Source: Pseudomonas fluorescens
GTDB taxonomy: Bacteria > Pseudomonadota > Gammaproteobacteria > Pseudomonadales > Pseudomonadaceae
Direction: 5' to 3'
NCBI RefSeq assembly: GCF_000730425.1
Contig: NZ_CP008896.1
Span: 3,038,001-3,102,000, forward strand
DNA length: 64,000 bases
In this document: positions 1 through 64,000 of the stretch, piece by piece
How the letters are laid out: the number at the start of each line of letters is the position of its first letter
Position numbering within the stretch: the stretch's first letter is position 1
The notes under the pieces: model-generated
What the model was told of the DNA's origin: nothing
Databases searched by the model: none
Seen by the model: only the letters and a program-made list of their open reading frames with translations
Position numbers and translations under genes: made by a program

Positions 1-26
1 GTTACAGCTTCAGCGTCCACCGTTAA
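1..26 (+). CDS. 3' end of glycine-zipper/zinc-ribbon protein gene (partial)
   Basis: Only the last codons are in the window, ending YSFSVHR and TAA. They match the end (YSFSVNR) of the complete gene at 32462-32791, and the DNA that follows also matches, so this is the tail of a second copy of that gene. As in the intact copy, it lies directly upstream of a DUF932 gene. Confidence 0.7.
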
Positions 27-97
27 GCCGTTGTGAAGAGGTGTCGCTTGCTGATGAAACGACGCTCTTTTCCACTCATTCGCAAGGAATCATTCCC

Positions 98-1065
98 ATG
101 GCTCATCTCGTTGAACAAATGGCTTACGTTGGTGCCACGCCCAGGCATGGTCTGGGCAGTCGCCTTTCCCCGAAACAACCGCTTGAAATCTGGCAGCGCG
201 AAGCAGGCATGGACTGGCGGATTCAGGACAGCCCGGTGCACTTCAAGTCCGACAGCATTGGTGCTCTGGGCTCAATTCACACCTTCTCCGAACAGAAGGT
301 GCTATACCGATCCGATACCAAGGCCCCTCTGTCGGTGGTTTCTCAGCGCTACCAGGTGGTGCAGCCACGTGAAGTGCTGGAGTTCTACCGGGATCTGACT
401 GAAGTCTCGGGCTACGAACTGGAAACCGCTGGAGTGCTCAAAGGCGGTCGCAAGTTCTGGGCGCTGGCCCGTACTGGGCAAGGCACGACGCTCCGTGGTA
501 ACGACCAGGTAAACGGCTACCTGCTGCTTGCCACCTACTGTGACGGCACCCTGGCCACCACAGCGACCCCGACCATGGTACAGGTGGTCTGCAATAACAC
601 GCTGACCATCGCCCTGGACGGCACCACCCGCGCGATCAAGGTGCCGCACAACACCCGCTTCGATCCGCAAGCAGTGAAAAAGCAGTTGGGTATTGCTGTC
701 TCTCAATGGGACGAGTTCATGTACCAAATGAAAAATTTATCCGAGCGAAAGGTTCAGTAGCGTGAAGCAATGGGCTTCTTCACGAACGTACTGCGTGACA
801 CCAGCACTGATAGTCCGCTACCGCCAGTCCTTCCCAATGAACGGGCGCTACGCAAGGTGCAGAGCCTACATGAAGGTCAGGACGAGGATCGACATTAGAA
901 TCAGCTCAAGGTACCGCCTGGGGATTACTCAATGCTGTAACCAAGTATACGGATCACGAGCGACGGTCCAAGAGCAGTGAGTATCGGGTCGACTCCGCTT
1001 GGTTCGGCCAAGGAGCAGCGCTCAAGCAGAAAGCCCTCAAATCCGCACTTCTATTGGTGGGCTAA
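98..1065 (+). pseudogene. DUF932 (phage/plasmid-like) gene, broken copy
   Basis: Translation from ATG 98 (MAHLVEQMAYVGATP...) follows the complete DUF932 protein at 32863-33831 closely. The Trp codon of the intact copy is replaced by TAG at 758-760. The rest (EAMGFF..., LPNERALRKVQSL) continues in frame to about 890, then a frameshift is needed to read ESAQGTAWGLLNAV and the end SAWFGQGAALKQKALK, with TAA at 1063. One nonsense and one frameshift change therefore make it a pseudogene. The family is common on integrative elements and plasmids; its biochemical role is not established. A truncated product of about 220 residues could still be made. Confidence 0.85.
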
Positions 1066-1094
1066 AGCGGCGGGCAACCGGCTGCACGCTTATC

Positions 1095-1361
1095 CTAACC
1101 TTCCAATTCCTGGGATATTTGTGACAGGAGCATTTCCTTGGACATTTCCGGATCCTGGAGCAACTGGCTTTTGATAAGCACAGTTGCGGGATGAACTCCA
1201 AGATGGGCAGAAAGCTCAATTAATTTTTCTACGGAAGGGCTTTTCAAGCCTCGTTCAACATCGCTGACGTAGCTCTGGCTCGGAGCAAGCTGCTCTTGGG
1301 CAATACCATGTCTGCTCCTCAGGATTTTCACTGCCATCCCGAAGGCTTGCTTTGAGTTCAT
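1095..1361 (-). CDS. XRE-family HTH regulator, 88 aa
   Basis: A small helix-turn-helix protein. Starting at ATG 1361 it reads MNSKQAFGMAVKILRSRHGI, then AQEQLAPSQSYVSDVERG, the usual Cro/C1 helix-turn-helix, then SPSVEKLIELSAHLGVHPATV. It fills almost the whole protein, so it is probably a DNA-binding transcriptional regulator without a sensor domain. The frame is open further upstream, but those residues do not look like protein of this family. No strong ribosome binding site is visible. CTC-GATT-GAG at 1416-1425 in the AT-rich upstream region could be an operator, though it is weak. It overlaps no other gene and its target is unknown. Confidence 0.75.
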   Translation of the reverse strand: MNSKQAFGMAVKILRSRHGIAQEQLAPSQSYVSDVERGLKSPSVEKLIELSAHLGVHPATVLIKSQLLQDPEMSKEMLLSQISQELEG

Positions 1362-1664
1362 TTCTGTTGCTCGCAAAAGCAACGATGAAGCCTTCGGAAG
1401 CGCAAAAGCACTATACTCGATTGAGCATATACAGCTAAAATTCGAAAAAACCCTTACACAATTTTTTGATTGGATCGAATGCAAGCAACTAACCACGTGA
1501 TTGCCATCTCGCAGAGCTAGCTCGTCCCTCTCGTCACCAAGTGGCTCAACGAGTACACACCCTACGGATCGTCAACGGTGGTTACGGCTTTCCAGAAAAA
1601 GCAGGGATACATGCATCTTGCTTTTGTTTTTTCTATGCGCTTTTAAATCTGAAAAGGGAATCAC
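1362..1664. other. Intergenic region between divergent genes
   Basis: About 300 bases separate the XRE gene and the secreted protein gene. The part near 1400-1470 is AT-rich and probably holds promoters. The only small symmetric element noticed is CTC-GATT-GAG at 1416-1425. No gene was recognised. Confidence 0.4.
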
Positions 1665-2324
1665 ATGAAAATCGTGTACAAAATATTTGCGCTTACTTTG
1701 ATGACGTCCTCTGCATACGCTGTTGATCTATATAGCCAATATTCAACTCCCGACTCTATAAGTTGCACTGGCCCGAACAACAACGTATGCACCGACACTA
1801 CCCGACCTGACGACATTGTCGTCCAATATAAAGATGCCTATGGCAAAGTCACCATGCAACAAGAGCCCTCTTTTGAAATCATTACTTGTATACGCATTTT
1901 AGACAAGTGCATTGATAACGATCGAAACTATCGAGGAAAATCGATAACGGGTCGCGATGTCAAATATGTGGCGTTCAAAGATTTTTATATTTATCCGGGC
2001 GGTGACGGCAAAGATTGGGCATACAAAAATGGTACGGGACCTCTATTCGGAGGCGCTCCAGCAGGCAACGTCGTAGGAGCACCTGCGACCTCCACAGTTA
2101 AAGCAACGGCTACAGCTACCGGCACCTATGACATATGGTGCGATCCGCAAGGCAATAGCTGCGATCTAACCATAGACGGTGGTAGTGACATGGTCAACCG
2201 TGATCGACTACCGGTTTACGTACCGATGGCTTCTGATACCAGTAACTGCTCCATGGAGTTTTGCTATAACTCAAAGCAGGACGTAATTGGTTTGAACCCA
2301 GGGTACGCACTCTGGAAAAAGTAA
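1665..2324 (+). CDS. Secreted cysteine-containing protein of unknown function
   Basis: A 219-residue protein that I do not recognise. It starts with a clear signal peptide (MKIVYKIFALTLMTSSAYA, cleavage expected after AYA), so it should be exported. The mature part has cysteines suited to disulfides (SCTGPNNNVCTD, ITCIRILDKCIDND, WCDPQGNSCDL, NCSMEFCYN) and a Gly/Ala/Thr-rich linker near residues 125-150. ATG 1665 follows AAAAGGGAATCAC, a good ribosome binding site. GC is lower than in the metabolic genes to the right. It lies between two DUF932 fragments, in a disturbed part of the element, so it may be an inserted accessory gene. Confidence 0.7.
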   Translation: MKIVYKIFALTLMTSSAYAVDLYSQYSTPDSISCTGPNNNVCTDTTRPDDIVVQYKDAYGKVTMQQEPSFEIITCIRILDKCIDNDRNYRGKSITGRDVKYVAFKDFYIYPGGDGKDWAYKNGTGPLFGGAPAGNVVGAPATSTVKATATATGTYDIWCDPQGNSCDLTIDGGSDMVNRDRLPVYVPMASDTSNCSMEFCYNSKQDVIGLNPGYALWKK

Positions 2325-2345
2325 CGCCTATTCCCGCTGGCTCGC

Positions 2346-2442
2346 CAAGAGCCTGAGTATCAAATGTACTCACTCTGGTTGGGCCATGGCGCTGTCATCA
2401 AACAACGCGCCCTGCAGCGCTGTGCTGGAACTCGCGGCCTAG
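2346..2442 (+). pseudogene. DUF932 gene 3' fragment
   Basis: The DNA reads EYQMYSLWLGHGAVIKQRALQ, matching the C-terminal EYRMDSAWFGQGALIKQRALQ of the intact DUF932 protein (end near 33831). A one-base shift follows and the TAG is at 2440. The downstream terminator also matches the one after the intact gene. It is a third DUF932 trace in the window. Confidence 0.75.
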
Positions 2443-2469
2443 CAACACTCATTTACTCAACTATTAAAG

Positions 2470-2505
2470 CGCCTGGCCAGCTTCTGTTGGCCGGGCTTTT
2501 TTTTT
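2470..2505 (+). terminator. Rho-independent terminator
   Basis: GCCTGGCCA, loop, TTGGCCGGGC, then a run of nine or more T. It is the counterpart of the terminator at 33859-33892 after the intact DUF932 gene. Confidence 0.8.
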
Positions 2506-2511
2506 GGTTCT

Positions 2512-2724
2512 TTACGGATTACCGGGAAAGACGCTCTTGATCTTCATGAAAAAGAACTCGCTGTACCGGTAGCCATACGCCATGCGCTTGATGACTTTAA
2601 TTCGATTGTTTATCCCTTCCAGTTGCCCTGTATGCATCGGCCACCTAACTCGGCTCACAATCCTTCGCCAATAGCGTTTCAGTCGTTTTGCAAACTGAAC
2701 TGGATGCGTTTTTTTTGACTTCAA
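2512..2724 (-). pseudogene. ISL3-family transposase, C-terminal remnant
   Basis: The 70 codons include HTGQLEGINNRIKVIKRMAY and end KIKSVFPGNP, the typical C-terminus of ISL3-family transposases (full length about 400 residues). No N-terminal part is present on either side, so this is the decayed end of an insertion sequence. It marks the junction between element backbone and the detoxification cargo that begins just to the right. Confidence 0.8.
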
Positions 2725-2788
2725 ACCCTTGCGCCGGGCAATAGATTACTTATTGAACATTTTGTAAAAATCCGTAACATTGCCCGCC

Positions 2789-3085
2789 ATGATACTCGAA
2801 CAGCTCAAAGCCCTGGGGAATGACACTCGCATGCAAATGATGGAGTGGCTCAAAGACCCACTCAGTAATTTCCCACCTCAGGATCATGGCGATCCTGCCA
2901 TAGGGGTGTGCGTAACCCATTTGCAGCACAAGGCAGGGCTTTCACCTTCTACCGCGTCTGCACACTTAGCTATCTTGCAACGTGCAGGCTTCGTGCTAAC
3001 CACCCGCATCGGAAAATGGACTTACTATCGACGCAACGAGGTGGCGATTGATGACTTTGCGGCTAGGCTGACCATCGATTTGTAA
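2789..3085 (+). CDS. ArsR-family regulator, PyeR-like
   Basis: A 98-residue winged-helix repressor (MILEQLKALGNDTRMQMMEWLKDP...). The recognition helix is in LSPSTASAHLAILQRAG and the wing in RIGKWTYYRRNE. It carries a cysteine in GVCVTHL, a position shared with the second ArsR protein at 13463, and lacks the classical ELCVC metal-binding motif. This subgroup includes P. aeruginosa PyeR, which controls an old yellow enzyme gene, so a sensor of electrophiles or redox state is plausible here. ATG 2789 is preferred over the TTG at 2780. It lies 55 bases before the reductase gene it may control. Confidence 0.85.
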   Translation: MILEQLKALGNDTRMQMMEWLKDPLSNFPPQDHGDPAIGVCVTHLQHKAGLSPSTASAHLAILQRAGFVLTTRIGKWTYYRRNEVAIDDFAARLTIDL

Positions 3086-3140
3086 TTTTTAACCTTTCAT
3101 TTCGTTATTTCGCGTAATTAGAAAACACAAGGAAACCCCG

Positions 3141-4151
3141 ATGAGCAACAAAACAATCTTCGTCCAACCCGGTGGCGGCTATGAAAAGGTTGTGGTTGGC
3201 AGCAGCGAAGCCCGAGCCGCAGCCCACGGCGAAATCACCGTGCGCCTGCACGCCAACTCGCTTAACTACCACGACTTCGCGGTGGTCAGCGGTATGTGGG
3301 GCCCTAGCGAAAAACGCATCCCCATGGCCGATGGTGCAGGTGAAGTCATTGCTGTCGGCCCAGATGTCACTGAATTCAAGGTGGGTGACTCGGTCGTCAG
3401 TACCTTCTTCCCGGAGTGGATCAGCGGCGCGCCACTAGTTGAAGGCTTTGTTAGCGTGCCAGGTGATGGAATTGACGGCTACGCTCGTGAGCAAATGACT
3501 GCCCAAGCCACATCGTTCACCCTCGCGCCGACCGGATACAGCCACGCTGAAGCGTCGACGCTCACCACTGCCGGCCTTACTGCATGGCGCGCTCTGATGG
3601 CCGATGACTCACTCAAGCCGGGCGATACCGTGCTCGTTCAAGGCACTGGTGGCGTTTCAATTTTTGCCCTGCAGTTCGCTAAAATGGCCGGCGCTACCGT
3701 CATTGCTACCTCTTCAAGCGACGAAAAACTTGAACGTCTGAAAGCACTAGGCGCTGATCATGTGATCAATTATCGCAAAGATCTTAACTGGGGCGAAACT
3801 GCACGCGCTCTAACGGGGGGCCGCGGTGTTGATCACATCATAGAAGTCGGCGGCCCTGCGACGCTTGAGCAATCGATGATTGCAATTCGGGTTGCTGGTC
3901 ACATCTCCGTCATCGGGATACTGAGTGGCGTAAGCGGTGCAATGAATTTTGTACCGGCATTGATCAAGCAAGTGCGCCTGCAGGGTGTGTTGGTAGGCAG
4001 CCGCAGCCAGCAGCAAGATATGGTCCGAGCCATCAACGTTAACGGTATGCGCCCGATTATTGATCGTCATTTCCCTATGAGCGAGATTGTCGAAGCGTTC
4101 AAGTATCAGGAAACCAACCAGCATTTCGGCAAAATTTGCCTGGATATCTAA
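3141..4151 (+). CDS. Zinc-free MDR family oxidoreductase (quinone reductase/enoyl reductase-like)
   Basis: A 336-residue medium-chain dehydrogenase/reductase, probably NADPH-dependent and cytoplasmic. The N-terminal GroES-like half contains NYHDFAVVSGMWG, where zinc enzymes would have a cysteine ligand, so a zinc-free quinone or enone reductase type is more likely than a true alcohol dehydrogenase. The Rossmann half has VQGTGGVSIFALQFAKMAGA, with a following ATSSSDEKLERLKALGADHV segment that suits NADPH. A good ribosome binding site (ACAAGGAAACCCC) precedes ATG 3141. It lies downstream of an ArsR gene and near other electrophile-reducing enzymes. The exact substrate is unknown. Confidence 0.85.
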   Translation: MSNKTIFVQPGGGYEKVVVGSSEARAAAHGEITVRLHANSLNYHDFAVVSGMWGPSEKRIPMADGAGEVIAVGPDVTEFKVGDSVVSTFFPEWISGAPLVEGFVSVPGDGIDGYAREQMTAQATSFTLAPTGYSHAEASTLTTAGLTAWRALMADDSLKPGDTVLVQGTGGVSIFALQFAKMAGATVIATSSSDEKLERLKALGADHVINYRKDLNWGETARALTGGRGVDHIIEVGGPATLEQSMIAIRVAGHISVIGILSGVSGAMNFVPALIKQVRLQGVLVGSRSQQQDMVRAINVNGMRPIIDRHFPMSEIVEAFKYQETNQHFGKICLDI

Positions 4152-4157
4152 GCGCGC

Positions 4158-4304
4158 ATGAATGGCCATGATCCGTATGCCCACCTCAAAGTCGTGCCGA
4201 GGTGGCTGCCGACGCAGCGCGAGACGGATTTGCCCATTGCTGTCTGTCGCAACCGGCAGCAGTGGGTCGACTCACCCATGCTGTGCTCCGAGGCAATCAG
4301 CTAA
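4158..4304 (+). pseudogene. IS66-family transposase (TnpC) C-terminal remnant
   Basis: ATG 4158 opens MNGHDPYAHLKVVPRWLPTQ, which matches the conserved end of IS66 TnpC proteins (NGHDPYAYLKDVLTRLPTH). It runs 48 codons to TAA 4302. The rest of the about 500-residue transposase is absent. It starts only six bases after the preceding oxidoreductase gene, so an IS66 element once lay here. Confidence 0.7.
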
Positions 4305-4911
4305 GAAGCAGTCATTCTAAGTGCCATGAAAACGATTCGATTTAGCCCCTCTAGTCAAAGCAGAATCATTAGGGCTACAACGATTTTGTCATGCAGTTAT
4401 TGGGTTGAAGAATAGACAATCGTAGGCATTCTCACAGAGCCATGGTCGCTCTCTGCTGGTCATGGTCACGCAACGTGATGGTGAAATCCGATGCAAATGC
4501 TTGGTCAGGTCGAATGCAAATGGCTGGGCAAGCCCGTGCAATTACCCACCGTTCTAGCCCACAGATCCGGATAATCCGCCCAGCAGCCGCTCCGGCTCAA
4601 GCCATAGTACGGGCAGCGCGATGTTTTTCGTCAAATTTGACGCGTACAGCTCGTTGTCCAAAACTCTGGCGGGCCGCTTGGTTTACGATGGATGTCAAAA
4701 CTCGTTCCCAGCCTAAGCAATGCTGTAGCAAAATCAGCTCGACTCGAGAAGAGCTGCAATTTGCTCCCCTCCGGCGAGTATCGTAGATCTTTCTTCCTAA
4801 CGCGGCGGCGATCATCGGACCGACATAATGCTGCGCATCAAATGAAGTGATGGCTGGCTCACGAACTGCGATTATCAAGATTTCGTCGGAGGGCTTGCTC
4901 AAAACCCAAAG
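4305..4911. other. Long intergenic region
   Basis: About 600 bases without a recognisable gene. Open frames exist on both strands (for example 4597-4902 minus) but show no family features and have poor starts. The region may contain more decayed mobile DNA next to the IS66 remnant. The operator of the following TetR gene begins at 4912. Confidence 0.4.
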
Positions 4912-4926
4912 TAGACGACTGGTCTA
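4912..4926. promoter_or_regulatory. NemR-type operator upstream of tetR
   Basis: TAGACGACTGGTCTA, an imperfect palindrome with TAGAC and GTCTA arms. It is 20 bases before the TetR start codon, so it probably mediates autorepression. The same sequence in reverse complement lies before the second TetR gene (24622-24636), and variants lie before yqhD (5584) and curA (23939). It resembles the E. coli NemR box as I remember it. Confidence 0.75.
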
Positions 4927-4946
4927 ATTGTTGGTATGGTGCGTCC

Positions 4947-5552
4947 ATGAATACGATGACCACCACCGATGTACGGCAACACATCCTCGACACGGCTCAA
5001 AACATCATTGCCGGGCGAGGATTCACAGCTGTTGGTTTGAGCGAAATCCTTAAATCTGCGAATGTGCCAAAAGGTTCGTTCTATCATTACTTCAATTCCA
5101 AGGAAGCATTTGGCGAGGCGCTCTTGGAGAGCTATTTCAGTGACTACATGGTGCAATTGGAAACGCTATTGAACCGTCCAAGTGTATCAGCAGCACAACG
5201 CTTGCTGGCCTACTGGGCTACCTGGATTGAAACCCAATCAGCCTGTTATCCCGCCGAGGGGAAATGCTTGGCAGTGAAGCTTGCAGCGGAAGTCAGTGAT
5301 CTATCGGAGCCAATGCGTATGGTGCTCCAGGATGGCATGGAAGGAGTAATTACTCGTCTCGCCAATGTGGTGAGTGACGCTGTAAACGATGGTTCTCTGC
5401 CGGGCGATACTGACACCCGCGGCTTGGCGACCATGCTGTACCAACTTTGGCTCGGAGCCAGTCTAAGGACCAAGGTCACGCGTGATCAGATGCCTTTGCA
5501 GGCGGCCTTCGAGACTACTTCTCTGTTACTCAGTCAGGTATCCGACCGATGA
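4947..5552 (+). CDS. TetR-family regulator, NemR-like
   Basis: A 201-residue repressor. The N-terminal helix-turn-helix contains LSEILKSANVPKGSFYHYFNSKE, characteristic of the NemR/AcuR branch of TetR proteins. Cys100 and Cys107 (SACYPAEGKCLAVKL) fall where E. coli NemR has its redox-active Cys98 and Cys106, which respond to bleach, methylglyoxal and quinones. A WLGASL segment in the C-terminal domain also matches the group. The operator at 4912-4926 and the copy before the next gene indicate control of itself and of yqhD. ATG 4956 is an alternative start. A paralogue with the same type of operator is at 24008-24601. Confidence 0.88.
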   Translation: MNTMTTTDVRQHILDTAQNIIAGRGFTAVGLSEILKSANVPKGSFYHYFNSKEAFGEALLESYFSDYMVQLETLLNRPSVSAAQRLLAYWATWIETQSACYPAEGKCLAVKLAAEVSDLSEPMRMVLQDGMEGVITRLANVVSDAVNDGSLPGDTDTRGLATMLYQLWLGASLRTKVTRDQMPLQAAFETTSLLLSQVSDR

Positions 5553-5583
5553 AATTTTCAATGTAAAAAATTTACTCAAAAAA

Positions 5584-5598
5584 TATACGACTGGTCTA
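5584..5598. promoter_or_regulatory. NemR-type operator upstream of yqhD-like gene
   Basis: TATACGACTGGTCTA differs at one base from the operator at 4912-4926. It lies 19 bases before the ATG of the iron-dependent alcohol dehydrogenase, in a position that would block transcription. Confidence 0.7.
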
Positions 5599-5617
5599 TT
5601 TAATCGGAGTTAAAGCA

Positions 5618-6775
5618 ATGTTTAATTTTGACTTCTACAACCCTACGCGAATCGTCTTCGGCAACGAAACCATCAGCCGCCTGGATGAACTGGTTCCGGC
5701 TGCGGCCCGCATCCTGCTGCTCTATGGTGGCCAGAGCGCTCGTGCAAACGGTACGCTCCGCGAAGTCCGTGACGCATTAGGCTCTCGGGAAGTGCAAGAA
5801 TTCGGGGGTATAGAACCAAACCCCAGCTATGAAACGCTAATCAAGGCTGTTGATCAGGTTCGCACCCATCGCTTGGATTTTCTCCTGGCTGTCGGTGGAG
5901 GTTCGGTCATCGATGGCACCAAGTTCGTTGCCGCTGCTGTTGGCTACGAGGGTGATGCTTGGGACATTCTGGAAACGCGGGGTGCAAGTATTCGACGAGC
6001 GCTGCCATTTGGCACCGTTCTGACCCTACCGGCAACTGGCTCGGAAATGAACAATGGAGGCGTGGTTACTCGCCGGGCGACACAAGACAAGCTGCCGTTT
6101 CGAAGCGCTTACATGTTTCCACAATTCTCGATTCTCGATCCCACCAAAACCCAAACCCTCCCCACCCGTCAACTCGCAAACGGCGTTGTCGATGCGTTCG
6201 TGCATGTCATTGAGCAGTACCTGACCTACCCAATCGATGCGCGCGTCCAAGATCGTTTTGCCGAAGGTCTTTTACAAACGCTGATCGAAATTGGCCCCCT
6301 TGTACTGAAAGAGTCCGCGGACTACAGCACGCGTGCCAACCTCATGTGGACGGCCACTTTGGCGCTCAATGGCCTGATCGGAGCGGGCGTACCACAGGAC
6401 TGGTCCACCCACATGATCGGCCATGAGCTCACCGCGCTGTACGGCATCGATCACGCACGGACCCTGGCCATCGTACTTCCTGCGAACCTAGAGATTCGTC
6501 GTGAAGCCAAGCGCGCGAAGCTGCTGCAGTACGCCGAGCGGGTTTGGCAGATCAGCCAAGGGGACAAAGAACAACGGATTGACATGGCCATACAACAGAC
6601 CCGGATGTTCTTCGAGAGCCTGGGCTTACCGACGCACTTATCCGCCTACAAGCTCGGCACTGACGCTATACATGCGCTAATAAACCAGCTCGACACACAC
6701 CACCTCACCGCACTCGGCGAACACAACAACGTCAGTTTAGACGTCAGCCGCCGTGTGCTTGAAGCGAGCCTATAA
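5618..6775 (+). CDS. yqhD: Iron-containing alcohol dehydrogenase, YqhD-like aldehyde reductase
   Basis: A 385-residue group III alcohol dehydrogenase. It begins MFNFDFYNPTRIVFG and contains the nucleotide-binding GGGSVIDGTKFVAAA. Metal ligands are seen in VDAFVHVIEQY and in HMIGHELTALYGIDHARTLAI. E. coli YqhD is an NADPH-dependent reductase of short and unsaturated aldehydes, including lipid-peroxidation products, so this enzyme probably removes reactive aldehydes in the cytoplasm. Length is normal. Its promoter carries a NemR-type operator and GGAG sits before the ATG. It is followed by a DJ-1/PfpI gene in the same direction. Confidence 0.9.
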   Translation: MFNFDFYNPTRIVFGNETISRLDELVPAAARILLLYGGQSARANGTLREVRDALGSREVQEFGGIEPNPSYETLIKAVDQVRTHRLDFLLAVGGGSVIDGTKFVAAAVGYEGDAWDILETRGASIRRALPFGTVLTLPATGSEMNNGGVVTRRATQDKLPFRSAYMFPQFSILDPTKTQTLPTRQLANGVVDAFVHVIEQYLTYPIDARVQDRFAEGLLQTLIEIGPLVLKESADYSTRANLMWTATLALNGLIGAGVPQDWSTHMIGHELTALYGIDHARTLAIVLPANLEIRREAKRAKLLQYAERVWQISQGDKEQRIDMAIQQTRMFFESLGLPTHLSAYKLGTDAIHALINQLDTHHLTALGEHNNVSLDVSRRVLEASL

Positions 6776-6856
6776 GCCAACCTCCAGCACTGCTTATCCA
6801 CACAGGCAGCGCATTACAAAACATCCACAAGCATGCACAAATGCAAGGTATACGAC

Positions 6857-7534
6857 ATGAAGATTCTCCTCGTTCTGACTTCCCACGACCAGCTTGGTGA
6901 CACTGGCGAGAAGACCGGTTTCTGGCTCGAAGAGCTGGCCGCGCCTTACTACGCCTTCATCGACGCTGGCGTGCAAGTGACCCTAGCATCGCCGAAAGGC
7001 GGTCAACCACCCATCGACCCAAAGAGCAATGAGCCCGACTTCCAGACAGACGCCACCCGTCGCTTTCAGACCGATTCAGTCGCCACTCACGCGCTGGCCA
7101 ACACCGAGAAACTGAGCGACGTGATCAGTTCCGAGTTTGATGCGGTGTTCTACCCTGGCGGCCATGGCCCACTGTGGGATCTTGCGGAGAACACCTTTTC
7201 TATCTCTCTGATCGAGCAATCAATCCAATCCGGCAAACCTGTCGGAGCGGTTTGTCACGCACCAGCGGTTTTGCGCCATGTCAAGTGTGTAGATGGCAAA
7301 CCTCTGGTTGCAGGCAAGACAGTAACCGGTTTCAGCAATAGCGAGGAGGCTGCGGTGGGTCTAACTCAAATCGTGCCTTTCCTGGTAGAGGATATGCTCA
7401 AGGCAAATGGTGGGCGCTATACCAAGGGTGCTGACTGGAGCGTTCATGTCGAAGTCGATGGGTTGCTCGTAACTGGCCAGAACCCAGCTTCCTCTGAAGC
7501 TACGGCTCACTCGCTGCTCAAACTGTTGGCCTGA
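6857..7534 (+). CDS. DJ-1/PfpI family protein (Hsp31-type, possible glyoxalase III)
   Basis: A 225-residue class I glutamine amidotransferase-like protein. It starts MKILLVLTSHDQLGDTGEKTG and has Glu26 (LEELAAPYY) and Cys133 in the nucleophile elbow GAVCHAPA, with FYPGGHGPLWDL before it. This is the layout of the Hsp31 and protein deglycase/glyoxalase III group, which acts on methylglyoxal or glycated products without glutathione. The frame is open back to ATG 6833, but AAGG before ATG 6857 supports the shorter form. Its place after yqhD in a NemR-controlled region fits aldehyde defence. The true substrate is not shown by sequence. Confidence 0.85.
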   Translation: MKILLVLTSHDQLGDTGEKTGFWLEELAAPYYAFIDAGVQVTLASPKGGQPPIDPKSNEPDFQTDATRRFQTDSVATHALANTEKLSDVISSEFDAVFYPGGHGPLWDLAENTFSISLIEQSIQSGKPVGAVCHAPAVLRHVKCVDGKPLVAGKTVTGFSNSEEAAVGLTQIVPFLVEDMLKANGGRYTKGADWSVHVEVDGLLVTGQNPASSEATAHSLLKLLA

Positions 7535-7544
7535 GACTACGTCA

Positions 7545-7838
7545 ATGTCCGCCTACGTAGTCTTCACACGTGAACACACCACAGACGAGGCTGAGTTGAA
7601 ACTCTATGCCCGTAAAGCACCGGCGGCACGCCAGGGTCGGAACCTCACACCATTGGCCTTCTACGGCCAACTGGAGGTGCTCGAAGGCGGACCGATTGAG
7701 GGCGCAGTCATTCTTCAATTTCCGGACATAGCAGCAGCTCGAGAGTGGTACTCCAGCCCCGCCTACCAAGAGGCACTGCAACATCGTCTTAAAGGTGCGG
7801 TTTACAGAGTATTCCTGATTGATGGCATCAATCATTAG
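7545..7838 (+). CDS. DUF1330 family protein
   Basis: A 97-residue alpha+beta protein with the family pattern: MSAYVVFTRE at the start, then LTPLAFYGQLEVLEGG, then FPDIAAAREWYSSPAYQEAL. These are small dimeric ferredoxin-like folds often found with oxidoreductases, and their role is generally unknown. It starts 10 bases after the DJ-1/PfpI stop, so both are likely on one transcript. Confidence 0.85.
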   Translation: MSAYVVFTREHTTDEAELKLYARKAPAARQGRNLTPLAFYGQLEVLEGGPIEGAVILQFPDIAAAREWYSSPAYQEALQHRLKGAVYRVFLIDGINH

Positions 7839-7931
7839 TAAATGCACCAAAATATTCCCGCAGTTTAGGTCCTGTCTACTTACCAGCCTCATTAACAAAT
7901 CAAATTTACTTAAAATTACTGGAGAAACAGC

Positions 7932-9323
7932 ATGGCATACGCATCCGTTAATCCCTATACAGGTGAAGTTCTAAAAAGTTTTCCAGATGCAACAGATATT
8001 CAGATTGAACAGGCTCTTGAGGCGTCTCACAACGCATTTCTTGTCTGGAAGAATTGCTCAATCGCAGAGCGTGGGGCCGTCCTTCAGCGAGCTGCCGACC
8101 TGCTGCGCGCGCGAGCAAACGACTATGCCCGGTTGCTAACACTGGAAATGGGCAAGATCACTGCCGAAGCATTAGGTGAAGTAGAAATCTCAGCAAGTAT
8201 CTTTGAGTATTACGTTAAACATGCAGAAGCTTTGTTAACTCCGCAGAAGCTGCCGGTAGCCGACCCAGCCGAGGGTGAAGCAATCTTGGTCCATGAGCCG
8301 TTGGGCACTATCCTGGCCATTGAACCATGGAACTTTCCTTACTATCAAATTGCTCGCATTCTCGCACCACAGTTGGCAGCGGGTAATACCGTGCTGCTCA
8401 AACATGCTTCAAACGTACCGCAATGTGCCGAAGCTTTCGAACAACTACTGCTTGATGCTGGTCTACCTGCTGGCGCATTCAGCAACATGTACGCAACTCG
8501 CCAGCAAATCGAGACAATCCTCAACGACTCTCGAGTACACGGGGTGGCACTGACCGGTTCCGAAGGCGCAGGTGCCATCATCGCCTCCCAGGCTGGCAAG
8601 GCACTGAAGAAATCTACATTGGAACTGGGGGGGGCAGATGCCTTCATAGTTCTGCGCGACGCTGAACTGAAAAAGACCGTGAAGTGGGCTGTTGTAGGCC
8701 GTCACTGGAATGCTGGACAGGTGTGCATATCATCCAAACGCATGATTGTAGTGGAAGAAGTCTACGATGAGTTCCTGCGCCTTTATGCCGAAGGTGTAGC
8801 ACAACTGAAGGCCGGCGACCCGTTCGATCCGGAAACAAATCTAGCCCCCCTGTCATCTCAAACTGCCGCCGACGAAATCCGCGCGAAGATTCGTGAAGCA
8901 GTCAACTACGGTGCTACGGCCACCGAGGTTGGGCCCAAGGTACCAAGCAAGGGTGCATTTGTTCAACCGACCATTCTGACCAACCTGACGCCTGATAACC
9001 CTGCCTACTACTGGGAGTTCTTCGGTCCAGTCTCGATGATCTTACGAGCTAAAGACGAAGAAGACGCGATAGTTATCGCCAACGACTCTCCGTTCGGGCT
9101 CGGTGGTTCGGTATTCACCGCAGACACCCAGCATGGTGTTGAGGTTGCTAAGCGCATCGAGACAGGCATGGTGTTCGTCAATCACCCAACGTCATCGAAA
9201 GCCGACCTACCTTTCGGCGGAATCAAAAGATCTGGTTACGGTCGCGAGCTGATTGGTTTGGGAATCAAGGAATTCGTCAACCACAAGCTGATTAACGTCA
9301 TGGATATCGACGCGCCGTTCTGA
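7932..9323 (+). CDS. Aldehyde dehydrogenase, Sad/YneI-like
   Basis: A 463-residue NAD(P)-dependent aldehyde dehydrogenase close to the short succinate-semialdehyde dehydrogenases of the YneI (Sad) type. Visible motifs are EPWNFPYYQ, the active-site Glu in LELGGADAF and the catalytic Cys in NAGQVCISSKR. The C-terminus reads LPFGGIKRSGYGRELIGLGIKEFVNHK. It oxidises an aldehyde to the acid in the cytoplasm; the substrate may be broader than succinate semialdehyde given the context. GGAG precedes ATG 7932. A strong GC hairpin follows the gene. Confidence 0.88.
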   Translation: MAYASVNPYTGEVLKSFPDATDIQIEQALEASHNAFLVWKNCSIAERGAVLQRAADLLRARANDYARLLTLEMGKITAEALGEVEISASIFEYYVKHAEALLTPQKLPVADPAEGEAILVHEPLGTILAIEPWNFPYYQIARILAPQLAAGNTVLLKHASNVPQCAEAFEQLLLDAGLPAGAFSNMYATRQQIETILNDSRVHGVALTGSEGAGAIIASQAGKALKKSTLELGGADAFIVLRDAELKKTVKWAVVGRHWNAGQVCISSKRMIVVEEVYDEFLRLYAEGVAQLKAGDPFDPETNLAPLSSQTAADEIRAKIREAVNYGATATEVGPKVPSKGAFVQPTILTNLTPDNPAYYWEFFGPVSMILRAKDEEDAIVIANDSPFGLGGSVFTADTQHGVEVAKRIETGMVFVNHPTSSKADLPFGGIKRSGYGRELIGLGIKEFVNHKLINVMDIDAPF

Positions 9324-9370
9324 CTTACATCTTCACCTCAATGCAAACAGGCCTCAGTGCTTTTATGCAG

Positions 9371-9412
9371 CAGCCCCCCCCTCTTTGATGAAGAGATCGG
9401 GGGGGGGGGCTG
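9371..9412 (+). terminator. Strong GC hairpin after aldehyde dehydrogenase gene
   Basis: CAGCCCCCCCC pairs with a run of G ending GGGGCTG. An inner stem CTCTT-TGATG-AAGAG extends it, with a small bulge. There is no T run, so it may act as a transcript-stabilising or attenuating hairpin rather than a classical terminator. It is a long homopolymeric C/G tract and prone to length error in sequencing. Confidence 0.55.
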
Positions 9413-9517
9413 GACTACGTAGCCAAGCCTGGCGCGCAGCACAGCGCGCTCCCCGCCGATCCAGAAGCAGGCTGAAAAAGTGCGGCGATAGGAATGCCTG
9501 CGCGAATACACAACTAC

Positions 9518-9537
9518 ATATTGACATATATCAATAT
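9518..9537. promoter_or_regulatory. Perfect inverted repeat, probable regulator site
   Basis: ATATTGA, six-base spacer, TCAATAT. It is 49 bases upstream of the next aldehyde dehydrogenase gene. AT-rich dyads of this length are typical of ArsR-family operators, and two ArsR genes flank the cluster, so one of them is a likely binder. This link is inference. Confidence 0.55.
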
Positions 9538-9586
9538 CTCAAATAATCTCAACCAAACCCATCGCACTTACCTCAGGAGGTAACCC

Positions 9587-11086
9587 ATGCAAAATTCCAG
9601 TGATACCCATCCGAGCTACCTTCCCGACAACAGCTACGGCCTGTTTATCGACAACCAGTGGGTGGCGGCCGAAAACGGTGAAACCCTCGACATTATCAAC
9701 CCCGCCAACGGAAAAATTCTCACCAACATCCCAAACGCCACAGCTGCCGACGTCGACCGCGCGGTGCAGGCCGCAAAACGCGCCTTCGTGACCTGGCGTA
9801 CCACCTCGCCAGCGGAACGCGCCAATGCGTTGTTGAAGATCGCCGACCTGCTGGAAGCCGATGCCGATCGGTTCGCCGTTCTGGAAACCCTTGATGTAGG
9901 CAAACCCATTCGTGAAAGTCGCTCCGTCGACATCCCACTGGCGATTGATCATTTCCGCTACTTCGCCGGCGCAATCCGCAGCCAATCGGATGAGGCGGTC
10001 ATGCTGGATGAGCAAACACTCAGCATCGCTCTCAGTGAACCCCTCGGCGTCGTGGGCCAAGTGATTCCGTGGAACTTCCCGCTTCTTATGGCCGCCTGGA
10101 AGATCGCTCCAGCCATCGCGGCGGGTAACACCGTAGTCATCAAACCTTCTGAGCTAACCCCGGTAACCATCCTTGAACTGGCGAAGATCTTCGCCAAGGT
10201 ACTTCCGGCCGGCGTGGTCAACATCGTCACAGGCTTAGGCACCTCAGTTGGCCAGGCCCTACTGGATCATCCAGACCTGCGCAAGCTTGCCTTCACTGGC
10301 TCGACGCGTGTCGGCGAACTCGTCGCCAATGCGGCAGCGAAGAAAATCATTCCTGCCACCCTTGAACTGGGCGGCAAGTCAGCCAACATCGTTTTCCCCG
10401 ATGCGAACTGGGACAAGGCCGTGGAAGGCGCAGTCCTCGCCATCCTGTGGAACCAAGGCCAAGTCTGCGAATCCGGCGCACGGCTGTTCGTTCACGAGTC
10501 CATCTACGAGCAATTCCTGGCTGAGCTCAAGCATAAGTTCGAAGCTGTGCGTGTGGGTGACCCATTGAACCCAGACACCATGATGGGCGCACAGGTCAGC
10601 AAGACCCAGATGGAACGGATCCTCGGCTACGTTGATATCGCCAAACAGGAAGGTGCCGAGGTACTGATCGGCGGCGGTCGCCTTACAGGTGCCGATTACG
10701 ATGCCGGCTTCTTCATCCAGCCAACGATTCTGGTCGGTGTTCGCAACGATATGCGCGTCGCCTACGAGGAAATTTTCGGCCCTGTTCTGTGCGTCATTCC
10801 TTTCAAGGATGAAGCGGAGGTCATCGCCATGGCCAACGACTCCGAGTACGGCCTAGCGGGCGCAGTCTGGACCCAAGACATCAACCGGGCGTTACGTGTG
10901 GCACGCGCGGTGGAAACCGGACGTATGTGGGTAAATACCTACCATGAGATCCCTGCCCACGCCCCCTTTGGTGGCTATAAGAAATCTGGCCTAGGACGGG
11001 AAACTCACAAGTCAATGCTGGAAGCCTACAGCCAGAAGAAGAACATCTACGTCAGCCTCAACGAAGCACCGCTCGGGCTCTTCTGA
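9587..11086 (+). CDS. NAD-dependent aldehyde dehydrogenase (betaine aldehyde dehydrogenase-like)
   Basis: A 499-residue classical ALDH. It shows IPWNFPLLMAAWKIAPA, FTGSTRVGE, the active-site Glu in LELGGKSANIVFPD and the catalytic Cys in NQGQVCESGARLFV. The C-terminus has PFGGYKKSGLGRETHKSMLEAY. The family includes betaine, acetaldehyde and gamma-aminobutyraldehyde dehydrogenases. In this neighbourhood a broad detoxifying role is as likely as a dedicated catabolic one. AGGAGG before ATG 9587 is a strong ribosome binding site. It has its own upstream region with the dyad at 9518-9537, so it is probably regulated apart from the gene before it. Confidence 0.88.
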   Translation: MQNSSDTHPSYLPDNSYGLFIDNQWVAAENGETLDIINPANGKILTNIPNATAADVDRAVQAAKRAFVTWRTTSPAERANALLKIADLLEADADRFAVLETLDVGKPIRESRSVDIPLAIDHFRYFAGAIRSQSDEAVMLDEQTLSIALSEPLGVVGQVIPWNFPLLMAAWKIAPAIAAGNTVVIKPSELTPVTILELAKIFAKVLPAGVVNIVTGLGTSVGQALLDHPDLRKLAFTGSTRVGELVANAAAKKIIPATLELGGKSANIVFPDANWDKAVEGAVLAILWNQGQVCESGARLFVHESIYEQFLAELKHKFEAVRVGDPLNPDTMMGAQVSKTQMERILGYVDIAKQEGAEVLIGGGRLTGADYDAGFFIQPTILVGVRNDMRVAYEEIFGPVLCVIPFKDEAEVIAMANDSEYGLAGAVWTQDINRALRVARAVETGRMWVNTYHEIPAHAPFGGYKKSGLGRETHKSMLEAYSQKKNIYVSLNEAPLGLF

Positions 11087-11149
11087 CCTCGCTGATCCAT
11101 GTTTTTTTGACCTATAACATCGAATATTTTAGATATGCAGGTAAACGAA

Positions 11150-12274
11150 ATGACACAATCAGAACTTTTTAAAACCACTCAGCTGGGCCCATACACCCTC
11201 AAGAACCGTATCGTTCTGCCGCCACTGACGCGTTCGCGCAGCTCCCAACCCGGCAATATTGCGAACGACCTAATGGCCACATATTACCGTCAGCGCAGCG
11301 GTGCTGGCTTCATGGTGACCGAGGGCACACAGATCGAACCCCGAGGACAGGGTTATGCCTGGACACCCGGCATTCATAGCCCAGAACAGATACAAGGCTG
11401 GCGTAAGGTCACCGACGCTGTTCACGCCGAAGGGGGGGTGATCTTTGCTCAACTTTGGCATGTAGGCCGCGTGTCGCACACATCGCTGCAACCCGGTGGT
11501 GAAGCGCCCGTCGCGCCATCAGCCATCCGCGCGGACAACGTCAAGGTGTTCATCGAAACTGGCCCCGGCACGGGTGCACTGGCCGACCCATCGCCCCCCC
11601 GAGCCCTGTCCACCAAGGAGGTAAAGGAACTGGTTGAGCTCTACGCCCAAGCAGCCCGAAATGCTTTGGACGCAGGTTTTGACGGGGTGGAGCTTCACTG
11701 CGCGAACGGGTACCTGGTAAACCAGTTCATTTCGGCCCATACCAACCAGCGTGATGATGAATATGGCGGTTCGCTGCAGAACCGTCTTCGCTTCCTGCGC
11801 GAAATCACCCTGGCCGTTGCTGGTGTCGTCGGCAAGGAGCGCATGGGAGTTCGCTTCGCCCCGCTGTTCGCGACCACAGACGAAGACCGCGTATACCTTG
11901 GCCTGGTCGAAGAAGATCCTCACCAAACCTACATCGAGGCAGTGAAGATCCTCGAGGAAGTGGGCATTGCCTACCTGTCGCTCGCCGAAGCCGATTGGGA
12001 AAACGCACCCGAGCTGCCTGAGACGTTCCGGGAAGATGTTCGTAAGACCTTCAGCGGCAAGATTCTCTATGCCGGCAAGTACACCGCTGAACGAGGAAAT
12101 CGCGTGATAAAAGCTGGCTGGGGCGACCTGATCGCTTTTGGTCGCCCCTTCATTGCGAACCCCGACCTGCCCGCTCGTATCGCCAACAACTGGCCGCTTC
12201 ACCCAGTTGATCCAAGCAGCATGTACGGCGGTACCGATAAGGGCTACACCGACTACCCGACTTACAAATCCTAA
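11150..12274 (+). CDS. nemA: Old yellow enzyme family alkene reductase, NemA-like
   Basis: An FMN-dependent NADPH:enone reductase of about 374 residues that reduces C=C bonds of maleimides, enals and quinones. The N-terminal FKTTQLGPYTLKNRIVLPPLTRSR and the central FDGVELHCANGYLVNQF and ...DDEYGGSLQNR are hallmarks of the family, and the C-terminal GWGDLIAFGRPFIANPDL binds flavin phosphate. E. coli nemA is controlled by NemR, and PyeR controls a homologue in P. aeruginosa; relatives of both regulators are here. The frame opens at ATG 11135, but AGG before ATG 11150 favours the shorter start. An AT-rich dyad-like element (near 11124-11136) precedes it. Confidence 0.9.
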   Translation: MTQSELFKTTQLGPYTLKNRIVLPPLTRSRSSQPGNIANDLMATYYRQRSGAGFMVTEGTQIEPRGQGYAWTPGIHSPEQIQGWRKVTDAVHAEGGVIFAQLWHVGRVSHTSLQPGGEAPVAPSAIRADNVKVFIETGPGTGALADPSPPRALSTKEVKELVELYAQAARNALDAGFDGVELHCANGYLVNQFISAHTNQRDDEYGGSLQNRLRFLREITLAVAGVVGKERMGVRFAPLFATTDEDRVYLGLVEEDPHQTYIEAVKILEEVGIAYLSLAEADWENAPELPETFREDVRKTFSGKILYAGKYTAERGNRVIKAGWGDLIAFGRPFIANPDLPARIANNWPLHPVDPSSMYGGTDKGYTDYPTYKS

Positions 12275-12283
12275 ACGCTCAAT

Positions 12284-12311
12284 GCCACGCCCCATAACTC
12301 AGGGGCGTGGC
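12284..12311 (+). terminator. Perfect 10-bp hairpin after nemA
   Basis: GCCACGCCCC, loop of eight, GGGGCGTGGC. There is no T run behind it. It is probably an attenuator or an mRNA-protecting stem between nemA and the next gene. Confidence 0.5.
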
Positions 12312-12340
12312 TCAGCGTTTGCTGACCGAGGAAGTTAAGC

Positions 12341-13324
12341 ATGTACCAACCGAGCACGATCCCCTACCAAGAGCATAGGGGATTCAAACGAACCTTCAGG
12401 CAGGGTCATCTAAGCCTTGGGCTGTTCTTTCCCCTAGAGGCTTTCGAAGGTGATACACCGAGCATGCTAGATCAGGTCGCGCTGGCCAAACGTGCAGAGG
12501 CACTTGGTTTTTCGGCGCTCTGGTTTCGCGACGTCCCACTCAGGGACCCAAGCTTCGGCGATGTCGGCCAGGTTTTCGACCCTTGGGTGTATCTGGGCTA
12601 CATGGCAGCCCATACAACAGAAATCGCACTAGGTACCGCCTCCATCGCCCTTACTTTGCGTAATCCCTTGCACACGGCAAAGGCCGCAGCGAGCATTGAT
12701 CAGTTGAGCGGAGGCCGCTTGCTCCTGGGAGTAGCCTCTGGCGATCGTCCCGTGGAGTTTCCCGCATTCAGCATTGATCCAGAAAAGCGTGGCGAGACCT
12801 TTCAAGAAAACTTCAATGTGATACGCCAAGCCCATCGAACACACTTCGAGCCCATTCGCTGGAGTGGCGGCGAGTTAGTGGGGGCCGACCTCGTTCCCAA
12901 ACCTACGACTCGGGAAATACCGCTATTCGTAACCGGACACAGCCGCCAGCCGCTCGATTGGATCGCACGTGAAAGCCATGGATGGATCAACTATCCACGT
13001 CCGCCAAAAATACAGCGACTGATCGTGGAGGATTGGCGACAGGAAATAGTTAAACAGTGTGACACTATCTACAAACCGTTCTTGCAATCGCTTTATATCG
13101 ACCTGGACGAACACCCGTCCACGCCGCCCTCGCATATCCATCTAGGATTTCGACTAGGACGTAACCACCTTCGGGCCTTGCTGGATACACTTCAGGAAAT
13201 CGGTGTAGATCACGTCATCCTGAACCTCAAGTATGGTAAACGCCCCGCAGCAGAGGTTATCGAGGAACTTGGCAAGCATATCGTCCCGCAATTCGGCGTC
13301 CAGGCTTCTGATAGTGCTGCCTGA
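12341..13324 (+). CDS. LLM class flavin-dependent oxidoreductase
   Basis: A 327-residue luciferase-like monooxygenase fold. Recognisable parts are ALAKRAEALGFSALWFRDVP, IALGTASIALTLRNPLHTAK and LSGGRLLLGVASGDRPVEF. Such enzymes use reduced FMN supplied by a separate reductase. The variant seen here resembles small standalone LLM oxidoreductases of unknown substrate. GAGGAAG lies before ATG 12341. It sits 66 bases after nemA and before an ArsR gene, so a role in handling the same class of compounds is inferred. Confidence 0.85.
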   Translation: MYQPSTIPYQEHRGFKRTFRQGHLSLGLFFPLEAFEGDTPSMLDQVALAKRAEALGFSALWFRDVPLRDPSFGDVGQVFDPWVYLGYMAAHTTEIALGTASIALTLRNPLHTAKAAASIDQLSGGRLLLGVASGDRPVEFPAFSIDPEKRGETFQENFNVIRQAHRTHFEPIRWSGGELVGADLVPKPTTREIPLFVTGHSRQPLDWIARESHGWINYPRPPKIQRLIVEDWRQEIVKQCDTIYKPFLQSLYIDLDEHPSTPPSHIHLGFRLGRNHLRALLDTLQEIGVDHVILNLKYGKRPAAEVIEELGKHIVPQFGVQASDSAA

Positions 13325-13424
13325 CAGAGCAACAATACTTCAGCCAGGAGCGGCCAGTCCTTGCAACAGACGGCGGGCGCAGAGGTCACGTCAATACCTT
13401 CCATTTTTCTGCGCAAACCCGGAA

Positions 13425-13438
13425 GATATCTAAATATC
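13425..13438. promoter_or_regulatory. Inverted repeat upstream of second ArsR gene
   Basis: GATAT, four-base spacer, ATATC, 24 bases before the ArsR start. ATAT-rich elements of similar form lie before nemA (near 11124-11136) and as the longer dyad at 9518-9537. It is a candidate autoregulatory site. Confidence 0.45.
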
Positions 13439-13462
13439 GCAAAAAACAGGTATCAACATTCC

Positions 13463-13768
13463 ATGACCATTGACGTCAACGAAGCACTGAAAGCATTGGC
13501 AAACCCGATGCGCCTTGCCATCCTCAATTGGCTCAAGGATCCCAGGACAATCTTTCCAGAGCAGGAGGTCGACCCAGAAACGGTAGGCGTGTGCGTCAGT
13601 ATCATCCAAGAGCGCACGGGCCTCTCGCAGTCCACCACATCGCTTTATCTCGCAGCTCTGCAGCGCGCGCAATTGGTGACATCGCAGCGGATCGGCCCCT
13701 GGACCTACTACAAACGCCACGACGAAAATATCGATGCCTTTTTCAAAGCGCTGCAAGAAAAAATCTAA
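13463..13768 (+). CDS. ArsR-family regulator, PyeR-like (second copy)
   Basis: A 101-residue winged-helix repressor, paralogous to the one at 2789-3085. Shared parts are ALANPMRLAILNWLKDP, GVCVSIIQERTGLSQSTTS, YLAALQRAQLV and RIGPWTYYKRH. The cysteine in GVCV is conserved in both, as is the absence of a classical metal site, which suggests thiol or redox sensing. The start is ATG 13463, with AGG 13 bases before it. A dyad at 13425-13438 may be its own operator. The two ArsR genes bracket the detoxification cluster, one at each end. Confidence 0.85.
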   Translation: MTIDVNEALKALANPMRLAILNWLKDPRTIFPEQEVDPETVGVCVSIIQERTGLSQSTTSLYLAALQRAQLVTSQRIGPWTYYKRHDENIDAFFKALQEKI

Positions 13769-14180
13769 GGCTGAAGAAACCTTGTATTTCTGGCTGATTT
13801 CAGTGCTTGCCGATTTCAAAAACAGCAATCTGACCAAGTAACGATCAACTAACCCGTTCATTTATGAGTTTTTAGCCGCAGCGAGCATTTGGTAGCGGGC
13901 ATACTCTGCATTACGCCCCCATCTCGCCTGGGGTGATCAGCAAATACCGGCCAGCCAGGACATGTGCAGGTTCGACAGATCGAACAACTTGACCTGTGGC
14001 GCGGCGTTCTTCACTACCCAGTGGAAACGCACTTTGGTTTCGCCAAACTGTCACTTAATCACTCTGAAACCGGAGCGGTATACGCAAAATACTGCACATT
14101 CCAGAGAGAAGCGCGAAGCCTCCTAGTGGTCTTTTACGGCCGACCTTCTTCTTCAGGGGGCAGCATAGGATTTTTTCAAC
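13769..14180. other. Intergenic region before mocA
   Basis: About 410 bases. The only open frame (13964-14206 plus) has no recognisable protein features and overlaps mocA out of frame. No clear operator or terminator was seen. Confidence 0.35.
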
Positions 14181-14780
14181 ATGACAGAACCGCACCGCAA
14201 GCCTGAGTATGTCGGCCTAGTTCTCGCCGCCGGCTCCGGGCAACGCTTCGGCAGCGACAAACGCCTTGCCCAGCTGGCAGACGGCAACAGCCTTTTGCGC
14301 GCGACGTTGTTGCGCGCGAAAGAAGCCTTCAGCGATGTTCGAGTCGTATTAAAGGCTGAGGATGATGCAGAGGCCTTGGCTATTCCGCATGGCATTCATC
14401 TGGTACGTGCGGCCCACGCCAAACAGGGCATGGGCTCAAGCCTGGCCGCCGGCATCCAGAGCCTGGCAAATACGCAGGCCACTGCGGTGGCGGTGCTGCT
14501 CGGGGATATGCCGTGGATTACTCTCGCAACGCTGTTGCAGTTGCGCGCGCATGCGCACGCTGAACATATTGTTGTCGCTTACTGCGATGGCCAGCGCGGA
14601 CACCCCGTGTTGTTCGGCCGGCGCTTTTGGCCGGAGCTGATGCAACTGCAAGGGGAGAATGGGGCCAAGGCTTTAATCGCCACCCATGCGCAACAGGTGA
14701 TAGAAGTGACGCTTGCTGATAGGGGCATCCTGCTGGACGTCGACAAGCCGGCCGACCTTAGCCACCCACCGATTTCATAA
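14181..14780 (+). CDS. mocA: Molybdenum cofactor cytidylyltransferase (MocA family)
   Basis: A 199-residue nucleotidyltransferase that would add CMP (or GMP) to molybdopterin to make the dinucleotide cofactor used by Mo hydroxylases. The nucleotide-binding LVLAAGSGQRFGSDKR is near the N-terminus, followed by the metal-binding GDMPW and GHPVLFGRRFWPEL. It is the only plus-strand gene here that belongs with the minus-strand molybdenum hydroxylase operon, and its 3' end overlaps the end of the moaA fragment by 23 bases. The partner enzyme is encoded at 19736-22397. Confidence 0.88.
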   Translation: MTEPHRKPEYVGLVLAAGSGQRFGSDKRLAQLADGNSLLRATLLRAKEAFSDVRVVLKAEDDAEALAIPHGIHLVRAAHAKQGMGSSLAAGIQSLANTQATAVAVLLGDMPWITLATLLQLRAHAHAEHIVVAYCDGQRGHPVLFGRRFWPELMQLQGENGAKALIATHAQQVIEVTLADRGILLDVDKPADLSHPPIS

Positions 14781-14990
14781 TCAGGGCACTGCCGGTAAAA
14801 GTGGCGTCTTGTTTGTCCTGCAGCGCACGACTGAGCAACCCTTTCAGTTGCGGCTGCGCCTGCTCAGTCGGCAGATCCAACAGCGCGCCCATAAAATGTC
14901 CGCGATTGGATGATAGGCATCCGTATAACCAGCCCGTAGACGACAACCGCAGACGACTGCAGCTCCGGCAAAAGGGCGCGCTTTCGTTGG
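14758..14990 (-). pseudogene. moaA: moaA, 3' part separated by IS insertion
   Basis: Reading on the minus strand, this piece encodes NESAPFCRSC then RLRLSSTGWLYGC and ends ALIMKSVGG. It holds the three cysteines that bind the second [4Fe-4S] cluster of MoaA. It is the missing end of the gene at 16183-16922. Joining 16922-16183 to 14986-14758 gives 969 bases, an intact 322-codon frame across the join (..IANESAPFC..). It has no start of its own. Confidence 0.9.
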
Positions 14991-16182
14991 GGAAACTCTG
15001 AAAAAGACTTCCAAATCTGGTGAGATACGGCTGTCCCACGAACTGAACGGTTGAGCCCCGATGAAGCAAATGTCTTTCGCTGATGCCGAGTACGCAGGCA
15101 AACGTAAGCAGACCCGCCGTGAGCGTTTCCTGATTGAGATGGATCAGGTCGTGCCCTGGAAAGGCCTGATTGCGTTGATCGAGCCGCATTATCCGAAGGG
15201 TGAAGGCGGTCGTCCGGCGTATCCGTTGATGGCCATGCTGCGGGTTCATCTGATGCAAAACTGGTTCGGCTACAGCGATCCGGCGATGGAAGAGTCCCTC
15301 TACGAAACCACGATTCTGCGCCAGTTTGCCGGGCTGCATTTGGATCGGATTCCGGATGAAACCACGATCCTCAACTTCCGCCGGCTGTTGGAAAAACATG
15401 AGCTGGCCGGTGGGATTTTGCAGGTCATCAACGGCTATTTGGGCGACCGAGGTTTGCTGCTGCGTCAGGGAACTGTGGTCGATGCGACGATCATTCATGC
15501 GCCCAGTTCGACCAAGAACAAGGACGGTAAACGCGACCCCGAAATGCACCAGACAAAGAAAGGAAATCAGTACTATTTCGGGATGAAATCGCACATCGGT
15601 GTCGATGTTGAATCCGGTCTGGTACATAGCGTGGTGGGCACGGCGGCGAATGTGGCGGACGTGACTCAGGTCGATCAGTTGCTGCATGGCGAGGAAACTT
15701 ACGTCTCTGGCGATGCCGGTTACACCGGCGTGGAGAAGCGTGCGGAGCATCAACATCGCCAGATGATCTGGTCGATCGCAGCGCGCCCCAGCAGCTATAA
15801 GAAGCATGCAAAAAAGAGCCTGATCGGTCGCATGCGCCGCAAAATCGAATACGCGAAAGCTCAAGTCCGGGCCAAGGTTGAGCATCCATTCAGGGTGATC
15901 AAGCGCCAGTTTGGTTATACGAAAGTCCGCTTCCGAGGCTTGGTGAAAAACACCGCGCAGCAGACCACACTGTTTGCCTTATCGAACCTGTGGATGATGC
16001 GAAAACGACTGTTGAATGCAGGCGAGGTGCGCCTGTGATGTGGACAATGAGCCCTGAAAAGGTGCTATTCCGCAAAAAACAGTGAACTGACAGGAGGAAA
16101 GGTCTGATTTTCGATTAAGTCGGTGTTTTTTGAACCTCAGACAGCGAGGCCGTTAAAAACGGCTGCTTACTTCAGACCTTCC
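14991..16182 (+). mobile_element. IS5-family insertion sequence, complete (1192 bp)
   Basis: The ends are GGAAACTCTGAA on the left and, as reverse complement, GGAAGGTCTGAA on the right. TTGG is repeated on both sides (14987-14990 and 16183-16186), a 4-bp target duplication. One transposase gene fills it. The perfect target duplication and the restorable moaA frame indicate a recent insertion. A decayed relative lies at 27316-27605 and a fragment near 45838. Confidence 0.92.
15061..16038 (+). CDS. IS5-family transposase (DDE)
   Basis: A 325-residue transposase. It has the N-terminal IS5 domain (LIALIEPHYPKGEGGRPAYP, FGYSDPAMEESLYE), then the catalytic DDE region with VVDATIIHAPSS, GVDVESGLVHSVVGTAANVAD, and ETYVSGDAGYTGVEKR, and a basic C-terminus with KVEHPFRVIKRQFGYTKVRF. 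Length and motifs are complete, so the element may still be active. A long open frame on the opposite strand (14758-15885) is only an antisense shadow joined to the moaA tail. Confidence 0.92.
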   Translation: MKQMSFADAEYAGKRKQTRRERFLIEMDQVVPWKGLIALIEPHYPKGEGGRPAYPLMAMLRVHLMQNWFGYSDPAMEESLYETTILRQFAGLHLDRIPDETTILNFRRLLEKHELAGGILQVINGYLGDRGLLLRQGTVVDATIIHAPSSTKNKDGKRDPEMHQTKKGNQYYFGMKSHIGVDVESGLVHSVVGTAANVADVTQVDQLLHGEETYVSGDAGYTGVEKRAEHQHRQMIWSIAARPSSYKKHAKKSLIGRMRRKIEYAKAQVRAKVEHPFRVIKRQFGYTKVRFRGLVKNTAQQTTLFALSNLWMMRKRLLNAGEVRL

Positions 16183-16922
16183 TTGGCAATAATACCGAAC
16201 GCCCCGCGCTCGCCCACGCTATAACGCAGCGCAGTGGCATCTAGCGCTGCCTCGGTTTGTGTGAAGACATAACACTCGCCGATAAGCTCCAGCAGCTCGC
16301 GCTGGCCGACGAACTGGGTACGAAAAGCCTCTGCATGCTGGGCCAGATGGCCCATGCGCATCAGCTCGATAAAGCGCAATTCGTAGCCCTGCTCCAGGCA
16401 GAACGCCAACATGGGCATGACCTGGTCGAGGTTGCTGCCACGCATCGGCACCATATTGATTTTGATGCTCATACCAGATCGACGCGCCAGCTCAATGCCG
16501 TTAAGCACAGTCTGCAGATCGCCGCCCTTTGCGATCTTGCGGAAGGCGCGCGGGTCAAGTGTGTCGAGGGACACATTGACCCGCTGGATGCCCGCGCTGC
16601 GCAATACCGGCAACTTGCCGGCCAGCAATTGTCCATTAGTGGTCAGGCTGATGTCCTGCAACGCTAGCGCACCGATGCCCTGCAGAAAAGGCTCCAGCCG
16701 ATCACTCAGCAGCGGCTCACCGCCGGTAATGCGCAGCGCGTCGATACCGGCGACATCCCTGAGCAGTTCGACGGCGCGCAGCATCGACGCGGCCGCCAGC
16801 TCATCACGCGCGGCCACCAAGCGGCGGCCATCGGCCACACAGTAGGTGCAGGCGTAATTGCAGGCAGCCGTGAGGCTCAGGCGAAGTTTGCGGAAACGCC
16901 GACCCTGTCGATCGACGATCAC
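16183..16922 (-). pseudogene. moaA: moaA (GTP 3',8-cyclase), 5' part, interrupted by IS5
   Basis: MoaA starts molybdopterin synthesis by converting GTP to cyclic pyranopterin precursor. This part holds the radical-SAM cluster cysteines C21, C25 and C28 (ACNYACTYC), then LRITGGEPLL and VNVSLDTLDP. The start is GTG 16922, overlapping the stop of the preceding ABM gene by four bases. After 16183 the frame enters the IS5 element and ends at 16167 as ...AKEGLK, so the product lacks the C-terminal [4Fe-4S] domain and should be inactive. The missing part lies at 14758-14990. A second moaA elsewhere in the genome would be needed for Mo enzymes. Confidence 0.9.
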
Positions 16923-17257
16923 CCTGCCATGTCCGTGTCGAAGCCAGTGGCTGACTCGCCATCCTCAGCCAACGCCTCCAGCACATAAACCTGACGATCG
17001 CTCAGCAGCTCGCCAAGGGCATTAGCCATGGTCGTGTAATGGGGCATCTGCCGATGAAGCGCTATCGCCTCATGGCTTGCCCAGCGCTCGACGAAGACAA
17101 ACCGTCCGACCTGTTCAATGCACCGACTCAGGACGTAAGACAGGCAACCGTCTTCGGCCCGCGAGGGCTGCACGCAAGCTCGCAGAATCTGCTCGACCTG
17201 CTGCTCTTTGCCGCCTTTGGCGGTCAGTATCGCTACAACGCGTATGGTTTGATTCAC
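16919..17257 (-). CDS. ABM-domain protein (putative quinol monooxygenase)
   Basis: A 112-residue dimeric ferredoxin-like protein of the antibiotic biosynthesis monooxygenase family. It reads IRVVAILTAKGGKEQQVEQIL at the start, then SRAEDGCLSYVLSR, and FVFVERWASHEAIALHRQMPHY. Members act on quinols or have no known substrate. The start is GTG 17257, with GAGGAACC before it. It is inside the molybdenum hydroxylase operon, 28 bases after xdhC, and overlaps the moaA start (GTGA). Confidence 0.82.
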   Translation of the reverse strand: MNQTIRVVAILTAKGGKEQQVEQILRACVQPSRAEDGCLSYVLSRCIEQVGRFVFVERWASHEAIALHRQMPHYTTMANALGELLSDRQVYVLEALAEDGESATGFDTDMAG

Positions 17258-17285
17258 GCTGATAGGTTCCTCGGTTGATCAGTCG

Positions 17286-18491
17286 TCAAGGCTGCACGGC
17301 GAACCGCCGATAAGCCTCTGCAGCAAAAGCGATTTCGGTTTCGGTCTCGCTAGCGATCAGCACTGGGTCGCTATCATGGATACTCGCGGACCTGAAACGC
17401 AGGCTGCCACCATTGCGACCATTGAGCACCGCCTGAATTTCCGCCAGCATCGCCATAGCCACGCTTTCCGGAGTGTCGCCGCCCAGGTCCAGGCCAATCG
17501 GATAATGCAAACACGCCAGCCCTGGCAACTCGCCCTGCTGCTCGTGGATACCGGCCAGCAGGCGCTCGGTGCGCTCACGCGGGCCCAACTGCCCTACATA
17601 ACAGGGCTCACTGTGCAACACTCCCTGCAGCCAGTGCGCGTCTTGCACCAAGCTGTGAGTCATCACCGCCACCGCTGCGCCGCGTACAAGTTCACGGTAG
17701 GCGAAAGGTTGCTCAACATCGCCAACCAGCACCTGGTCAGCGTCGGGAAAACGCTCTGCTCGGGCAAAGTGTGACCGCCCATCGATGATTGTCACATGCC
17801 AGCCCAAGAGCTTGGCCATGCGCACCAGCGGCTGGGCATCATGGCCCGCACCAAACACTACCAAACGCCGCACGGGCGGCAGGTACTCCATAAGCACTTC
17901 AATCTTGCCGGTGCCATTCGGGTAAAGATATCGGGATGACTTTCCACGCACCAAGGTCTGTTGGAGATCAATCCTGATCTGCTCAGCCAGCGCCGACTGC
18001 AGCAACTCGCCCTCGGCGCTTTGTCCTGACACTAATAACAGGCGATCACCTAACCGGTGTGAACCATCAGCCGAGCTGGCGATCACCGTGGCGATGGCCG
18101 CCGGTTGCTGGGTGTCGCGAACGCCAAGCAACGCAGTAATCAACGCGCAAGGACCACTGGCAGGCAGCCGCTCGAACAATACGTGAACCTTACCGTTGCA
18201 GCCCAGCCCGAAACTAAGCGCTTCCTCACTGCCCTCATCCGCCTCGGAGGTGCTGTAGCTACGCAGTGCAGGCCCAGCTTCAGTTAACCACCAGGCTTTT
18301 CTGGCGACTTCCGCCTCCAGGCAGCCACCACTGATGGTCCCCTCGGGCCTGCCGAAGCGCGAGACTAGCATCCGCGCTCCTGGTCGCCGATACGCAGAGC
18401 CGTCGACTTTTACCACGGTCGCAAGCACCGCTTCTCGGCCAGCATTGCGCTCCGCCAGGAGTACATCCAGCAGTGGAATCAGACAAGACAT
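17286..18491 (-). CDS. XdhC/CoxI family protein, Mo-cofactor insertion factor
   Basis: A 401-residue protein that would bind and sulfurate or insert molybdopterin cofactor into the hydroxylase. It has the N-terminal XdhC/CoxI domain (GSAYRRPGARMLVSRFG, GTISGGCLEAEV, SFGLGCNGKVHVLFE) and a C-terminal Rossmann domain (RLVVFGAGHDAQPLVRMAKL, LGPRERTERLL). The start ATG 18491 has GAGGTG before it; the frame runs on upstream into the cytochrome gene but that start is unlikely. It lies 13 bases after the cytochrome c gene in the same operon. Confidence 0.88.
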   Translation of the reverse strand: MSCLIPLLDVLLAERNAGREAVLATVVKVDGSAYRRPGARMLVSRFGRPEGTISGGCLEAEVARKAWWLTEAGPALRSYSTSEADEGSEEALSFGLGCNGKVHVLFERLPASGPCALITALLGVRDTQQPAAIATVIASSADGSHRLGDRLLLVSGQSAEGELLQSALAEQIRIDLQQTLVRGKSSRYLYPNGTGKIEVLMEYLPPVRRLVVFGAGHDAQPLVRMAKLLGWHVTIIDGRSHFARAERFPDADQVLVGDVEQPFAYRELVRGAAVAVMTHSLVQDAHWLQGVLHSEPCYVGQLGPRERTERLLAGIHEQQGELPGLACLHYPIGLDLGGDTPESVAMAMLAEIQAVLNGRNGGSLRFRSASIHDSDPVLIASETETEIAFAAEAYRRFAVQP

Positions 18492-18504
18492 GAGGCACCT
18501 CGGC

Positions 18505-19725
18505 TCAATGAAGGGACTCGGTACGGCGCTTAGCCACAGCTTGCTCCGATACCTGCGCACCAGTCTCGCCAAAGCGCTTCAGTACGAAGCTGCTCAGCGC
18601 AGCCAATTCCTGGTCGGAGTAAATGGTCCCGAACGACGGCATGCGTCGATCTACCCGGGTGTCGGTCGAACCATGCCCATTTAGCAGGATGCCCAGCAAA
18701 TTACTGGCGGCAGGATCGTTGACCGTCTTTAGACCCCGTAGCATGGCAGTCTGACTCTGGTTTCCGGTCCCGTCCCAGCGGTGACAACTAGAACAGGCTT
18801 CGGCGAACAGTTTATTGCCAAGGGCATTGTCGCCCCCCTGCGGTGCAAGCTTAGCCTGCTGCGGACGAGCCACACCTTCGCTGCGCGCCGGTGAGTCCTT
18901 GAGATAAACGGCGATCGCGTGACGATCGGCGTCGGTCAGATGGCTCAGACTGTGCTCCACCACCTCCGCCATCGGCCCGGTGGACAACCCGAATCCTGGC
19001 GCCGCGCCGTCCTTCAAGTAACGCGCCAGCACGTCCGTGGGCCAGGCACCGACGCCATGTATCGGGTCAGAGCTGATGTTGTAAGCGTTCCAACCCTGTA
19101 TCAGGTTACCGGCAAGCGAACGGTCTTTGCTGACAGCTTGGAACAGGTTCCGAGGCGAATGGCACTCACCACAGTGGCCAGGACCTTCCACTAGGTATTT
19201 GCCTCGATTCCACTCGGTAGAGTGCTGGGCCTCGGTTTCAAATTGCTTGTCGTCCAGGAACAGCATATTCCAGAAAAACATCCCCCAACGCTGATTGAAC
19301 GGGAAGTTCAGCTGGTTCTCTTGAGCCACCTGCTCGATTGGCTCCAGGCTATCGAGATAGCTTTTGATGGCCAGGATGTCGTCACGCGACATCTTGCTGT
19401 AGGACGTATAAGGGAATGCTGGATAGTAGTGTTTGCCATCGCGCCCCACGCCGGTTCGCAGCGCGCTAACGAACTCATCATCAGTCCAGGCTCCGATGCC
19501 AGTTTGCTTATCTGGAGTGATATTGGGCGAAAAAAGCGAGCCGAATGGCAGCTTAAATTCGACACCACCGGTGAAGGGTTTACCACCGGGCACGGTATGG
19601 CAAGCCACGCAATTTGCAGCGCGCGCAAGATACTCGCCCCTGGCAAGTAAGTCCTCCTGCGCATACGCAAACTGCGCCACCAGGAATCCGCTAGCGAGCA
19701 ATAGCCAACTTGTTATCAAATTCAT
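18505..19725 (-). CDS. Tri-heme cytochrome c, electron acceptor subunit
   Basis: A 406-residue exported protein. The signal peptide MNLITSWLLLASGFLVAQFAYA is cleaved near AYA-QEDL. Three CxxCH heme sites are present: CVACH, CGECH and CSSCH, the layout of membrane-anchored cytochrome subunits of periplasmic dehydrogenases such as the gluconate, alcohol and isoquinoline/aldehyde oxidoreductases. It would pass electrons from the Mo hydroxylase to the respiratory chain. GAGGAG precedes ATG 19725. It is placed 10 bases after the large subunit gene. Confidence 0.9.
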   Translation of the reverse strand: MNLITSWLLLASGFLVAQFAYAQEDLLARGEYLARAANCVACHTVPGGKPFTGGVEFKLPFGSLFSPNITPDKQTGIGAWTDDEFVSALRTGVGRDGKHYYPAFPYTSYSKMSRDDILAIKSYLDSLEPIEQVAQENQLNFPFNQRWGMFFWNMLFLDDKQFETEAQHSTEWNRGKYLVEGPGHCGECHSPRNLFQAVSKDRSLAGNLIQGWNAYNISSDPIHGVGAWPTDVLARYLKDGAAPGFGLSTGPMAEVVEHSLSHLTDADRHAIAVYLKDSPARSEGVARPQQAKLAPQGGDNALGNKLFAEACSSCHRWDGTGNQSQTAMLRGLKTVNDPAASNLLGILLNGHGSTDTRVDRRMPSFGTIYSDQELAALSSFVLKRFGETGAQVSEQAVAKRRTESLH

Positions 19726-19735
19726 GAGTAACTCC

Positions 19736-21928
19736 TCAAACCGGATAGTAGCCAGCACGGCTAAGTGGTAACCGACGAATGCGCGTACCGGAAGCAGCGT
19801 AGAGAGCGTTAACCAAAGCTGGACCGATCAGCGCAGTACCGGCTTCCCCGACTCCGCCCGGTGCTTCCAGGCTAGGCAGCAGGTGCACCTCAACTGCTGG
19901 CGCCTCACTTATGCGCAGCTGCCGATAGTTGTGGAAGTTGGTCTGCTGAACCTGACCGTTCTCGATAAGAATTTCGTTGAACAACGAAGCAGACAGACCG
20001 AATAATGTCCCACCTTCAACCTGCGCCAAGACCGACGTCGGGTTAGTCGCGAAGCCGCAGTCCACAACACTGATCAAGCGTTTAATGCGCAAGCCAAATT
20101 CACCCTGCATCTCAAGCTCAACGAGAGTTGCTACATAGCTGCCAAACACCGAACTTACTGCCACACCCCGACCCTGCCCAGCAGGTAAAGACTGGTACCA
20201 GTCACTCTTCTCAGCAAGTAAGCGCAGCACCGCCTGGGCACGTGGCTGGTCCGCCAACAGCTCCAAACGGTAGACCACCGGGTCGGCCTTGGCATTGTGC
20301 GCCAGCTCATCAATAAAACACTCAAGGGCATAGGTCCCCCGCAGAGGGCCCACGCCTCGCCACCAGGACACGGGCACGACACTCGGCTCCTGGCGGATAT
20401 AGCGAACCTGCAAATGCGGCAGGCGGTAGATGGGTTCCACCGCGACTTCAACGGCATCGGCATCCACGCCGCTGGGAGGCAAGCTGCCGGCATAGCGGGC
20501 GAGAATCGAGGCACCAGCGATACGGTGTTCCCAGCCCAGCGGACGCCCCTGCTTATCGAGGGCGGCTTGCATACGATCGGCATAGAGCGGCCGATAGAGG
20601 TCGTGGGTCATGTCCTCCTCACGGCTCCAGACCAGCTTGATCGGGTAATCGACCTGACGCGCGATGGCCACTGCTTGGGTGATGAAGTCGAACTCCAGAC
20701 GCCGGCCAAATGCCCCACCGATCAATTGATTGTGCACCTGGATTTTTTCCAAGGGCAGCCCGGTGACTTGGGCGGCCGTCTGTTGGGCGAAGACCGGCAC
20801 TTGGGTGCCCACCCATAGCTCGCACGCATCTTTACGCACATGGGCCACGCAGCTCATGGGCTCAAGCGGCGAATGCGACAACAGCGCTTGCTCGTAAACG
20901 GCCTCGAACTGGCTGGAAGATCCCTGTTTGGCTTGCTCAATATCGCCTGTGCGCTTAGCGACCACGCCATCACGGCTACTTGCGGCTAGCAGCTCCTGGT
21001 CCAGTTGCTTTGATCCGATAGTAGCGTTCGACCCAAGTTCCCACTCGATCTTTAACGCTTTGATGGCCTGCTGGCAGGCCCAAAAGTTACTTGCGGTAAC
21101 GGCCACGGCATTGTCCAAACGCACGATGTCGCGCACCCCTAACACCCGTCGCGCCTCAGTTTCATCAACCGAACGCAGCCGTCCGCCATACACCGGACAG
21201 GTGATGCTGGAGGCCACCAGCATCCCAGGGATTTGCAGGTCAATGGTAAAGCGCGCCTTGCCGTTGACCTTCGCGGGCGTGTCCAGGCGTTGCGCGGGAG
21301 TGCCCAACAGCTTGAACTGCTCGGGGGTTTTCAGCGGCACCGCGTCGGGCAACGGCAGCGTCGCAGCGGCCTCGACCAAATCGCCGTAGTCAGCCTGCAG
21401 GCCTTTGGGGCCAAACACCTGGCCATTCTGCGCATGACACAGGCTCGGCGCGACGCGCCATTGCAGCGCTGCCGCCTGAATCAACAGAATGCGCGCTGTA
21501 GCGCCCGCCCGACGCAGCGGCTCCCAGGTGTAACGGGTAGAGGTCGAGCCACCAGTGGCCTGAAACTGAAGCAGGGTATCGGTATACAGTGCGGAGTTCG
21601 GTGGGGCCTCCTGGATTACTACCTTATCCAAATCGACCTCAAGCTCCTCCGCCACCATCATTGCAATACCAGTTTGCGCGCCCTGACCCATTTCAATCTT
21701 CGGCGAGATCACCGTGACCACGCCATCTGGGCCCACCCGCACAAAGGCCCCGAACCCCTCAGCGGAGCGATCACCCAGCCGGCCTAAGGCAGCAGCCTCG
21801 GAGGCAGCGCTTTTGGACACCAACGGCGGTAGCCAGGTACTCAACACCAAGCCGCCGACCGCGATACCGCTGCCTTGCAAGAGACGGCGACGGGACATAT
21901 CAACATTCATTTCGATTGTCTTCTTCAT
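19736..21928 (-). CDS. Molybdenum hydroxylase large subunit (IorB/aldehyde oxidoreductase type), TAT-exported
   Basis: A 730-residue molybdopterin-binding subunit of the xanthine oxidase family. The N-terminus has a twin-arginine signal (MSRRRLLQGSGIAVGGLVL), so the enzyme should be periplasmic. Conserved parts include PKIEMGQGAQTGIAMMVAEEL, IGGAFGRRLEFDF and VGEAGTALIGPALVNALY near the end, which includes the catalytic Glu region. The closest known types are isoquinoline 1-oxidoreductase, nicotinate dehydrogenase and membrane-linked aldehyde dehydrogenase; the context favours aldehydes. GAGGAGG precedes the ATG, one base after the small subunit stop region. Confidence 0.88.
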   Translation of the reverse strand: MKKTIEMNVDMSRRRLLQGSGIAVGGLVLSTWLPPLVSKSAASEAAALGRLGDRSAEGFGAFVRVGPDGVVTVISPKIEMGQGAQTGIAMMVAEELEVDLDKVVIQEAPPNSALYTDTLLQFQATGGSTSTRYTWEPLRRAGATARILLIQAAALQWRVAPSLCHAQNGQVFGPKGLQADYGDLVEAAATLPLPDAVPLKTPEQFKLLGTPAQRLDTPAKVNGKARFTIDLQIPGMLVASSITCPVYGGRLRSVDETEARRVLGVRDIVRLDNAVAVTASNFWACQQAIKALKIEWELGSNATIGSKQLDQELLAASSRDGVVAKRTGDIEQAKQGSSSQFEAVYEQALLSHSPLEPMSCVAHVRKDACELWVGTQVPVFAQQTAAQVTGLPLEKIQVHNQLIGGAFGRRLEFDFITQAVAIARQVDYPIKLVWSREEDMTHDLYRPLYADRMQAALDKQGRPLGWEHRIAGASILARYAGSLPPSGVDADAVEVAVEPIYRLPHLQVRYIRQEPSVVPVSWWRGVGPLRGTYALECFIDELAHNAKADPVVYRLELLADQPRAQAVLRLLAEKSDWYQSLPAGQGRGVAVSSVFGSYVATLVELEMQGEFGLRIKRLISVVDCGFATNPTSVLAQVEGGTLFGLSASLFNEILIENGQVQQTNFHNYRQLRISEAPAVEVHLLPSLEAPGGVGEAGTALIGPALVNALYAASGTRIRRLPLSRAGYYPV

Positions 21929-21929
21929 C

Positions 21930-22397
21930 TCACGCCTCCTCTACACGGCCAACACTGTGGATGGCTGTGCGAATACGGGTGTAGGTGGCGCAGCGACAAA
22001 GATTGCCTGCCATTGCAGCATCAATCGCCTGATCGTCTGGCGCGGGCTGGCTCTGCAGCAGAGCAGTGGCCGCCATGATCTGCCCTGACTGACAGTAACC
22101 GCATTGCACCACCTCATGCGCCAGCCAAGCCTGTTGAACGGCTTGACCGACAGCAGTCTCACCGATGGCTTCAATGGTGGTGATTGAGCGGCCCGTCAAA
22201 GCAGCAACAGGGGTCACGCACGAACGTATCGGCTGACCATCAAGATGCACGGTGCAAACGCCACACTGAGCAATACCACAGCCGTATTTTGTCCCGGTGA
22301 GGCCAAGCACATCGCGTAAGACCCAAAGCAGAGGCATATCCTGCGGCACGTCGACTTGGTGCGACTGTCCATTGATGATTAGCGTTTGCATCTTCAT
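21930..22397 (-). CDS. [2Fe-2S] small subunit of molybdenum hydroxylase (IorA type)
   Basis: A 155-residue ferredoxin-like subunit carrying two [2Fe-2S] clusters. The plant-type cluster ligands are in [11 protein letters not shown] and the following RSC, and the second cluster ligands in [11 protein letters not shown] and NLCRCATY. It relays electrons from the Mo centre to the cytochrome subunit. It has no signal peptide and would be exported in complex with the TAT-signal-bearing large subunit. It is the first gene of the operon 22397-14758. Confidence 0.92.
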
Positions 22398-22491
22398 TCC
22401 TCAGACTAGTATTTTTAATGCTGACAACCTTAGTTATCGCTTTAATCATGTGGGTGCGGTATGGGAAGCAGGCCAAAACAGCCTCATACGT

Positions 22492-22734
22492 TCACGAATT
22501 AATCCGCCTTAAACGGGCAACCAACCACCCGGCCAGCGGAAAGGAGACAAGCTGGGTGATTGGTACCAATACCAGCACCTCCACCAATACCATTACTGGG
22601 AAACTCAAATCACGGGTCAGCGGGGCTAATATACTCAGCACCAACAAAAGCGTTGGGTAAAGCCCCAAGCAGCCAACCAGTACACGCCAGAACGCGGCGT
22701 TTATTTGATGCGAGCGCTTACTGCGTGCGTGCAT
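22492..22734 (-). CDS. Small two-helix membrane protein
   Basis: An 80-residue protein of unknown function. It starts MHARSKRSHQINAAFWRVL at ATG 22734, after a GGGGGG stretch that can act as ribosome binding site. Two hydrophobic segments follow (VGCLGLYPTLLLVLSILAP and FPVMVLVEVLVLVPITQLV), with a basic tail. The pattern is like small inner-membrane proteins of the DUF2798 kind. It lies between the curA terminator and the Mo hydroxylase operon, same strand. Confidence 0.6.
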   Translation of the reverse strand: MHARSKRSHQINAAFWRVLVGCLGLYPTLLLVLSILAPLTRDLSFPVMVLVEVLVLVPITQLVSFPLAGWLVARLRRINS

Positions 22735-22784
22735 AATCCCCCCACAGGCATTACTTGTACTTAGTGGCCTGGATCTTTTTAAAT

Positions 22785-22825
22785 AAAAAAGCCCTACCAG
22801 CAAGGAGCTTGAGCTGGCAGAGCAA
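22785..22825 (-). terminator. Rho-independent terminator after curA-like gene
   Basis: On the minus strand a stem GCTCTGCCAGC pairs with GCTGGTAGGGC (two mismatches) and is followed by TTTTTT. It ends the transcript of the reductase at 22854-23888. Confidence 0.7.
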
Positions 22826-22853
22826 AAAACACTGTCATTCCAACAACAGGCAA

Positions 22854-23888
22854 TCAGTCTTCACTTACCCGAACCACTAGCTTGCCAAAATTACGCCCCT
22901 CTAGCAGGCCGATAAAGGCCTTAGGCGCCTCCTCTAGACCACTCACCAATTCTTCACGATACTTAATCCGGCCCTGCGCAAACCAGCTTGACATATCGTT
23001 AAAGAATTCGTCGTAGCGGTGCGCGTAATCATCAAAAATAATGAAGCCTTGGACTTTAATACGCTTACGCAGAATAGCCCCCATCAAGGCAGGCGAGCGA
23101 TCTGGCCCGTCGGGTAAAGCGGTATCGTTGTAGTGCGCAATAATTCCGCAGACCGGCACTCGGGCCTTGGCATTGAGCAGCGGCAGCACAGCATCGAAGA
23201 CTTTTCCACCGACATTCTCGAAGTAAATGTCGATACCCGACGGGCAGGCCTTGGCCAGTTGCTCGGCGAAGTCCGGCGCTCGATGATCGAGGCAGGCGTC
23301 GAAACCTAGCACCTCGACAGCATGCCGGCACTTTTCCGCCCCTCCGGCCACACCGACCACGTGACAGCCCTTGATCTTGCCGATTTGCCCGACAGTCGCA
23401 CCGACCGGCCCGGTAGCAGCCGCCACCACCAGCGTTTCACCCGCCTGCGGCCGACCAATATCCAGTAAGCCCATGTATGCGGTGAAGCCTGGCATTCCAA
23501 ATATGCCCAATGCATAAGACGGCTGCGCTGGCGAATCGCCCAAAGGGGTCAGGTCGCTGCCATCAGACAGCGCATAGTCCTGCCAACCACTAAAAGACAG
23601 CACCCAGTCATTCACTTTATAGGCATGATGCTTTGAGGCAACCACACGACATACAGTGCCCCCCACCATTACTCCGCCCACTTCGACAGGAGGGGCATAG
23701 GACGGCGCATCACTCATGCGACCACGCATGTAAGGGTCTAGCGATAGATAGATAGTACGCAGAAGTACCTGCCCCTCTGCGGGTTCAGGAATTGGACCTT
23801 GTTCAATAAGAAAATTCGCTTCGACAGGCGCACCATGTGGACGCGATGCCAGAACAACGCTTCGATTGATTTGCTTTGATTGAGACAT
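22854..23888 (-). CDS. curA: NADP-dependent oxidoreductase, CurA/2-alkenal reductase type
   Basis: A 344-residue MDR protein of the leukotriene B4 dehydrogenase-like group (E. coli CurA, plant alkenal reductases), which reduces the C=C bond of unsaturated aldehydes and ketones with NADPH. Seen are YLSLDPYMRGRMSD, FGMPGFTAYMGLLDIGRP, the binding loop VVAAATGPVGATVGQIGKIKG, and FENVGGKVFDAVLPLLN. The start ATG 23888 has AAGGAG seven bases before it. A NemR-type operator at 23939-23953 lies upstream, so it belongs to the same regulon as yqhD. Confidence 0.9.
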   Translation of the reverse strand: MSQSKQINRSVVLASRPHGAPVEANFLIEQGPIPEPAEGQVLLRTIYLSLDPYMRGRMSDAPSYAPPVEVGGVMVGGTVCRVVASKHHAYKVNDWVLSFSGWQDYALSDGSDLTPLGDSPAQPSYALGIFGMPGFTAYMGLLDIGRPQAGETLVVAAATGPVGATVGQIGKIKGCHVVGVAGGAEKCRHAVEVLGFDACLDHRAPDFAEQLAKACPSGIDIYFENVGGKVFDAVLPLLNAKARVPVCGIIAHYNDTALPDGPDRSPALMGAILRKRIKVQGFIIFDDYAHRYDEFFNDMSSWFAQGRIKYREELVSGLEEAPKAFIGLLEGRNFGKLVVRVSED

Positions 23889-23938
23889 CTTCACACTCCT
23901 TGGATGGCGGGGAAAAACAACCGCATCAACGGAAAAAT

Positions 23939-23953
23939 TAGACCAGTCTGCTA
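23939..23953. promoter_or_regulatory. NemR-type operator upstream of curA
   Basis: TAGACCAGTCTGCTA, differing at two positions from the operator at 24622-24636. It lies 50 bases upstream of the curA ATG, between the terminator of the TetR gene and curA, so curA has its own regulated promoter. Confidence 0.65.
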
Positions 23954-23962
23954 TTTTTCACA

Positions 23963-23997
23963 TAAAAAAGCCACCCTACCGAGGCGGGAGGGTGGGC
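23963..23997 (-). terminator. Rho-independent terminator after tetR
   Basis: On the minus strand CCACCCT, loop, AGGGTGG, then TTTTTT. It lies just behind the TetR gene (ends 24008) and separates it from curA. Confidence 0.8.
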
Positions 23998-24007
23998 GAT
24001 CTCGTAA

Positions 24008-24601
24008 TCACGCCTCCTCAGGGACCAGCATCATCAGAGTAGTAGCCATGGCATTTTCTAGCGACCGACTGTTACGGTGCAGCTTGCTCAGCAGGCTTGC
24101 ACCAAGCCAAAGCTGGTATAGCGCCAAGGCCGTTCGGTAAGCATCACCTTGCGGCAAAGAACCGTCTAGTTGACCCTGCTCAAGACAGCCAGAAATACGT
24201 TCAATTATCTGATCTGTTCCGTCACGGAGAGTGAGGCGCATAACCTCCGAAAGATCTGCAACCTCAGCGCTCAGTTTAACTACAAGACACTTTTGCTCAT
24301 CGCAGGGCTTACAATAGCTTTCAAGCCATTTCTGCCAATATTCCATAAGCCGCTCACGGGCTGTATTGCCGGTAGCGGCAAATCGTTCATCCATGTTCGC
24401 CAGATAATTGCGAAAGTAATCCTCGAGCAAGCACTGCCCGTACTGCTCCTTGGATTTGAAGTAATGATAGAACGAACCTTTTGGCACACTTGCGGCTTGC
24501 AGAATCTCGTTAAGCCCAACACCCGTGAACCCCTTAACCACCATCATTCGGTGACCCGTATCGAGCAAATGTTGGCGCGTATCATCGTAACGTGGTTTCA
24601 T
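24008..24601 (-). CDS. TetR-family regulator, NemR-like (second copy)
   Basis: A 197-residue repressor, paralogue of the one at 4947-5552. It has GLNEILQAASVPKGSFYHYFKSKEQYG as DNA-binding part and cysteines 97, 100 and 105 (SYCKPCDEQKCLVVKL) in the sensor region, one more than the first copy. LYQLWLGASLLSKLHR near the end is typical of NemR. The same operator sequence lies before both regulator genes, so they may cross-regulate. It has its own terminator. Confidence 0.88.
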   Translation of the reverse strand: MKPRYDDTRQHLLDTGHRMMVVKGFTGVGLNEILQAASVPKGSFYHYFKSKEQYGQCLLEDYFRNYLANMDERFAATGNTARERLMEYWQKWLESYCKPCDEQKCLVVKLSAEVADLSEVMRLTLRDGTDQIIERISGCLEQGQLDGSLPQGDAYRTALALYQLWLGASLLSKLHRNSRSLENAMATTLMMLVPEEA

Positions 24602-24621
24602 CAGTGCAAGCTACCATAAAA

Positions 24622-24636
24622 TAGACCAGTCGTCTA
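24622..24636. promoter_or_regulatory. NemR-type operator upstream of second tetR
   Basis: TAGACCAGTCGTCTA, the exact reverse complement of the operator at 4912-4926. It is 20 bases upstream of the TetR ATG, the same spacing as in the first copy. Confidence 0.8.
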
Positions 24637-24882
24637 TGTGAGATTTTTGCTTCAGAGATTGTAGCAATTGTTGATGGCCGCCGCAGGTCTAAACACCAAC
24701 CCACGCTCGGCATCCTAATAGCGCCGCAGTACACGCAAAGAACCAATCCTAAGCCTCCCAAAGCTCCTTGGATTTCTGTGGGCGCACTCCTCTCTCGCTA
24801 GAAGACAAGCATCGAGATGCAGATCTCAAAGGACTCGGAGCGGACCGTAAGTGCTATCGGAGCATTCAGCCCACCAGAATAG

Positions 24883-24897
24883 TAGACTGGTCGCATA
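24883..24897. promoter_or_regulatory. Possible degenerate NemR-type operator upstream of GST
   Basis: TAGACTGGTCGCATA matches 11 of 15 positions of the operator at 24622. It is about 110 bases before the GST start in an otherwise gene-free stretch (24637-25004). Weak on its own. Confidence 0.35.
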
Positions 24898-25004
24898 TTG
24901 ACAGATACAATTTCTTGCCTACTCGTTGCGAGTCCGCAAATTACCTATCGATAGCCTCAGACAATGCACATTTCCCTTACCGAGATCACTCAGAAGGCGT
25001 AAAA

Positions 25005-25572
25005 ATGATGATAAAACTTCACCACCTCAATGACTCCAGGTCGTTTCGTATTCTGTGGCTGCTGGAAGAAATAGGCCAACCATATGAAATTATTCGGTAT
25101 CAGCGTGATAAAAAAACACATCTAGCCCCCGAGACACTGAGGGGCATTCACCCCCTAGGCAAATCTCCAGTTATCGAGCTTGATGGAAAAATAATTGCGG
25201 AGTCAGGCGCGATCGCAGAAATCCTGATAAAAAAATTTGCACCTCATTTAGCACCAACAGAAAGCTCTGCAGAATACCTTGACTACTTACAATGGATCCA
25301 TTTCTCAGAAAGCTCGGCAATGCTTCCGTTCTTACTGAAAATATTTAATGAGTTTGAAACACAATCTGGAACCGAACTAAAATTCCTTAACAACTACGCC
25401 GAAGCTGAATTCAATAAAGTTTTTTCCTATCTAAACAACCACTTGAATAACAAAAAGTTTTTAATCGAGGAGAGACTCACAGGAGCAGACTTCATGCTGG
25501 GATTTGTGGTGAAAGGCGCGCTCAACCTGCTCAAATCCAAGAGCGAATTTCCACATATTGAAACCTACATTA
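25005..25572 (+). pseudogene. Glutathione S-transferase, 5' part, interrupted by IS3-family element
   Basis: From ATG 25005 (AGAAGG upstream) it encodes MMIKLHHLNDSRSFRILWLLEEIGQPYEI, the thioredoxin-like N-domain of a GST, then HPLGKSPVIELDGKIIAESGAI and a helical C-domain with LTGADFMLGFV. GSTs conjugate glutathione to electrophiles, which fits the cluster. At 25572 an IS3-family element starts after codons for PHIETYI; reading on gives a stop within the element. The last 19 residues (starting KNLENQKSYKLAL) lie at 26807-26862. Joining both gives 207 intact codons. The truncated form loses only the last helix and might keep some activity. The open frame upstream of 25005 is not needed. Confidence 0.88.
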
Positions 25573-25634
25573 TGAATCGCCCCTAGTTTCGTAGACACCT
25601 CCAAGCCTTAAAATGAGGCCCATTAGGAGGTGCC

Positions 25635-25913
25635 ATGAGCAACCAGCGATATCCCGAAGAATTCAAAATCCAGGCGGTCAAACAAGTGACCGAAAAGAAG
25701 CTTCCTGTCTCGGAGGTGGCTGCACGATTGGGTGTGTCCGTGCACAGCCTCTATGCCTGGGTTAAGCGCTACACCAAGCCCCAGGAACAGCGCGTTGAGG
25801 AGGATGATCAGAGCGCTGAGGTTCGTCGTCTACGGGCCGAGCTGAAACGGGTGACGGAGGAGCGAGACATCTTAAAAAAGGCCGCCGCGTACTTTGCCAA
25901 GGAGTGCGGCTGA
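25635..25913 (+). CDS. IS3-family transposase OrfA
   Basis: A 92-residue helix-turn-helix protein (RYPEEFKIQAVKQVTEKK, VAARLGVSVHSLYAWVKRY) followed by a leucine-rich coiled coil (VRRLRAELKRVTEERDILKKAA). It overlaps orfB. AAAAAAG at 25874-25880 is a typical slippery sequence for programmed -1 frameshifting, which makes the OrfAB transposase; the frames are in the right register for that. Confidence 0.92.
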   Translation: MSNQRYPEEFKIQAVKQVTEKKLPVSEVAARLGVSVHSLYAWVKRYTKPQEQRVEEDDQSAEVRRLRAELKRVTEERDILKKAAAYFAKECG

Positions 25914-26785
25914 AGTACGCCTTTATTAAGCAGCAAGCGGGTCATTACGCGATTCGACGGCTTTGCCTGACGCTCAAGGTTCATCCCAGCGGCTACTACG
26001 CGTGGCTATCAGAACCAAAATCTGCGCGAGCCAAGGACGATCAGCGACTGCTTGGACTGATCAAACACTCCTGGTTGGAAAGCGGTGGTGTTTATGGCTA
26101 TCGCAAGATCCATGATGACCTGCGAGAGGTTGGTGAGAGCTGTGGCCGTCACCGGGTAGCTAGGTTGATGCGCCTTGAAGGTTTACGTTCTCAGACTGGG
26201 TATCGACGGAGGCCGGGAAAATATGGCGGTAAACCAGCCGTTGCCTCACCGAACTTACTGAAGCGCCAATTCGATGTCAGAGAACCCAACAAAGTCTGGG
26301 TCACAGACATTACCTACATCCGAACATATGAAGGCTGGCTGTATTTGGCCGTGGTGCTCGATCTGTTTTCACGCCAGATCATTGGTTGGTCAATGAAGTC
26401 GCAGATGACCAGCGACGTAGCCATTGATGCACTGCTGATGGCGGTTTGGAGACGTAAGCCGAAGCAAGAGGTGATGATCCACTCGGATCAAGGCAGTCAG
26501 TACAGCAGCTCAGACTGGCGAAGCTTCTTGAAAGCTAACAACCTGGTAGCCAGCATGAGTCGTCGAGGTAACTGCCACGACAACGCTGTAGCGGAGAGCT
26601 TTTTCCAGCTGCTAAAGCGGGAGCGGATCAAGCGTAAAATCTACACTACACGCCAGGATGCTCGGGATGATGTGTTCGATTACATCGAGATGTTTTACAA
26701 CCCAAAACGACGCCACAGTTTCAACAATCAGCTGTCACCGGTAGAGTTTGAAAAGCGTTACGCAGCGAGCCTGGAGAGTGTCTAG
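25904..26785 (+). CDS. IS3-family transposase OrfB (DDE integrase domain)
   Basis: A 293-residue integrase-like protein. It has the HTH_21 part (SGGVYGYRKIHDDLRE) and the rve catalytic core with KVWVTDITYIRTYEGWLYLAVVLD, IHSDQGSQYSSSDW and SRRGNCHDNAVAESFFQLLK, giving the D, D and E residues. The end QLSPVEFEKRY is standard. It is translated by frameshift from orfA. It appears intact. Confidence 0.92.
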   Translation: MRLKYAFIKQQAGHYAIRRLCLTLKVHPSGYYAWLSEPKSARAKDDQRLLGLIKHSWLESGGVYGYRKIHDDLREVGESCGRHRVARLMRLEGLRSQTGYRRRPGKYGGKPAVASPNLLKRQFDVREPNKVWVTDITYIRTYEGWLYLAVVLDLFSRQIIGWSMKSQMTSDVAIDALLMAVWRRKPKQEVMIHSDQGSQYSSSDWRSFLKANNLVASMSRRGNCHDNAVAESFFQLLKRERIKRKIYTTRQDARDDVFDYIEMFYNPKRRHSFNNQLSPVEFEKRYAASLESV

Positions 26786-26806
26786 GAAACCCGGGGCGAT
26801 TCATTA

Positions 26807-26862
26807 AAAACCTTGAAAACCAGAAAAGTTACAAGCTAGCGCTGGATATAGACGCGAAGTGA
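26807..26862 (+). pseudogene. Glutathione S-transferase, 3' fragment
   Basis: Continues the GST frame interrupted at 25572: codons for KNLENQKSYKLALDIDAK then TGA at 26860. See the 5' part. Confidence 0.85.
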
Positions 26863-27679
26863 GTTTAGCTTTTTAACAAATAGCTGTGGCAGACTCTCAA
26901 ACTGCCATGGCTCTCACCATCATGAAGCTAAGACCACCAAAGCTGACATCCTTCAAGTGACGGAACACTGGAGTGATGATCAACCTGCTTAAAAGCTTGT
27001 CAGTAACCAGGCTTAAAAATTTACTCAGCTAACGATGAATACGGCTGTTACGTCAGAGCCAGACCGGGCGTCGCTTCGCAGCTACACAATAGCAAGCACA
27101 GGCTTACATGTTGGAGCTTATTGAAAAATGACCCAAGAAAGATTTATGTTTTTGTGTCCCAGTGGCAGTGGATAAGCTTGGCAGTAGTATCCCGATTGAA
27201 GTCGCATCGACACCCACTGCAGGTAGGCATGCGATTCAGAGCGACGTATATAACGAGCCTACAGAAGCGAGCGGTAAAGTAATTTTGAATAAGTTCTAAC
27301 ACCCTTTCCAATGATCAATAGCCAGTTCAGTTTTGTGAAAACACGCTTCCCTAGCCTGGCAAAGGACACGGCACATCTGGCGACGCGATTTGCAATGTCG
27401 AATCTGTGGATGGCATTCCGACATTTAGCGAGCGATACAGGAGAGGTGTGCCTGTAATATAGGGAATAGCCACCGCGAGGTTCTCACGGCGGCTAATAAA
27501 GATAGGAATGAGTGAGTGATCTGAGCGTTTTGGATCAAATCGGCACTTTCAAAATTGAAGGCAGCCGAATTTTACAAAAAAATATGACTACCTCAGACCA
27601 CCCCTAGCCGGGCCTTCCAAACATCGCAGAGCCTTGTTTTATTCTCGAGCTCCCTATTAAAAAAGCAACAGATAACACT
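26863..27679. other. Gene-free stretch with transposon remnant
   Basis: About 800 bases. Its right half contains the IS5-family relic at 27316-27605. I recognise nothing in 26863-27315. Confidence 0.5.
27316..27605 (+). pseudogene. IS5-family remnant (transposase C-terminus)
   Basis: Reads FVKTRFPSLAKDTAHLA then RFAMSNLWMAFRHL and ends GEVCL with a stop at 27455, the same as the end of the intact IS5 transposase at 15061-16038 (...VKNTAQQTTLFALSNLWM... GEVRL). A frame break precedes it. The bases behind it, to CTCAGACC near 27600, resemble the right end of that IS. Confidence 0.7.
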
Positions 27680-28087
27680 TTAAGCATCGAGCACTGCAAA
27701 TACTTCTCCAGCAGACTGAATCGCCGCTAGTGCAGCAGGAACTCCGGCAGCTATACCTATTTGGATAATTGTGTCAATAATTTCCTGACGCGAAACACCG
27801 GCACGCAAGGCTGAGCCAATTCGCAGTTTCAGAATGGGAGCAGCAGTTGCTCCTAGCGCAACACATCCAGCTACCATAATGAGTTCTCTGGTACGCAGAT
27901 CTAACGAACTCTGCCCATAGACATCGGCAAATTCCCACTCCATAACAAATCGGCCTATAGCAGGAGCAAGGTCCTTTAGCCCGTCCAAGAATTCACTAGA
28001 ACGCAGCCCAGTGATCTCCTCAAACGCCGCCTGGCCAGCAAGGAAACGCTGATCGTTGACTGATACAGTTTCGGGGGCTTTAGCCAT
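27680..28087 (-). CDS. Carboxymuconolactone decarboxylase/AhpD-like protein
   Basis: A 135-residue all-helical protein of the CMD family. It reads RFLAGQAAFEEITGLRSSEFLDGL, then DLRTRELIMVAGCVALGATAAPILKLRIGSALRAG and SRQEIIDTIIQIGIAAGVPAAL. The AhpD-type CxxC is absent; one Cys stands in VAGCVAL, so a peroxiredoxin-reducing role is unlikely and a decarboxylase-like or unknown role is left. AGGAGG precedes the ATG 28087. It is divergent from the TetR gene at 28288, and the operator at 28142-28163 lies between them. Confidence 0.82.
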   Translation of the reverse strand: MAKAPETVSVNDQRFLAGQAAFEEITGLRSSEFLDGLKDLAPAIGRFVMEWEFADVYGQSSLDLRTRELIMVAGCVALGATAAPILKLRIGSALRAGVSRQEIIDTIIQIGIAAGVPAALAAIQSAGEVFAVLDA

Positions 28088-28141
28088 TACAGAAATCCTC
28101 CTAATTGATTTGAAATGCGCTTCAGTTTGTCCGCAACGTGA

Positions 28142-28163
28142 ATAATTACCGGATGGTAATTAT
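28142..28163. promoter_or_regulatory. Perfect palindromic operator, site 1 of the TetR/efflux regulon
   Basis: ATAATTACC-GGAT-GGTAATTAT, perfect nine-base arms. It lies between the AhpD-like gene and the TetR gene, 54 bases from the former's ATG. The same arms recur before the efflux operon at 32251-32272. Confidence 0.85.
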
Positions 28164-28191
28164 AGGGCAAAAAATCAACCGATCAATAGTT

Positions 28192-28209
28192 ATTTACCAA
28201 TCAGTAATT
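28192..28209. promoter_or_regulatory. Second, weaker copy of the palindromic operator
   Basis: ATTTACC-AATC-AGTAATT, two mismatches to the arms AATTACC and GGTAATT. It is 50 bases from site 1 and upstream of the TetR gene, which suits autorepression. Confidence 0.6.
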
Positions 28210-28287
28210 AGCGAGCGTGGTGCGACATTTCACTGCAAAGCGTCCCACCTTGTTTACCAAGCGATTGTCTATCGTTATGCTGAAAGC

Positions 28288-29001
28288 ATGATCAGATCAC
28301 CACAATCGAAACGCAAATGTGCCCCCGCCGAGACGATCGACGACTCCTCGAGGCCAACGCCAAACAAACGCAAACGCATGCCCCCCCAAGAGCGTGAGAG
28401 GGAGATTATTGAAGAGGCGGTACGCTTTTTCGCCGAGGTCGGATTCGAAGGTACCCTACGCGAGTTAGCCGAACGCCTTGGAATCACACACCAGAACCTG
28501 TTTCGTTATTTCGCAACGAAAGAGGCGTTGATAGATAGAGTGTACCAAGAGGTCTACCTTAGCCGCTGGCAACCTGAATGGGAGGCAATGCTAAAGCAGC
28601 CTGGAAAGACCTTGGAAGCGCGATTAATCGACTTTTACAAGGCATATTTGCCTGCGATCTTTCGATATGACTGGGTTAGGATTTTTATTTTTGCAGGACT
28701 CAAGGGCGTCGGCATCAGTCAACGTTATCTTTCCCTAATCCAGACCAAAGTGATCGAACCAGTGGCGATGGAATTACGTGAGCTTTCCTGCGAAAAGCCA
28801 CCCGGTGAGACCTTATCGTCGGCTGAGCTTGAAGTTGCATGGGGATTACACGGTGAATTATTTTATCTTGCCCAACGTCGCTGGGTATATGACATGACAG
28901 TTCCGGAAGATCTGGATCGTTTTATCGAAATATCTATCATTCGCTTCCTGCATGGAGCACCTGCTGCCATGCAGGCATTGACGCGCGACGGAGCTAACTA
29001 A
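28288..29001 (+). CDS. TetR-family regulator of efflux pair
   Basis: A 237-residue regulator. A basic N-terminal tail is followed by the helix-turn-helix VRFFAEVGFEGTLRELAERLGITHQNLFRYFATKEALIDRVY. The C-terminal domain is helical with no known ligand motif. ATG 28288 is chosen because the frame upstream contains the operators; no strong ribosome binding site is visible and a downstream start cannot be excluded. Two operators upstream and one before emrA suggest it represses itself, the AhpD-like gene and the efflux operon. Confidence 0.83.
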   Translation: MIRSPQSKRKCAPAETIDDSSRPTPNKRKRMPPQEREREIIEEAVRFFAEVGFEGTLRELAERLGITHQNLFRYFATKEALIDRVYQEVYLSRWQPEWEAMLKQPGKTLEARLIDFYKAYLPAIFRYDWVRIFIFAGLKGVGISQRYLSLIQTKVIEPVAMELRELSCEKPPGETLSSAELEVAWGLHGELFYLAQRRWVYDMTVPEDLDRFIEISIIRFLHGAPAAMQALTRDGAN

Positions 29002-29017
29002 AAGTTGCGACGCCAGC

Positions 29018-29344
29018 TCACACGATTAAATCGTCCCGCTCACGCGCACCGCCAATCACTCCGACGGCTCCTATAACAGTACCGTCGCGAAGCAACTGTA
29101 TTCGCCAAGAATATATCGCAACTGCCCCCCCCTCCCCGTTCGAACTATTTATAGCGAAGAGTGGTCCGCCTGACTGAATATATCGAGCCAGATCTAAAGG
29201 GCTAATACCGAACTCACCAATCCGGATATGCGCGATTAAATCCTCTCCAGCGTCCTCCACCGCAATCCTCATCGGCTGATTGATTCGCTCAGTCTTAAAT
29301 TGCGCCGCCGCAATAGACTAAAGGGCATTATTCAGACTCAACAT
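29018..29344 (-). pseudogene. GlcG/HbpS-like protein gene with in-frame stop
   Basis: From ATG 29344 (AAAGGA upstream) it reads MLSLNNAL, then TAG at 29318-29320, then SIAAAQFKTERINQP, MRIAVEDAGEDLIAHIRIG and ends DGTVIGAVGVIGGARERDD. This follows the GlcG/HbpS heme-binding family (VVDAGGHLVA..., VIGAIGVSG) over its length, though it is short. The amber codon probably replaced a CAG. An internal start at ATG 29272 would give an 84-residue N-truncated product. It lies between the TetR gene and emrB. Confidence 0.65.
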
Positions 29345-29416
29345 CAATGAAGTCCTTTGAGTATCGATACCATTAAATATCATACACTCTGGCGAGAGTG
29401 CTAATAAGCACGGTAC

Positions 29417-31057
29417 TCAAGCGTGGCGGACATTAGAACTGGGATGTCCCGATCCGTAGGGCATCATAAATGCCGCCAACACTGCACCTATTAATGTAAC
29501 CACAGCGATCGCTGCCAAGGTATCGGCATGCGCCAAAATCTGAGATTGAAGCCGCACATTACTAGCTAGTAGATGCAATGCCTGTTCCGTCGCCTGATCA
29601 CTGCCGCTGGACCGCATACTGACTGCCGAGATAAGGGCATCCAGCCTCGCTGAAACAGCGGCCGAGGATGTGCTCACATGATCCATAAGTACATTAGATC
29701 GGGTTTGCTCACGTACTCGATCCAAAGTGCTAACCCAAGCCAAACCCGCCGTACCGCAGATACTGCGCATAACATTGAATGCCATAGCAGCATGCAATCC
29801 CTCGCGCGGCAAAAGATCACCAACATACAAATACAGCAGTGGCAACAAGATCAGGGGCAGCCCTAAGCCCTGCAATATCTGCCCAATGCGCAACTCATCG
29901 CCCTCCCATGAGCCGTCGATGTTCAAGCTGTCATGCAGAGCACCCGTGGCGACCAATACGCCCCCCAATACAAGTAAACGACGGGGACCTCCCAACCATT
30001 TCCTATCCAAGCACACTACCGCGCCCGCAAAACTAATCAATTGCGGCCAGCCTGCATCCCACAGCACCGCTCCCAATTCGCGCGGATGATAGCTGTGTAT
30101 CTGTATAAGGAATTGGGGAATCACATAGCTGCAACCTGTCACAGCGACACTGAAAGGCAAAATTCCCAAAATGCCCAGTACTATATTGCGTCTCGACAGC
30201 AGTTCTACATTAAGCAGGCGATCATGCCTCACTCTGACCACGTGATATATAAATCCGCATATGGCAACCGTACCGGCGAATAGCAACACTCTAATTGGGG
30301 TTGCCTGTAACCAATCAAGCCGATTACCCTGATCGAAAGCACAGGCGAGCATGCCAAGCCCGCCAACGAACAGGAGCATTCCAAACCGATCCATATGAAG
30401 CAAAGGCCGCAAACGCAGTCTTTCGCGCGGCAGACCATAGAAACCCGCGATCAATGCGAATATGCCAGGCAGAAGGTTTGCGAGAAACAGTGCGCGCCAT
30501 CCCCAGTGGTCGAGCAGCCAGCCTGTGATTGCAGCGGCCAACTGCGGGGCCAGAGTCGAGGCGGAGGTATATAGTGCCAAAGCAAGAGCACGATGCCTAG
30601 CCGGTAGAGTTCGCAATAGCGCAACTATCGCCATCGGTAATAGGACCCCGCCGGCCATACCCTGTGCAAAGCGAACGATGACCTGAGCAGCATAAGGAGG
30701 GCTGAACGCCATTAATACCGAGGTAGCCATAAAGAGCAACGTTGCCCCTAACAACACCCGTCGAAGTGATAACGCAGTTGCCAACCAGCAGCCAATCACC
30801 ACGCCGACTACATCTCCAGCGGCATAAGCTGAAGAAAGCAAAGTACCTTCGTCAACCCCCAGGCCTAAACCACCCCGTACATCGGCAAATCCCAGCACAA
30901 CGTATCGGGCACCGAGCACGGTCATCCAGGCTGCAGCAATAGCGGCCACGCAGGCCGAAAAACGCCGACGATCCCATCGAATCAAAGATCCGGGAAAAAG
31001 TCGCGACTTCAGCCGACTATTCACTTCTGATACGGCAGGGCCTAAAGAGTCACTCAC
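29417..31057 (-). CDS. emrB: MFS drug efflux transporter, EmrB/DHA2 type
   Basis: A 546-residue inner-membrane transporter of the 14-helix DHA2 group. Many hydrophobic segments run through it, with VRFAQGMAGGVLLPMAIVALL and LGWRALFLANLLPGIFA-like motif (DHWGWRALFLANLLPG), typical of EmrB proteins. It would export drugs or toxic organics with the adaptor EmrA and an outer-membrane channel supplied elsewhere. The start is GTG 31057, overlapping the emrA stop by four bases (GTGA), so translation is coupled; the longer TTG start is less likely. Controlled by the operator at 32251. Confidence 0.88.
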   Translation of the reverse strand: MSDSLGPAVSEVNSRLKSRLFPGSLIRWDRRRFSACVAAIAAAWMTVLGARYVVLGFADVRGGLGLGVDEGTLLSSAYAAGDVVGVVIGCWLATALSLRRVLLGATLLFMATSVLMAFSPPYAAQVIVRFAQGMAGGVLLPMAIVALLRTLPARHRALALALYTSASTLAPQLAAAITGWLLDHWGWRALFLANLLPGIFALIAGFYGLPRERLRLRPLLHMDRFGMLLFVGGLGMLACAFDQGNRLDWLQATPIRVLLFAGTVAICGFIYHVVRVRHDRLLNVELLSRRNIVLGILGILPFSVAVTGCSYVIPQFLIQIHSYHPRELGAVLWDAGWPQLISFAGAVVCLDRKWLGGPRRLLVLGGVLVATGALHDSLNIDGSWEGDELRIGQILQGLGLPLILLPLLYLYVGDLLPREGLHAAMAFNVMRSICGTAGLAWVSTLDRVREQTRSNVLMDHVSTSSAAVSARLDALISAVSMRSSGSDQATEQALHLLASNVRLQSQILAHADTLAAIAVVTLIGAVLAAFMMPYGSGHPSSNVRHA

Positions 31058-32238
31058 ACCCGCCCTCGCAGCCAGCCGGTTAACCAATCAATAAAATTTC
31101 CTGAACTCAGTCCGGTTGATGTGTGAATGGTCGTAGTAACAGACATACCCGGGAGCAGAGAGGACTGCGAATCCTGACTCGGGTCAAGTGTGATCTTCAC
31201 CGGAAAACGCTGAACTACCTTAGTGAAATTACCTGTCGCATTGTCGGCTGGAAGCAAAGCAAACTGCGCCCCGCTGGCAGGCTGAAGACTGTCAACCTTA
31301 CCGTCGAATGCTTGACCAGGCAGACTGTCAACCAAAATAGTAACGCGCTGTCCTGGGCGTATATGCGTTATCTCGCTTTCCCTAAAATTTGCGACCACCC
31401 AAACATGTGGCAGCGGAACTACATCGGCGATCAGCGTTCCGGTGCGCACATACATACCAGGACGCACATGACGCTCGCCAATGACGCCATCAACCGGAGA
31501 CGTGATACGTGTCCAGCCAAGATCTATATTGCGCAGATTCAGACTCGACTGTGCAGCCTGAAGATTGGCTCTCGCCTTGTTTATACTCGCATTGCTCATT
31601 TTCTCCCGCTGTTGCGCCGCCATCCACTCGGCGCGCCTCTGGGCAAGATTAGCGCTCAAACGCTTAACGTCTGCATCAATACCATCAACCTGCTGGCGAG
31701 ACACCGATCCACTTGGCAGTAAAGCATGATAGCGACTGTGATCAGCAACTGCGCGATCCAACTCAGCGTGTAAAGCCCGTAAGGATGCCGCAGCCGCTTC
31801 TACTTGAATCTGTTGATATTGCTTTTGGCTGAGAGATTCGACCAGCGCGGCAGCGGCTAAATCAGACTTAGCCTGAGCTTCGGCGACCTTTTCTCGATAA
31901 TCAGCATCCTGCACTAATGCCAACAAATCGCCAGAACGCACTCTCTGATTGTCGCGGATCGGCACATCCACGAGATATCCTTCAACGTGTGATACTAGCG
32001 GGGTCAGATCGGCCCGGACGTAGGCATCATCAGTAGTCACACTATCCCTGTACGGAATCGGGTACCAGACTGCCACCGCAGAAGCGAACAGCACGGACGA
32101 TGCCATAGCGAAGCGCCTTGACATTCGCACTCTGGTTGTAACAAGCGGCCAACCCACTATTAACGCCCATCTACTTTTTATTCTGCGACGAGATCTGCAC
32201 GTCGCATCCCCACTTTTTGCCGCAGATTGTCGGAGCAT
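31054..32238 (-). CDS. emrA: HlyD/EmrA family periplasmic adaptor
   Basis: A 394-residue membrane fusion protein. After a basic N-tail and one membrane helix (AMASSVLFASAVAVWYPIPY) come TTDDAYVRADLTPLVSHVEGYL and RVRSGDLLALVQDADY (lipoyl/biotinyl half), an alpha-hairpin coiled coil (about residues 115-225), the second lipoyl half (WTRITSPVDGVIGERHVRPG) and a beta barrel (VWVVANFRESEITHIRPGQ). It links EmrB to an outer-membrane channel. The promoter carries the palindromic TetR operator. Confidence 0.9.
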   Translation of the reverse strand: MLRQSAAKSGDATCRSRRRIKSRWALIVGWPLVTTRVRMSRRFAMASSVLFASAVAVWYPIPYRDSVTTDDAYVRADLTPLVSHVEGYLVDVPIRDNQRVRSGDLLALVQDADYREKVAEAQAKSDLAAAALVESLSQKQYQQIQVEAAAASLRALHAELDRAVADHSRYHALLPSGSVSRQQVDGIDADVKRLSANLAQRRAEWMAAQQREKMSNASINKARANLQAAQSSLNLRNIDLGWTRITSPVDGVIGERHVRPGMYVRTGTLIADVVPLPHVWVVANFRESEITHIRPGQRVTILVDSLPGQAFDGKVDSLQPASGAQFALLPADNATGNFTKVVQRFPVKITLDPSQDSQSSLLPGMSVTTTIHTSTGLSSGNFIDWLTGWLRGRV

Positions 32239-32250
32239 CTACAACCACCA

Positions 32251-32272
32251 TTAATTACCATTTGGTAATTAT
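32251..32272. promoter_or_regulatory. Palindromic operator upstream of emrAB
   Basis: AATTACC-ATTT-GGTAATT with AT extension on both sides, 13 bases before the emrA ATG. The arms are identical to those at 28142-28163, which ties the efflux operon to the TetR gene at 28288. Confidence 0.85.
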
Positions 32273-32461
32273 AGGTCTTGAGATCGGCAAGTCAACCCGA
32301 GTTCAGTTACCGCAAGCACCAGCTGTTACCGATCGAAATCACATCCGAAAATATTTCAGATCTATATCACCTACGTGAACGCCCCACGGTATCGACTGCT
32401 GTCGGGGATTTGGCGTGCTCACTTTTGGCTCAGCACGCTCATCACTGGAGAGGATCTGCGT

Positions 32462-32791
32462 ATGTATAACCCGTGCCCAAGCTGTAACTCTGGACGCGTC
32501 GTCACGAAAAATATCGGTAAACAAACGGGTGGATTAATTGGTGCGGCAGGCGGTGTGGCCAGCGGTGCCGCCGGCGCCCTTTCAGGCGCAGAAGCCGGCG
32601 CGGTGCTGGGAGTAGTCGGCGGGCCGGTGGGAATCGCTATCGGCAGCATCGCCGGGGCGATTTTGGGTGGTCTGTTCGGTGGGGTCGCAGGTGGCATTGC
32701 CGGGGCCACGCTGGGCGAGCAGATCGATGAAAAAATCCTTCACAACTATCAGTGCCTGGCGTGCGGTTACAGCTTCAGCGTCAACCGTTAA
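32462..32791 (+). CDS. Zinc-ribbon protein with central glycine zipper
   Basis: A 109-residue protein. It starts MYNPCPSCNSGRV and ends NYQCLACGYSFSVNR, so two CxxC pairs, one at each end, could form one zinc ribbon. Between them is a long Gly/Ala stretch (about residues 20-85, GGLIGAAGGVASGAAGALSG...) with glycine-zipper pattern likely to pack in a membrane. GGAGAGG precedes ATG 32462. It stands before DUF932 here and in the broken copy at the window start, so they form a conserved pair on this element. Function unknown. Confidence 0.75.
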   Translation: MYNPCPSCNSGRVVTKNIGKQTGGLIGAAGGVASGAAGALSGAEAGAVLGVVGGPVGIAIGSIAGAILGGLFGGVAGGIAGATLGEQIDEKILHNYQCLACGYSFSVNR

Positions 32792-32862
32792 GTCGTTGTG
32801 AACAGGCGTCGTTGGTTAATGAAACGACGCGCTTTTCCCTTCATTCGCAAGGAATCATTCCC

Positions 32863-33831
32863 ATGGCTCATCTCGTTGAACAAATGGCTTACGTTGGTGC
32901 CACGCCCTGGCATGGTCTGGGCAGTCGCCTCTCCCCCAAACAACCGCTCGAAGTCTGGCAGCGTGAAGCGGGTATGGACTGGCAGATTCAGGAAAGCCCG
33001 GTCCATTTTAAGTCTGACGCCATCGGGCACCTGGGCTCAATTCATACCTTCCCTGAGCAGAAGGTGCTGTATCGCTCCGACACCAAGGCCCCTCTGTCGG
33101 TGGTTTCTCAGCGCTACCAGGTCGTGCAGCCGCGTGAGGTCTTGGAGTTTTATCGCGATCTCACCGAAGTCTCGGGCTACGAGCTGGAAACCGCTGGAGT
33201 GCTCAAAGGCGGTCGCAAGTTCTGGGCGCTGGCCCGTACTGGGCAAGGCACGACGCTCCGTGGTAACGACCAGGTGAATGGCTACCTACTGCTGGCCACC
33301 TCCTGTGATGGCACTCTGGCCACCACAGCGACCCCGACCACCGTGCGCGTGGTCTGCAACAACACCCTGACCATCGCTCTGGATGGCACCACCCGCGCGA
33401 TCAAGGTACCGCACAACACCCGCTTCGATCCGCAGGCGGTGAAAAAGCAGTTAGGCATCGCCGTTTCACAGTGGGACACCTTCATGCATCGAATGCGCAC
33501 TCTGTCTGAACGCAAGGTGCAGTGGCATGAAGCGATGGGCTTTTTCATGAGCGTTGTGTGTGACGTCCCCCCCAATAGCAAACTGCCCGAAGTCCTGCCG
33601 AACGAGCGCGCATTGCGCAAGGTTCAAAGCCTATACGAAGGCGGAGGTCGCGGCGCCACGCTGGAATCGGCCCAAGGAACTGCGTGGGGCTTGCTCAATG
33701 CGGTGACCGAGTACGTTGATCACGAGCGACGTGCCCGAAGTACTGAATACCGCATGGACTCGGCTTGGTTTGGCCAAGGGGCTCTCATCAAACAACGCGC
33801 CCTGCAAGCCGCATTGCAACTCGCCGCCTAG
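32863..33831 (+). CDS. DUF932 domain protein
   Basis: A 322-residue intact copy of the phage/plasmid-like DUF932 family. ATG 32863 follows AAGGAATCATTCCC. Conserved parts are TPWHGLGSRL, YQVVQPREVLEFYRDL and RVVCNNTLTIAL, with C-terminal EYRMDSAWFGQGALIKQRA. Such proteins sit in the backbone of integrative elements and plasmids, often beside recombination nucleases as here. The molecular activity is unknown. A diverged broken copy is at 98-1065. Confidence 0.88.
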   Translation: MAHLVEQMAYVGATPWHGLGSRLSPKQPLEVWQREAGMDWQIQESPVHFKSDAIGHLGSIHTFPEQKVLYRSDTKAPLSVVSQRYQVVQPREVLEFYRDLTEVSGYELETAGVLKGGRKFWALARTGQGTTLRGNDQVNGYLLLATSCDGTLATTATPTTVRVVCNNTLTIALDGTTRAIKVPHNTRFDPQAVKKQLGIAVSQWDTFMHRMRTLSERKVQWHEAMGFFMSVVCDVPPNSKLPEVLPNERALRKVQSLYEGGGRGATLESAQGTAWGLLNAVTEYVDHERRARSTEYRMDSAWFGQGALIKQRALQAALQLAA

Positions 33832-33858
33832 CTCCACTCACTTAATCAACTATTAAAG

Positions 33859-33892
33859 CGCCTGGTCAGCTTCTGCTGGCTGGGCGTTTTTT
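33859..33892 (+). terminator. Rho-independent terminator after DUF932 gene
   Basis: CGCCTGGTCAGC, loop TTCT, GCTGGCTGGGCG, then TTTTTT. Confidence 0.85.
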
Positions 33893-33912
33893 ATGCCGCA
33901 CAGGAAAACATC

Positions 33913-34917
33913 ATGCACACACAAACTCTGCAACACCCCAGTAACAAACCCCGTCCCGCCTTACGCCTGGTGGGGACCAAACAACTGCCGCGTGAGGACT
34001 GGTTGGCAGTTCGCAAACAAGGTATCGGCAGTTCGGATGCCGCAGCAGCCGTCGGACTTAACCCATATAAATCCCAGTTGGAGCTGTGGCTGGAGAAAAC
34101 TGGGCGTGACACCTCACTGCCCAAACTCGATCCACAGGATGAAGACAGCCCAGCTTACTGGGGCAACATTTTGGAGCCTATCGTGGCGACGCATTACAGC
34201 CGGCGCAGCGGTCATCGGGTCCGCCGCATCAATGCGGTGCTGCAGCATCCTGATCCAAAACTGGCCTGGATGCTGGCCAACATCGACCGAGAGGTGATCG
34301 GCGCGCCAGAGGTGCAGATCCTCGAATGTAAAACGGCCGGTATCAACGGGGCTCGCCTCTGGAAAGAAGGTGTACCGGAGTATGTGCAGTTGCAGGTCAT
34401 GCATCAGCTCGCCGTCACCGGCAAGCAGGCGGCGGATGTGGCGGTACTGCTCGGTGGCCAGCACCTGGAGGTCCATCGCATCGAACGGGACGAATCGATG
34501 ATTGCTCGGCTGATCGACCTGGAGCGGTTGTTCTGGGATTACGTGGTCAGTGACACCCCACCACAGGCCGATGGCACGGCCTCAGCAGACGCGGCATTGC
34601 GCTGCCTCTACCCCGAGGATAACGGGCAGACCCTGGACTTCAGCCAACAAACGGAGTTGGCCAGCACCTACCTAGAGCTCAAGGCTGTTCGCCAGCGCAT
34701 TGCTCAGCAAGAGACGCGTGAGGCGCAGCTCAAGCAGGTCCTGCAGCAGGCCATGGGTGAAGCCACCCGTGCAGAGTTTGCGGAAGGCTACATCAGCTGG
34801 AAGAAGTCCAAAGACAGCCTTGGTCTGGATGTCGAACAGATGCTCAAGGACAAACCCTACCTGCAGGCCCGCTACCCCAAGATCAAAACAGGCAGTCGCC
34901 GCTTCCTGATCGGCTGA
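33913..34917 (+). CDS. YqaJ/lambda-exonuclease-type viral recombinase nuclease
   Basis: A 334-residue nuclease. It starts with LPREDWLAVRKQGIGSSDAAAAVG, the YqaJ signature, and has the PD-(D/E)xK core with AWMLANIDREV followed by ILECKTAG, then EYVQLQVMHQLAVTG. The C-terminal third (after about residue 230) is helical, with coiled-coil features. Proteins of this kind process DNA ends for recombination in phages and integrative elements; a partner single-strand annealing protein would be expected. The following 306-aa gene belongs to the same conserved module. Confidence 0.88.
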   Translation: MHTQTLQHPSNKPRPALRLVGTKQLPREDWLAVRKQGIGSSDAAAAVGLNPYKSQLELWLEKTGRDTSLPKLDPQDEDSPAYWGNILEPIVATHYSRRSGHRVRRINAVLQHPDPKLAWMLANIDREVIGAPEVQILECKTAGINGARLWKEGVPEYVQLQVMHQLAVTGKQAADVAVLLGGQHLEVHRIERDESMIARLIDLERLFWDYVVSDTPPQADGTASADAALRCLYPEDNGQTLDFSQQTELASTYLELKAVRQRIAQQETREAQLKQVLQQAMGEATRAEFAEGYISWKKSKDSLGLDVEQMLKDKPYLQARYPKIKTGSRRFLIG

Positions 34918-34935
34918 ATCATCCCACTCACCCAC

Positions 34936-34970
34936 GCCACCCGGACCGTTTAGGTCCCGGTGGCTTTTTT
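34936..34970 (+). terminator. Rho-independent terminator
   Basis: GCCACCCGGACC, loop GTTTA, GGTCCCGGTGGC, followed by TTTTTT. Confidence 0.85.
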
Positions 34971-34994
34971 ATTTCCGGATTAAGGAGAACCGCC

Positions 34995-35915
34995 ATGCTC
35001 AAAGGTTTAGCCATTACCCCTCCGGTACTCGGGCGCATTTCCATCGGCAAGGTCGTCGAGAAAAACGGCAAGCGTCTACCGGAAAAGGACGATCAATTCA
35101 CCCTTACCTCCCAAGTACAGAGCCGCGACGGCTGGCTGCTGCATCCACTCAATGAGGAGCTGCGCAATGGCCAGGACGGCAAGCTACGCAGTATTCCGAT
35201 CCGGCTGCTGTTCAACGAGCCTGACCTGAACTTTCGGGCGGACTACAGCCTATTTGACCGTAACAGCGGCCGGCCGCTGTGTGTAGGCAACGGCGAGACT
35301 TGCAAGCGTTTGACCAAGGACGGCATCCAGTCGTTGCCCTGTCCTTCACCGGATGGCTGTTCACTGGCTCAAGGCAATGCCTGCAAGCCTTACGGCCGGC
35401 TGAACGTGGTAATTGGCGATGACGATCCGCTGGGCAGTTTCGTCTTCCGTACCACTGGGTTCAACAGCATACGTACCCTGGCGGCACGCCTGCAGTACTT
35501 CAGCGCAATCTCCGGCAATCGCCTGGCCTGTCTGCCGCTGGAGCTGCGTCTGCGGGGTAAGTCCACTCGGCAGAGCCACGGCACACCGATCTTCTACGTC
35601 GATATCACGGTGCGCAGCGGCCTGAGCTTAGAAGACGCCTTACTGGAAGCCCAGCAGCTGGAGGAAACCCGACAAGCCGCGGGTTTTGACCAGAGCGCCT
35701 TGGATCACGCGGCCCGGCAGGGCTTTAACAATGGGGCCTTTGAAGACAGTGAGGAGGACACCGGGGCCATCGTCGAGGAGTTCTTCCCCAGCATTGAAGA
35801 TCAGCCCAGCCCTTTAGAGCCAAAAGCCCAACCGGCAGCGCCTGCCAAACCCTCACTCGCCCAAAAATTGGAGTCGCAAGCCACGCGACACAACGGCAAG
35901 CCCACCGTCCAGTAA
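34995..35915 (+). CDS. Conserved integrative-element protein (hydrolase or metal-binding annotated family)
   Basis: A 306-residue protein of the type found next to YqaJ and RadC-like genes on Pseudomonas integrative elements. Cysteines in LCVGNGETCKRL, LPCPSPDGCSLAQGNACKPYG suggest a metal or Fe-S site. The C-terminal 80 residues are acidic and Pro/Ala-rich and look disordered. I cannot assign an activity; a recombination-related role such as annealing partner is possible from position only. AAGGAG precedes ATG 34995. Confidence 0.75.
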   Translation: MLKGLAITPPVLGRISIGKVVEKNGKRLPEKDDQFTLTSQVQSRDGWLLHPLNEELRNGQDGKLRSIPIRLLFNEPDLNFRADYSLFDRNSGRPLCVGNGETCKRLTKDGIQSLPCPSPDGCSLAQGNACKPYGRLNVVIGDDDPLGSFVFRTTGFNSIRTLAARLQYFSAISGNRLACLPLELRLRGKSTRQSHGTPIFYVDITVRSGLSLEDALLEAQQLEETRQAAGFDQSALDHAARQGFNNGAFEDSEEDTGAIVEEFFPSIEDQPSPLEPKAQPAAPAKPSLAQKLESQATRHNGKPTVQ

Positions 35916-35966
35916 CAGGGTTTCTCAGAACCCTTCGTTCTCACGCACTCGTATAGGAAGACCCAA

Positions 35967-36464
35967 ATGAAATATCACAAACTCCAAGCCGGTGAAACGA
36001 CCGGCACCTATGTCATGGACTCCCCTGTCACCGAAGCTGACATCCTACGTATGGCGCAACAACTGGCAATGAGTCGCCTGTCTAAAGGCCGGGCACTGAC
36101 AGAGCCGAAGCAGGTCTTCAGCCACCTGCAAACACTGCTGCAGTACCACGAGCACGAAGTCTTTGCACTACTGCTGCTCGACAGCAAGCACCGGGTAATA
36201 GGCTTCAGAGAGCTGTTTAGAGGCACGCTGGATGGTGCGAGCGTGTACCCACGGGAAGTGGTCAAGATCGCGCTGGAGCACAACGCCGCGGCCGTAATTA
36301 TGGTTCACAATCATCCCTCTGGCGACCCGGAGCCCAGCCAAGCCGATCGTACCCTGACCACAACGCTCAAGAACGCCCTGAACATGGTCGGCACCCGAAT
36401 ATTGGATCATGTCGTCGTGGGCCATGAAGGCTGCGTATCGTTGGCTGAACGAGGTTGCCTGTAA
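35967..36464 (+). CDS. RadC-family JAB-domain protein
   Basis: A 165-residue protein of the RadC/YkfG type. It has the JAMM metal motif VMVHNHPSGDPEPSQADR and the upstream LLDSKHRVIGF and REVVKIALEHNAAAVI. The short length without the chromosomal RadC N-terminal helix-hairpin-helix is usual for mobile-element copies. A metal-dependent hydrolase role is assumed; the family's function is not settled. It is the last backbone gene before the defence region. Confidence 0.88.
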   Translation: MKYHKLQAGETTGTYVMDSPVTEADILRMAQQLAMSRLSKGRALTEPKQVFSHLQTLLQYHEHEVFALLLLDSKHRVIGFRELFRGTLDGASVYPREVVKIALEHNAAAVIMVHNHPSGDPEPSQADRTLTTTLKNALNMVGTRILDHVVVGHEGCVSLAERGCL

Positions 36465-36567
36465 CTCTTAGGCTCACACCGGCCGATGACCGCCCTTGGC
36501 TGATGCCGGGGTGGTCATCGGCACGGTACCCAATCACTTATTTTTTGTCGTGATCCTGCGGTTGTAC

Positions 36568-36905
36568 TTAGCTTCGGCTGCAGCCAAAGCTATGGCTACC
36601 ATTGCCAAAGATCTTGGTAGCCGACTTGCAGAGGTACCTGGCTCTATAAAAGAAATCAGCCTGTCGAGCCAGGTCGTCACGATGCAGGTGATAGTACGGA
36701 TTGCTCTTGCTCGCGGTGTACTCCTTGAGCGCCGACTTCAGTTCATTGGATATACCGATGTAGCCCACCACCAGGCCGCCCTGCTTGTCCTTGAATACGC
36801 GGTTGACCCGGGGCAATGGCCTGTATCAGGTTGTGGCCTTCACCGGTTTGTCCACGTACAGGGTGTGCACGCAGGGCGCATCGAATCCTTTCTATCACGG
36901 ACGAT
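36568..36905 (-). pseudogene. Type I restriction HsdR remnant
   Basis: On the minus strand GFDAPCVHTLYVDKP is followed, after frame breaks, by [20 protein letters not shown] and [11 protein letters not shown]. These match the helicase motif VI region of HsdR (..HTMYVDKP..GLMQAIARVNRVF...). All other parts of HsdR, and HsdM and HsdS, are absent. The remaining DNA in 36465-37092 holds nothing recognisable. Confidence 0.7.
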
Positions 36906-37092
36906 CACCCGCTTGAGCGGATCCAGCGTGCACGAGAAACGATGGCATCATTGCCTAAAGGGAACGTTTTTTTGAGACTGGACACTAGCGCAATCAGTAC
37001 GTCAGCCCATGCACCTTCAAGCCCCCGCCCAGGCTTTGCCCCCTAAACTTCGACGCTGCCAACCTGTCGATCCCAACGCGTCCCATACCGCG

Positions 37093-37755
37093 TCACTCAG
37101 CCAACAAATTCAAACTCGGACACACCAGACGTACCATCTTGTCCGCCTTGCGCCGATAGTTATCGTTGTCGTCCGAGGTCCAGACATAGGCCTTCAGCCA
37201 GATCGTCATGTTCAGGTACTGAAATCTGATGCAACTTTCGCCGTCCAGTTTCTTCAGTGATCGCTTCACTTTCCGCTCACGCTCGAACACGGTGGCCACA
37301 AGGCCAACCCGGTAGTCCAGTGCCTTATCCTGCAAAGATTTAACCGAGCGGAAATCCCCTTCGGAGAATCGGTAAAGGTGACCTCGCTCAAGCTCGAGTT
37401 CGGTTTTGATTTCGTCATCTTCGTGGCTATATGGGTGACTGTGATAGTCACCCAGGTAGCAGACCTCAGGAAAAAAAGTGTCGATAAAGCCTTGTTTCAG
37501 CTCTTGCGCTTCATCGGTATAGGAGACTGAGCCCTGGTCTCTTTCAACGGCTGTGGATGTGTCTGCCCATACCACCCTGTGCATCATGTTTCTGCCAATG
37601 AGTGGCTGGCAGTACCCCCACAGGTGCCCGAACGTTTCTACGCCCGCCGCAGAGTCGCCGCAGGTTAAAACATGCTCCAGTTTGTAGGCCTCCAGTGCTG
37701 AAGTGACGATACTGAAAAACGCTTGTTCGGATATTGAAACAACTGAGTCAATCAT
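37093..37755 (-). CDS. JAB/MPN-domain metalloprotease-like protein
   Basis: A 220-residue protein with the JAMM pattern: Glu40 in GVETFGHLWGY, then His105 and His107 in LGDYHSHPYSHEDDEI with Asp113 as third ligand. This is the fold of isopeptidases that release ubiquitin-like proteins and of bacterial relatives in conflict systems. No ubiquitin-like, E1 or E2 gene is next to it. It follows the Hsp70-like gene by 33 bases on the same strand, so the two are probably co-transcribed. Its substrate is unknown. Confidence 0.72.
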   Translation of the reverse strand: MIDSVVSISEQAFFSIVTSALEAYKLEHVLTCGDSAAGVETFGHLWGYCQPLIGRNMMHRVVWADTSTAVERDQGSVSYTDEAQELKQGFIDTFFPEVCYLGDYHSHPYSHEDDEIKTELELERGHLYRFSEGDFRSVKSLQDKALDYRVGLVATVFERERKVKRSLKKLDGESCIRFQYLNMTIWLKAYVWTSDDNDNYRRKADKMVRLVCPSLNLLAE

Positions 37756-37788
37756 GACGGTCCTTGGTCATTTAGAGTTAAGGGATGT

Positions 37789-39297
37789 TCAGGTGGGCTC
37801 GGGAACCCGAACATCCTGGGTCAATGATGCGTGCACCGACAGTCCATCGACGACTCCCAGTGAGGCTCCACTGGGTGCTATATCGCATTGCGGGAAGGCC
37901 TGCTTTACCGCTTCAATCACGTAGGGCGCTCGGGACATGCCGCCGGTCAAGAACAGCACCGGGGTATAGTCCTGGATCTCGCTGGCGACTTGCGCAAGAA
38001 GCGCTTGAAAGGTGCGCATGAAACTCTCGGCGGCCAATGCCAAGTGGCTATCGGTCGCTTGCGCCACTAGGCTCTGCTCAATGTAATCCAGCGAACGTTC
38101 GCTCTGTGCGGTTTCGCTGAGTTCGATCTTCAGCTTCTCCACGTCACGGTTCAGGCGCACGGGGATGCCCGGCTTCTGCAACTCCGCCAATCGGGACGCG
38201 TATGGAAGTGGGGTATGAGCAAAACGGCGATCCCGGAAGGACTTCTGACGATTAAGGTCACTCACAGACGCAGCATCCATAAATACGGGCGCCAACAACT
38301 CGGGGCACTCCCCCTTGCCGAACAACGGCATCACTGAGCGGAGCGAAAGACCGAGGTCAACATCAGTGCCGCCCTTGGGCTCACCCCAAGTGTTCAGAAT
38401 ATGAGGCTGCGTGTCCCCTGTGCCGACTTTAGCCAATGCGATGTCGGTGGTCCCACCACCGATATCGACGATCAACGCATGGTGAACAGTCGTTGAACTC
38501 CTGTGATAACCCACGGCAGCCGCGGAAGGCTCATGCAGAAAATCGACTTTATCGAAGCCAGCAGCAGCGGCAGCTTCGGTCAGTATGGCGATGGCCTGCA
38601 AACCTCCGTCCGGACCTATCGAACTGCGAAACTGCACCGGCCTACCCAAAGTCGCTTGCGTCACCTCTTGCTCAAGTTGCGAGCTGGCTTGTTCCCGGAT
38701 GTGCTTTAGGATGCGTGTCACGATCCCGGTGATATAGCCACGCTGGGGCCCCTCCAGGCGAAAGCCTAGCATCGACTTTGGCGACTGGACCAGCCGACCG
38801 GACTCGTAGATGAACAGGGCATCTATGGCTTCCTCGCCAAAGATCGCGGTATCTAAGTGAATGTCAGCCTCTTTGGCCTTCGCGATCTCATCGCTCAGCC
38901 AGCGACGTTTGATTGCATTGATGGCCGACTCGCGAAGGTCCTGATCGCTGCTCAGAAAAGGCTTCGCTATCATGGCGCGGCGTTCTGCTTTTTCCTCCTC
39001 GGACATCGGTGCTTTGTTACGAGCTGCGGCTCGAGCGCGCATCTCTATCGCGGCGATATCCTTGTTGTACTCGGAACGTCGCTTGGCGAAAGACGCTTTG
39101 GCAGAGCGAATTCCCTCGCTGATTTCGTGCTCGTTAAGCGACGTGAGTTCAAACCCGGAAATATCGACGGCACGGTCTGGAAAGAATACCGACGTCCTGA
39201 ATTGCGGCTGCCCATCGAACATGATGTGTTCGATGCGGCCGTTGCGGAAAGCTGCAGCGCTGGAGTAACTGGTGCCGAAATCAATACCGATTTTCAT
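37789..39297 (-). CDS. Hsp70-family (YegD-like) ATPase
   Basis: A 502-residue DnaK-like protein. It has the phosphate-binding MKIGIDFGTSYSSAAA, the second phosphate loop VDIGGGTTDIAL and the adenosine motif LFLTGGMSRAPYV. It lacks a normal DnaK substrate-binding domain, as E. coli YegD does, and carries an extra charged helical stretch at about residues 65-120. It is likely a specialised chaperone-like ATPase. With the JAB gene behind it, it forms a two-gene unit; ATG 39297 is followed upstream by a 530-base gap. Confidence 0.85.
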   Translation of the reverse strand: MKIGIDFGTSYSSAAAFRNGRIEHIMFDGQPQFRTSVFFPDRAVDISGFELTSLNEHEISEGIRSAKASFAKRRSEYNKDIAAIEMRARAAARNKAPMSEEEKAERRAMIAKPFLSSDQDLRESAINAIKRRWLSDEIAKAKEADIHLDTAIFGEEAIDALFIYESGRLVQSPKSMLGFRLEGPQRGYITGIVTRILKHIREQASSQLEQEVTQATLGRPVQFRSSIGPDGGLQAIAILTEAAAAAGFDKVDFLHEPSAAAVGYHRSSTTVHHALIVDIGGGTTDIALAKVGTGDTQPHILNTWGEPKGGTDVDLGLSLRSVMPLFGKGECPELLAPVFMDAASVSDLNRQKSFRDRRFAHTPLPYASRLAELQKPGIPVRLNRDVEKLKIELSETAQSERSLDYIEQSLVAQATDSHLALAAESFMRTFQALLAQVASEIQDYTPVLFLTGGMSRAPYVIEAVKQAFPQCDIAPSGASLGVVDGLSVHASLTQDVRVPEPT

Positions 39298-39832
39298 GCG
39301 CGGTTTCTGCCTTGGAGGTGCAATACGACAGGAATCTATAGAAGAATGAAGAAGTTGTCAGTGGAGTAGTGGCAAAATGTAGCCATTTTTCTGGCGTTCA
39401 ATGGTAAGCAATGTGATGGACGCCCCAGCTCGCCATCTCGCACGACACGCCTACATAGACCTTGAGATCAAGATCGCTGCGTGCATAGGCCCAGAAGGCA
39501 CAGCGTAAGGGAACAGTAAACCTGTCTGTTCACCCCCACCAATCCCCGCCCCTGGCGCTGATGCCAAGTACGCCGATAATCCTAGCCTTCCCAAGCGCCG
39601 CCCTGTCTGCGGGGATGGCTTTTGTGAATCAATCAAGGTCGACACGATGGCCGCAATACTTATCACTTAAGCCATAGGTACGCAGTTTTCAGCAACCAGC
39701 CATGGTGTGAGAGCCAGAAAAAACGCCGCTTTCCCGGTGAGGGATAAGCAGCGTTTTTCCTTAACTGAACAGCATTGCGACACGATAGCCGGGCTTTCTT
39801 ATCACGCGCTTAACGAGTAAGGGGGAGGAATA
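39298..39832. other. Intergenic region with terminator
   Basis: About 530 bases between two minus-strand genes. Apart from the hairpin at 39719-39758, only short open frames without features are present. Confidence 0.45.
39719..39758 (-). terminator. Terminator hairpin, usable on both strands
   Basis: AAAAACGCCGCT pairs with AGCAGCGTTTTT around a 16-base loop. On the minus strand it follows the zinc-ribbon gene ending at 39833. Confidence 0.65.
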
Positions 39833-40267
39833 TTAGAAACTGTTCTTCGGACGCGTCTTCTCTTTTTTGCAGCGCACGCACCACAGAACAATAGTGTCCT
39901 CCGTCCTAGAGGCCTCATGCCAGCTGTGGTTTTCTTTCTCTACTTTTGTATGGCGGCAACGAGTGCACTCTTCTTTGACTCGGCAGTTATCATCCATGCC
40001 TGCATCGCGATAACCCTCGTGCTCGATTTTTTTCTTCACGTGATCGCAATACTCGCAAGCCCATGATTTCTCGCAAGAGCTGAACTCTGTATATACCCCG
40101 TTTCCATAGCGGTGTTCTTTCTTTGTTACGTGTTCATAGCAATCTGGGCACGTTTTTTCAAAGTGACAAGCTGGACCATTTGCAACCTTTACGAAATTGC
40201 CAGCATGAAATCCTGTAGCGCACTTGGCTTTCAAAGCCAACTCTTTAATCTTGTCAAAGAACCCCAT
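39833..40267 (-). CDS. Cysteine-rich multi-zinc-ribbon protein
   Basis: A 144-residue protein, start MGFFDKIKELALKAK at ATG 40267 with AGGGA upstream. It has repeated CxxC units: TCPDCYEH, ACEYCDH, ECTRCRHT and LWCVRCKKE, with His residues between, so several zinc ribbons are probable. No known family is recognised. Such proteins may bind nucleic acid or act as adaptors. It stands alone with its own terminator. Confidence 0.65.
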   Translation of the reverse strand: MGFFDKIKELALKAKCATGFHAGNFVKVANGPACHFEKTCPDCYEHVTKKEHRYGNGVYTEFSSCEKSWACEYCDHVKKKIEHEGYRDAGMDDNCRVKEECTRCRHTKVEKENHSWHEASRTEDTIVLWCVRCKKEKTRPKNSF

Positions 40268-40672
40268 ACACATCCCTATTTGATGATCAATAACTCTCAA
40301 GCATATCGGCCGAAAACCAGGAAGCTTTAATAATTTTTAAGACCAACTCGATCAAAACACAAAAAAACGCTAGCCGGATTCGTTTATTGAGCAAGTTGCC
40401 ATAGGCAAATCATCGCCCCCGATAGGATTCAGTGGCATGCGGTCGATGCGCCGGTTGATTTCCCTCTGTGTCGCGAGCTACCCTCTGAGCTTAGTGAACC
40501 ACACGCAAAGCGACTTGCCGCCATGGATTATAATCGACCTACACCCGCCCCCCTTGGCACTCATGTCATTTAGGCCTGAGGCACTGACTCACCCAAAATA
40601 CCATCTACCCAAGTTAATATTAACTTGGAATACCTATATCTAGTTAAGCTGAATCATGAATGGAGTCTACAT
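40268..40672. other. Intergenic region
   Basis: About 400 bases between divergent genes. AT-rich near 40320-40390 and 40600-40660, consistent with promoters. Nothing else recognised. Confidence 0.35.
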
Positions 40673-41299
40673 ATGGCAAATGAGTTGACGCACAATAAGA
40701 TTATGCAAGCCCTTGACTGGGCCTACGACAAAGCAATTAACGGCGTGCCAGGTTTAGATTCGGCGGCTGAAATGGCAAGCAGTTACACGTCAGACAGTGG
40801 CACTCTAATCGACAATGCAAACTCTCTTATTCGCTGGCAAAATACAAAAGCAGGAACATCCGGCTTTTTAACCGGCCTAGGCGGAATAATTGCAATGCCT
40901 GTAACAATCCCCGCAAATATCGCATCCGTAATGTATGTTCAAATCAGGATGATTGCTGCAATAGCAAAGATGGGTGGTTACGACTTAAAGGATGACAAGG
41001 TAAAGACTCTTGTTTATGCCTGTCTCGCTGGCGACGCGGCGAAAGACATACTTAAAGATGTAGGAATTGTGGTTGGTACAAAAATAGCAACTAACGCAAT
41101 TAAAAGCATCTCAGGAAAAACAATAACCGCCATCAACAAAAGCGTCGGATTCAAGCTTTTAACCAAGTTTGGTGAAAAGGGTGTTGTTAACCTTGGCAAA
41201 GCCGTTCCAATACTTGGAGGAATCATCGGTGGAACCGTAGATGCTGTAGCCACCAATGTGATTGGAAACATCGCACGCGACACTTTTATACCAGCCTGA
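40673..41299 (+). CDS. EcsC-family protein
   Basis: A 208-residue protein of the EcsC family. From ATG 40673 (TGGAG upstream) it reads MANELTHNKIMQALDWAYDKA, then a long amphipathic to hydrophobic stretch (GFLTGLGGIIAMPVTIPANIASVMYVQIRMIAAIAKMGGY) and a Gly-rich C-terminus (VPILGGIIGGTVDAVATNVIG). EcsC proteins are membrane-associated and some occur in accessory regions; their biochemical role is not known. AT-rich compared with flanking genes, suggesting transfer. Confidence 0.75.
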   Translation: MANELTHNKIMQALDWAYDKAINGVPGLDSAAEMASSYTSDSGTLIDNANSLIRWQNTKAGTSGFLTGLGGIIAMPVTIPANIASVMYVQIRMIAAIAKMGGYDLKDDKVKTLVYACLAGDAAKDILKDVGIVVGTKIATNAIKSISGKTITAINKSVGFKLLTKFGEKGVVNLGKAVPILGGIIGGTVDAVATNVIGNIARDTFIPA

Positions 41300-41401
41300 C
41301 AAACTATTTACGTCGTTCGCTTCGCTTGCAAGAGCGCTAGCGAATGGCTACTTTTTGGCGGCTTCTGCTCTTCAATACTTGGCCAACGAACTTTCCTATG
41401 A

Positions 41402-41584
41402 GTGATATCTGCCGACACCTATCAACTGCAAACAGTGGTCAGTAGGAATGAAAACCCGCAGGGCGGTAGTCATTTCTCCTACGAGATTGTTGACCTACTA
41501 GACGGCCGCGTTGAAGAGCGCATGTCAGCCATGGAGTCGCTGACCAAGACCATCATGGCTGCCTTCGACAAGGCCGGCCGCTAG
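41402..41584 (+). CDS. Small open frame of uncertain reality
   Basis: 60 codons from a GTG, with no ribosome binding site. The end ESLTKTIMAAFDKAGR looks protein-like, but no family is recognised. It could be a gene remnant. Confidence 0.25.
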   Translation: MISADTYQLQTVVSRNENPQGGSHFSYEIVDLLDGRVEERMSAMESLTKTIMAAFDKAGR

Positions 41585-41598
41585 CCCCTCAGTTTAGT

Positions 41599-41781
41599 TT
41601 ACGATTTTTTCCGAATTCCGCGAGCCCCCCCCCTAGTACATCGATCGGCCTTACCTCCATACAGAAAGATGTAATACATCAACAAGCCCATGCACAACAC
41701 AAAACCGATCTTGAGCGGCCGCGATATGCCTGAGAAGCCAATCAGAGCCACCAATATTGCGATAAAAATCAACGTTCGCAT
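41599..41781 (-). CDS. Small membrane protein
   Basis: A 60-residue protein with two hydrophobic segments (LIFIAILVALIGFSGI and IGFVLCMGLLMYYIFLY) and a basic tail. AAAGGAG before ATG 41781 is a good ribosome binding site, so I consider it real. Function unknown. Confidence 0.5.
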   Translation of the reverse strand: MRTLIFIAILVALIGFSGISRPLKIGFVLCMGLLMYYIFLYGGKADRCTRGGARGIRKKS

Positions 41782-41809
41782 TTCTCCTTTGTAACCGACC
41801 CAGTGCGGG

Positions 41810-42013
41810 TCAGAATCTGCGTCTTCTGGCCATTAATTCCGCCAGCAGCCCGTCGAGAAATCCCGCCGCGAAAACTTTGATTGCGTTACTGGTGCAACGT
41901 GGACACTGGGTGAAATACTCACCCACCCCCAATGCATCGCTACGCGGCGCTACTGTTTTTTTCCATTGGCAATCGCGGCACACAAACGTAAGTGGTCTGG
42001 GCTTTATTGGCAT
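41810..42013 (-). CDS. Small zinc-ribbon protein
   Basis: A 67-residue protein with FVCRDCQWKK and TQCPRCTSNAI, a four-cysteine ribbon, and a basic C-terminus (ELMARRRRF). TCAGGAG stands before ATG 42013. It probably follows the ADP-ribosylglycohydrolase gene on one transcript (gap of 46 bases). Confidence 0.6.
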   Translation of the reverse strand: MPIKPRPLTFVCRDCQWKKTVAPRSDALGVGEYFTQCPRCTSNAIKVFAAGFLDGLLAELMARRRRF

Positions 42014-42059
42014 TGCAGCTCTCCTGAAAACTTACCCATAGTCGACCCCATCAGCTCCC

Positions 42060-43112
42060 TCACCTGCCGGGATACATCTGCTCAATCTGCTGATCAAACT
42101 CTCCGCCATCCCCACAGTACTCACGCGGAATGCGTTCAATATCCTCGGCAATCTGCTCGATCACTTCGCGCAGCTCCAATTGCCCGTACCATCGAGCAGG
42201 AATCGCCGTAGCACCATACTGAACACCCAACAGGTGCCCGGCGATCAACCCGGTGCTGTCACTGTCGCCACCGTGATTCACCGCCGTGATCACGCCCTCC
42301 TCGAACGAGCGCGCGGCCAGGGCGCACCACAACCCAATAGCCAACGCCTCTTCGGCGACCCAACCGCCACCGAATTCGCCTATGCGTTGCGGGGTGGGTT
42401 GGTAGCCCTCGTAAAAGAAGAACAGCACGCGCTCGATGAGACTCCGTGTTTCTTCCATACCGGGCATTTGTCCGTAATTGGCCAAGCTTTGAGTGACTGC
42501 GTGCTCCAGGCTGTCTTGCCGATCGACAATGCGCTGGAGAATATCGGCGAACAGCCCAGCCGCCAGGTAGCCCGTAGGGTGCCCGTGGGTCAGGCGCCCT
42601 GACTGGGCAGCGTAGTCAAAGGCATTAGCAAAGAATGCACAGGGCGCAACGCGCATCAAGGCGCCACAACCTTTGCTGTTGTTCTCGGCAACAGCGCCCA
42701 GCCGCGAACTGGCCTTGAGTGCAGCTAGGCAGGTAGTACCAGGGGCGCGGCGAGACCAGAGTTCCGGTTGTTTGATCAGCCACCCGTCCCTGCTGACAGG
42801 CATCGCCATAGGGTAATCCTGGGTCATCAGCCAGCGCAGCAACGCATGATGGATAATGCTGGGAACGTGGCAAATCCCTCGCGAACTGCCGCGCACATAA
42901 GCCCGCAGCAAGCCTTCGGCCGTGAAGAGCATCATCTGCGTGTCGTCGGTGATGGCACCAGTGATACCGTAAGCCGGGGCAAAATAGATGATTCCCTGTG
43001 GACCGAACTTAGCTTCGATTGCAGGCCACTCGAGAAACTCCACCGGGGCGCCCAACGCATCGCCAACAGCACCGCCCAGCAGACAGCCTTTGATCCGTTC
43101 AAGTCTGTTCAT
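42060..43112 (-). CDS. ADP-ribosylglycohydrolase (DraG-like)
   Basis: A 350-residue hydrolase that removes ADP-ribose from proteins or nucleic acids. Metal-binding motifs of the family are present: GAVGDALGAPVEF, ITDDTQMMLF and NHGGDSDSTGLIAGHLLG. It is the second gene after the 89-residue membrane protein, overlapping it by four bases, and is divergent from a WYL regulator. In an island of this type it might reverse ADP-ribosylation by a toxin or phage protein; the target is not visible from sequence. Confidence 0.9.
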   Translation of the reverse strand: MNRLERIKGCLLGGAVGDALGAPVEFLEWPAIEAKFGPQGIIYFAPAYGITGAITDDTQMMLFTAEGLLRAYVRGSSRGICHVPSIIHHALLRWLMTQDYPMAMPVSRDGWLIKQPELWSRRAPGTTCLAALKASSRLGAVAENNSKGCGALMRVAPCAFFANAFDYAAQSGRLTHGHPTGYLAAGLFADILQRIVDRQDSLEHAVTQSLANYGQMPGMEETRSLIERVLFFFYEGYQPTPQRIGEFGGGWVAEEALAIGLWCALAARSFEEGVITAVNHGGDSDSTGLIAGHLLGVQYGATAIPARWYGQLELREVIEQIAEDIERIPREYCGDGGEFDQQIEQMYPGR

Positions 43113-43378
43113 GCCTGCTCCCCCGAGACTGCCGGAATCAGCAGCTGAAGCAGCTCCAACTTGCGCCGTAGCTGATCGACATGCGCTTTTTCCGCCCGCA
43201 GAGCCGAACGCAGTTCTTTATTTTCCAGATTGCCAATGTCCGTCCTGCGTGCCGCCCTATGGCCATCCAGCATCATTTGCCATATTTCACGCAACCTCAG
43301 GGTCTGTAGCACCAGCGTCAACAGGATGATGCCCAGCAACATCAATGCACCTGTAGAAACCATGTCCAACGCGTTCAT
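43109..43378 (-). CDS. Membrane-anchored coiled-coil protein, 89 aa
   Basis: Starts MNALDMVSTGALMLLGIILLTLVLQTLRLREIW at ATG 43378 with AAGGAAG before it. One N-terminal membrane helix is followed by a charged coiled coil (LRAEKAHVDQLRRKLELLQ). It overlaps the DraG-like gene start by four bases, so both are translated together. It may tether or assist the hydrolase; no family is recognised. Confidence 0.65.
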   Translation of the reverse strand: MNALDMVSTGALMLLGIILLTLVLQTLRLREIWQMMLDGHRAARRTDIGNLENKELRSALRAEKAHVDQLRRKLELLQLLIPAVSGEQA

Positions 43379-43396
43379 GTCTGCTTCCTTGGTGAG

Positions 43397-43460
43397 TTCG
43401 GGAAATCCCGAAGACAGCGACACGATATGTAGTGTTAAACGACAGGTCTAGAATGTAGAC
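43397..43460. promoter_or_regulatory. Divergent promoter region with two inverted repeats
   Basis: Between the DraG operon and the WYL gene lie TTCGGG-AAAT-CCCGAA (43397-43412, perfect) and GTCTA-GAATG-TAGAC (43446-43460, perfect). Either could be the operator of the WYL regulator; the second is placed where it could block both promoters. The assignment is inference. Confidence 0.5.
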
Positions 43461-43496
43461 TTATACAGGTAAAGTATTCACGCACATGGAGGGGAC

Positions 43497-44372
43497 ATGA
43501 AACGTACGCAATCCATTGAACAGGTTCGCTGGGACCTGGCACTTCGCTATCGTTTGATTGAAACCGTTGCCTGGTGGGAAGGCCGCCTGACCACGGGGCA
43601 CTTGATCCAGAGCTTCGGCATCAGTCGTCAGCAGGCGTCCAAGGACATCAACACCTACATCAACGAACATGCGCCTAAAAACCTTACATATGACAAAAAA
43701 ATAAAGGGCTACGTGCCCAGCAAGACGTTCAAGCCGCTATTCATTGACGACAGTGCCAGCGCGTACCTGCACCTGCTTTATCAGAATAATTCTCGGGCGC
43801 CGTATATCGAGGGTCTGGCCCTAGCCTATGCACACACCAGGGTATTGGAGGTGCCGGATCGCTCGATCAAAGCGGAGATACTTCGACCCTTGCTTAAGGC
43901 CTGCCGTGAACATCTGAGTCTGGACGTTGACTATGTGTCGCTAAACAGTCCGGCCCCGGAGGGCCGCATGATTGCGCCGCACACGCTGATCTATAGTGGT
44001 ATGCGCTGGCACGTTCGGGCGTATTGCGAGAAGAACCGTAAGTACCGTGACTTTGTACTAAGCCGGTTACGGGGGATTCCGGATATTCAGGATGGTGAAA
44101 CAGAAAACGGCATAGATGCCGATGAAGCCTGGAACACCCCGGTTACCGTAATCATCAAGCCAGATGAAGGCCTGACTCCGGCGCAGAAGTTGATCATCCA
44201 GATCGACTTCGGGATGATCGACGGGCAGCTGGAGATCCCGAGCTGCGGGGCGTTGGTGAAATATGTGTTGCAGCGATACCAGATCGATCCTAAACACTTG
44301 GATCCTAAGCCGGAGGCGCAGCAGATCGTGGTGGCGAACCTGAAAGAGCTGAAGCCTTGGTTATATGACTGA
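43497..44372 (+). CDS. WYL-domain transcriptional regulator (BrxR/CapW-like)
   Basis: A 291-residue regulator. The N-terminal winged helix contains TTGHLIQSFGISRQQASKDINTYI. The middle holds a WYL domain (MIAPHTLIYSGMRWHVRAYCEKNRKYRDFVLSRL) and the end a WCX-like dimerisation part (IPSCGALVKYVLQRY). Regulators of this build (BrxR, CapW) repress defence operons and respond to a ligand, perhaps nucleic acid. It is divergent from the DraG operon, with inverted repeats in between, and is the nearest regulator upstream of the 46.3 kb operon. Confidence 0.85.
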   Translation: MKRTQSIEQVRWDLALRYRLIETVAWWEGRLTTGHLIQSFGISRQQASKDINTYINEHAPKNLTYDKKIKGYVPSKTFKPLFIDDSASAYLHLLYQNNSRAPYIEGLALAYAHTRVLEVPDRSIKAEILRPLLKACREHLSLDVDYVSLNSPAPEGRMIAPHTLIYSGMRWHVRAYCEKNRKYRDFVLSRLRGIPDIQDGETENGIDADEAWNTPVTVIIKPDEGLTPAQKLIIQIDFGMIDGQLEIPSCGALVKYVLQRYQIDPKHLDPKPEAQQIVVANLKELKPWLYD

Positions 44373-44695
44373 GGGAAGTATTCCATGCGGGATACTTTTG
44401 ATCAGACCTGCTGGATCTTTGACCCCAGCAGAGGCTAAAACTTCAAGGGCGAGGGATACTCCCCCCAATCAGTCACCCTTCTACTTCAGAGTATGAGAGC
44501 ACCTCGGAAATGAGGTGCTTGCTACTTCCGTACCCGCAGGTTCCTAGACACCTTGAAGCTTTTGCACGAAGGACAGAACAAGGCAAAGCGGCGATCCCAG
44601 ATGTATTATCACTTCAGACGAAAAAGTAAAAGGCCGGTCTGAGTCCTGACGCTCTCATCGTTGCGCCTTGTTCATTTCGGGCTTCTCGGTATTCA
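44373..44695. other. Intergenic region with hairpin
   Basis: About 320 bases at converging gene ends. A perfect hairpin AGCACCTC-GGAAAT-GAGGTGCT at 44498-44519 probably ends the WYL transcript, though no long T run follows. No gene seen. Confidence 0.5.
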
Positions 44696-45412
44696 CTACT
44701 CATCCCACCGCTTACGCAACGTCTTGATCAATGCATTGCCTCGAAGTGGACTTCCGTCAGGCCCACACAGCGCAACCGAACCCGATGGCAGGCCGAACAC
44801 CTCCTCGATAGTCGACCGAATGCTGCTGACTTTAGCGTCCGATCGTGCAGCACGAAACCGAGCAGCCTTCCTCCCCGTAGCGACGATATCTTCATCCGCG
44901 TCGTCATCCTCAAGCGCCTCATCGTCCGAGGCTATCAACGAAGGCCCGCCTTCCTCCTCGAACGGTTCAAGATCTCCGTCGTCGACATCAGCGCCATCGT
45001 CTTCTGCCAAACCATGGGTATACCAGGTAGCACCGTCCTCCTGTTCCCACACCAGGCCATCTTCGACATGAAAAGTACGCTTGCCTGACGAAGGCATTAA
45101 ATAATCGCTGTTACGCGATCTCACGCCTGGCAATCGAAAGCCGTCGCTCATGGCCGTGAGAGCTCTTTTCGGCCCCGCCACAATTAGAAATTCTGACCAG
45201 CAAGGTTCATGAAAATTAACGCTTACCGAACCGTATAGGTAAACGGTTGTTCTAAGCGAGTGGTCTTCCCTGGCCAACCTGGACAGCACACCCATAACCG
45301 TAGAATGGAGACCGCGCCCTGACGCCTCGAGACTGTCCACGTTTACCTCAACGGTAGGCAGAGGCGTCTTACTGCTTACAAAAGCGAGGTCCGTTACCGA
45401 TTTCTTGATCAT
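44696..45412 (-). CDS. Hypothetical protein with acidic central region
   Basis: A 238-residue protein that I do not recognise. From ATG 45412 it reads MIKKSVTDLAFVSSKTPLPTV, followed by a compact part (VYLYGSVSVNFHEPCWSEFLIV) and a strongly acidic stretch (LAEDDGADVDDGDLEPFEEEGG, EALEDDDADEDIV) near residues 135-190, then a basic region and LRGNALIKTLRKRWDE. It may be a DNA-mimic or partner-binding protein by its charge, but that is a guess. ATG 45421 is another possible start. Confidence 0.55.
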   Translation of the reverse strand: MIKKSVTDLAFVSSKTPLPTVEVNVDSLEASGRGLHSTVMGVLSRLAREDHSLRTTVYLYGSVSVNFHEPCWSEFLIVAGPKRALTAMSDGFRLPGVRSRNSDYLMPSSGKRTFHVEDGLVWEQEDGATWYTHGLAEDDGADVDDGDLEPFEEEGGPSLIASDDEALEDDDADEDIVATGRKAARFRAARSDAKVSSIRSTIEEVFGLPSGSVALCGPDGSPLRGNALIKTLRKRWDE

Positions 45413-45575
45413 GACTCTCATCCATTGAATAATTACAAAGCCCACCGCCGCGCATCGCTCATGTCAGCTACATCGGTGTCGAAAATCACCAACCAGCATG
45501 AAGCAGGCCCGCAGGCATATCAATGAGCCATTAGCCACGACCAGCAATCAGGGAAGCGTTGGGATCAATAAGGCG

Positions 45576-45771
45576 GGTAGGCGTTGTACTCCTCCTCAAA
45601 GATCTGAGCGTACTCGCCGGGCAATTCGCCGGTTGCGTCGTACTGGCGGTATTTAGCTACCTCATCGATGAAGAACAGCGACAGCACCTTGATGCCCTTG
45701 CTGAACAGCATCATCTCTTTCTGAAAATGTGCCTTCACCGCCTCGCGGATTTGGATGCGGCGCATGGCGGC
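45576..45771. repeat. 196-bp direct repeat, copy 1 (fragment of res)
   Basis: Identical base for base to 53306-53501 inside the res gene, in the same orientation. On the minus strand it encodes [19 protein letters not shown] and following residues of Res. Here it is a dead fragment without start or stop of its own, joined to transposon ends on the right. Offset between copies is 7730 bases. Confidence 0.95.
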
Positions 45772-45826
45772 TGTTGGCGCTGATTGAAAACTGACCCACC
45801 GGGTCAGTTTTCGGTCAGCGCCAACA
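45772..45826. mobile_element. Two IS21-type terminal repeats facing each other
   Basis: A 55-bp near-perfect palindrome. It begins TGTTGGCGCTGA and ends TCAGCGCCAACA, with 26-base arms (two mismatches) around ACC. The sequence and the TG...CA ends look like those of IS21-family elements, with the whole coding part missing. It abuts the res fragment on the left and an IS5 fragment on the right. Family assignment is from memory of IS21 ends. Confidence 0.6.
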
Positions 45827-45882
45827 CCGCGACCCCATCGGTTGTTCAACCTTGGCCCGTACCTGCGCTTTGGCGTACTCAT
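45827..45882 (-). pseudogene. IS5-family transposase fragment
   Basis: The minus strand reads [14 protein letters not shown], the same as [15 protein letters not shown] in the intact IS5 transposase at 15061-16038. Only about 15 codons remain. Confidence 0.7.
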
Positions 45883-46314
45883 TTATGAAGTTGAAATTTA
45901 CGATTCTCCGTAAAATTTCTTCGTCAAAGCTGAGCTTTTGGGGTCAAAACTTTACAAAAATGTTTTCCTGACCGTAACAAGAAACGGCTATGACCGTTCG
46001 TCGGTATTCGCCAGCTAATGGGTTGGGGCTGCACCTGGCTAACGCGCCCATGATTTGCTGTTGTTTAGCTTCGGATTCCCGAGCATGCGTTGATTGCAGC
46101 CTACCAGCCATAGGCGCCTGTAGACGGCTAGATAGCATTTTGCTAGCCTAAAATGTCCAGCGGCATTGGAAATGCGAGCGTTGTTCCAGCTAAGAATTTC
46201 CATACGCGCGCTGAATCCGCCAAGTGTTATTTCGTCGTTTCTGGACATGGATGCAGTCGTCAGAATTGGTAGCGGCGCACCTCGAACTGCAGCGAGGATA
46301 AATGGAGATCACCC
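45883..46314. other. Region upstream of the four-gene operon
   Basis: About 430 bases with no gene that can be supported. An AT-rich stretch at 45890-45965 with partly symmetric TTTACG/CGTAAA elements may hold regulatory signals. The operon's promoter should lie in this region. Confidence 0.4.
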
Positions 46315-47211
46315 TTGCGTGCAGATACCCAAGTCCAAGAGATTTTAGCTAAGTGCGATATCCTCAAGCGTGCAGGGCTATGGCCGTCGGAGCCTACGCT
46401 GCGCCCGCGCGCCTGGCTGATGAATTTCGATGAGCAAGATGCGCACGTGGCCGCATTTCTCTTGGATAAATTCACTTTCTATAACAGAACATTGACAGAT
46501 GCTTTGTTAGTCGCCTCTTACAACTCGATTGGAGACGGCATGCCTAAGGGCCCTTCAGCACCAAGGGGAAACGATCTCGTAGCGGCCCTGGGCTCGGCAA
46601 TCCTTACGCCCGTGAAGGGAGAGCATCCAAACCCTACCGATTCAGGCTATTTGCTTTGCCGTAAGGCACGTCAGCTGCTTCACTTGAATGACAGCTTCAT
46701 CTTGGATACAGATGACGCACTTCAGCACGCCTACGATGGAAAGACTGTTGTTTTCATCGATGATTTCGTTGGCTCAGGCGATCAGTTTTTATCCACATGG
46801 AAGACTGTTGACAAATCAAGTAAGTCATTTGAAAAAGCAAACGCTATCAGTGGTTTCACGGCAATTTATGTGACATTGGTAACAACTGACTTCGGCTTGA
46901 AAAATATAAACAATCAAGCTCCAACAGTTGCAGTATATGCCACTCATGTGCTTGAGCAAAAATCAACCCTTCAGGGTGTTTTTGACTCTAACACGAGCAT
47001 GAGATCGCCAATTCTAAGGTTTTTGTCTAAATACTGCACACGCTTAACGCCCGCTGAACATTATATAGCTACGAACCAGAACTATTTGATGTTCGGGTAT
47101 AAACAGCGGGGACTGATGTTTGGTTTTGAACATTCGATACCCGACGCTACACTACCGATATTCTGGTCGCCGGGGTCGAACAACTGGGAGCCACTAATTG
47201 AGCGAGCTTAA
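46315..47211 (+). CDS. PRTase-fold protein (PRTase-CE-like), gene 1 of candidate defence operon
   Basis: A 298-residue protein with a phosphoribosyltransferase signature, VVFIDDFVGSGDQF at residues 145-158, equal to the PRPP-binding loop (hydrophobic residues, DD, then G-S/T-G). Upstream are ALLVASYNSIGDGMPKG and SAPRGNDLVAALGSAI. It lacks the hood of known salvage PRTases, so a nonmetabolic use of the fold is likely. From memory, a family called PRTase-CE in bacterial conflict systems has this layout and pairs with ORC/CDC6-like ATPases. The start is TTG 46315, with GGAG seven bases before it. It overlaps the next gene by 14 bases. Confidence 0.75.
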   Translation: MRADTQVQEILAKCDILKRAGLWPSEPTLRPRAWLMNFDEQDAHVAAFLLDKFTFYNRTLTDALLVASYNSIGDGMPKGPSAPRGNDLVAALGSAILTPVKGEHPNPTDSGYLLCRKARQLLHLNDSFILDTDDALQHAYDGKTVVFIDDFVGSGDQFLSTWKTVDKSSKSFEKANAISGFTAIYVTLVTTDFGLKNINNQAPTVAVYATHVLEQKSTLQGVFDSNTSMRSPILRFLSKYCTRLTPAEHYIATNQNYLMFGYKQRGLMFGFEHSIPDATLPIFWSPGSNNWEPLIERA

Positions 47212-49069
47212 TCCAAATGCTGTCTTACGGCAGCTATTCGGCGACAACCGAGCTGAGTGGCCTTCTGCTAATTTCAAGGATTTGTTTGTAACACCGACCT
47301 ATCTTGGCAAACTTGAAGTCATGCGTCCATGTTTTCTCGTTGGTGGTCGCGGAACAGGAAAAACCACTGCACTCCAGTCGCTGCGGTACGACTCAATGCT
47401 GGAAAGAATTGAAGGAGAAGGTCAGACCTTCGCTGATCAAGAATATCTTGGCGTTCTTGTTCGTATGAATAAGAATCGTGTCCGAGCGTTCACAGGAAGT
47501 GGTATCAACGAGGAGCGATGGTCAAAGCTTTTTGCCCACTATTTTAATCTCATCGTTTGCAGCGAACTCGTTACTCTCACCTCCTGGCTAGAAGTTAGAC
47601 TGGGCTCAAAATTATCTGAAGAACATCTCAGCACAATATCTAATGAACTTGGCTTGGAGGACTGTGAAACACTGGTCCGACTCAAGAGCACAATAAAAAA
47701 ATCCATATCGTCTCTCCAGTTGCAAGTGAACAACCCGCTCAAAGACATGGGGATAACGCTATCCATGGCAGAGGCCCCACTGCGAACCTTTGCGGAGGTA
47801 TTAAGAGCAGAAGGTTTGCTAGGTGATAGAGTAATTTTTTGCTGTATCGACGAGTATGAAAATCTACTTGATTATCAACAGGCTATACTTAATACATATA
47901 TAAAACATGCGGAGCCGCCCCTTTCCTACAAAATGGGCGTCCGGAAAAATGGACTACGAAATAGACAGACGCTTGATGGCCAAGATTTACTCAGAGTACC
48001 CGACGACTGTCTCGAGATTGAGATTGCGGATGAGGGCTTCGAGTTTTTCGCGAAGGCCGTTGCGGAATTAAGATTAAGGTACGCTCAAAGCGTCGGAGCT
48101 GTAGTCCCTAGCAACCTCCGCGAGTTCTTGCAAGAACTATCTCTATCTGAAGAGGCCGTAGTTCTAGGCGCTGACCGCGTGGCCGCAGCCATTCTGTCCG
48201 AGTTAGACGGTAGTAAAAACATAGAGTTCTTTCAACAAAAGTCGAAGGGCGAACTTTACTTTTTGAAATATTGGCAGGAAAGCGAGGGGGGGTCGTTAAA
48301 AGATCTCGCTCAAGACTGGTACAACAACGAGACTGAATGGAAGACCAGGCTTGGCAACCATGGTTATGCTAGCCTTTTCTGGTTGTCGAAAGGTCGTAAA
48401 GGAGCAAGAATCAGAAAGTACTACTGCGGAGAACGAACCCTTCTTTCGCTAGCAGCCGGAAATATTAGATATTTTCTGGAGCTGATCGATACAGCCATCA
48501 GTTATCAACTGGACGAAGAATCGTCGAAACAGTCGCCTTTAACAATATCCCCGAAATCTCAGACGCTCGCGGCAAGAGAGGTCGGAAAGAGACGACTCAA
48601 TCAACTGGAGGGACTTGCAGACCACGGCGTCCAGCTGAAACGACTTGTTCTCGCAATTGGTAAAGTCTTTTTTGAACTAGCTCGAGCACCAAGTGGAAAG
48701 ACCCCAGAAGTTACATCATTTGTGCTTTCTGGAAGCCCAGCGGAAGCTAGCAGAGTTCATGAGTTACTCCAAGAAGGCGTTGGCCACTTAGCTTTCGAGT
48801 CCGACCCTAGGACTAAGTCCACCAGCAGCTCAGAGCTTCGAGATGATGAATATCGTCTGCACCGGATCTTCAGCGCGTTTTTCGAGATATCCCATCGTAA
48901 GAAAAGGCGAATGACAATTGAGGCATCTACTCTCATAAGCGTGTTAGAAAATCGACCTTCTCGGGCCATCTCTACACTCCTAGATGATAGGCCGCAAACA
49001 TCTGAGGAGGAGCTTCCCGAGCAGCTCGCACTATTCTCCGCGTTCTATGACGACGAGGAATTGAAATGA
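47198..49069 (+). CDS. ORC/CDC6-like AAA ATPase, gene 2 of candidate defence operon
   Basis: A 623-residue P-loop ATPase. Walker A is FLVGGRGTGKTTALQSL (residues 46-62) and Walker B RVIFCCIDEYENLLDY (211-226). The layout fits ORC/CDC6-type AAA proteins: a short N-terminus, LFVTPTYLGKLEVMRPCFLVGG leading into the P-loop, an ATPase core and a long helical C-terminus. It may sense invader DNA or replication and pass the signal to the PRTase-like protein. Overlaps both neighbours (14 and 4 bases), so the operon is translationally coupled. Low GC relative to flanking metabolic genes. Confidence 0.78.
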   Translation: MSELNPNAVLRQLFGDNRAEWPSANFKDLFVTPTYLGKLEVMRPCFLVGGRGTGKTTALQSLRYDSMLERIEGEGQTFADQEYLGVLVRMNKNRVRAFTGSGINEERWSKLFAHYFNLIVCSELVTLTSWLEVRLGSKLSEEHLSTISNELGLEDCETLVRLKSTIKKSISSLQLQVNNPLKDMGITLSMAEAPLRTFAEVLRAEGLLGDRVIFCCIDEYENLLDYQQAILNTYIKHAEPPLSYKMGVRKNGLRNRQTLDGQDLLRVPDDCLEIEIADEGFEFFAKAVAELRLRYAQSVGAVVPSNLREFLQELSLSEEAVVLGADRVAAAILSELDGSKNIEFFQQKSKGELYFLKYWQESEGGSLKDLAQDWYNNETEWKTRLGNHGYASLFWLSKGRKGARIRKYYCGERTLLSLAAGNIRYFLELIDTAISYQLDEESSKQSPLTISPKSQTLAAREVGKRRLNQLEGLADHGVQLKRLVLAIGKVFFELARAPSGKTPEVTSFVLSGSPAEASRVHELLQEGVGHLAFESDPRTKSTSSSELRDDEYRLHRIFSAFFEISHRKKRRMTIEASTLISVLENRPSRAISTLLDDRPQTSEEELPEQLALFSAFYDDEELK

Positions 49070-50004
49070 TTACGATGCCTACGCCGTCGCTAAATACCAA
49101 GCGCTTCCAGAACATAACCATAGCAGATATAAATGCTGACGAAGTAATAATATCGGCTGCTGACTCAGCTGAGTACAGAGACAGACTTCCTTTGTGGGAA
49201 CATATCCACACCTCCGATCCAAAGCGCATTATTTTTATCAAAAACATCGACAAAGAAAGCATCCTAGTTACTCATGACGGAACGGAAAAAACCGTATCCC
49301 TCAGGGACGAAGATGCGATCAATGATATCTTTATCGCGAAGCAGATATTGATAGACGTTACCGGGCTGTCGCACAACATCTGGGCTCCGCTTCTGAAGAG
49401 TGCATACTCGCAGAAGATTCGGACACGCATTTTATACGCCGAGCCCGAATCCTACACGCCTCACCCGAGCCCAGCCTCATCCGCCATTTTCGATTTAAGC
49501 GTTACATTTGAAGGGTTGTCGCCTTTGCCCGGTTTCGTGCAGTTAGCGGGGCCGGAAGACGAAGAAAAATGCTTGTTCATCGCGATGCTAGGCTTTGAGG
49601 GCAATCGACCCGAACATCTTGCATCCCAGTTGGATCCGACCCCAAAAGTGATCCCAATTGTGGGGGTCCCCGGCTTTCAGCTCGAATATCCGGCGTTCAC
49701 GGTCGGCTGCAATCGAATGTTTCTGGACGAGTATCGAGCTCATTCGGAGGTCAGATACGCTCGTGCAAGCTGCCCTTTTGAGGCATTTAATGCATTGAAC
49801 AAGATCCGTAGAGATTACCCTGACCACTATATATACTTGGCCCTCGTCGGCACCAAACCACACGCAATCGGCTCCATACTTTTCGCTATAAAATACGCTG
49901 AGACGACGGAAATCATGTTCGACTACCCGGTTAAGAAAAGCGGACGAACCTCCGGCGTGGGGATCGTCCATATTTATGATTTTGAGGACTTCCATGCCTA
50001 TTGA
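49066..50004 (+). CDS. Unrecognised protein, gene 3 of candidate defence operon
   Basis: A 312-residue protein without a family I can name. It starts ATG 49066, overlapping the ATPase stop (ATGA). Visible are ITIADINADEVIISAADSAEYR, RDEDAINDIFIAKQILIDVTGL, FIAMLGFEGNRPEHLASQ, a central YPAFTVGCNRMFLDEYRAH and a C-terminal YIYLALVGTKPHAIGSILFA. No membrane helix or signal peptide is evident. The alternating short beta-like segments suggest a soluble alpha/beta protein. Its fixed place between the ATPase and the methyltransferase suggests a partner or effector role. Confidence 0.7.
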   Translation: MITMPTPSLNTKRFQNITIADINADEVIISAADSAEYRDRLPLWEHIHTSDPKRIIFIKNIDKESILVTHDGTEKTVSLRDEDAINDIFIAKQILIDVTGLSHNIWAPLLKSAYSQKIRTRILYAEPESYTPHPSPASSAIFDLSVTFEGLSPLPGFVQLAGPEDEEKCLFIAMLGFEGNRPEHLASQLDPTPKVIPIVGVPGFQLEYPAFTVGCNRMFLDEYRAHSEVRYARASCPFEAFNALNKIRRDYPDHYIYLALVGTKPHAIGSILFAIKYAETTEIMFDYPVKKSGRTSGVGIVHIYDFEDFHAY

Positions 50005-51055
50005 TATGGATAGGTACTACACCCCAGAGAACGTCGCGATGAGCGCTTTGGAGCGGGCGAATTTTCCCTTTTTACCCAAAACATGCGCGGACTCGACCTG
50101 TGGGTCAGGTCGGCTACTCGATGCCGCGAATGCCGTTTTCGGACCAGTCCAATCCTTCGGAATAGACCGAGACGTCGATGCTATATCCCAGCTGCGCTTA
50201 AGAAGGCCTGAATGGCATTTGTCGGTAGGCGACTTGCTCCATAATGACCCCGTTGATGTCCTATCGAAGCGAAATGCCGTCGACCTGCTAGTACTCAACC
50301 CTCCATTCAGCCACGGAAAAAAGAAGTCTGTCGACATCTGCTTCGCCGGCAAAGAGATGAAGGGAAGCATCGCCATGGCTCATTTGCTAAGAAGCTTTGA
50401 GCTGTTTCAGCCGAGTCTGGGCGCAATTGTGATAGCGCCGGAGTCTCTGCTCTATTCCGAAACAGACCATTTTGCTCGCCAGACATTGGAGGAGAATTAT
50501 CAGTTTCAAAAAATTGCTGAGCTGAAGCGATGTACATTTCACGGCGCAAGGGTACAGGCTTCAGTCGTTCAAATTTCTCCAGGCCGTCATCGTTCTTCAC
50601 TGCAAGAGATGAAGCCTAGCAGCGTCGTCGTCCCCGCGACGCTCTTACGCGGAAGTCTTCCAGTTCATTTGAACGTTAGTGATCCGGCTGGAGTACCCTT
50701 TCTACATTCCACAGATATACGAAAGGTAGTAATTGCTGGCTCAACGGTAGATATTTCTAAGACCTCGACTGTCGCTAAAGGCAGAACGAAAGGTTGGGTG
50801 ATTTTGATTCCTAGAGTCGGGCTTCCCGACATGCAGTTCGTAAAAGCAATCAACCTCGAAACAACTGTCCAGCTTTCTGATTGTGTTATTGCTCTGGAGT
50901 TTCAAACTAAGGCGAATGCTATGAAAGCAGAGCGTCGAATCCACTCGCGGTGGATGGATTTCAGAAATATTTACCGAGGAACAGGCGCACGCTATGTGAC
51001 CATCTCAAGATTAAGTATGTGGTTGCCCTCACTTGCTATAGCTGCAGCTACATAG
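49994..51055 (+). CDS. N6-adenine DNA methyltransferase (gamma class), gene 4 of candidate defence operon
   Basis: A 353-residue methyltransferase. Motif I is CADSTCGSGRLLDA (residues 31-44) and motif IV NPPF (102-105), preceded by DLLVL. The TPEN near the N-terminus is motif X, so the order X-I-IV fits the gamma class (M.TaqI-like). The C-terminal 150 residues may recognise target DNA. ATG 49994 is chosen because GAGGA precedes it by five bases; the frame is open to 49976. It overlaps gene 3 by 11 bases. No restriction nuclease of usual kind adjoins it on this strand; it may protect host DNA from the operon's own effector. Confidence 0.85.
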   Translation: MPIDMDRYYTPENVAMSALERANFPFLPKTCADSTCGSGRLLDAANAVFGPVQSFGIDRDVDAISQLRLRRPEWHLSVGDLLHNDPVDVLSKRNAVDLLVLNPPFSHGKKKSVDICFAGKEMKGSIAMAHLLRSFELFQPSLGAIVIAPESLLYSETDHFARQTLEENYQFQKIAELKRCTFHGARVQASVVQISPGRHRSSLQEMKPSSVVVPATLLRGSLPVHLNVSDPAGVPFLHSTDIRKVVIAGSTVDISKTSTVAKGRTKGWVILIPRVGLPDMQFVKAINLETTVQLSDCVIALEFQTKANAMKAERRIHSRWMDFRNIYRGTGARYVTISRLSMWLPSLAIAAAT

Positions 51056-51620
51056 ACTAGCTCCGCTTACATGCAGTGCATTTCGTATCGATGCCCAGCC
51101 CAGGCGTGCCCTGTCTAGCGGGGTATGCCGAGATAAGGGGAAAATTCACTCATTTGGTCTGCCGCTGCATCTACTTATCGGAATTGAAAATTCCAGAGAC
51201 CACGCGACAGGCGTGCAAGGAAAGGTCGAGGTTTGCGCCCATCCATCAGTGAAACCTAGAGTGGTTTACTATAAAACTTTTATAGATCATCCGCTTGCGA
51301 CGCAAATGTCCTAATTCTACCTTATCTCGGCATCACCTCTAATTGTCCATTCCGCCTGAACCCGCAATACCAGCAGGCCGGGGCTTCCTCGGCCTGCTCT
51401 TTCGTCCAATCGCCGCATATTATCAATCGACTTTTCGCACACCCGATAGCCCCAGAGGTCACACACAGTGTGAGCCTTATGCCCCAACTTTTGGGGCATA
51501 TAGGTAGTCGCCTTGGCGCTCTCGCGTTAGGGCACTAACGTCAAAATACTGCAGGATGTTGCCGGGCAGGCTGTGGCGATTTACGAAGGAACTTAAGCAG
51601 ATTGGCTTCAGTTGCTTTCA
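51056..51620. other. Intergenic region at converging gene ends
   Basis: About 560 bases between methyltransferase and res stops. AGCAGGCC pairs with GGCCTGCT near 51380-51407 and could end transcription. Open frames here (for example 51317-51499 minus) have no recognisable features. Confidence 0.4.
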
Positions 51621-54600
51621 TTATTTCACCAACTCCATCAACTTCCCATACCCATCCACCACGTCGTACCTCACCTGCTCTGAGGTGATCTTGGCGAAAA
51701 ACTTGCGTGCACAGGCGATTTTTGAAGCTTCGATAGCACGTAGGTCCAGCGTGGACATGGAGCCCTTGGTCTCGGCGATGAAGTAGATGTGCTTCACGTT
51801 GCCTTCCTGAAAGGCGATGGCCCAGTCGGGGTTGTAATTGCCGACCGGGGTCGGGATGAAGAAGCTCTTCGGCAGTTTGGCGTAGACCACCACCTCTGTG
51901 CTTGCGTCCAGCTCTTCGACGAATTTACGCTCGATGCTGGAGTCGGTGAACACATAGTCGTAGACGTGGTGCTTGGCTTCGAAAGCCTTGCTGAAATCAT
52001 CCTTGGGCTTCTCGGCAGTAAAGATGTCCGAACTATGGGTTTCACCCACCGGATCGTAGGCAATGTGCTCGACGATGGCCGTGGCCTTCTGCTCGTTGAT
52101 CAGCATAGCGGCCTTGGCGATGAAGTCTTCCGGGTTGGTTTTGTACTGGCTGAACACCGCCACGTTGATGTCTTTGAGAATGCTGGCAATGGTGCTGCGT
52201 GTTAGCTGGGTGTCCTCGGCCAGATTGCCGATCAGATCGTATTTCACCGCCGAATGAACGGAGTGGTTGTACTTTTCGGTCGAGCTTTCGGCGATCTTAA
52301 AGGCTGTGCCGCTCTTCATATCGTCGAAGCTGGCATTCTCCAGCTGGCTGCCGCGCTCGATGATGTACTGCATCGGTTTAACCCGCAGCTCAGTATCCAG
52401 GGCCGCCACGCACTTGCCCACCAGCTCATCGGTTTCAAAGTGAACCGTGTAAGCAGCCTTGCGATTGATCTTGTTCCACAGTGCCTGAAATTCCTTCTTC
52501 TCGAAGTTCGAGTTCAGGGGGTTGATCTTGGCCTTGCGGTCATCGCCAATCTCAGGCATTTGCGCCGCACTGAAGACGCTATCGATCAGCTGGAACACCT
52601 GGGCTGCATAGGGCTGCAGTTCGGCCGGTAGCTCTGCCAACTGCTCTTGTTTTTTGGCCTCGTGGTAGGTCAAGGTGATCTGATCGTTGTCGTCGGTGTA
52701 GTCGTTTTTCAGCAGGTATTTGTAAATCTGCTTGGCCAGTTGCGCAGAGACCTCAACGTCGCCAGTTAGAGTTTGTAAAACTTTACCTTTGAAATAATTC
52801 TCGTTGGCCTCACGTGGCCGGGCCGACAACGATTCGCTGATATCCCTCTGCAGTGCGCCAACGAAGTCCTTGTAGCTTTCGCTGGCCACCACCGTCAGCT
52901 CATTGATTTGGTGCACGGTGGCCGGGTCATCCATACGGTCACCCAGCTGGTTGACGGCCAGGCGCATGCCACGACCCACCTCTTGGCGCCGGGAAATGCT
53001 GTTATCGCTGTGCTTTAAGGTGCAAATAACGAAGACGTTGGGGTTATCCCAGCCTTCGCGCAAAGCCGAGTGGGAGAAGATAAATCGCACCGGCTCGTCG
53101 AGCGACAGCAGGCGTTCTTTGTCCTTGAGGATCAGGTCGTAGGCATCCACGTCGTCGGTCTCAGTAGCTTTTTTCCCCACTGAGGGATCGACTAGTCGCT
53201 TGCTTTTCTTGTCGATAGAGAAGTAGCCATTATGGGTCTGGCGAGCCTGAATACCCTTGAGGTAGCGGTTGTAGGGTGTGTCTTCCAGCGTCATCACGTC
53301 GGTGAGGTAGGCGTTGTACTCCTCCTCAAAGATCTGAGCGTACTCGCCGGGCAATTCGCCGGTTGCGTCGTACTGGCGGTATTTAGCTACCTCATCGATG
53401 AAGAACAGCGACAGCACCTTGATGCCCTTGCTGAACAGCATCATCTCTTTCTGAAAATGTGCCTTCACCGCCTCGCGGATTTGGATGCGGCGCATGGCGG
53501 CCTCATCCACGTTGCCCACGACCTCCCCGGCAACTAGCTCCACACCGTTGGTAAAGCTCAGCGTGTCGATACGGGCGTCGATATCGGCAACCACGTAATC
53601 TTTGTACTGATCCAGCCCACCGGACAGGTCGTACAGATTGTCGTTGCGGCCGAGTTTGCGCATCACGCGCTTGATACCACTGCTCTGCTTGATCTCGATC
53701 TCCACCCGCGCCACAGGCGATTTGGTCGAGACTTCGATGTCCTGCAGGAACAAATAAGCATTGGTCCCGGTCAGGCCTTTGACCGTAATACCGCGCACGC
53801 TGATCTTTTTAACCAGTTTCTGGTTGTAAGCATCCAGCGCGTCAAGGCGGTGGATTTTGTTGTACTCGGTTTTGTGCGTAGCCGAGTAGCGCACAATCAT
53901 CAGCGGATTGAACTCGCTAAAGGACGCCAGCGTTTTGGCCCCTTCCATCTTCTGCGGCTCATCGAGAAGGAGAATTGGTCGGTTAGCCTTGATCACATCG
54001 ATAGGACGGCGCGACTGAAAGTCATCCAGCTCCTCATAGATACGGCGCTGATCGGCACCACGGGCGGCGAACGCCTGCACGTTGATGACCATTACGTTGA
54101 TGCCGGCATCCGAAGAAAAGCTCTCCAAGTTGTGCAATTGCTTGGAGTTGTAAATGAAGAAACGCGCCTTCTTACCGTAGCTCTCCAGAAAGTGCTCAGC
54201 AGTGATTTGCAGCGACTTGTACACACCCTCGCGGATGGCAATACTCGGCACCACGACGATAAACTTGCTCCAGCCAAAGCGTTTGTTCAGCTCGAACATG
54301 CTCTTGATGTAGCAATAGGTCTTACCAGTGCCCGTCTCCATCTCAACATCGAGGTTGATGGTGCAACCCGTATGTTTGTCGCTAGCCAGCGACGCCGATA
54401 ACGGTAGGTTCTGCCGGCGTTGTACGCCTTGAATGTTTCCCAGCAACTGCGCCACGTTCAACGCTAGCTCTGCATTCTTGAAGCCAGCCTCAGTAGGCTC
54501 AATCGTCTTCGCACCGAGCAGGTCGATCTGTTGCGGTGCCGCCGGTGCGAAAGGCTTAGCTCCAGGGTCGACGCGATAACTCACGCCCGAGGATTTTGGC

Positions 54601-54674
54601 TGGCCGGCAAAGCAGTCGGCAAAGGCGTCTACCGCATGGGTCTGGTAGGGCTGGACTTTAAACTTCAGTTTCAT
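51621..54674 (-). CDS. res: Type III restriction enzyme Res subunit
   Basis: A 1017-residue helicase-nuclease that cuts DNA with the Mod subunit. Walker A is in [21 protein letters not shown] (residues 113-132), the DExx box is DEPQKME, the motif VI region is [19 protein letters not shown], and the C-terminal nuclease has NPDWAIAF and FIAETKG (about 948-971). The length is normal. ATG 54674 with AGGAA upstream is preferred to the longer frame. It is the last gene of the minus-strand cluster; 196 bp of it are duplicated at 45576-45771. Four 11-bp repeats precede it. Confidence 0.92.
53306..53501. repeat. 196-bp direct repeat, copy 2 (inside res)
   Basis: The intact parent copy of the repeat at 45576-45771, part of the res coding sequence. 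Confidence 0.95.
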
Positions 54675-54754
54675 GCGTAATTCCTGACTGACCCAAGGGT
54701 ATTGCAAGTAAGAATCAAGGCGTCTAGCCCTTTAGGATCAGCTACTTACCGTTA

Positions 54755-54809
54755 ATTTATTCTGCATTTATCCTGCAACTCAGGATGATTTATTCTGCAT
54801 TTATTCTGC
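54755..54809. repeat. Four 11-bp repeats between Schlafen-type gene and res
   Basis: On the minus strand: GCAGAATAAAT twice in tandem, an 11-base spacer, GCAGGATAAAT, GCAGAATAAAT. The first unit contains the TAA stop of the upstream gene. All units have the same phase. Confidence 0.8.
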
Positions 54810-56459
54810 AAGCACCCAGACTGGCGCCTTGCGCGAGCCGTAATTTTTAATGCGCTCGGCACGTCGCAAGCTGGTGAGTAAACCACCGATCTTGGTTTCC
54901 TTCTGCGCATCATCTAGAGCATCGCTGAGCTTGTTGCTGAGCAACTGGTCGATATCCTTGCGGGTAGCAGAACCAAATTTGGTCAACAAATCGAGAATCA
55001 TCTGCTTGTAGAAAGCGTCATCCTGTCCACGGGTACGGATGTAGTCGGCTTTACTGGCTGTTGCTTTGGCGACCGTAGCAGAAACGTACAGATTGGGCCG
55101 TTTGCCCTCGATAAGCCCAGCCTTGCGCAAGTGTTTCACCATCGCGGCATCCAGCGGCAGTCTTTTCTGCACACGGTCTAACGCCAGGATGTCGACAAGG
55201 GCAAGGTCGGTCTTCTGGATCAGCAGCCGACTGTAAGCGGGATCTACAACGCGGCCATGGATAGTCATCCTCACCGCCTGTGGCTCGGATAAGTCATAGT
55301 CCGGCATGGGGAAGAAACGCCGGGCCTGACCAAGGTGCATCTCATAAATGCCATAACCCATGGTGTCGATCATGTTCAGTTCGGCCATGGCTTGAGCTAA
55401 GAACGGGTTACGGTAACGTCTTGGGGTTTTGGTTCCGGCAATGTAGTCCGCTGGCTGTCCCTCAAAGAACGATCCGTCGTTTTCCAGCACCAGCCGATCA
55501 GGAAACTCCGTCACAATGATTCGGCCATTACGACTGTAGTCCTGGTGCGCAATGCAGTTGTGCAGCGCTTCCAGCACAATTTTCTGATCGTACTTGGCCA
55601 GTTCAATAGCCAGCAACTGGTCTTCCGGCAGGATGCGAATCTGGATGTTACGAATTTTCTGATACAGGCCGCTGCTATTGAGCAGAAACGGTAACCCGAA
55701 GTGCTCATAAGCACGCTCTGAGCCTTCCAGCTTCCAGGTCATCTGGGCGGGATGCGGCGACAACAAGTGCGCCGACTCCAATTTGCCAAGCAATAGAAGC
55801 GTTGTACGGGTGATCTGGCCGTCGCGGGTCAGTTTGGCGCGGTCGAGAAAAGTGGCAACTGACCAGTTCATGACGTCATCCGCCGCAAAGCGGTTGGCAT
55901 ACTTTTTCGCGAAAGACTCTCGCGCCCTAGACAGCGCGGCAACGTCTAGATGCGCCAAGGTAGCACCAGCGACTACTTGCGCCGACCAGTCGGCCGCGCC
56001 TACCTGGCGGCGAATCTCATCAAGCTTGTCTAAACCCAGATGGGTCAGGCTTTCACCAGCACGTGCGTAGTAATGCCCCTTCCACGCAATCGGCATCCCC
56101 AACGGAGCAGCCGGAATCTCGAACAGCAATACGCGCCCTTCGGTAAGTAGCAGTTCGTGAATATTACGCAGGGTGATGCTCGGCTCGGTGGCAGCAGAAA
56201 TCTGCATTTTCAGGCTGTGCAGATTCTCCGCCTTAGGCCGGTAATCGCTGCCCACAGCCTTACGACTGTGGTTATCCACACCGAATACCAGCCAGGCACG
56301 TTCTTGATTACGCAAATTGGCTTCGTTGGCCAGGGCAGAGAAGTACTTGCCTATGGCGTCGGTCGAGTAATCGTTCCCGGCGCGCTTGAACTCCACTACC
56401 TCGTTTTCCCAACACTCAATCAAGGAGTCCAGTAGTGCCTGCATGGCTTGAGCATCCAT
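54801..56459 (-). CDS. Schlafen/AlbA_2-domain ATP-binding protein
   Basis: A 552-residue protein. The N-terminal AlbA_2 (Schlafen-type) domain is seen in ENEVVEFKRAGNDYSTDAIGKYFSALANEANLRNQERAWLVFGVDN. A middle part with VLEALHNCIAHQDYSRNGRIIVTEF and RLVLENDGSFFEG resembles the ATP-binding domain typical of this group, and winged-helix elements follow. It lies between mod and res with nine bases to mod, so it belongs to the R-M cluster. Some relatives cleave tRNA or regulate transcription; which applies here is unknown. Confidence 0.85.
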   Translation of the reverse strand: MDAQAMQALLDSLIECWENEVVEFKRAGNDYSTDAIGKYFSALANEANLRNQERAWLVFGVDNHSRKAVGSDYRPKAENLHSLKMQISAATEPSITLRNIHELLLTEGRVLLFEIPAAPLGMPIAWKGHYYARAGESLTHLGLDKLDEIRRQVGAADWSAQVVAGATLAHLDVAALSRARESFAKKYANRFAADDVMNWSVATFLDRAKLTRDGQITRTTLLLLGKLESAHLLSPHPAQMTWKLEGSERAYEHFGLPFLLNSSGLYQKIRNIQIRILPEDQLLAIELAKYDQKIVLEALHNCIAHQDYSRNGRIIVTEFPDRLVLENDGSFFEGQPADYIAGTKTPRRYRNPFLAQAMAELNMIDTMGYGIYEMHLGQARRFFPMPDYDLSEPQAVRMTIHGRVVDPAYSRLLIQKTDLALVDILALDRVQKRLPLDAAMVKHLRKAGLIEGKRPNLYVSATVAKATASKADYIRTRGQDDAFYKQMILDLLTKFGSATRKDIDQLLSNKLSDALDDAQKETKIGGLLTSLRRAERIKNYGSRKAPVWVLAE

Positions 56460-56468
56460 ATCAGCCCC

Positions 56469-58364
56469 TTAAAGCGTCTTAATTTCGGTAGCTGGCGAAA
56501 GCAGCTTGAACACCTGCTCGACGTTGATTTTCACGCTATCACTGGCGAAGCCGGCGTCGCGAAACACCACACGTAGCGGCTTATGTCCTGCGAGCTGTTT
56601 GACGAACTCTTCGTCGATACCTATATCGAAGCAGGCGGCCAGTGCATTACCGTCAACGAAGAACACGGTCTTGCCGGCGATAACTTGCTGGTTGATCGGC
56701 AGGGCCAGATCCACGCCCCAGTCTAGCAGCACCTGAAACAGCAAATCTTCGGAGGTGCGGTCTTCGCGGACATTGTCGATTTGATCGGAGAGCAGATCCT
56801 GGCTCACTGCATCCGGCGTGTAGTACACCTCTTTCATATTGGAGGTGTCGATTTTCAGCACCCGAAAGCCAATGTCGAGCTGCTCAATACCTTCCATGCC
56901 AGAGCACTCAACCTTGATCTTTTTGCCTGCTCGCCGAATTCTTTCCTTACTTATTTGAGCAATAGTTCCATAACCGGCTTTAAAGGCCTCGCTACCCGCA
57001 TCGCACGCCTCAGGAATTTGAACTGAAATATGCCGTCTAGTGCCTTGATCCTCCGCATTTAACTCCATTACCGCGTGCGCTGTCGTAGAGGATCCAGAAA
57101 AGAAATCAAGGTAAACTTCATCTTTATTGGCCGATGAAATAGATATCATTCGCTTCAAAATAGATATTGGTTTTGGGCTATCAAAAAACGCTTTACCATC
57201 AAACAGCTTTTTCAAACTCTGCCTTGCTTCTTGGTTATGACTAACCTCTTCATGAAACCAAATTGTATTTGGGCGCAAACCCGCTTGAACCTCGGACAAA
57301 AAAGTCTTAAGCCGAGGCACCCCCTCCCCCCCTTTACCAAACCATATCCGATTATCCAGTACTAAATCATTGAATTTTTCTTTATTAACACTCCAATACC
57401 TACCATCTGGCGGACTACACTCACGACCGCTCGGCGTTTTAATTACATAATTGAGTTTGTCACTTCCCGACTTGGCCGACAACACAACGGAAGTCCATGG
57501 GCCACGCGGATCACTATCTGGATTCGTATAACCGTCATTATCGGCATCTGTTCTTGGCAGCAGGTTTAACCTCCAACCAGATAAGTCATTTGAAATTGAG
57601 TTCTTCGCATAACAGAGAATATTATCATGCATCGTAGAAAAGTAAGCCGCATCATTAGAGCGAGAAAATTTCTTCTGCCACACAATATGCGCTACGAAAT
57701 TAGCCTCACCAAAAATCTCATCGCAAACCTTTCTAAGGTTAGCAATTTCACCATCATCTAAAGATATAAATATAACCCCATCATGTCGCAATAAATTTCT
57801 CGCTAGCTTTAGCCGAGAGTAAATCATACTCACCCAGGCAGAGTGAAATCGTCCATTGGACTCAGAGTTCGCAACTAACGGACTCCGTCTTTCGTCTTTC
57901 TGATTTGACTTCCTGAGATATGATTCCGCGTCCTCAGAAAAATCATCGTCATAAATGAAGTCATTTCCAGTATTGTAAGGAGGATCTATATAAATCATCT
58001 TGACTTTATTGAGATAAACCTCTTGGAGTAATTTTAGCGCATCGAGATTATCCCCCTCGACAAAGAGATTTTGCGTGGTATCAAAGTCAACGCTCTCTTC
58101 TCTACACGGGCGCAATGTCTTGGCAATCGGTGCATTCGCTGCCAGCAGCGCCTCACGCTTCCCCGGCCAATTCAGCTGATAGCGCTCCTGCGGTCCCTCA
58201 ACAATGGAAGAAGACAGCTCCTGACGCAGCAGGTCGAAGTCGACGGCCTTCTTCAAATCGCCCTGGGCATCCAACGCTTCGGTGATGCAATTGGGGAACA
58301 GCTCAGCCAGCTTGTCGATATTGGCTTCGGTCAGGTTTTTAGAGTGCATCTTCAGCGTGTCCAT
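56469..58364 (-). CDS. mod: Type III DNA methyltransferase Mod subunit
   Basis: A 631-residue beta-class N6-adenine methyltransferase that recognises the target for both modification and restriction. DPPYNTGNDF (motif IV, residues 127-136) comes before the cofactor motif I FFSGSSTTAHAV, with the target recognition domain between. AGGACG precedes ATG 58364. The middle of the gene (about 56930-58060) is by eye much richer in A and T than its ends and than the neighbouring genes, pointing to replacement of the recognition domain by recombination. Confidence 0.92.
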   Translation of the reverse strand: MDTLKMHSKNLTEANIDKLAELFPNCITEALDAQGDLKKAVDFDLLRQELSSSIVEGPQERYQLNWPGKREALLAANAPIAKTLRPCREESVDFDTTQNLFVEGDNLDALKLLQEVYLNKVKMIYIDPPYNTGNDFIYDDDFSEDAESYLRKSNQKDERRSPLVANSESNGRFHSAWVSMIYSRLKLARNLLRHDGVIFISLDDGEIANLRKVCDEIFGEANFVAHIVWQKKFSRSNDAAYFSTMHDNILCYAKNSISNDLSGWRLNLLPRTDADNDGYTNPDSDPRGPWTSVVLSAKSGSDKLNYVIKTPSGRECSPPDGRYWSVNKEKFNDLVLDNRIWFGKGGEGVPRLKTFLSEVQAGLRPNTIWFHEEVSHNQEARQSLKKLFDGKAFFDSPKPISILKRMISISSANKDEVYLDFFSGSSTTAHAVMELNAEDQGTRRHISVQIPEACDAGSEAFKAGYGTIAQISKERIRRAGKKIKVECSGMEGIEQLDIGFRVLKIDTSNMKEVYYTPDAVSQDLLSDQIDNVREDRTSEDLLFQVLLDWGVDLALPINQQVIAGKTVFFVDGNALAACFDIGIDEEFVKQLAGHKPLRVVFRDAGFASDSVKINVEQVFKLLSPATEIKTL

Positions 58365-58407
58365 GGGACGTCCTGTAATTCTTGAATTCTTGGGTACGAA
58401 CTGGCGC

Positions 58408-59088
58408 TTACGCGCTCAACTGATCAATTTGGGCATTCAGCTCCCGCAATTGAGCGTTGAGCTCTACTTTGCGGTTGAACTGTATTTCTTTGTGCAAGCG
58501 GGCCTCCAGCTTGCGCTGCTCGCCATGCAGTCTGCGCAGCTGGGTCAATCGCTGCAGCTGTTCTGGCAGGCTTTCTCTGGGCCTCGCTGGATGCGGCAGC
58601 ACGCTGCGCAGCAGTTGTTCGTAAAGGCCATACAGATCTAGCGCCACCGGCAAGGGCTGACGCTCGGCATCAGCCGCCAACCAAGCTCCGGCGAAGTAGC
58701 CATCGATGACCCGCTTGCTGGCATCGGCTTCGCTGGGACGTTTAAAGGTCGCCACCATGCGGGTGCGCTGCTTATGGTGCAACTGAAAGATGATCGGCAG
58801 TGGGATAGCGCGGTCGATGGCGCGCAGTACTTCTTCATCGAATTCGGCGGTTTTCAGTGCGATGTCGAAGATCTGAATTTCTACCACACCGCCCCGCGCC
58901 GGCAGATTGATGGTTTCCGGGGCCAGCTTGTACTGCCAGGTGATTTGCTCGACCTGGGCAACGAATTTATCGCGCAGTGTCGAGCTGACAAAACCACGCT
59001 CGTAGATTTTGCTCTTCGCCACCACGCGGCCAACCTTGGCCTGCGGCGGAAAACTAAACAGTGCAGGCGTAACTGAAGCCTGGCTCAT
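58408..59088 (-). CDS. DUF4391 domain protein
   Basis: A 226-residue protein of the DUF4391 family, which is found beside helicases and type III methyltransferases. It reads ALFSFPPQAKVGRVVAKSKIYE, ITWQYKLAPETINLPARGGVVEIQIFDIALK and a coiled coil at the end (LEARLHKEIQFNRKVELNAQLRELNAQI). It overlaps the helicase stop by four bases. Probably a structural subunit; no activity is known to me. Confidence 0.85.
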   Translation of the reverse strand: MSQASVTPALFSFPPQAKVGRVVAKSKIYERGFVSSTLRDKFVAQVEQITWQYKLAPETINLPARGGVVEIQIFDIALKTAEFDEEVLRAIDRAIPLPIIFQLHHKQRTRMVATFKRPSEADASKRVIDGYFAGAWLAADAERQPLPVALDLYGLYEQLLRSVLPHPARPRESLPEQLQRLTQLRRLHGEQRKLEARLHKEIQFNRKVELNAQLRELNAQIDQLSA

Positions 59089-62000
59089 ACCGTGCCCTGA
59101 ATAACGATGAAGGTAATCAGCTCGAAATCATCCAGCCCAGCGATGGTGTCGACCAGCGCGGTGGTCTTACCGCCGCTGAACAGACTGTCGATATCCTTCT
59201 CTTCCTTCACGTCGATCATCGAGCGAATCGCTTGGTCGAGCAGGTTGGAGTAGGCGTGCATATTACGACCGTCTTCAGTTGCCTGATTGAACAGTTGGTA
59301 GGCGTCACGAATCGGCTGATCGTGGCCCTTGCAGGCACTACGTGCCAGATCCAGCAAACGCTTGGCCTCGGTGTAGTCGTGAATAATGCGGCCATCGTTA
59401 CCGATGTAGACCAAGTAATACGGATATAGACGGTTTTGCCGGTCGAGGCTAACGCCATGCGACTTGCCGTCCAAGGCGCGGTTACGCAGGGTGAATATGG
59501 CGCCGGGTAGTAAGCCCGCTGCAGGCTGCGCCGGGACCACCGCATGCATACCGCTAGGGACGCTGCTCAGCTCACCATTGGCCTTGATGTAATTGAGCAA
59601 ATCCATGCGGAAATCGTTGAGACCAAGGTCGGTGATAGAAACGCCGGTCTTGATATCTTCCATCTCGATCACTTCATCCTGCAAACGTCGCAGTTGCTCT
59701 TTACGGTAGGCCACGTCGTTGGCCTGGGCGTTGAGCACGTTGTCGTCGCCGGTGGCCGTAACGTCAGCGATCATCATGCGGTTTTCAACTCGCTCTTTGA
59801 GGTTGATGTACTCGTCGAGGCTAATGTCTGGCCAGTAGTTGACCAATTGGATACTGGCATTCTGCGAGCCAATACGATCCACACGGCCGAAGCGCTGGAT
59901 GATACGCACCGGGTTCCAGTGAATGTCGTAGTTGATCAGGTAGTCGCAGTCCTGCAGGTTCTGACCTTCGGAGATGCAGTCAGTGCCGATGAGAATGTCG
60001 ATTTCACGCAGCTCGTCCGGGTAAATCAGCGCTTTTTCTTTCGAACGCGGCGAGAACAGTGTCAGCAAACCTTGGAAGTCATAAGTCTGGCGGCTGCCTG
60101 GCATAGTTCCAAGGGTGGACTTGGGCGCATCACTGCCGGTGACTTTGCCGGAATGCACCTGTTGAGTGCTCAGCAGGTACTCAGCCAGGTTGTCGTAGAG
60201 GTAATTGGCGGTATCGGCGAAGGCGGTGAAAATCAGCACCTTCCGATTGCCAGGATTGATCGGCGAGGCCAATTTGCTGGTGATCTGGGTTTTCAGGTGC
60301 TGCAGCTTGGCGTCGTCGGCCGGTGTAACCTTGGCCATTTCAGCCAGCAGCTCTTCAATGAAGATCAGGTCTCCCTGCAGGTCTTGCTCCCAGGACGGCA
60401 CATCCATGTCTTCCAGGCTGATCTGAATCTTCTTACCAATTGTGATGTCGCCAGGCAACGGCAAGTTGTCGTCGTCAAAATCGGCATCTTCAAAGGCCGC
60501 TGTGACGTCGGCGAAATCGCTGACAAGGCCGGTTTTCTTGAAAGTGGCGATTTTATCCAGCGCGTTCCGATGCGTGTTTTGCAGATTTTTCAGGGTCAGG
60601 CGAAAAGACTCTACCGAGCTTTCAAGGCGTTTGAGCAGGTTAGTGGTCATCAGCGCTTGCAGGCTTCTCTCGCGGTCGACCTGCTTCAGCTTGCCCTTTC
60701 CACCATCCACTTCGGTGTCGTACTTCTCTTCGTATTTTTTCAGCCGGCTGGGTAGGATATAACTAACTGGCGCGTACACGGCGAGCTTAAGCAGAGACAG
60801 CTGGTTGAAGATCTCGTTGAAGCCGATGACGTCATTACGCGAAGTCAACGGGCAATGAAACGACAGCGGCTTGCGGCGCTCAGGGAAACTGCCAATATCG
60901 GCAGTGTTGTAGAAAGTCTCGATATGTCGGCGTGAGCGGGCAATGGTGACGCTGTCGAGTAGCTCGAAGAAGTCGAAATCAAGGGTGCTGAGAATCGCCG
61001 CCGCAGTGCGCTTTTCCGGTGGCAGACCGGTCCAAACATTGAAGGCTGCCTGGGCGCGACGGAAGATGCTGTCGATGTCCTTTTCAGTGCGCAGCTTCTT
61101 GCTGAGGTTGTCGCTGTCGCCCTCGTAGGCTAAGGCTAACTGGTTGCGCAAATCGCTGAAACGGTTGTTGACTGGGGTAGCCGAGAGCATCAGCACCTTG
61201 GTCTTCACGCCTTGGCGAATGACCTTATTCATCAGCTGCTGGTAACGGGTCTCTTTGTCTTTATAGATGTCGTTGTTACGGAAGTTGTGCGACTCATCGA
61301 TCACCACCAGATCGTAGTTACCCCAGTTGACGCGATCCAGCGGAATGCCCAACGACTCGCCACGGGTGCGGGTCAGGTCTGTGTGGCAGAGCACGTCGTA
61401 GTTGAAACGATCCTTGGCGAAGATGTTGGTTTTAAGATTGCGGTTGTAGTTCAGCCAGTTGTCGGCCAGCTTCTTCGGGCAGAGCACTAGCACCGACTTG
61501 TTACGCAACTCGTAATACTTAATCACCGCCAGCGCAGTGAAGGTTTTACCCAGGCCAACGCTGTCGGCAAGAATGCAGCCGCTGTAGGTTTCGAGTTTGT
61601 TGATAAGACCGGTGGCGGCGTCACGTTGGAAGTTGAACAGCTTCTGCCAGATCAGGCTGTCTTGGTAGCCGGTACGGTCATTGGGCATCACGTCTTCATT
61701 AATGTCTTCCAGAAACTCACGGAAGATGTTGTAGAGCATCAAGAAGTAGATGCGCTCAGGGGCATTCTCCTGATAAACCGAGGCAATGTGGTCGCACAGT
61801 CGTGAGGTCACATCTTCCAGTTTGCTTGTGTCGCTCCAGATCTGATCAAACAGATTGAGAAAAGTCGCGGTAACACTTGGCTCATCTATTTTGGTGACAA
61901 AGTTCGATACGGCGTTGCCCTGCTGGTAACCCAGGTCCACGGCAGTGAAGCCCTGCAAAGGCATGTAGACGCTGTCGCCGGTTTTGCCTTGCACGCCCGC

Positions 62001-62390
62001 AAAGGGCTGCATGGGCGCTTGGCCTCGATTGGAGCGAAACTTGGCCTTGCGTTTAATCCAGTCAGCACATTCCCTGGCTATCGCCTTCTGGGTGAGCTGG
62101 TTCTTCAGCTGGATTTCAAACTCACTTCCAGTGGTGCTGCGCTCGCGCTCGGCCTTGGGAATATGGAACTCGCGCTGTTCCCTCTTGATCGTGTCGCTCA
62201 CCTCGTTGAGCACAAAAGTCGGCGAGGTAAATATGAACTCCAGGGAGTCGATGCTCTCCAGCTCGTTCTTCAACGCGACGTAGGCGTAGATCGAAAAGCA
62301 CGAGGCGGCAATCTTCAGCTTCGAGCCCGGCTTGAGCGTACCCTTTAGGCTTTCACCAAACAGGGTGTTGATGTTGTCGATCAGTTCCAT
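59085..62390 (-). CDS. SNF2-type helicase with PLD-like N-terminus
   Basis: A large helicase of about 1100 residues. The N-terminal part (KLKIAASCFSIYAYVALKNEL, FIFTSPTF) looks like a phospholipase D-like fold. Then come Walker A ILADSVGLGKTFTALAVIKYY, the DExH box LVVIDESHNFRN, motif III LMLSATPVNN, and the C-terminal lobe with ILIGTDCISEGQNLQDCDYLI and IIQRFGRVDRIGSQN. It would move on DNA and act with DUF4391 and Mod. The exact start is unclear: ATG 62390 and 62405 both lack a good ribosome binding site. First gene of the minus-strand cluster. Confidence 0.88.
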   Translation of the reverse strand: MELIDNINTLFGESLKGTLKPGSKLKIAASCFSIYAYVALKNELESIDSLEFIFTSPTFVLNEVSDTIKREQREFHIPKAERERSTTGSEFEIQLKNQLTQKAIARECADWIKRKAKFRSNRGQAPMQPFAGVQGKTGDSVYMPLQGFTAVDLGYQQGNAVSNFVTKIDEPSVTATFLNLFDQIWSDTSKLEDVTSRLCDHIASVYQENAPERIYFLMLYNIFREFLEDINEDVMPNDRTGYQDSLIWQKLFNFQRDAATGLINKLETYSGCILADSVGLGKTFTALAVIKYYELRNKSVLVLCPKKLADNWLNYNRNLKTNIFAKDRFNYDVLCHTDLTRTRGESLGIPLDRVNWGNYDLVVIDESHNFRNNDIYKDKETRYQQLMNKVIRQGVKTKVLMLSATPVNNRFSDLRNQLALAYEGDSDNLSKKLRTEKDIDSIFRRAQAAFNVWTGLPPEKRTAAAILSTLDFDFFELLDSVTIARSRRHIETFYNTADIGSFPERRKPLSFHCPLTSRNDVIGFNEIFNQLSLLKLAVYAPVSYILPSRLKKYEEKYDTEVDGGKGKLKQVDRERSLQALMTTNLLKRLESSVESFRLTLKNLQNTHRNALDKIATFKKTGLVSDFADVTAAFEDADFDDDNLPLPGDITIGKKIQISLEDMDVPSWEQDLQGDLIFIEELLAEMAKVTPADDAKLQHLKTQITSKLASPINPGNRKVLIFTAFADTANYLYDNLAEYLLSTQQVHSGKVTGSDAPKSTLGTMPGSRQTYDFQGLLTLFSPRSKEKALIYPDELREIDILIGTDCISEGQNLQDCDYLINYDIHWNPVRIIQRFGRVDRIGSQNASIQLVNYWPDISLDEYINLKERVENRMMIADVTATGDDNVLNAQANDVAYRKEQLRRLQDEVIEMEDIKTGVSITDLGLNDFRMDLLNYIKANGELSSVPSGMHAVVPAQPAAGLLPGAIFTLRNRALDGKSHGVSLDRQNRLYPYYLVYIGNDGRIIHDYTEAKRLLDLARSACKGHDQPIRDAYQLFNQATEDGRNMHAYSNLLDQAIRSMIDVKEEKDIDSLFSGGKTTALVDTIAGLDDFELITFIVIQGTV

Positions 62391-62801
62391 TTGGAGGAAT
62401 CCCATTATGCGAGCTGAGGGGATTATCATGGAGCCAGGGAGTAATATCACGTATTACTCGCCGGCAAATTGCAACGTATTCAAAATCACAACCCAATGGG
62501 AGCTCGACTGCATAAGTGCAGACAGCGACGACGCCAGCCACGAGCTTGAACGGATAAGCGCACGCATTGGTGCAGTGGGGGGATAAATGGGGGGACAGAA
62601 ATAGTAATCCCCACACACCCCAGCAAAATAAGGCCACACTCAAACAATAACGCCGCCCACAAGCCGGCTTTTTAATTACCCAAAGTAATCCAACCCCATC
62701 TAAAAGCGCCCTGCCAGCCTAACTAACCCAGAGAGCCAGGCACTGGCAAACCAAGAGCCACGCCCTCCCACGCAGCTCTCCCAAACACCCCAGTCTCTTG
62801 A
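62391..62801. other. Region between the R-M cluster and the chromosome
   Basis: About 400 bases. No gene seen. The promoter of the R-M cluster should be here, and it is a possible right boundary of the island. No tRNA or clear attachment repeat was found. Confidence 0.4.
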
Positions 62802-64000
62802 CTACCGAGTGCCCCGCAACCGCAACGCCGACGGCATGAAGTAAGCGTCCTCAGGAATCGCCTGTCCAAAGTCCACCGTCTGCGGTTCTTCGTTATCCAG
62901 ATTCTGCACGTAGTACCGCCGCGCCTGCAGGTCATGGAACACATCCAATGCACTCCAGGTCGTCGGCAAATCGTAGAAGTTCTTCAGGTAAGCCATCGAC
63001 ACACGCCACAGTTCGCCACGGCCGTCGTACTGGTCAACCACGGCTGCGCCCCAGCTGTCTTCGTCGAGGTACAGCACGCGTTTGGAGTACAGGTGCCGCG
63101 CCGTCGGTTTGAGGGTGCCTTCGACTACCCACACACGATGCAGTTCGTAGCGGGTGTATTGCGGGTTGAGGTGTCCGACCTTGAGCAGGTCGGCGTATTT
63201 CACGTCGGCGCTGGCGACCTTGTAGTTGTTGTAGGGGATATAGATTTCCTTTTTGCCCAGCAGCTTCCAGTCGTAGCGGTCCGGTGAGCCGTTGAACATG
63301 TCGGTGTCGTCCGCCGTGCGCAGGCCATCGGAGGATGAGATCGGCGTGTCGTAGGCCAGGTTCGGCGCGCGACGTACGCGACGTTGGCCGGCGTCGTAGA
63401 TCCAGGCCTGGCGGGCGTCTTTGATCTGGTCGAGGGTCTCGTGCACCAAGGTCGCGCCACCAGCCAGGCGGGCCGGGCTTTTTACGAAGGTCAGGTAGTA
63501 GAACAGGATGTTTTTCAGATCAGCGTATTGCCCGCCCTGGCGGTAGTAGTTGAACAACCCTTCCTGTTGCGCCGTGACCAGGGCGAAGCTGCCATTGCGC
63601 TGCACGGGCGCCTCCGAGGCGCGACGGACCACGTAGGTCCCACGATAGCGAGTGATGTGGTTCCACAATGCCTCCACTCCGTTTTGCGGAATGGGGAACG
63701 GCACGCCACCAAAGGCATCGGCAAAGCCGGTGCCACCGTCCAGCAGCTTGGCGCTGGTGGCGTTCTTGAAGGTGTTGTCATACACCCACTGTGGCGCCGA
63801 GCCGGAACGTCGGCTTGGGTAGATGGGCATCTGGAAGCTGTCGGGGTAGCTGTTGAACAAAGCGATCTCGCCCGCCGTCAGGTTGGCCCTGTACTGTTCC
63901 AGATTAGCCTTGGTGATGGTGAACAGTGGCTTGTCGCCGGCAAACGGGTCGACATGGTGCTTGCCCTTTTCATAACCCTTGGGGGCCTGGGTGATGCCGC
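62802..64000 (-). CDS. DUF1329 outer-membrane-associated protein (partial)
   Basis: The gene runs off the window edge; the 399 codons in view start inside the protein (GITQAPKGYEKGKHHVDPF) and end LPSALRLRGTR-like (MPSALRLRGTR). DUF1329 proteins have a LolB-like beta fold and are common in Pseudomonas, often beside RND transporter genes, and are thought to serve in the periplasm or outer membrane. Conserved parts such as LAYDTPISSSDGLRTADDTDMFNGSPDRYDW are intact. High GC and ordinary codons fit core chromosome. Confidence 0.88.
   Translation of the reverse strand, partial: GITQAPKGYEKGKHHVDPFAGDKPLFTITKANLEQYRANLTAGEIALFNSYPDSFQMPIYPSRRSGSAPQWVYDNTFKNATSAKLLDGGTGFADAFGGVPFPIPQNGVEALWNHITRYRGTYVVRRASEAPVQRNGSFALVTAQQEGLFNYYRQGGQYADLKNILFYYLTFVKSPARLAGGATLVHETLDQIKDARQAWIYDAGQRRVRRAPNLAYDTPISSSDGLRTADDTDMFNGSPDRYDWKLLGKKEIYIPYNNYKVASADVKYADLLKVGHLNPQYTRYELHRVWVVEGTLKPTARHLYSKRVLYLDEDSWGAAVVDQYDGRGELWRVSMAYLKNFYDLPTTWSALDVFHDLQARRYYVQNLDNEEPQTVDFGQAIPEDAYFMPSALRLRGTR

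What the first reader, a model, noticed from the sequence alone, without database searches (positions are those of the whole stretch)
46315..51055. Four-gene overlapping operon: PRTase-fold protein, ORC/CDC6-like ATPase, unknown protein, N6-adenine methyltransferase
The four genes overlap in series (14, 4 and 11 bases), so they act as one unit. Directly seen are the PRPP-loop motif VVFIDDFVGSGDQF, Walker A GGRGTGKTT with IDEYEN, and NPPF with a CGSGRLLDA motif. I remember PRTase-CE and ORC/CDC6-like families being named together in comparative work on bacterial conflict systems, but I know of no tested system with this third gene and methyltransferase. Inference: the ATPase senses foreign DNA, the PRTase-like protein and gene 3 act, and the methyltransferase marks self. 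It sits between an ADP-ribosylglycohydrolase/WYL pair and a type III R-M cluster.
Basis: partly seen in the sequence, partly recalled or inferred. Interest (0 to 1): 0.87.

Follow-up and report, generated by a model that had tools for sequence, protein, structure and literature searches.

The report
Methylase-linked CARF–PRTase bacterial immune operon
Four overlapping genes form a mobile unit, found in several bacterial phyla, that looks like an untested immune system: a DNA methylase, an ATPase paired with a nucleotide-sensor-like protein, and a swappable enzyme that probably attacks nucleotides.

Summary
In detail: four genes at 46315-51055 overlap by 14, 4 and about 11 bases. Gene 1 is PRTase-CE (Pfam E 4e-47; predicted fold matches phosphoribosyltransferases). 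Gene 2 is an ORC-CDC6-like ATPase (E 1e-119). Gene 4 is an N6-adenine DNA methyltransferase. Gene 3 is not unknown: it matches the PADLOC CARF6 family (E 5e-122), and its predicted fold is nearest to the CARF protein Cam1, with Can2, Csm6 and Card1 also found.

The genes co-occur: all four in 34 of 41 loci from a scan of 84,980 genomes, and their divergences track each other (Mantel r 0.90-0.94). In 369 sampled genomes the same 7 carry the ATPase domain and an adjacent CARF; an eighth, weak CARF hit lacks the ATPase.

PRTase and methylase are exchangeable. Other loci carry a phosphoesterase, an HD domain or a kinase instead of PRTase, and methylases of three other families. One clade adds a dUTPase.

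Best reading: a mobile defence module in which the methylase marks self, ATPase plus CARF form the trigger, and PRTase is a nucleotide-directed effector also found beside retron-type genes. Function is inferred; nothing was tested. My capped searches showed no test in print, but key papers were not held.

The parts
46315..47211 (+). Gene 1, PRTase-CE: phosphoribosyltransferase-fold protein, proposed effector; PRPP-loop DDFVGSGDQ at 46759-46785
   Evidence: Pfam PF24390 E 4.2e-47; PADLOC retron PRTase_III-A E 1e-28; AF2 pLDDT 94.9; Foldseek top hits uracil/orotate PRTases; D150, G155 and Q157 in 50/50, S or T at 154 in 50/50 aligned sequences
47198..49069 (+). Gene 2, ORC-CDC6-like AAA+ ATPase; Walker A with in-loop Arg GGRGTGKTT at 47342-47368, DEYEN Walker B
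   Evidence: Pfam PF24389 E 1.1e-119; P-loop found in 49 of 53 sequences, with Arg in 45 and Lys in 4 at the in-loop position; no match in the other 4, some of which are partial
49066..50004 (+). Gene 3, CARF6-family protein, two Rossmann-like halves; D97xT99 signature at 49354-49374 and GTK at 49849-49857
   Evidence: PADLOC PDLC01913 E 5.3e-122; 42 of 42 scanned members of the alignment, window included, match CARF6 models; AF2 pLDDT 91.4; Foldseek best hit Cam1 CARF E 2.8e-4, 18 of the 50 listed rows are CARF proteins; no Pfam hit
49994..51055 (+). Gene 4, gamma-class N6-adenine DNA methyltransferase with a conserved C-terminal domain; NPPF at 50297-50308
   Evidence: Pfam N6_Mtase E 3.7e-4, just below cut-off; profile hit to EcoR124II M E 3e-17 and BseCI E 1.8e-14; NPP invariant in 44 of 44 aligned sequences

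Best explanation
A mobile, modular conflict (probably anti-phage or anti-plasmid) system. Shown by sequence and comparison: four co-inherited genes; ATPase plus CARF is the constant core in the sampled genomes; PRTase and DNA methylase are each exchangeable for proteins of other families; it occurs on plasmids and in phage or prophage records as well as chromosomes. Inferred: the methylase marks resident DNA, so that infection or unmethylated foreign DNA shifts the state of the ORC/CDC6-like ATPase. The CARF protein binds a nucleotide-type ligand and gates the ATPase. The assembly then releases or activates the PRTase, which damages the nucleotide pool, for example by pyrophosphorolysis of nucleotides to free base and PRPP or by consuming PRPP, arresting the cell or the invader.
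For: Co-occurrence: all four in 34 of 41 loci. Co-divergence: Mantel r 0.90-0.94, maximum of 500 permutations 0.292. Core: in 369 class genomes, the 7 whose ATPase match covers much of the domain are the 7 with a CARF match other than the weak one; ATPase lies next to CARF at 16 of 17 non-own CARF hits from class and genus samples. Swapped effectors: calcineurin phosphoesterase, HD-CE, kinase-ATPase fusions, ParA-like fusion. Other methylase families: PF01555, C5 and D12. PRTase-CE also sits beside a reverse transcriptase and beside NADAR genes, and one clade carries dUTPase_2. Mobile carriage. Literature, passages seen: some PRTases are called probable effectors in retrons, and a DprA-PRTase pair protects against T7 and lambda (PMC9122126).
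Against: No experiment of any kind. No nuclease or cyclase domain was found in the four genes. The K/R of the classical CARF signature is His in the window and in 34 of 50 aligned sequences (Arg in 5), so ligand binding is uncertain. The Foldseek CARF match is weak: only 2 hits at E <= 0.001, TM by query 0.26-0.38 for the CARF rows listed, and 32 of the 50 listed rows are not CARF proteins. Flank scan: no strong defence enrichment; the displayed families show 5 dUTPase, a few integrases, 2 ResIII and 1 BrxL among 119 ORFs. L114 has the core but no methylase was seen. L057, a divergent ATPase, has no PRTase found upstream. Effector-swap examples are single cases except the kinase fusions (three).
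Confidence: 0.5

Rival explanations
1. Second-messenger reading: the PRTase makes a PRPP-derived nucleotide signal, the CARF protein is its receptor, and the ATPase (with CARF) is the executioner.
For: No cyclase was found in the operon, and the PRTase is the only obvious nucleotide-making enzyme. Candidate pocket residues D97 and T/S99, and GTK 262-264, are kept. The literature has proposed that PRTases make a nucleotide in Ter systems and names CARF as a nucleotide recogniser (PMC5512222, passages).
Against: CARF and ATPase persist in loci with no PRTase found, where a phosphoesterase, HD domain or kinase stands instead; these look like effectors, not synthases of one shared ligand.
Confidence: 0.15
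2. The CARF protein answers cyclic oligonucleotides made elsewhere in the cell (CBASS or type III CRISPR), so the operon is a remote accessory of those systems.
For: The genome holds one SMODS nucleotidyltransferase over cut-off.
Against: That gene is about 0.7 Mb away. The only Cas10 palm match is below the cut-off. The four genes co-diverge as a self-contained unit and are carried together on plasmids and in phage or viral contigs.
Confidence: 0.08
3. BREX-like exclusion: ATPase, CARF and methylase together block replication of unmethylated DNA, and the PRTase modifies DNA bases or nucleotides instead of poisoning the pool.
For: BREX pairs an ORC/Cdc6-clade ATPase (BrxC) with a methylase (PMC12839542 passages); one abstract in a search listing says no BREX protein appears to contain a nuclease (PMC9122589), though a title in another listing calls PglZ a nuclease (PMC11974810). 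PRTase-CE next to NADAR, a base de-modifying domain family (function recalled), in L124-L126.
Against: No PglZ match in the genome. Gene 2 has no BrxC hit in PADLOC at E <= 1. PRTase is replaceable by phosphoesterase, HD or kinase.
Confidence: 0.14
4. Addiction or maintenance module of mobile elements: a methylase-dependent toxin rather than a phage defence.
For: Frequent carriage on plasmids typed conjugative (129 of 144 plasmid records with a CARF match, 128 of the 144 from Klebsiella, so not independent) and close to repA in one Serratia and one Klebsiella plasmid inspected.
Against: Also in genome contigs of several phyla. CARF, ATPase and swappable effectors are typical of immune systems, and the same effector family occurs beside a reverse transcriptase.
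Confidence: 0.1

Closest known systems
CARF6 group of CARF proteins (PADLOC models; census paper recalled, not held) and kinase-AAA-CARF fusions (Makarova 2014, PMC4012209)
   Same: Gene 3 and its scanned homologues match CARF6 models. The 2014 paper describes Zn ribbon, kinase, AAA+ with an Arg finger within the P-loop, CARF and wHTH in one protein (passages); the window P-loop GGRGTGKTT has an Arg, and L114, L122 and L123 have kinase-ATPase fusions next to CARF6-type genes.
   Different: The window has separate genes, a PRTase instead of the kinase, and a linked methylase.
Pfam ORC-CDC6-like, PRTase-CE and HD-CE families (PF24389, PF24390, PF24391)
   Same: Genes 1 and 2 are clear members; HD-CE turns up with ATPase and CARF in L118.
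   Different: The Pfam names say nothing of CARF or methylase; the source paper was not held.
Retron type III-A PRTase effector
   Same: PADLOC PRTase_III-A E 1e-28 for gene 1; PRTase-CE beside a reverse transcriptase in L127.
   Different: No reverse transcriptase among the operon's genes; an ATPase-CARF pair stands in its place.
BREX
   Same: ORC/Cdc6-clade ATPase with a DNA methylase.
   Different: No PglZ, no BrxC match; CARF and PRTase do not appear among the BREX parts in the passages read.
MADS (methylation-associated defence system)
   Same: Gene 4 matches mad2 over part of its length (E 1.5e-10), gene 2 mad8 (E 7.5e-4), the L122 kinase mad6 (E 1e-11).
   Different: NCBIfam MAD2 model 11.6 bits against a cut-off of 720; the operon has four genes, MADS eight (recalled).

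Membership tests
PRTase-CE (PF24390) | Profile above gathering score over the whole domain | tested here: met
   161.6 bits against 27, positions 2-253 of 253
PRTase superfamily (type I fold) | PRTase fold and acidic PRPP loop | tested here: met
   Foldseek: 17 hits at E <= 0.001, all PRTases. D149 49/50, D150 50/50, S/T154 and G155 50/50, but Q157 where PRPP loops usually have Thr (recalled)
PRTase superfamily (type I fold) | PRPP-dependent catalysis | not testable with these tools
   needs assay
ORC-CDC6-like (PF24389) | Profile above gathering score | tested here: met
   401.3 bits against 27
CARF superfamily | CARF-type Rossmann fold | tested here: met
   CARF6 profiles; Foldseek best hits Cam1, then Can2, Csm6, Card1, Csa3 mixed with other alpha/beta folds; weak E-values
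CARF superfamily | [DN]X[ST]XXX[RK] after strand 4 (as worded in PMC4012209) | tested here: inconclusive
   D and T/S kept (49/50, 50/50); last position His in 34/50 and Arg in 5/50; a separate GTK is kept (G 46, T 49, K or R 50 of 50)
CARF superfamily | Binding of cyclic oligonucleotide | not testable with these tools
   needs binding assay
N6-adenine DNA methyltransferase | Motif I and NPPF, homology to solved enzymes | tested here: met
   EcoR124II M E 3e-17; G33, G35, N98, P99 and P100 in 44/44; the single sequence is just under Pfam cut-offs
Type III CRISPR or CBASS | Linked Cas10 or CD-NTase | tested here: not met
   None among the window ORFs that were scanned (not every ORF of the window); SMODS gene about 0.7 Mb away; Cas10 below cut-off
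BREX | PglZ and BrxC | tested here: not met
   No PglZ match in the genome; no BrxC hit for gene 2
Restriction-modification | Cognate endonuclease in the unit | tested here: not met
   No nuclease family matched by the four genes; the adjacent type III R-M has its own Mod and Res. Whether Res accompanies the operon elsewhere was not checked locus by locus; ResIII was hit by 2 of 119 flank ORFs
Retron III-A | Reverse transcriptase with the PRTase | tested here: not met
   No RT among the operon's genes; ncRNA not searched
MADS | MAD2 equivalog score | tested here: not met
   11.6 against 720 bits
Anti-phage defence system | Protection on phage challenge | not tested
   bench only

The most novel reading that the evidence does not exclude
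A CRISPR- and CBASS-independent class of nucleotide-gated immunity. An ORC/CDC6-like ATPase and a CARF sensor form a universal trigger core that is plugged into any of several DNA methylases (self mark) and any of several effectors. In the PRTase branch, PRPP chemistry links signal and killing: the PRTase (in one clade with a dUTPase) either makes the CARF ligand or strips bases from nucleotides.
Probability: 0.25. Interest if true: 0.85.

Novelty: new variant of a known kind. Interest (0 to 1): 0.64.

Why it matters
CARF proteins are known mainly as receptors for cyclic oligonucleotides in type III CRISPR systems; here a CARF family is tied to an ATPase with no cyclase found at hand. PRTase effectors are reported in retrons and a DprA pair, but their mode of action is described as unknown (PMC9122126, passage). 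This operon is compact, occurs in several phyla, on conjugative Klebsiella plasmids and in phage or prophage contigs, and comes with natural swaps of effector and methylase. That makes two open questions directly testable: what a CARF senses without a cyclase, and what a defence PRTase does.

Tried and rejected
Rejected: gene 3 as a truly unknown protein (Pfam and NCBIfam gave nothing useful, PADLOC did). A CRISPR or CBASS accessory. A BREX member. A flavodoxin-like hint for gene 1 and a PII-uridylyltransferase hint for gene 3 (far below cut-off). Sequence-only PDB search for genes 1-3 gave no meaningful relatives. A defence-island test by flank scan was inconclusive: 119 flanking ORFs from 30 loci against 119 ORFs from 20 arbitrary regions. 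dUTPase (5), integrases (Integrase_1 3, Phage_integrase 2, rve 2), ResIII (2) and BrxL (1) are shown only for the case set, AAA_21 (2) for both; but only the top 25 of about 120 families are displayed, taxa are not matched, and one control ORF of 120 was left out. G392 counted as a CARF hit is probably chance (stop inside, no ATPase). I hoped to place the operon on an empty site; the search with Res gene DNA found one relative at 70 percent over most of the query and I went no further. The literature search used all 10 searches; the lists shown were capped (for example 20 of 148, 25 of 103, 20 of 73, 8 of 5,589), none of the listed titles describes this four-gene unit, and the CARF census of 2020, a 2020 J Bacteriol paper and a 2015 nucleotide-systems paper are not held.

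Rows dropped: L001, L003, L012 and L013 (same loci as window, L009 and L017) and L008 (near-copy of L009) were left out of the reference list and of the 50-row alignments. L004, L031, L034, L038, L040 and L051 (incomplete or doubtful ends) were left out of the Mantel test.
Full report
WHAT IS THERE. The four ORFs are present, co-directional and overlapping as described. Gene 1 (46315-47211, TTG start) is PRTase-CE (PF24390, 161.6 bits). Gene 2 (47198-49069) is ORC-CDC6-like (PF24389, 401.3 bits). Gene 3 (49066-50004) has no Pfam match but matches the PADLOC CARF6 model PDLC01913 over its whole length (E 5.3e-122). Gene 4 (49994-51055; start also possible at 49976 or 50006) is just below the Pfam cut-offs alone, but a seven-member profile finds EcoR124II M (3e-17), BseCI (1.8e-14) and TaqI (4.5e-8). 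The genome (6.06 Mb, one contig) has one full ATPase match of this family and one 20-bit P-loop match under the cut-off. The nearest ATPase relative among the loci is in Halopseudomonas aestusnigri (78 percent).

FOLDS. AlphaFold2 single-chain models from 42- and 44-row alignments are confident (CARF pLDDT 91.4; PRTase 94.9). Foldseek puts the PRTase with uracil and orotate PRTases (17 hits at E <= 0.001, all PRTases). It puts gene 3 first with the CARF protein Cam1 (E 2.8e-4). Among the 50 rows listed, 18 are CARF proteins (Cam1, Can2, Csm6, Card1, Csa3 and the cOA-activated nuclease 6sce); the other 32 are periplasmic binding proteins and other alpha/beta folds, so the CARF call rests on profile and fold together. 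Conserved positions among 50 aligned sequences: D97 49, T or S at 99 50, position 103 His 34 and Arg 5, T263 49, K or R at 264 50, Y124 50, P127 50. In the PRTase: D150, G155 and Q157 50 of 50, S or T at 154 50 of 50. In the methylase: NPP 44 of 44, and the C-terminal half (mean pairwise identity 27 percent) is nearly as conserved as the catalytic half (29 percent), with R270 V271 G272, H234 and G325 in 42 to 44 of 44. So it does not look like a freely changing recognition domain.

CO-OCCURRENCE. Anchored on short ATPase motifs (so biased towards close ATPases), a scan of 84,980 species genomes gave 132 pattern matches, 42 relatives and 41 loci. Profiles built here find PRTase in 40 of 41, CARF in 38, this methylase in 34, and all four in 34. 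The seven others: L051, where the contig ends just past a short ATPase frame; L031, with a split ATPase followed by a transposase-like ORF; L057, a divergent ATPase cut by the contig end and without a PRTase found upstream; and L054, L055, L056 and L058, with PRTase, ATPase and CARF but not this methylase. Outside that scan the four genes are together in Paraburkholderia, Moraxella, Diaphorobacter, Serratia and Klebsiella plasmids (L005-L009), an Acinetobacter phage record (L010) and four IMG/VR loci (L014-L017). L011 (Rhizobium plasmid) has the alternative methylase, and both its ATPase and that methylase are split into two frames. The methylase gene may come last, first (L008, L009, L017, L047, L050) or on the other strand (L007, L015), while PRTase-ATPase-CARF keep their order. 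Most junctions lie within about 30 bases; exceptions include L009, L025, L038, L040 and L044. Pairwise distances of the four proteins correlate at r 0.90-0.94 over 41 loci that have all four (not the same 41 as above); the best of 500 permutations is 0.292. The loci come from Pseudomonadota, Planctomycetota, Myxococcota, Bacteroidota, Acidobacteriota, Ignavibacteriota and, for L055 without a methylase seen, Actinomycetota; one Verrucomicrobiota MAG (L052) is so close to a Burkholderiales locus that misbinning is likely. In that tree the places of the long branches L111, L117, L118 and L058 are unsure.

WHICH PARTS ARE CORE. Searches not anchored on the window's exact type used sampled genomes. 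With the CARF profile, 8 of 369 class genomes and 11 of 298 genus genomes match, own included in each. With PF24389 over the same 369 genomes, 49 match at E <= 0.001 and 10 pass the cut-off. Seven of the ten cover much of the domain (own, G433, G342, G316, G467, G504, G452), and these are exactly the class genomes with CARF except the weak G392; the other three match only the first 58 or so positions, around the P-loop. Of 17 non-own CARF hits, 16 have the ATPase adjacent. In these 16: PRTase-CE in 9 (L108-L110, L112, L113, L115-L117, L120); a calcineurin-like phosphoesterase in L111; HD-CE in L118; kinase fused to the ATPase in L114, L122 and L123; a ParA-like domain fused in L119; contig cut in L121. 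A methylase is seen in 13 of 16: the window's kind in 7 (in L110 and L116 1 to 2 kb off on the other strand), PF01555-like in 4 (L108, L115, L122, L123), C5 in L117, D12 in L111. None is seen in L114, and L118 and L121 are cut by contig ends. In the first survey L054, L056, L058 and L011 carry the PF01555 kind next to the PRTase. So ATPase plus CARF is constant, and effector and methylase are replaceable. A methylase is nearly always kept, though from four Pfam families, which is the strongest hint that methylation itself is part of the mechanism.

THE EFFECTOR. PF24390 matches 40 of 369 class genomes at E <= 0.001, mostly weakly; over the cut-off it occurs in 6: own and G433 in this system; G616, G504 and G487 beside a NADAR protein (with HsdM in L124); G642 beside a reverse transcriptase. 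The same effector family thus occurs in at least three defence-like settings. In one clade of the ATPase tree (support 100/100) all ten operons begin with a dUTPase_2-like gene (L006, L010, L035, L036, L038-L040, L042, L052, L053); L051, not in the tree, has one too, and L113, elsewhere in the tree, has one after CARF. The window has none. Replacement of PRTase by phosphoester hydrolases and the added dUTPase point to nucleotides as target. That is inference.

MECHANISM. Shown: composition, conservation, modularity, mobility. Inferred: self-marking by the methylase; ATPase-CARF as trigger; PRTase as effector. The CARF signature is imperfect in its basic residue, no cyclase was found linked, and the one SMODS gene found in the genome is about 0.7 Mb off. 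The ligand could be a linear nucleotide, PRPP or a PRTase product; the last is the bolder reading and is weakened by loci that keep CARF without PRTase.

WHAT IS KNOWN. Pfam already names ORC-CDC6-like, PRTase-CE and HD-CE with consecutive accessions, and PADLOC names CARF6, so the families were recognised before; the reading of CE as conflict element and the origin of CARF6 in a 2020 census are recalled, not read. Passages seen: PMC4012209 (CARF signature; kinase-AAA-CARF fusions with an Arg finger within the P-loop), PMC9122126 (PRTase as probable retron effector of unknown action; DprA-PRTase against T7 and lambda), PMC12548924 (retron III-A PRTase), PMC13092281 (PRTase named in a figure legend, a metallophosphatase needed for defence), PMC12839542 (BrxC as ORC/Cdc6 ATPase), PMC5512222 (PRTase and nucleotide signals), PMC8195603 and PMC7159879 (no PRTase), PMC9503650. 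Among the titles that ten capped searches listed, none describes or tests this four-gene unit. That is no proof of absence, since key papers are not held.

VERDICT. Defence role likely, mechanism open.

Noticed in passing
45576-45771 and 53306-53501: A 196-base perfect direct repeat: a piece of the type III res gene is duplicated upstream of the operon, so the operon lies between a res fragment and the full res gene.
   Followed up: partly
51120-51340: A roughly 220-base element with short inverted ends (GGTATGCCGAGATAAGG / CCTTATCTCGGCATCACC). The five listed plasmid matches of the region all fall within it; 15 of the 18 matching records are Pseudomonas. It looks like a MITE.
   Followed up: no
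51621-62450: Type III Res and Mod with an AlbA_2/HATPase gene between them, followed by DUF4391 and an SNF2 helicase with PADLOC match HKD+Snf2.
   Followed up: no
42060-44372: ADP-ribosylglycohydrolase divergent from a WYL-domain regulator next to the operon.
   Followed up: no
L124, L125, L126: PRTase-CE beside NADAR-domain proteins, in L124 with an HsdM gene: a different arrangement of the same effector.
   Followed up: partly
L006 2360-3025; L113 7024-7710; ten loci of one ATPase clade, and L051: dUTPase_2-like gene added to the operon, apparently gained at least twice.
   Followed up: partly
L044 11829-15529: Between CARF and the methylase lies a second, weakly ORC-CDC6-like/nSTAND3 protein with a zinc ribbon and an ORF without Pfam match.
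   Followed up: no
G000:C1:3813460-3813945: A SMODS nucleotidyltransferase elsewhere in the genome.
   Followed up: no
32752-34917: DUF932 and YqaJ recombinase genes, as in integrative elements.
   Followed up: no
L012 5168-7110: In an E. coli plasmid record from a conjugation assay the ATPase homologue is annotated as frameshifted.
   Followed up: no
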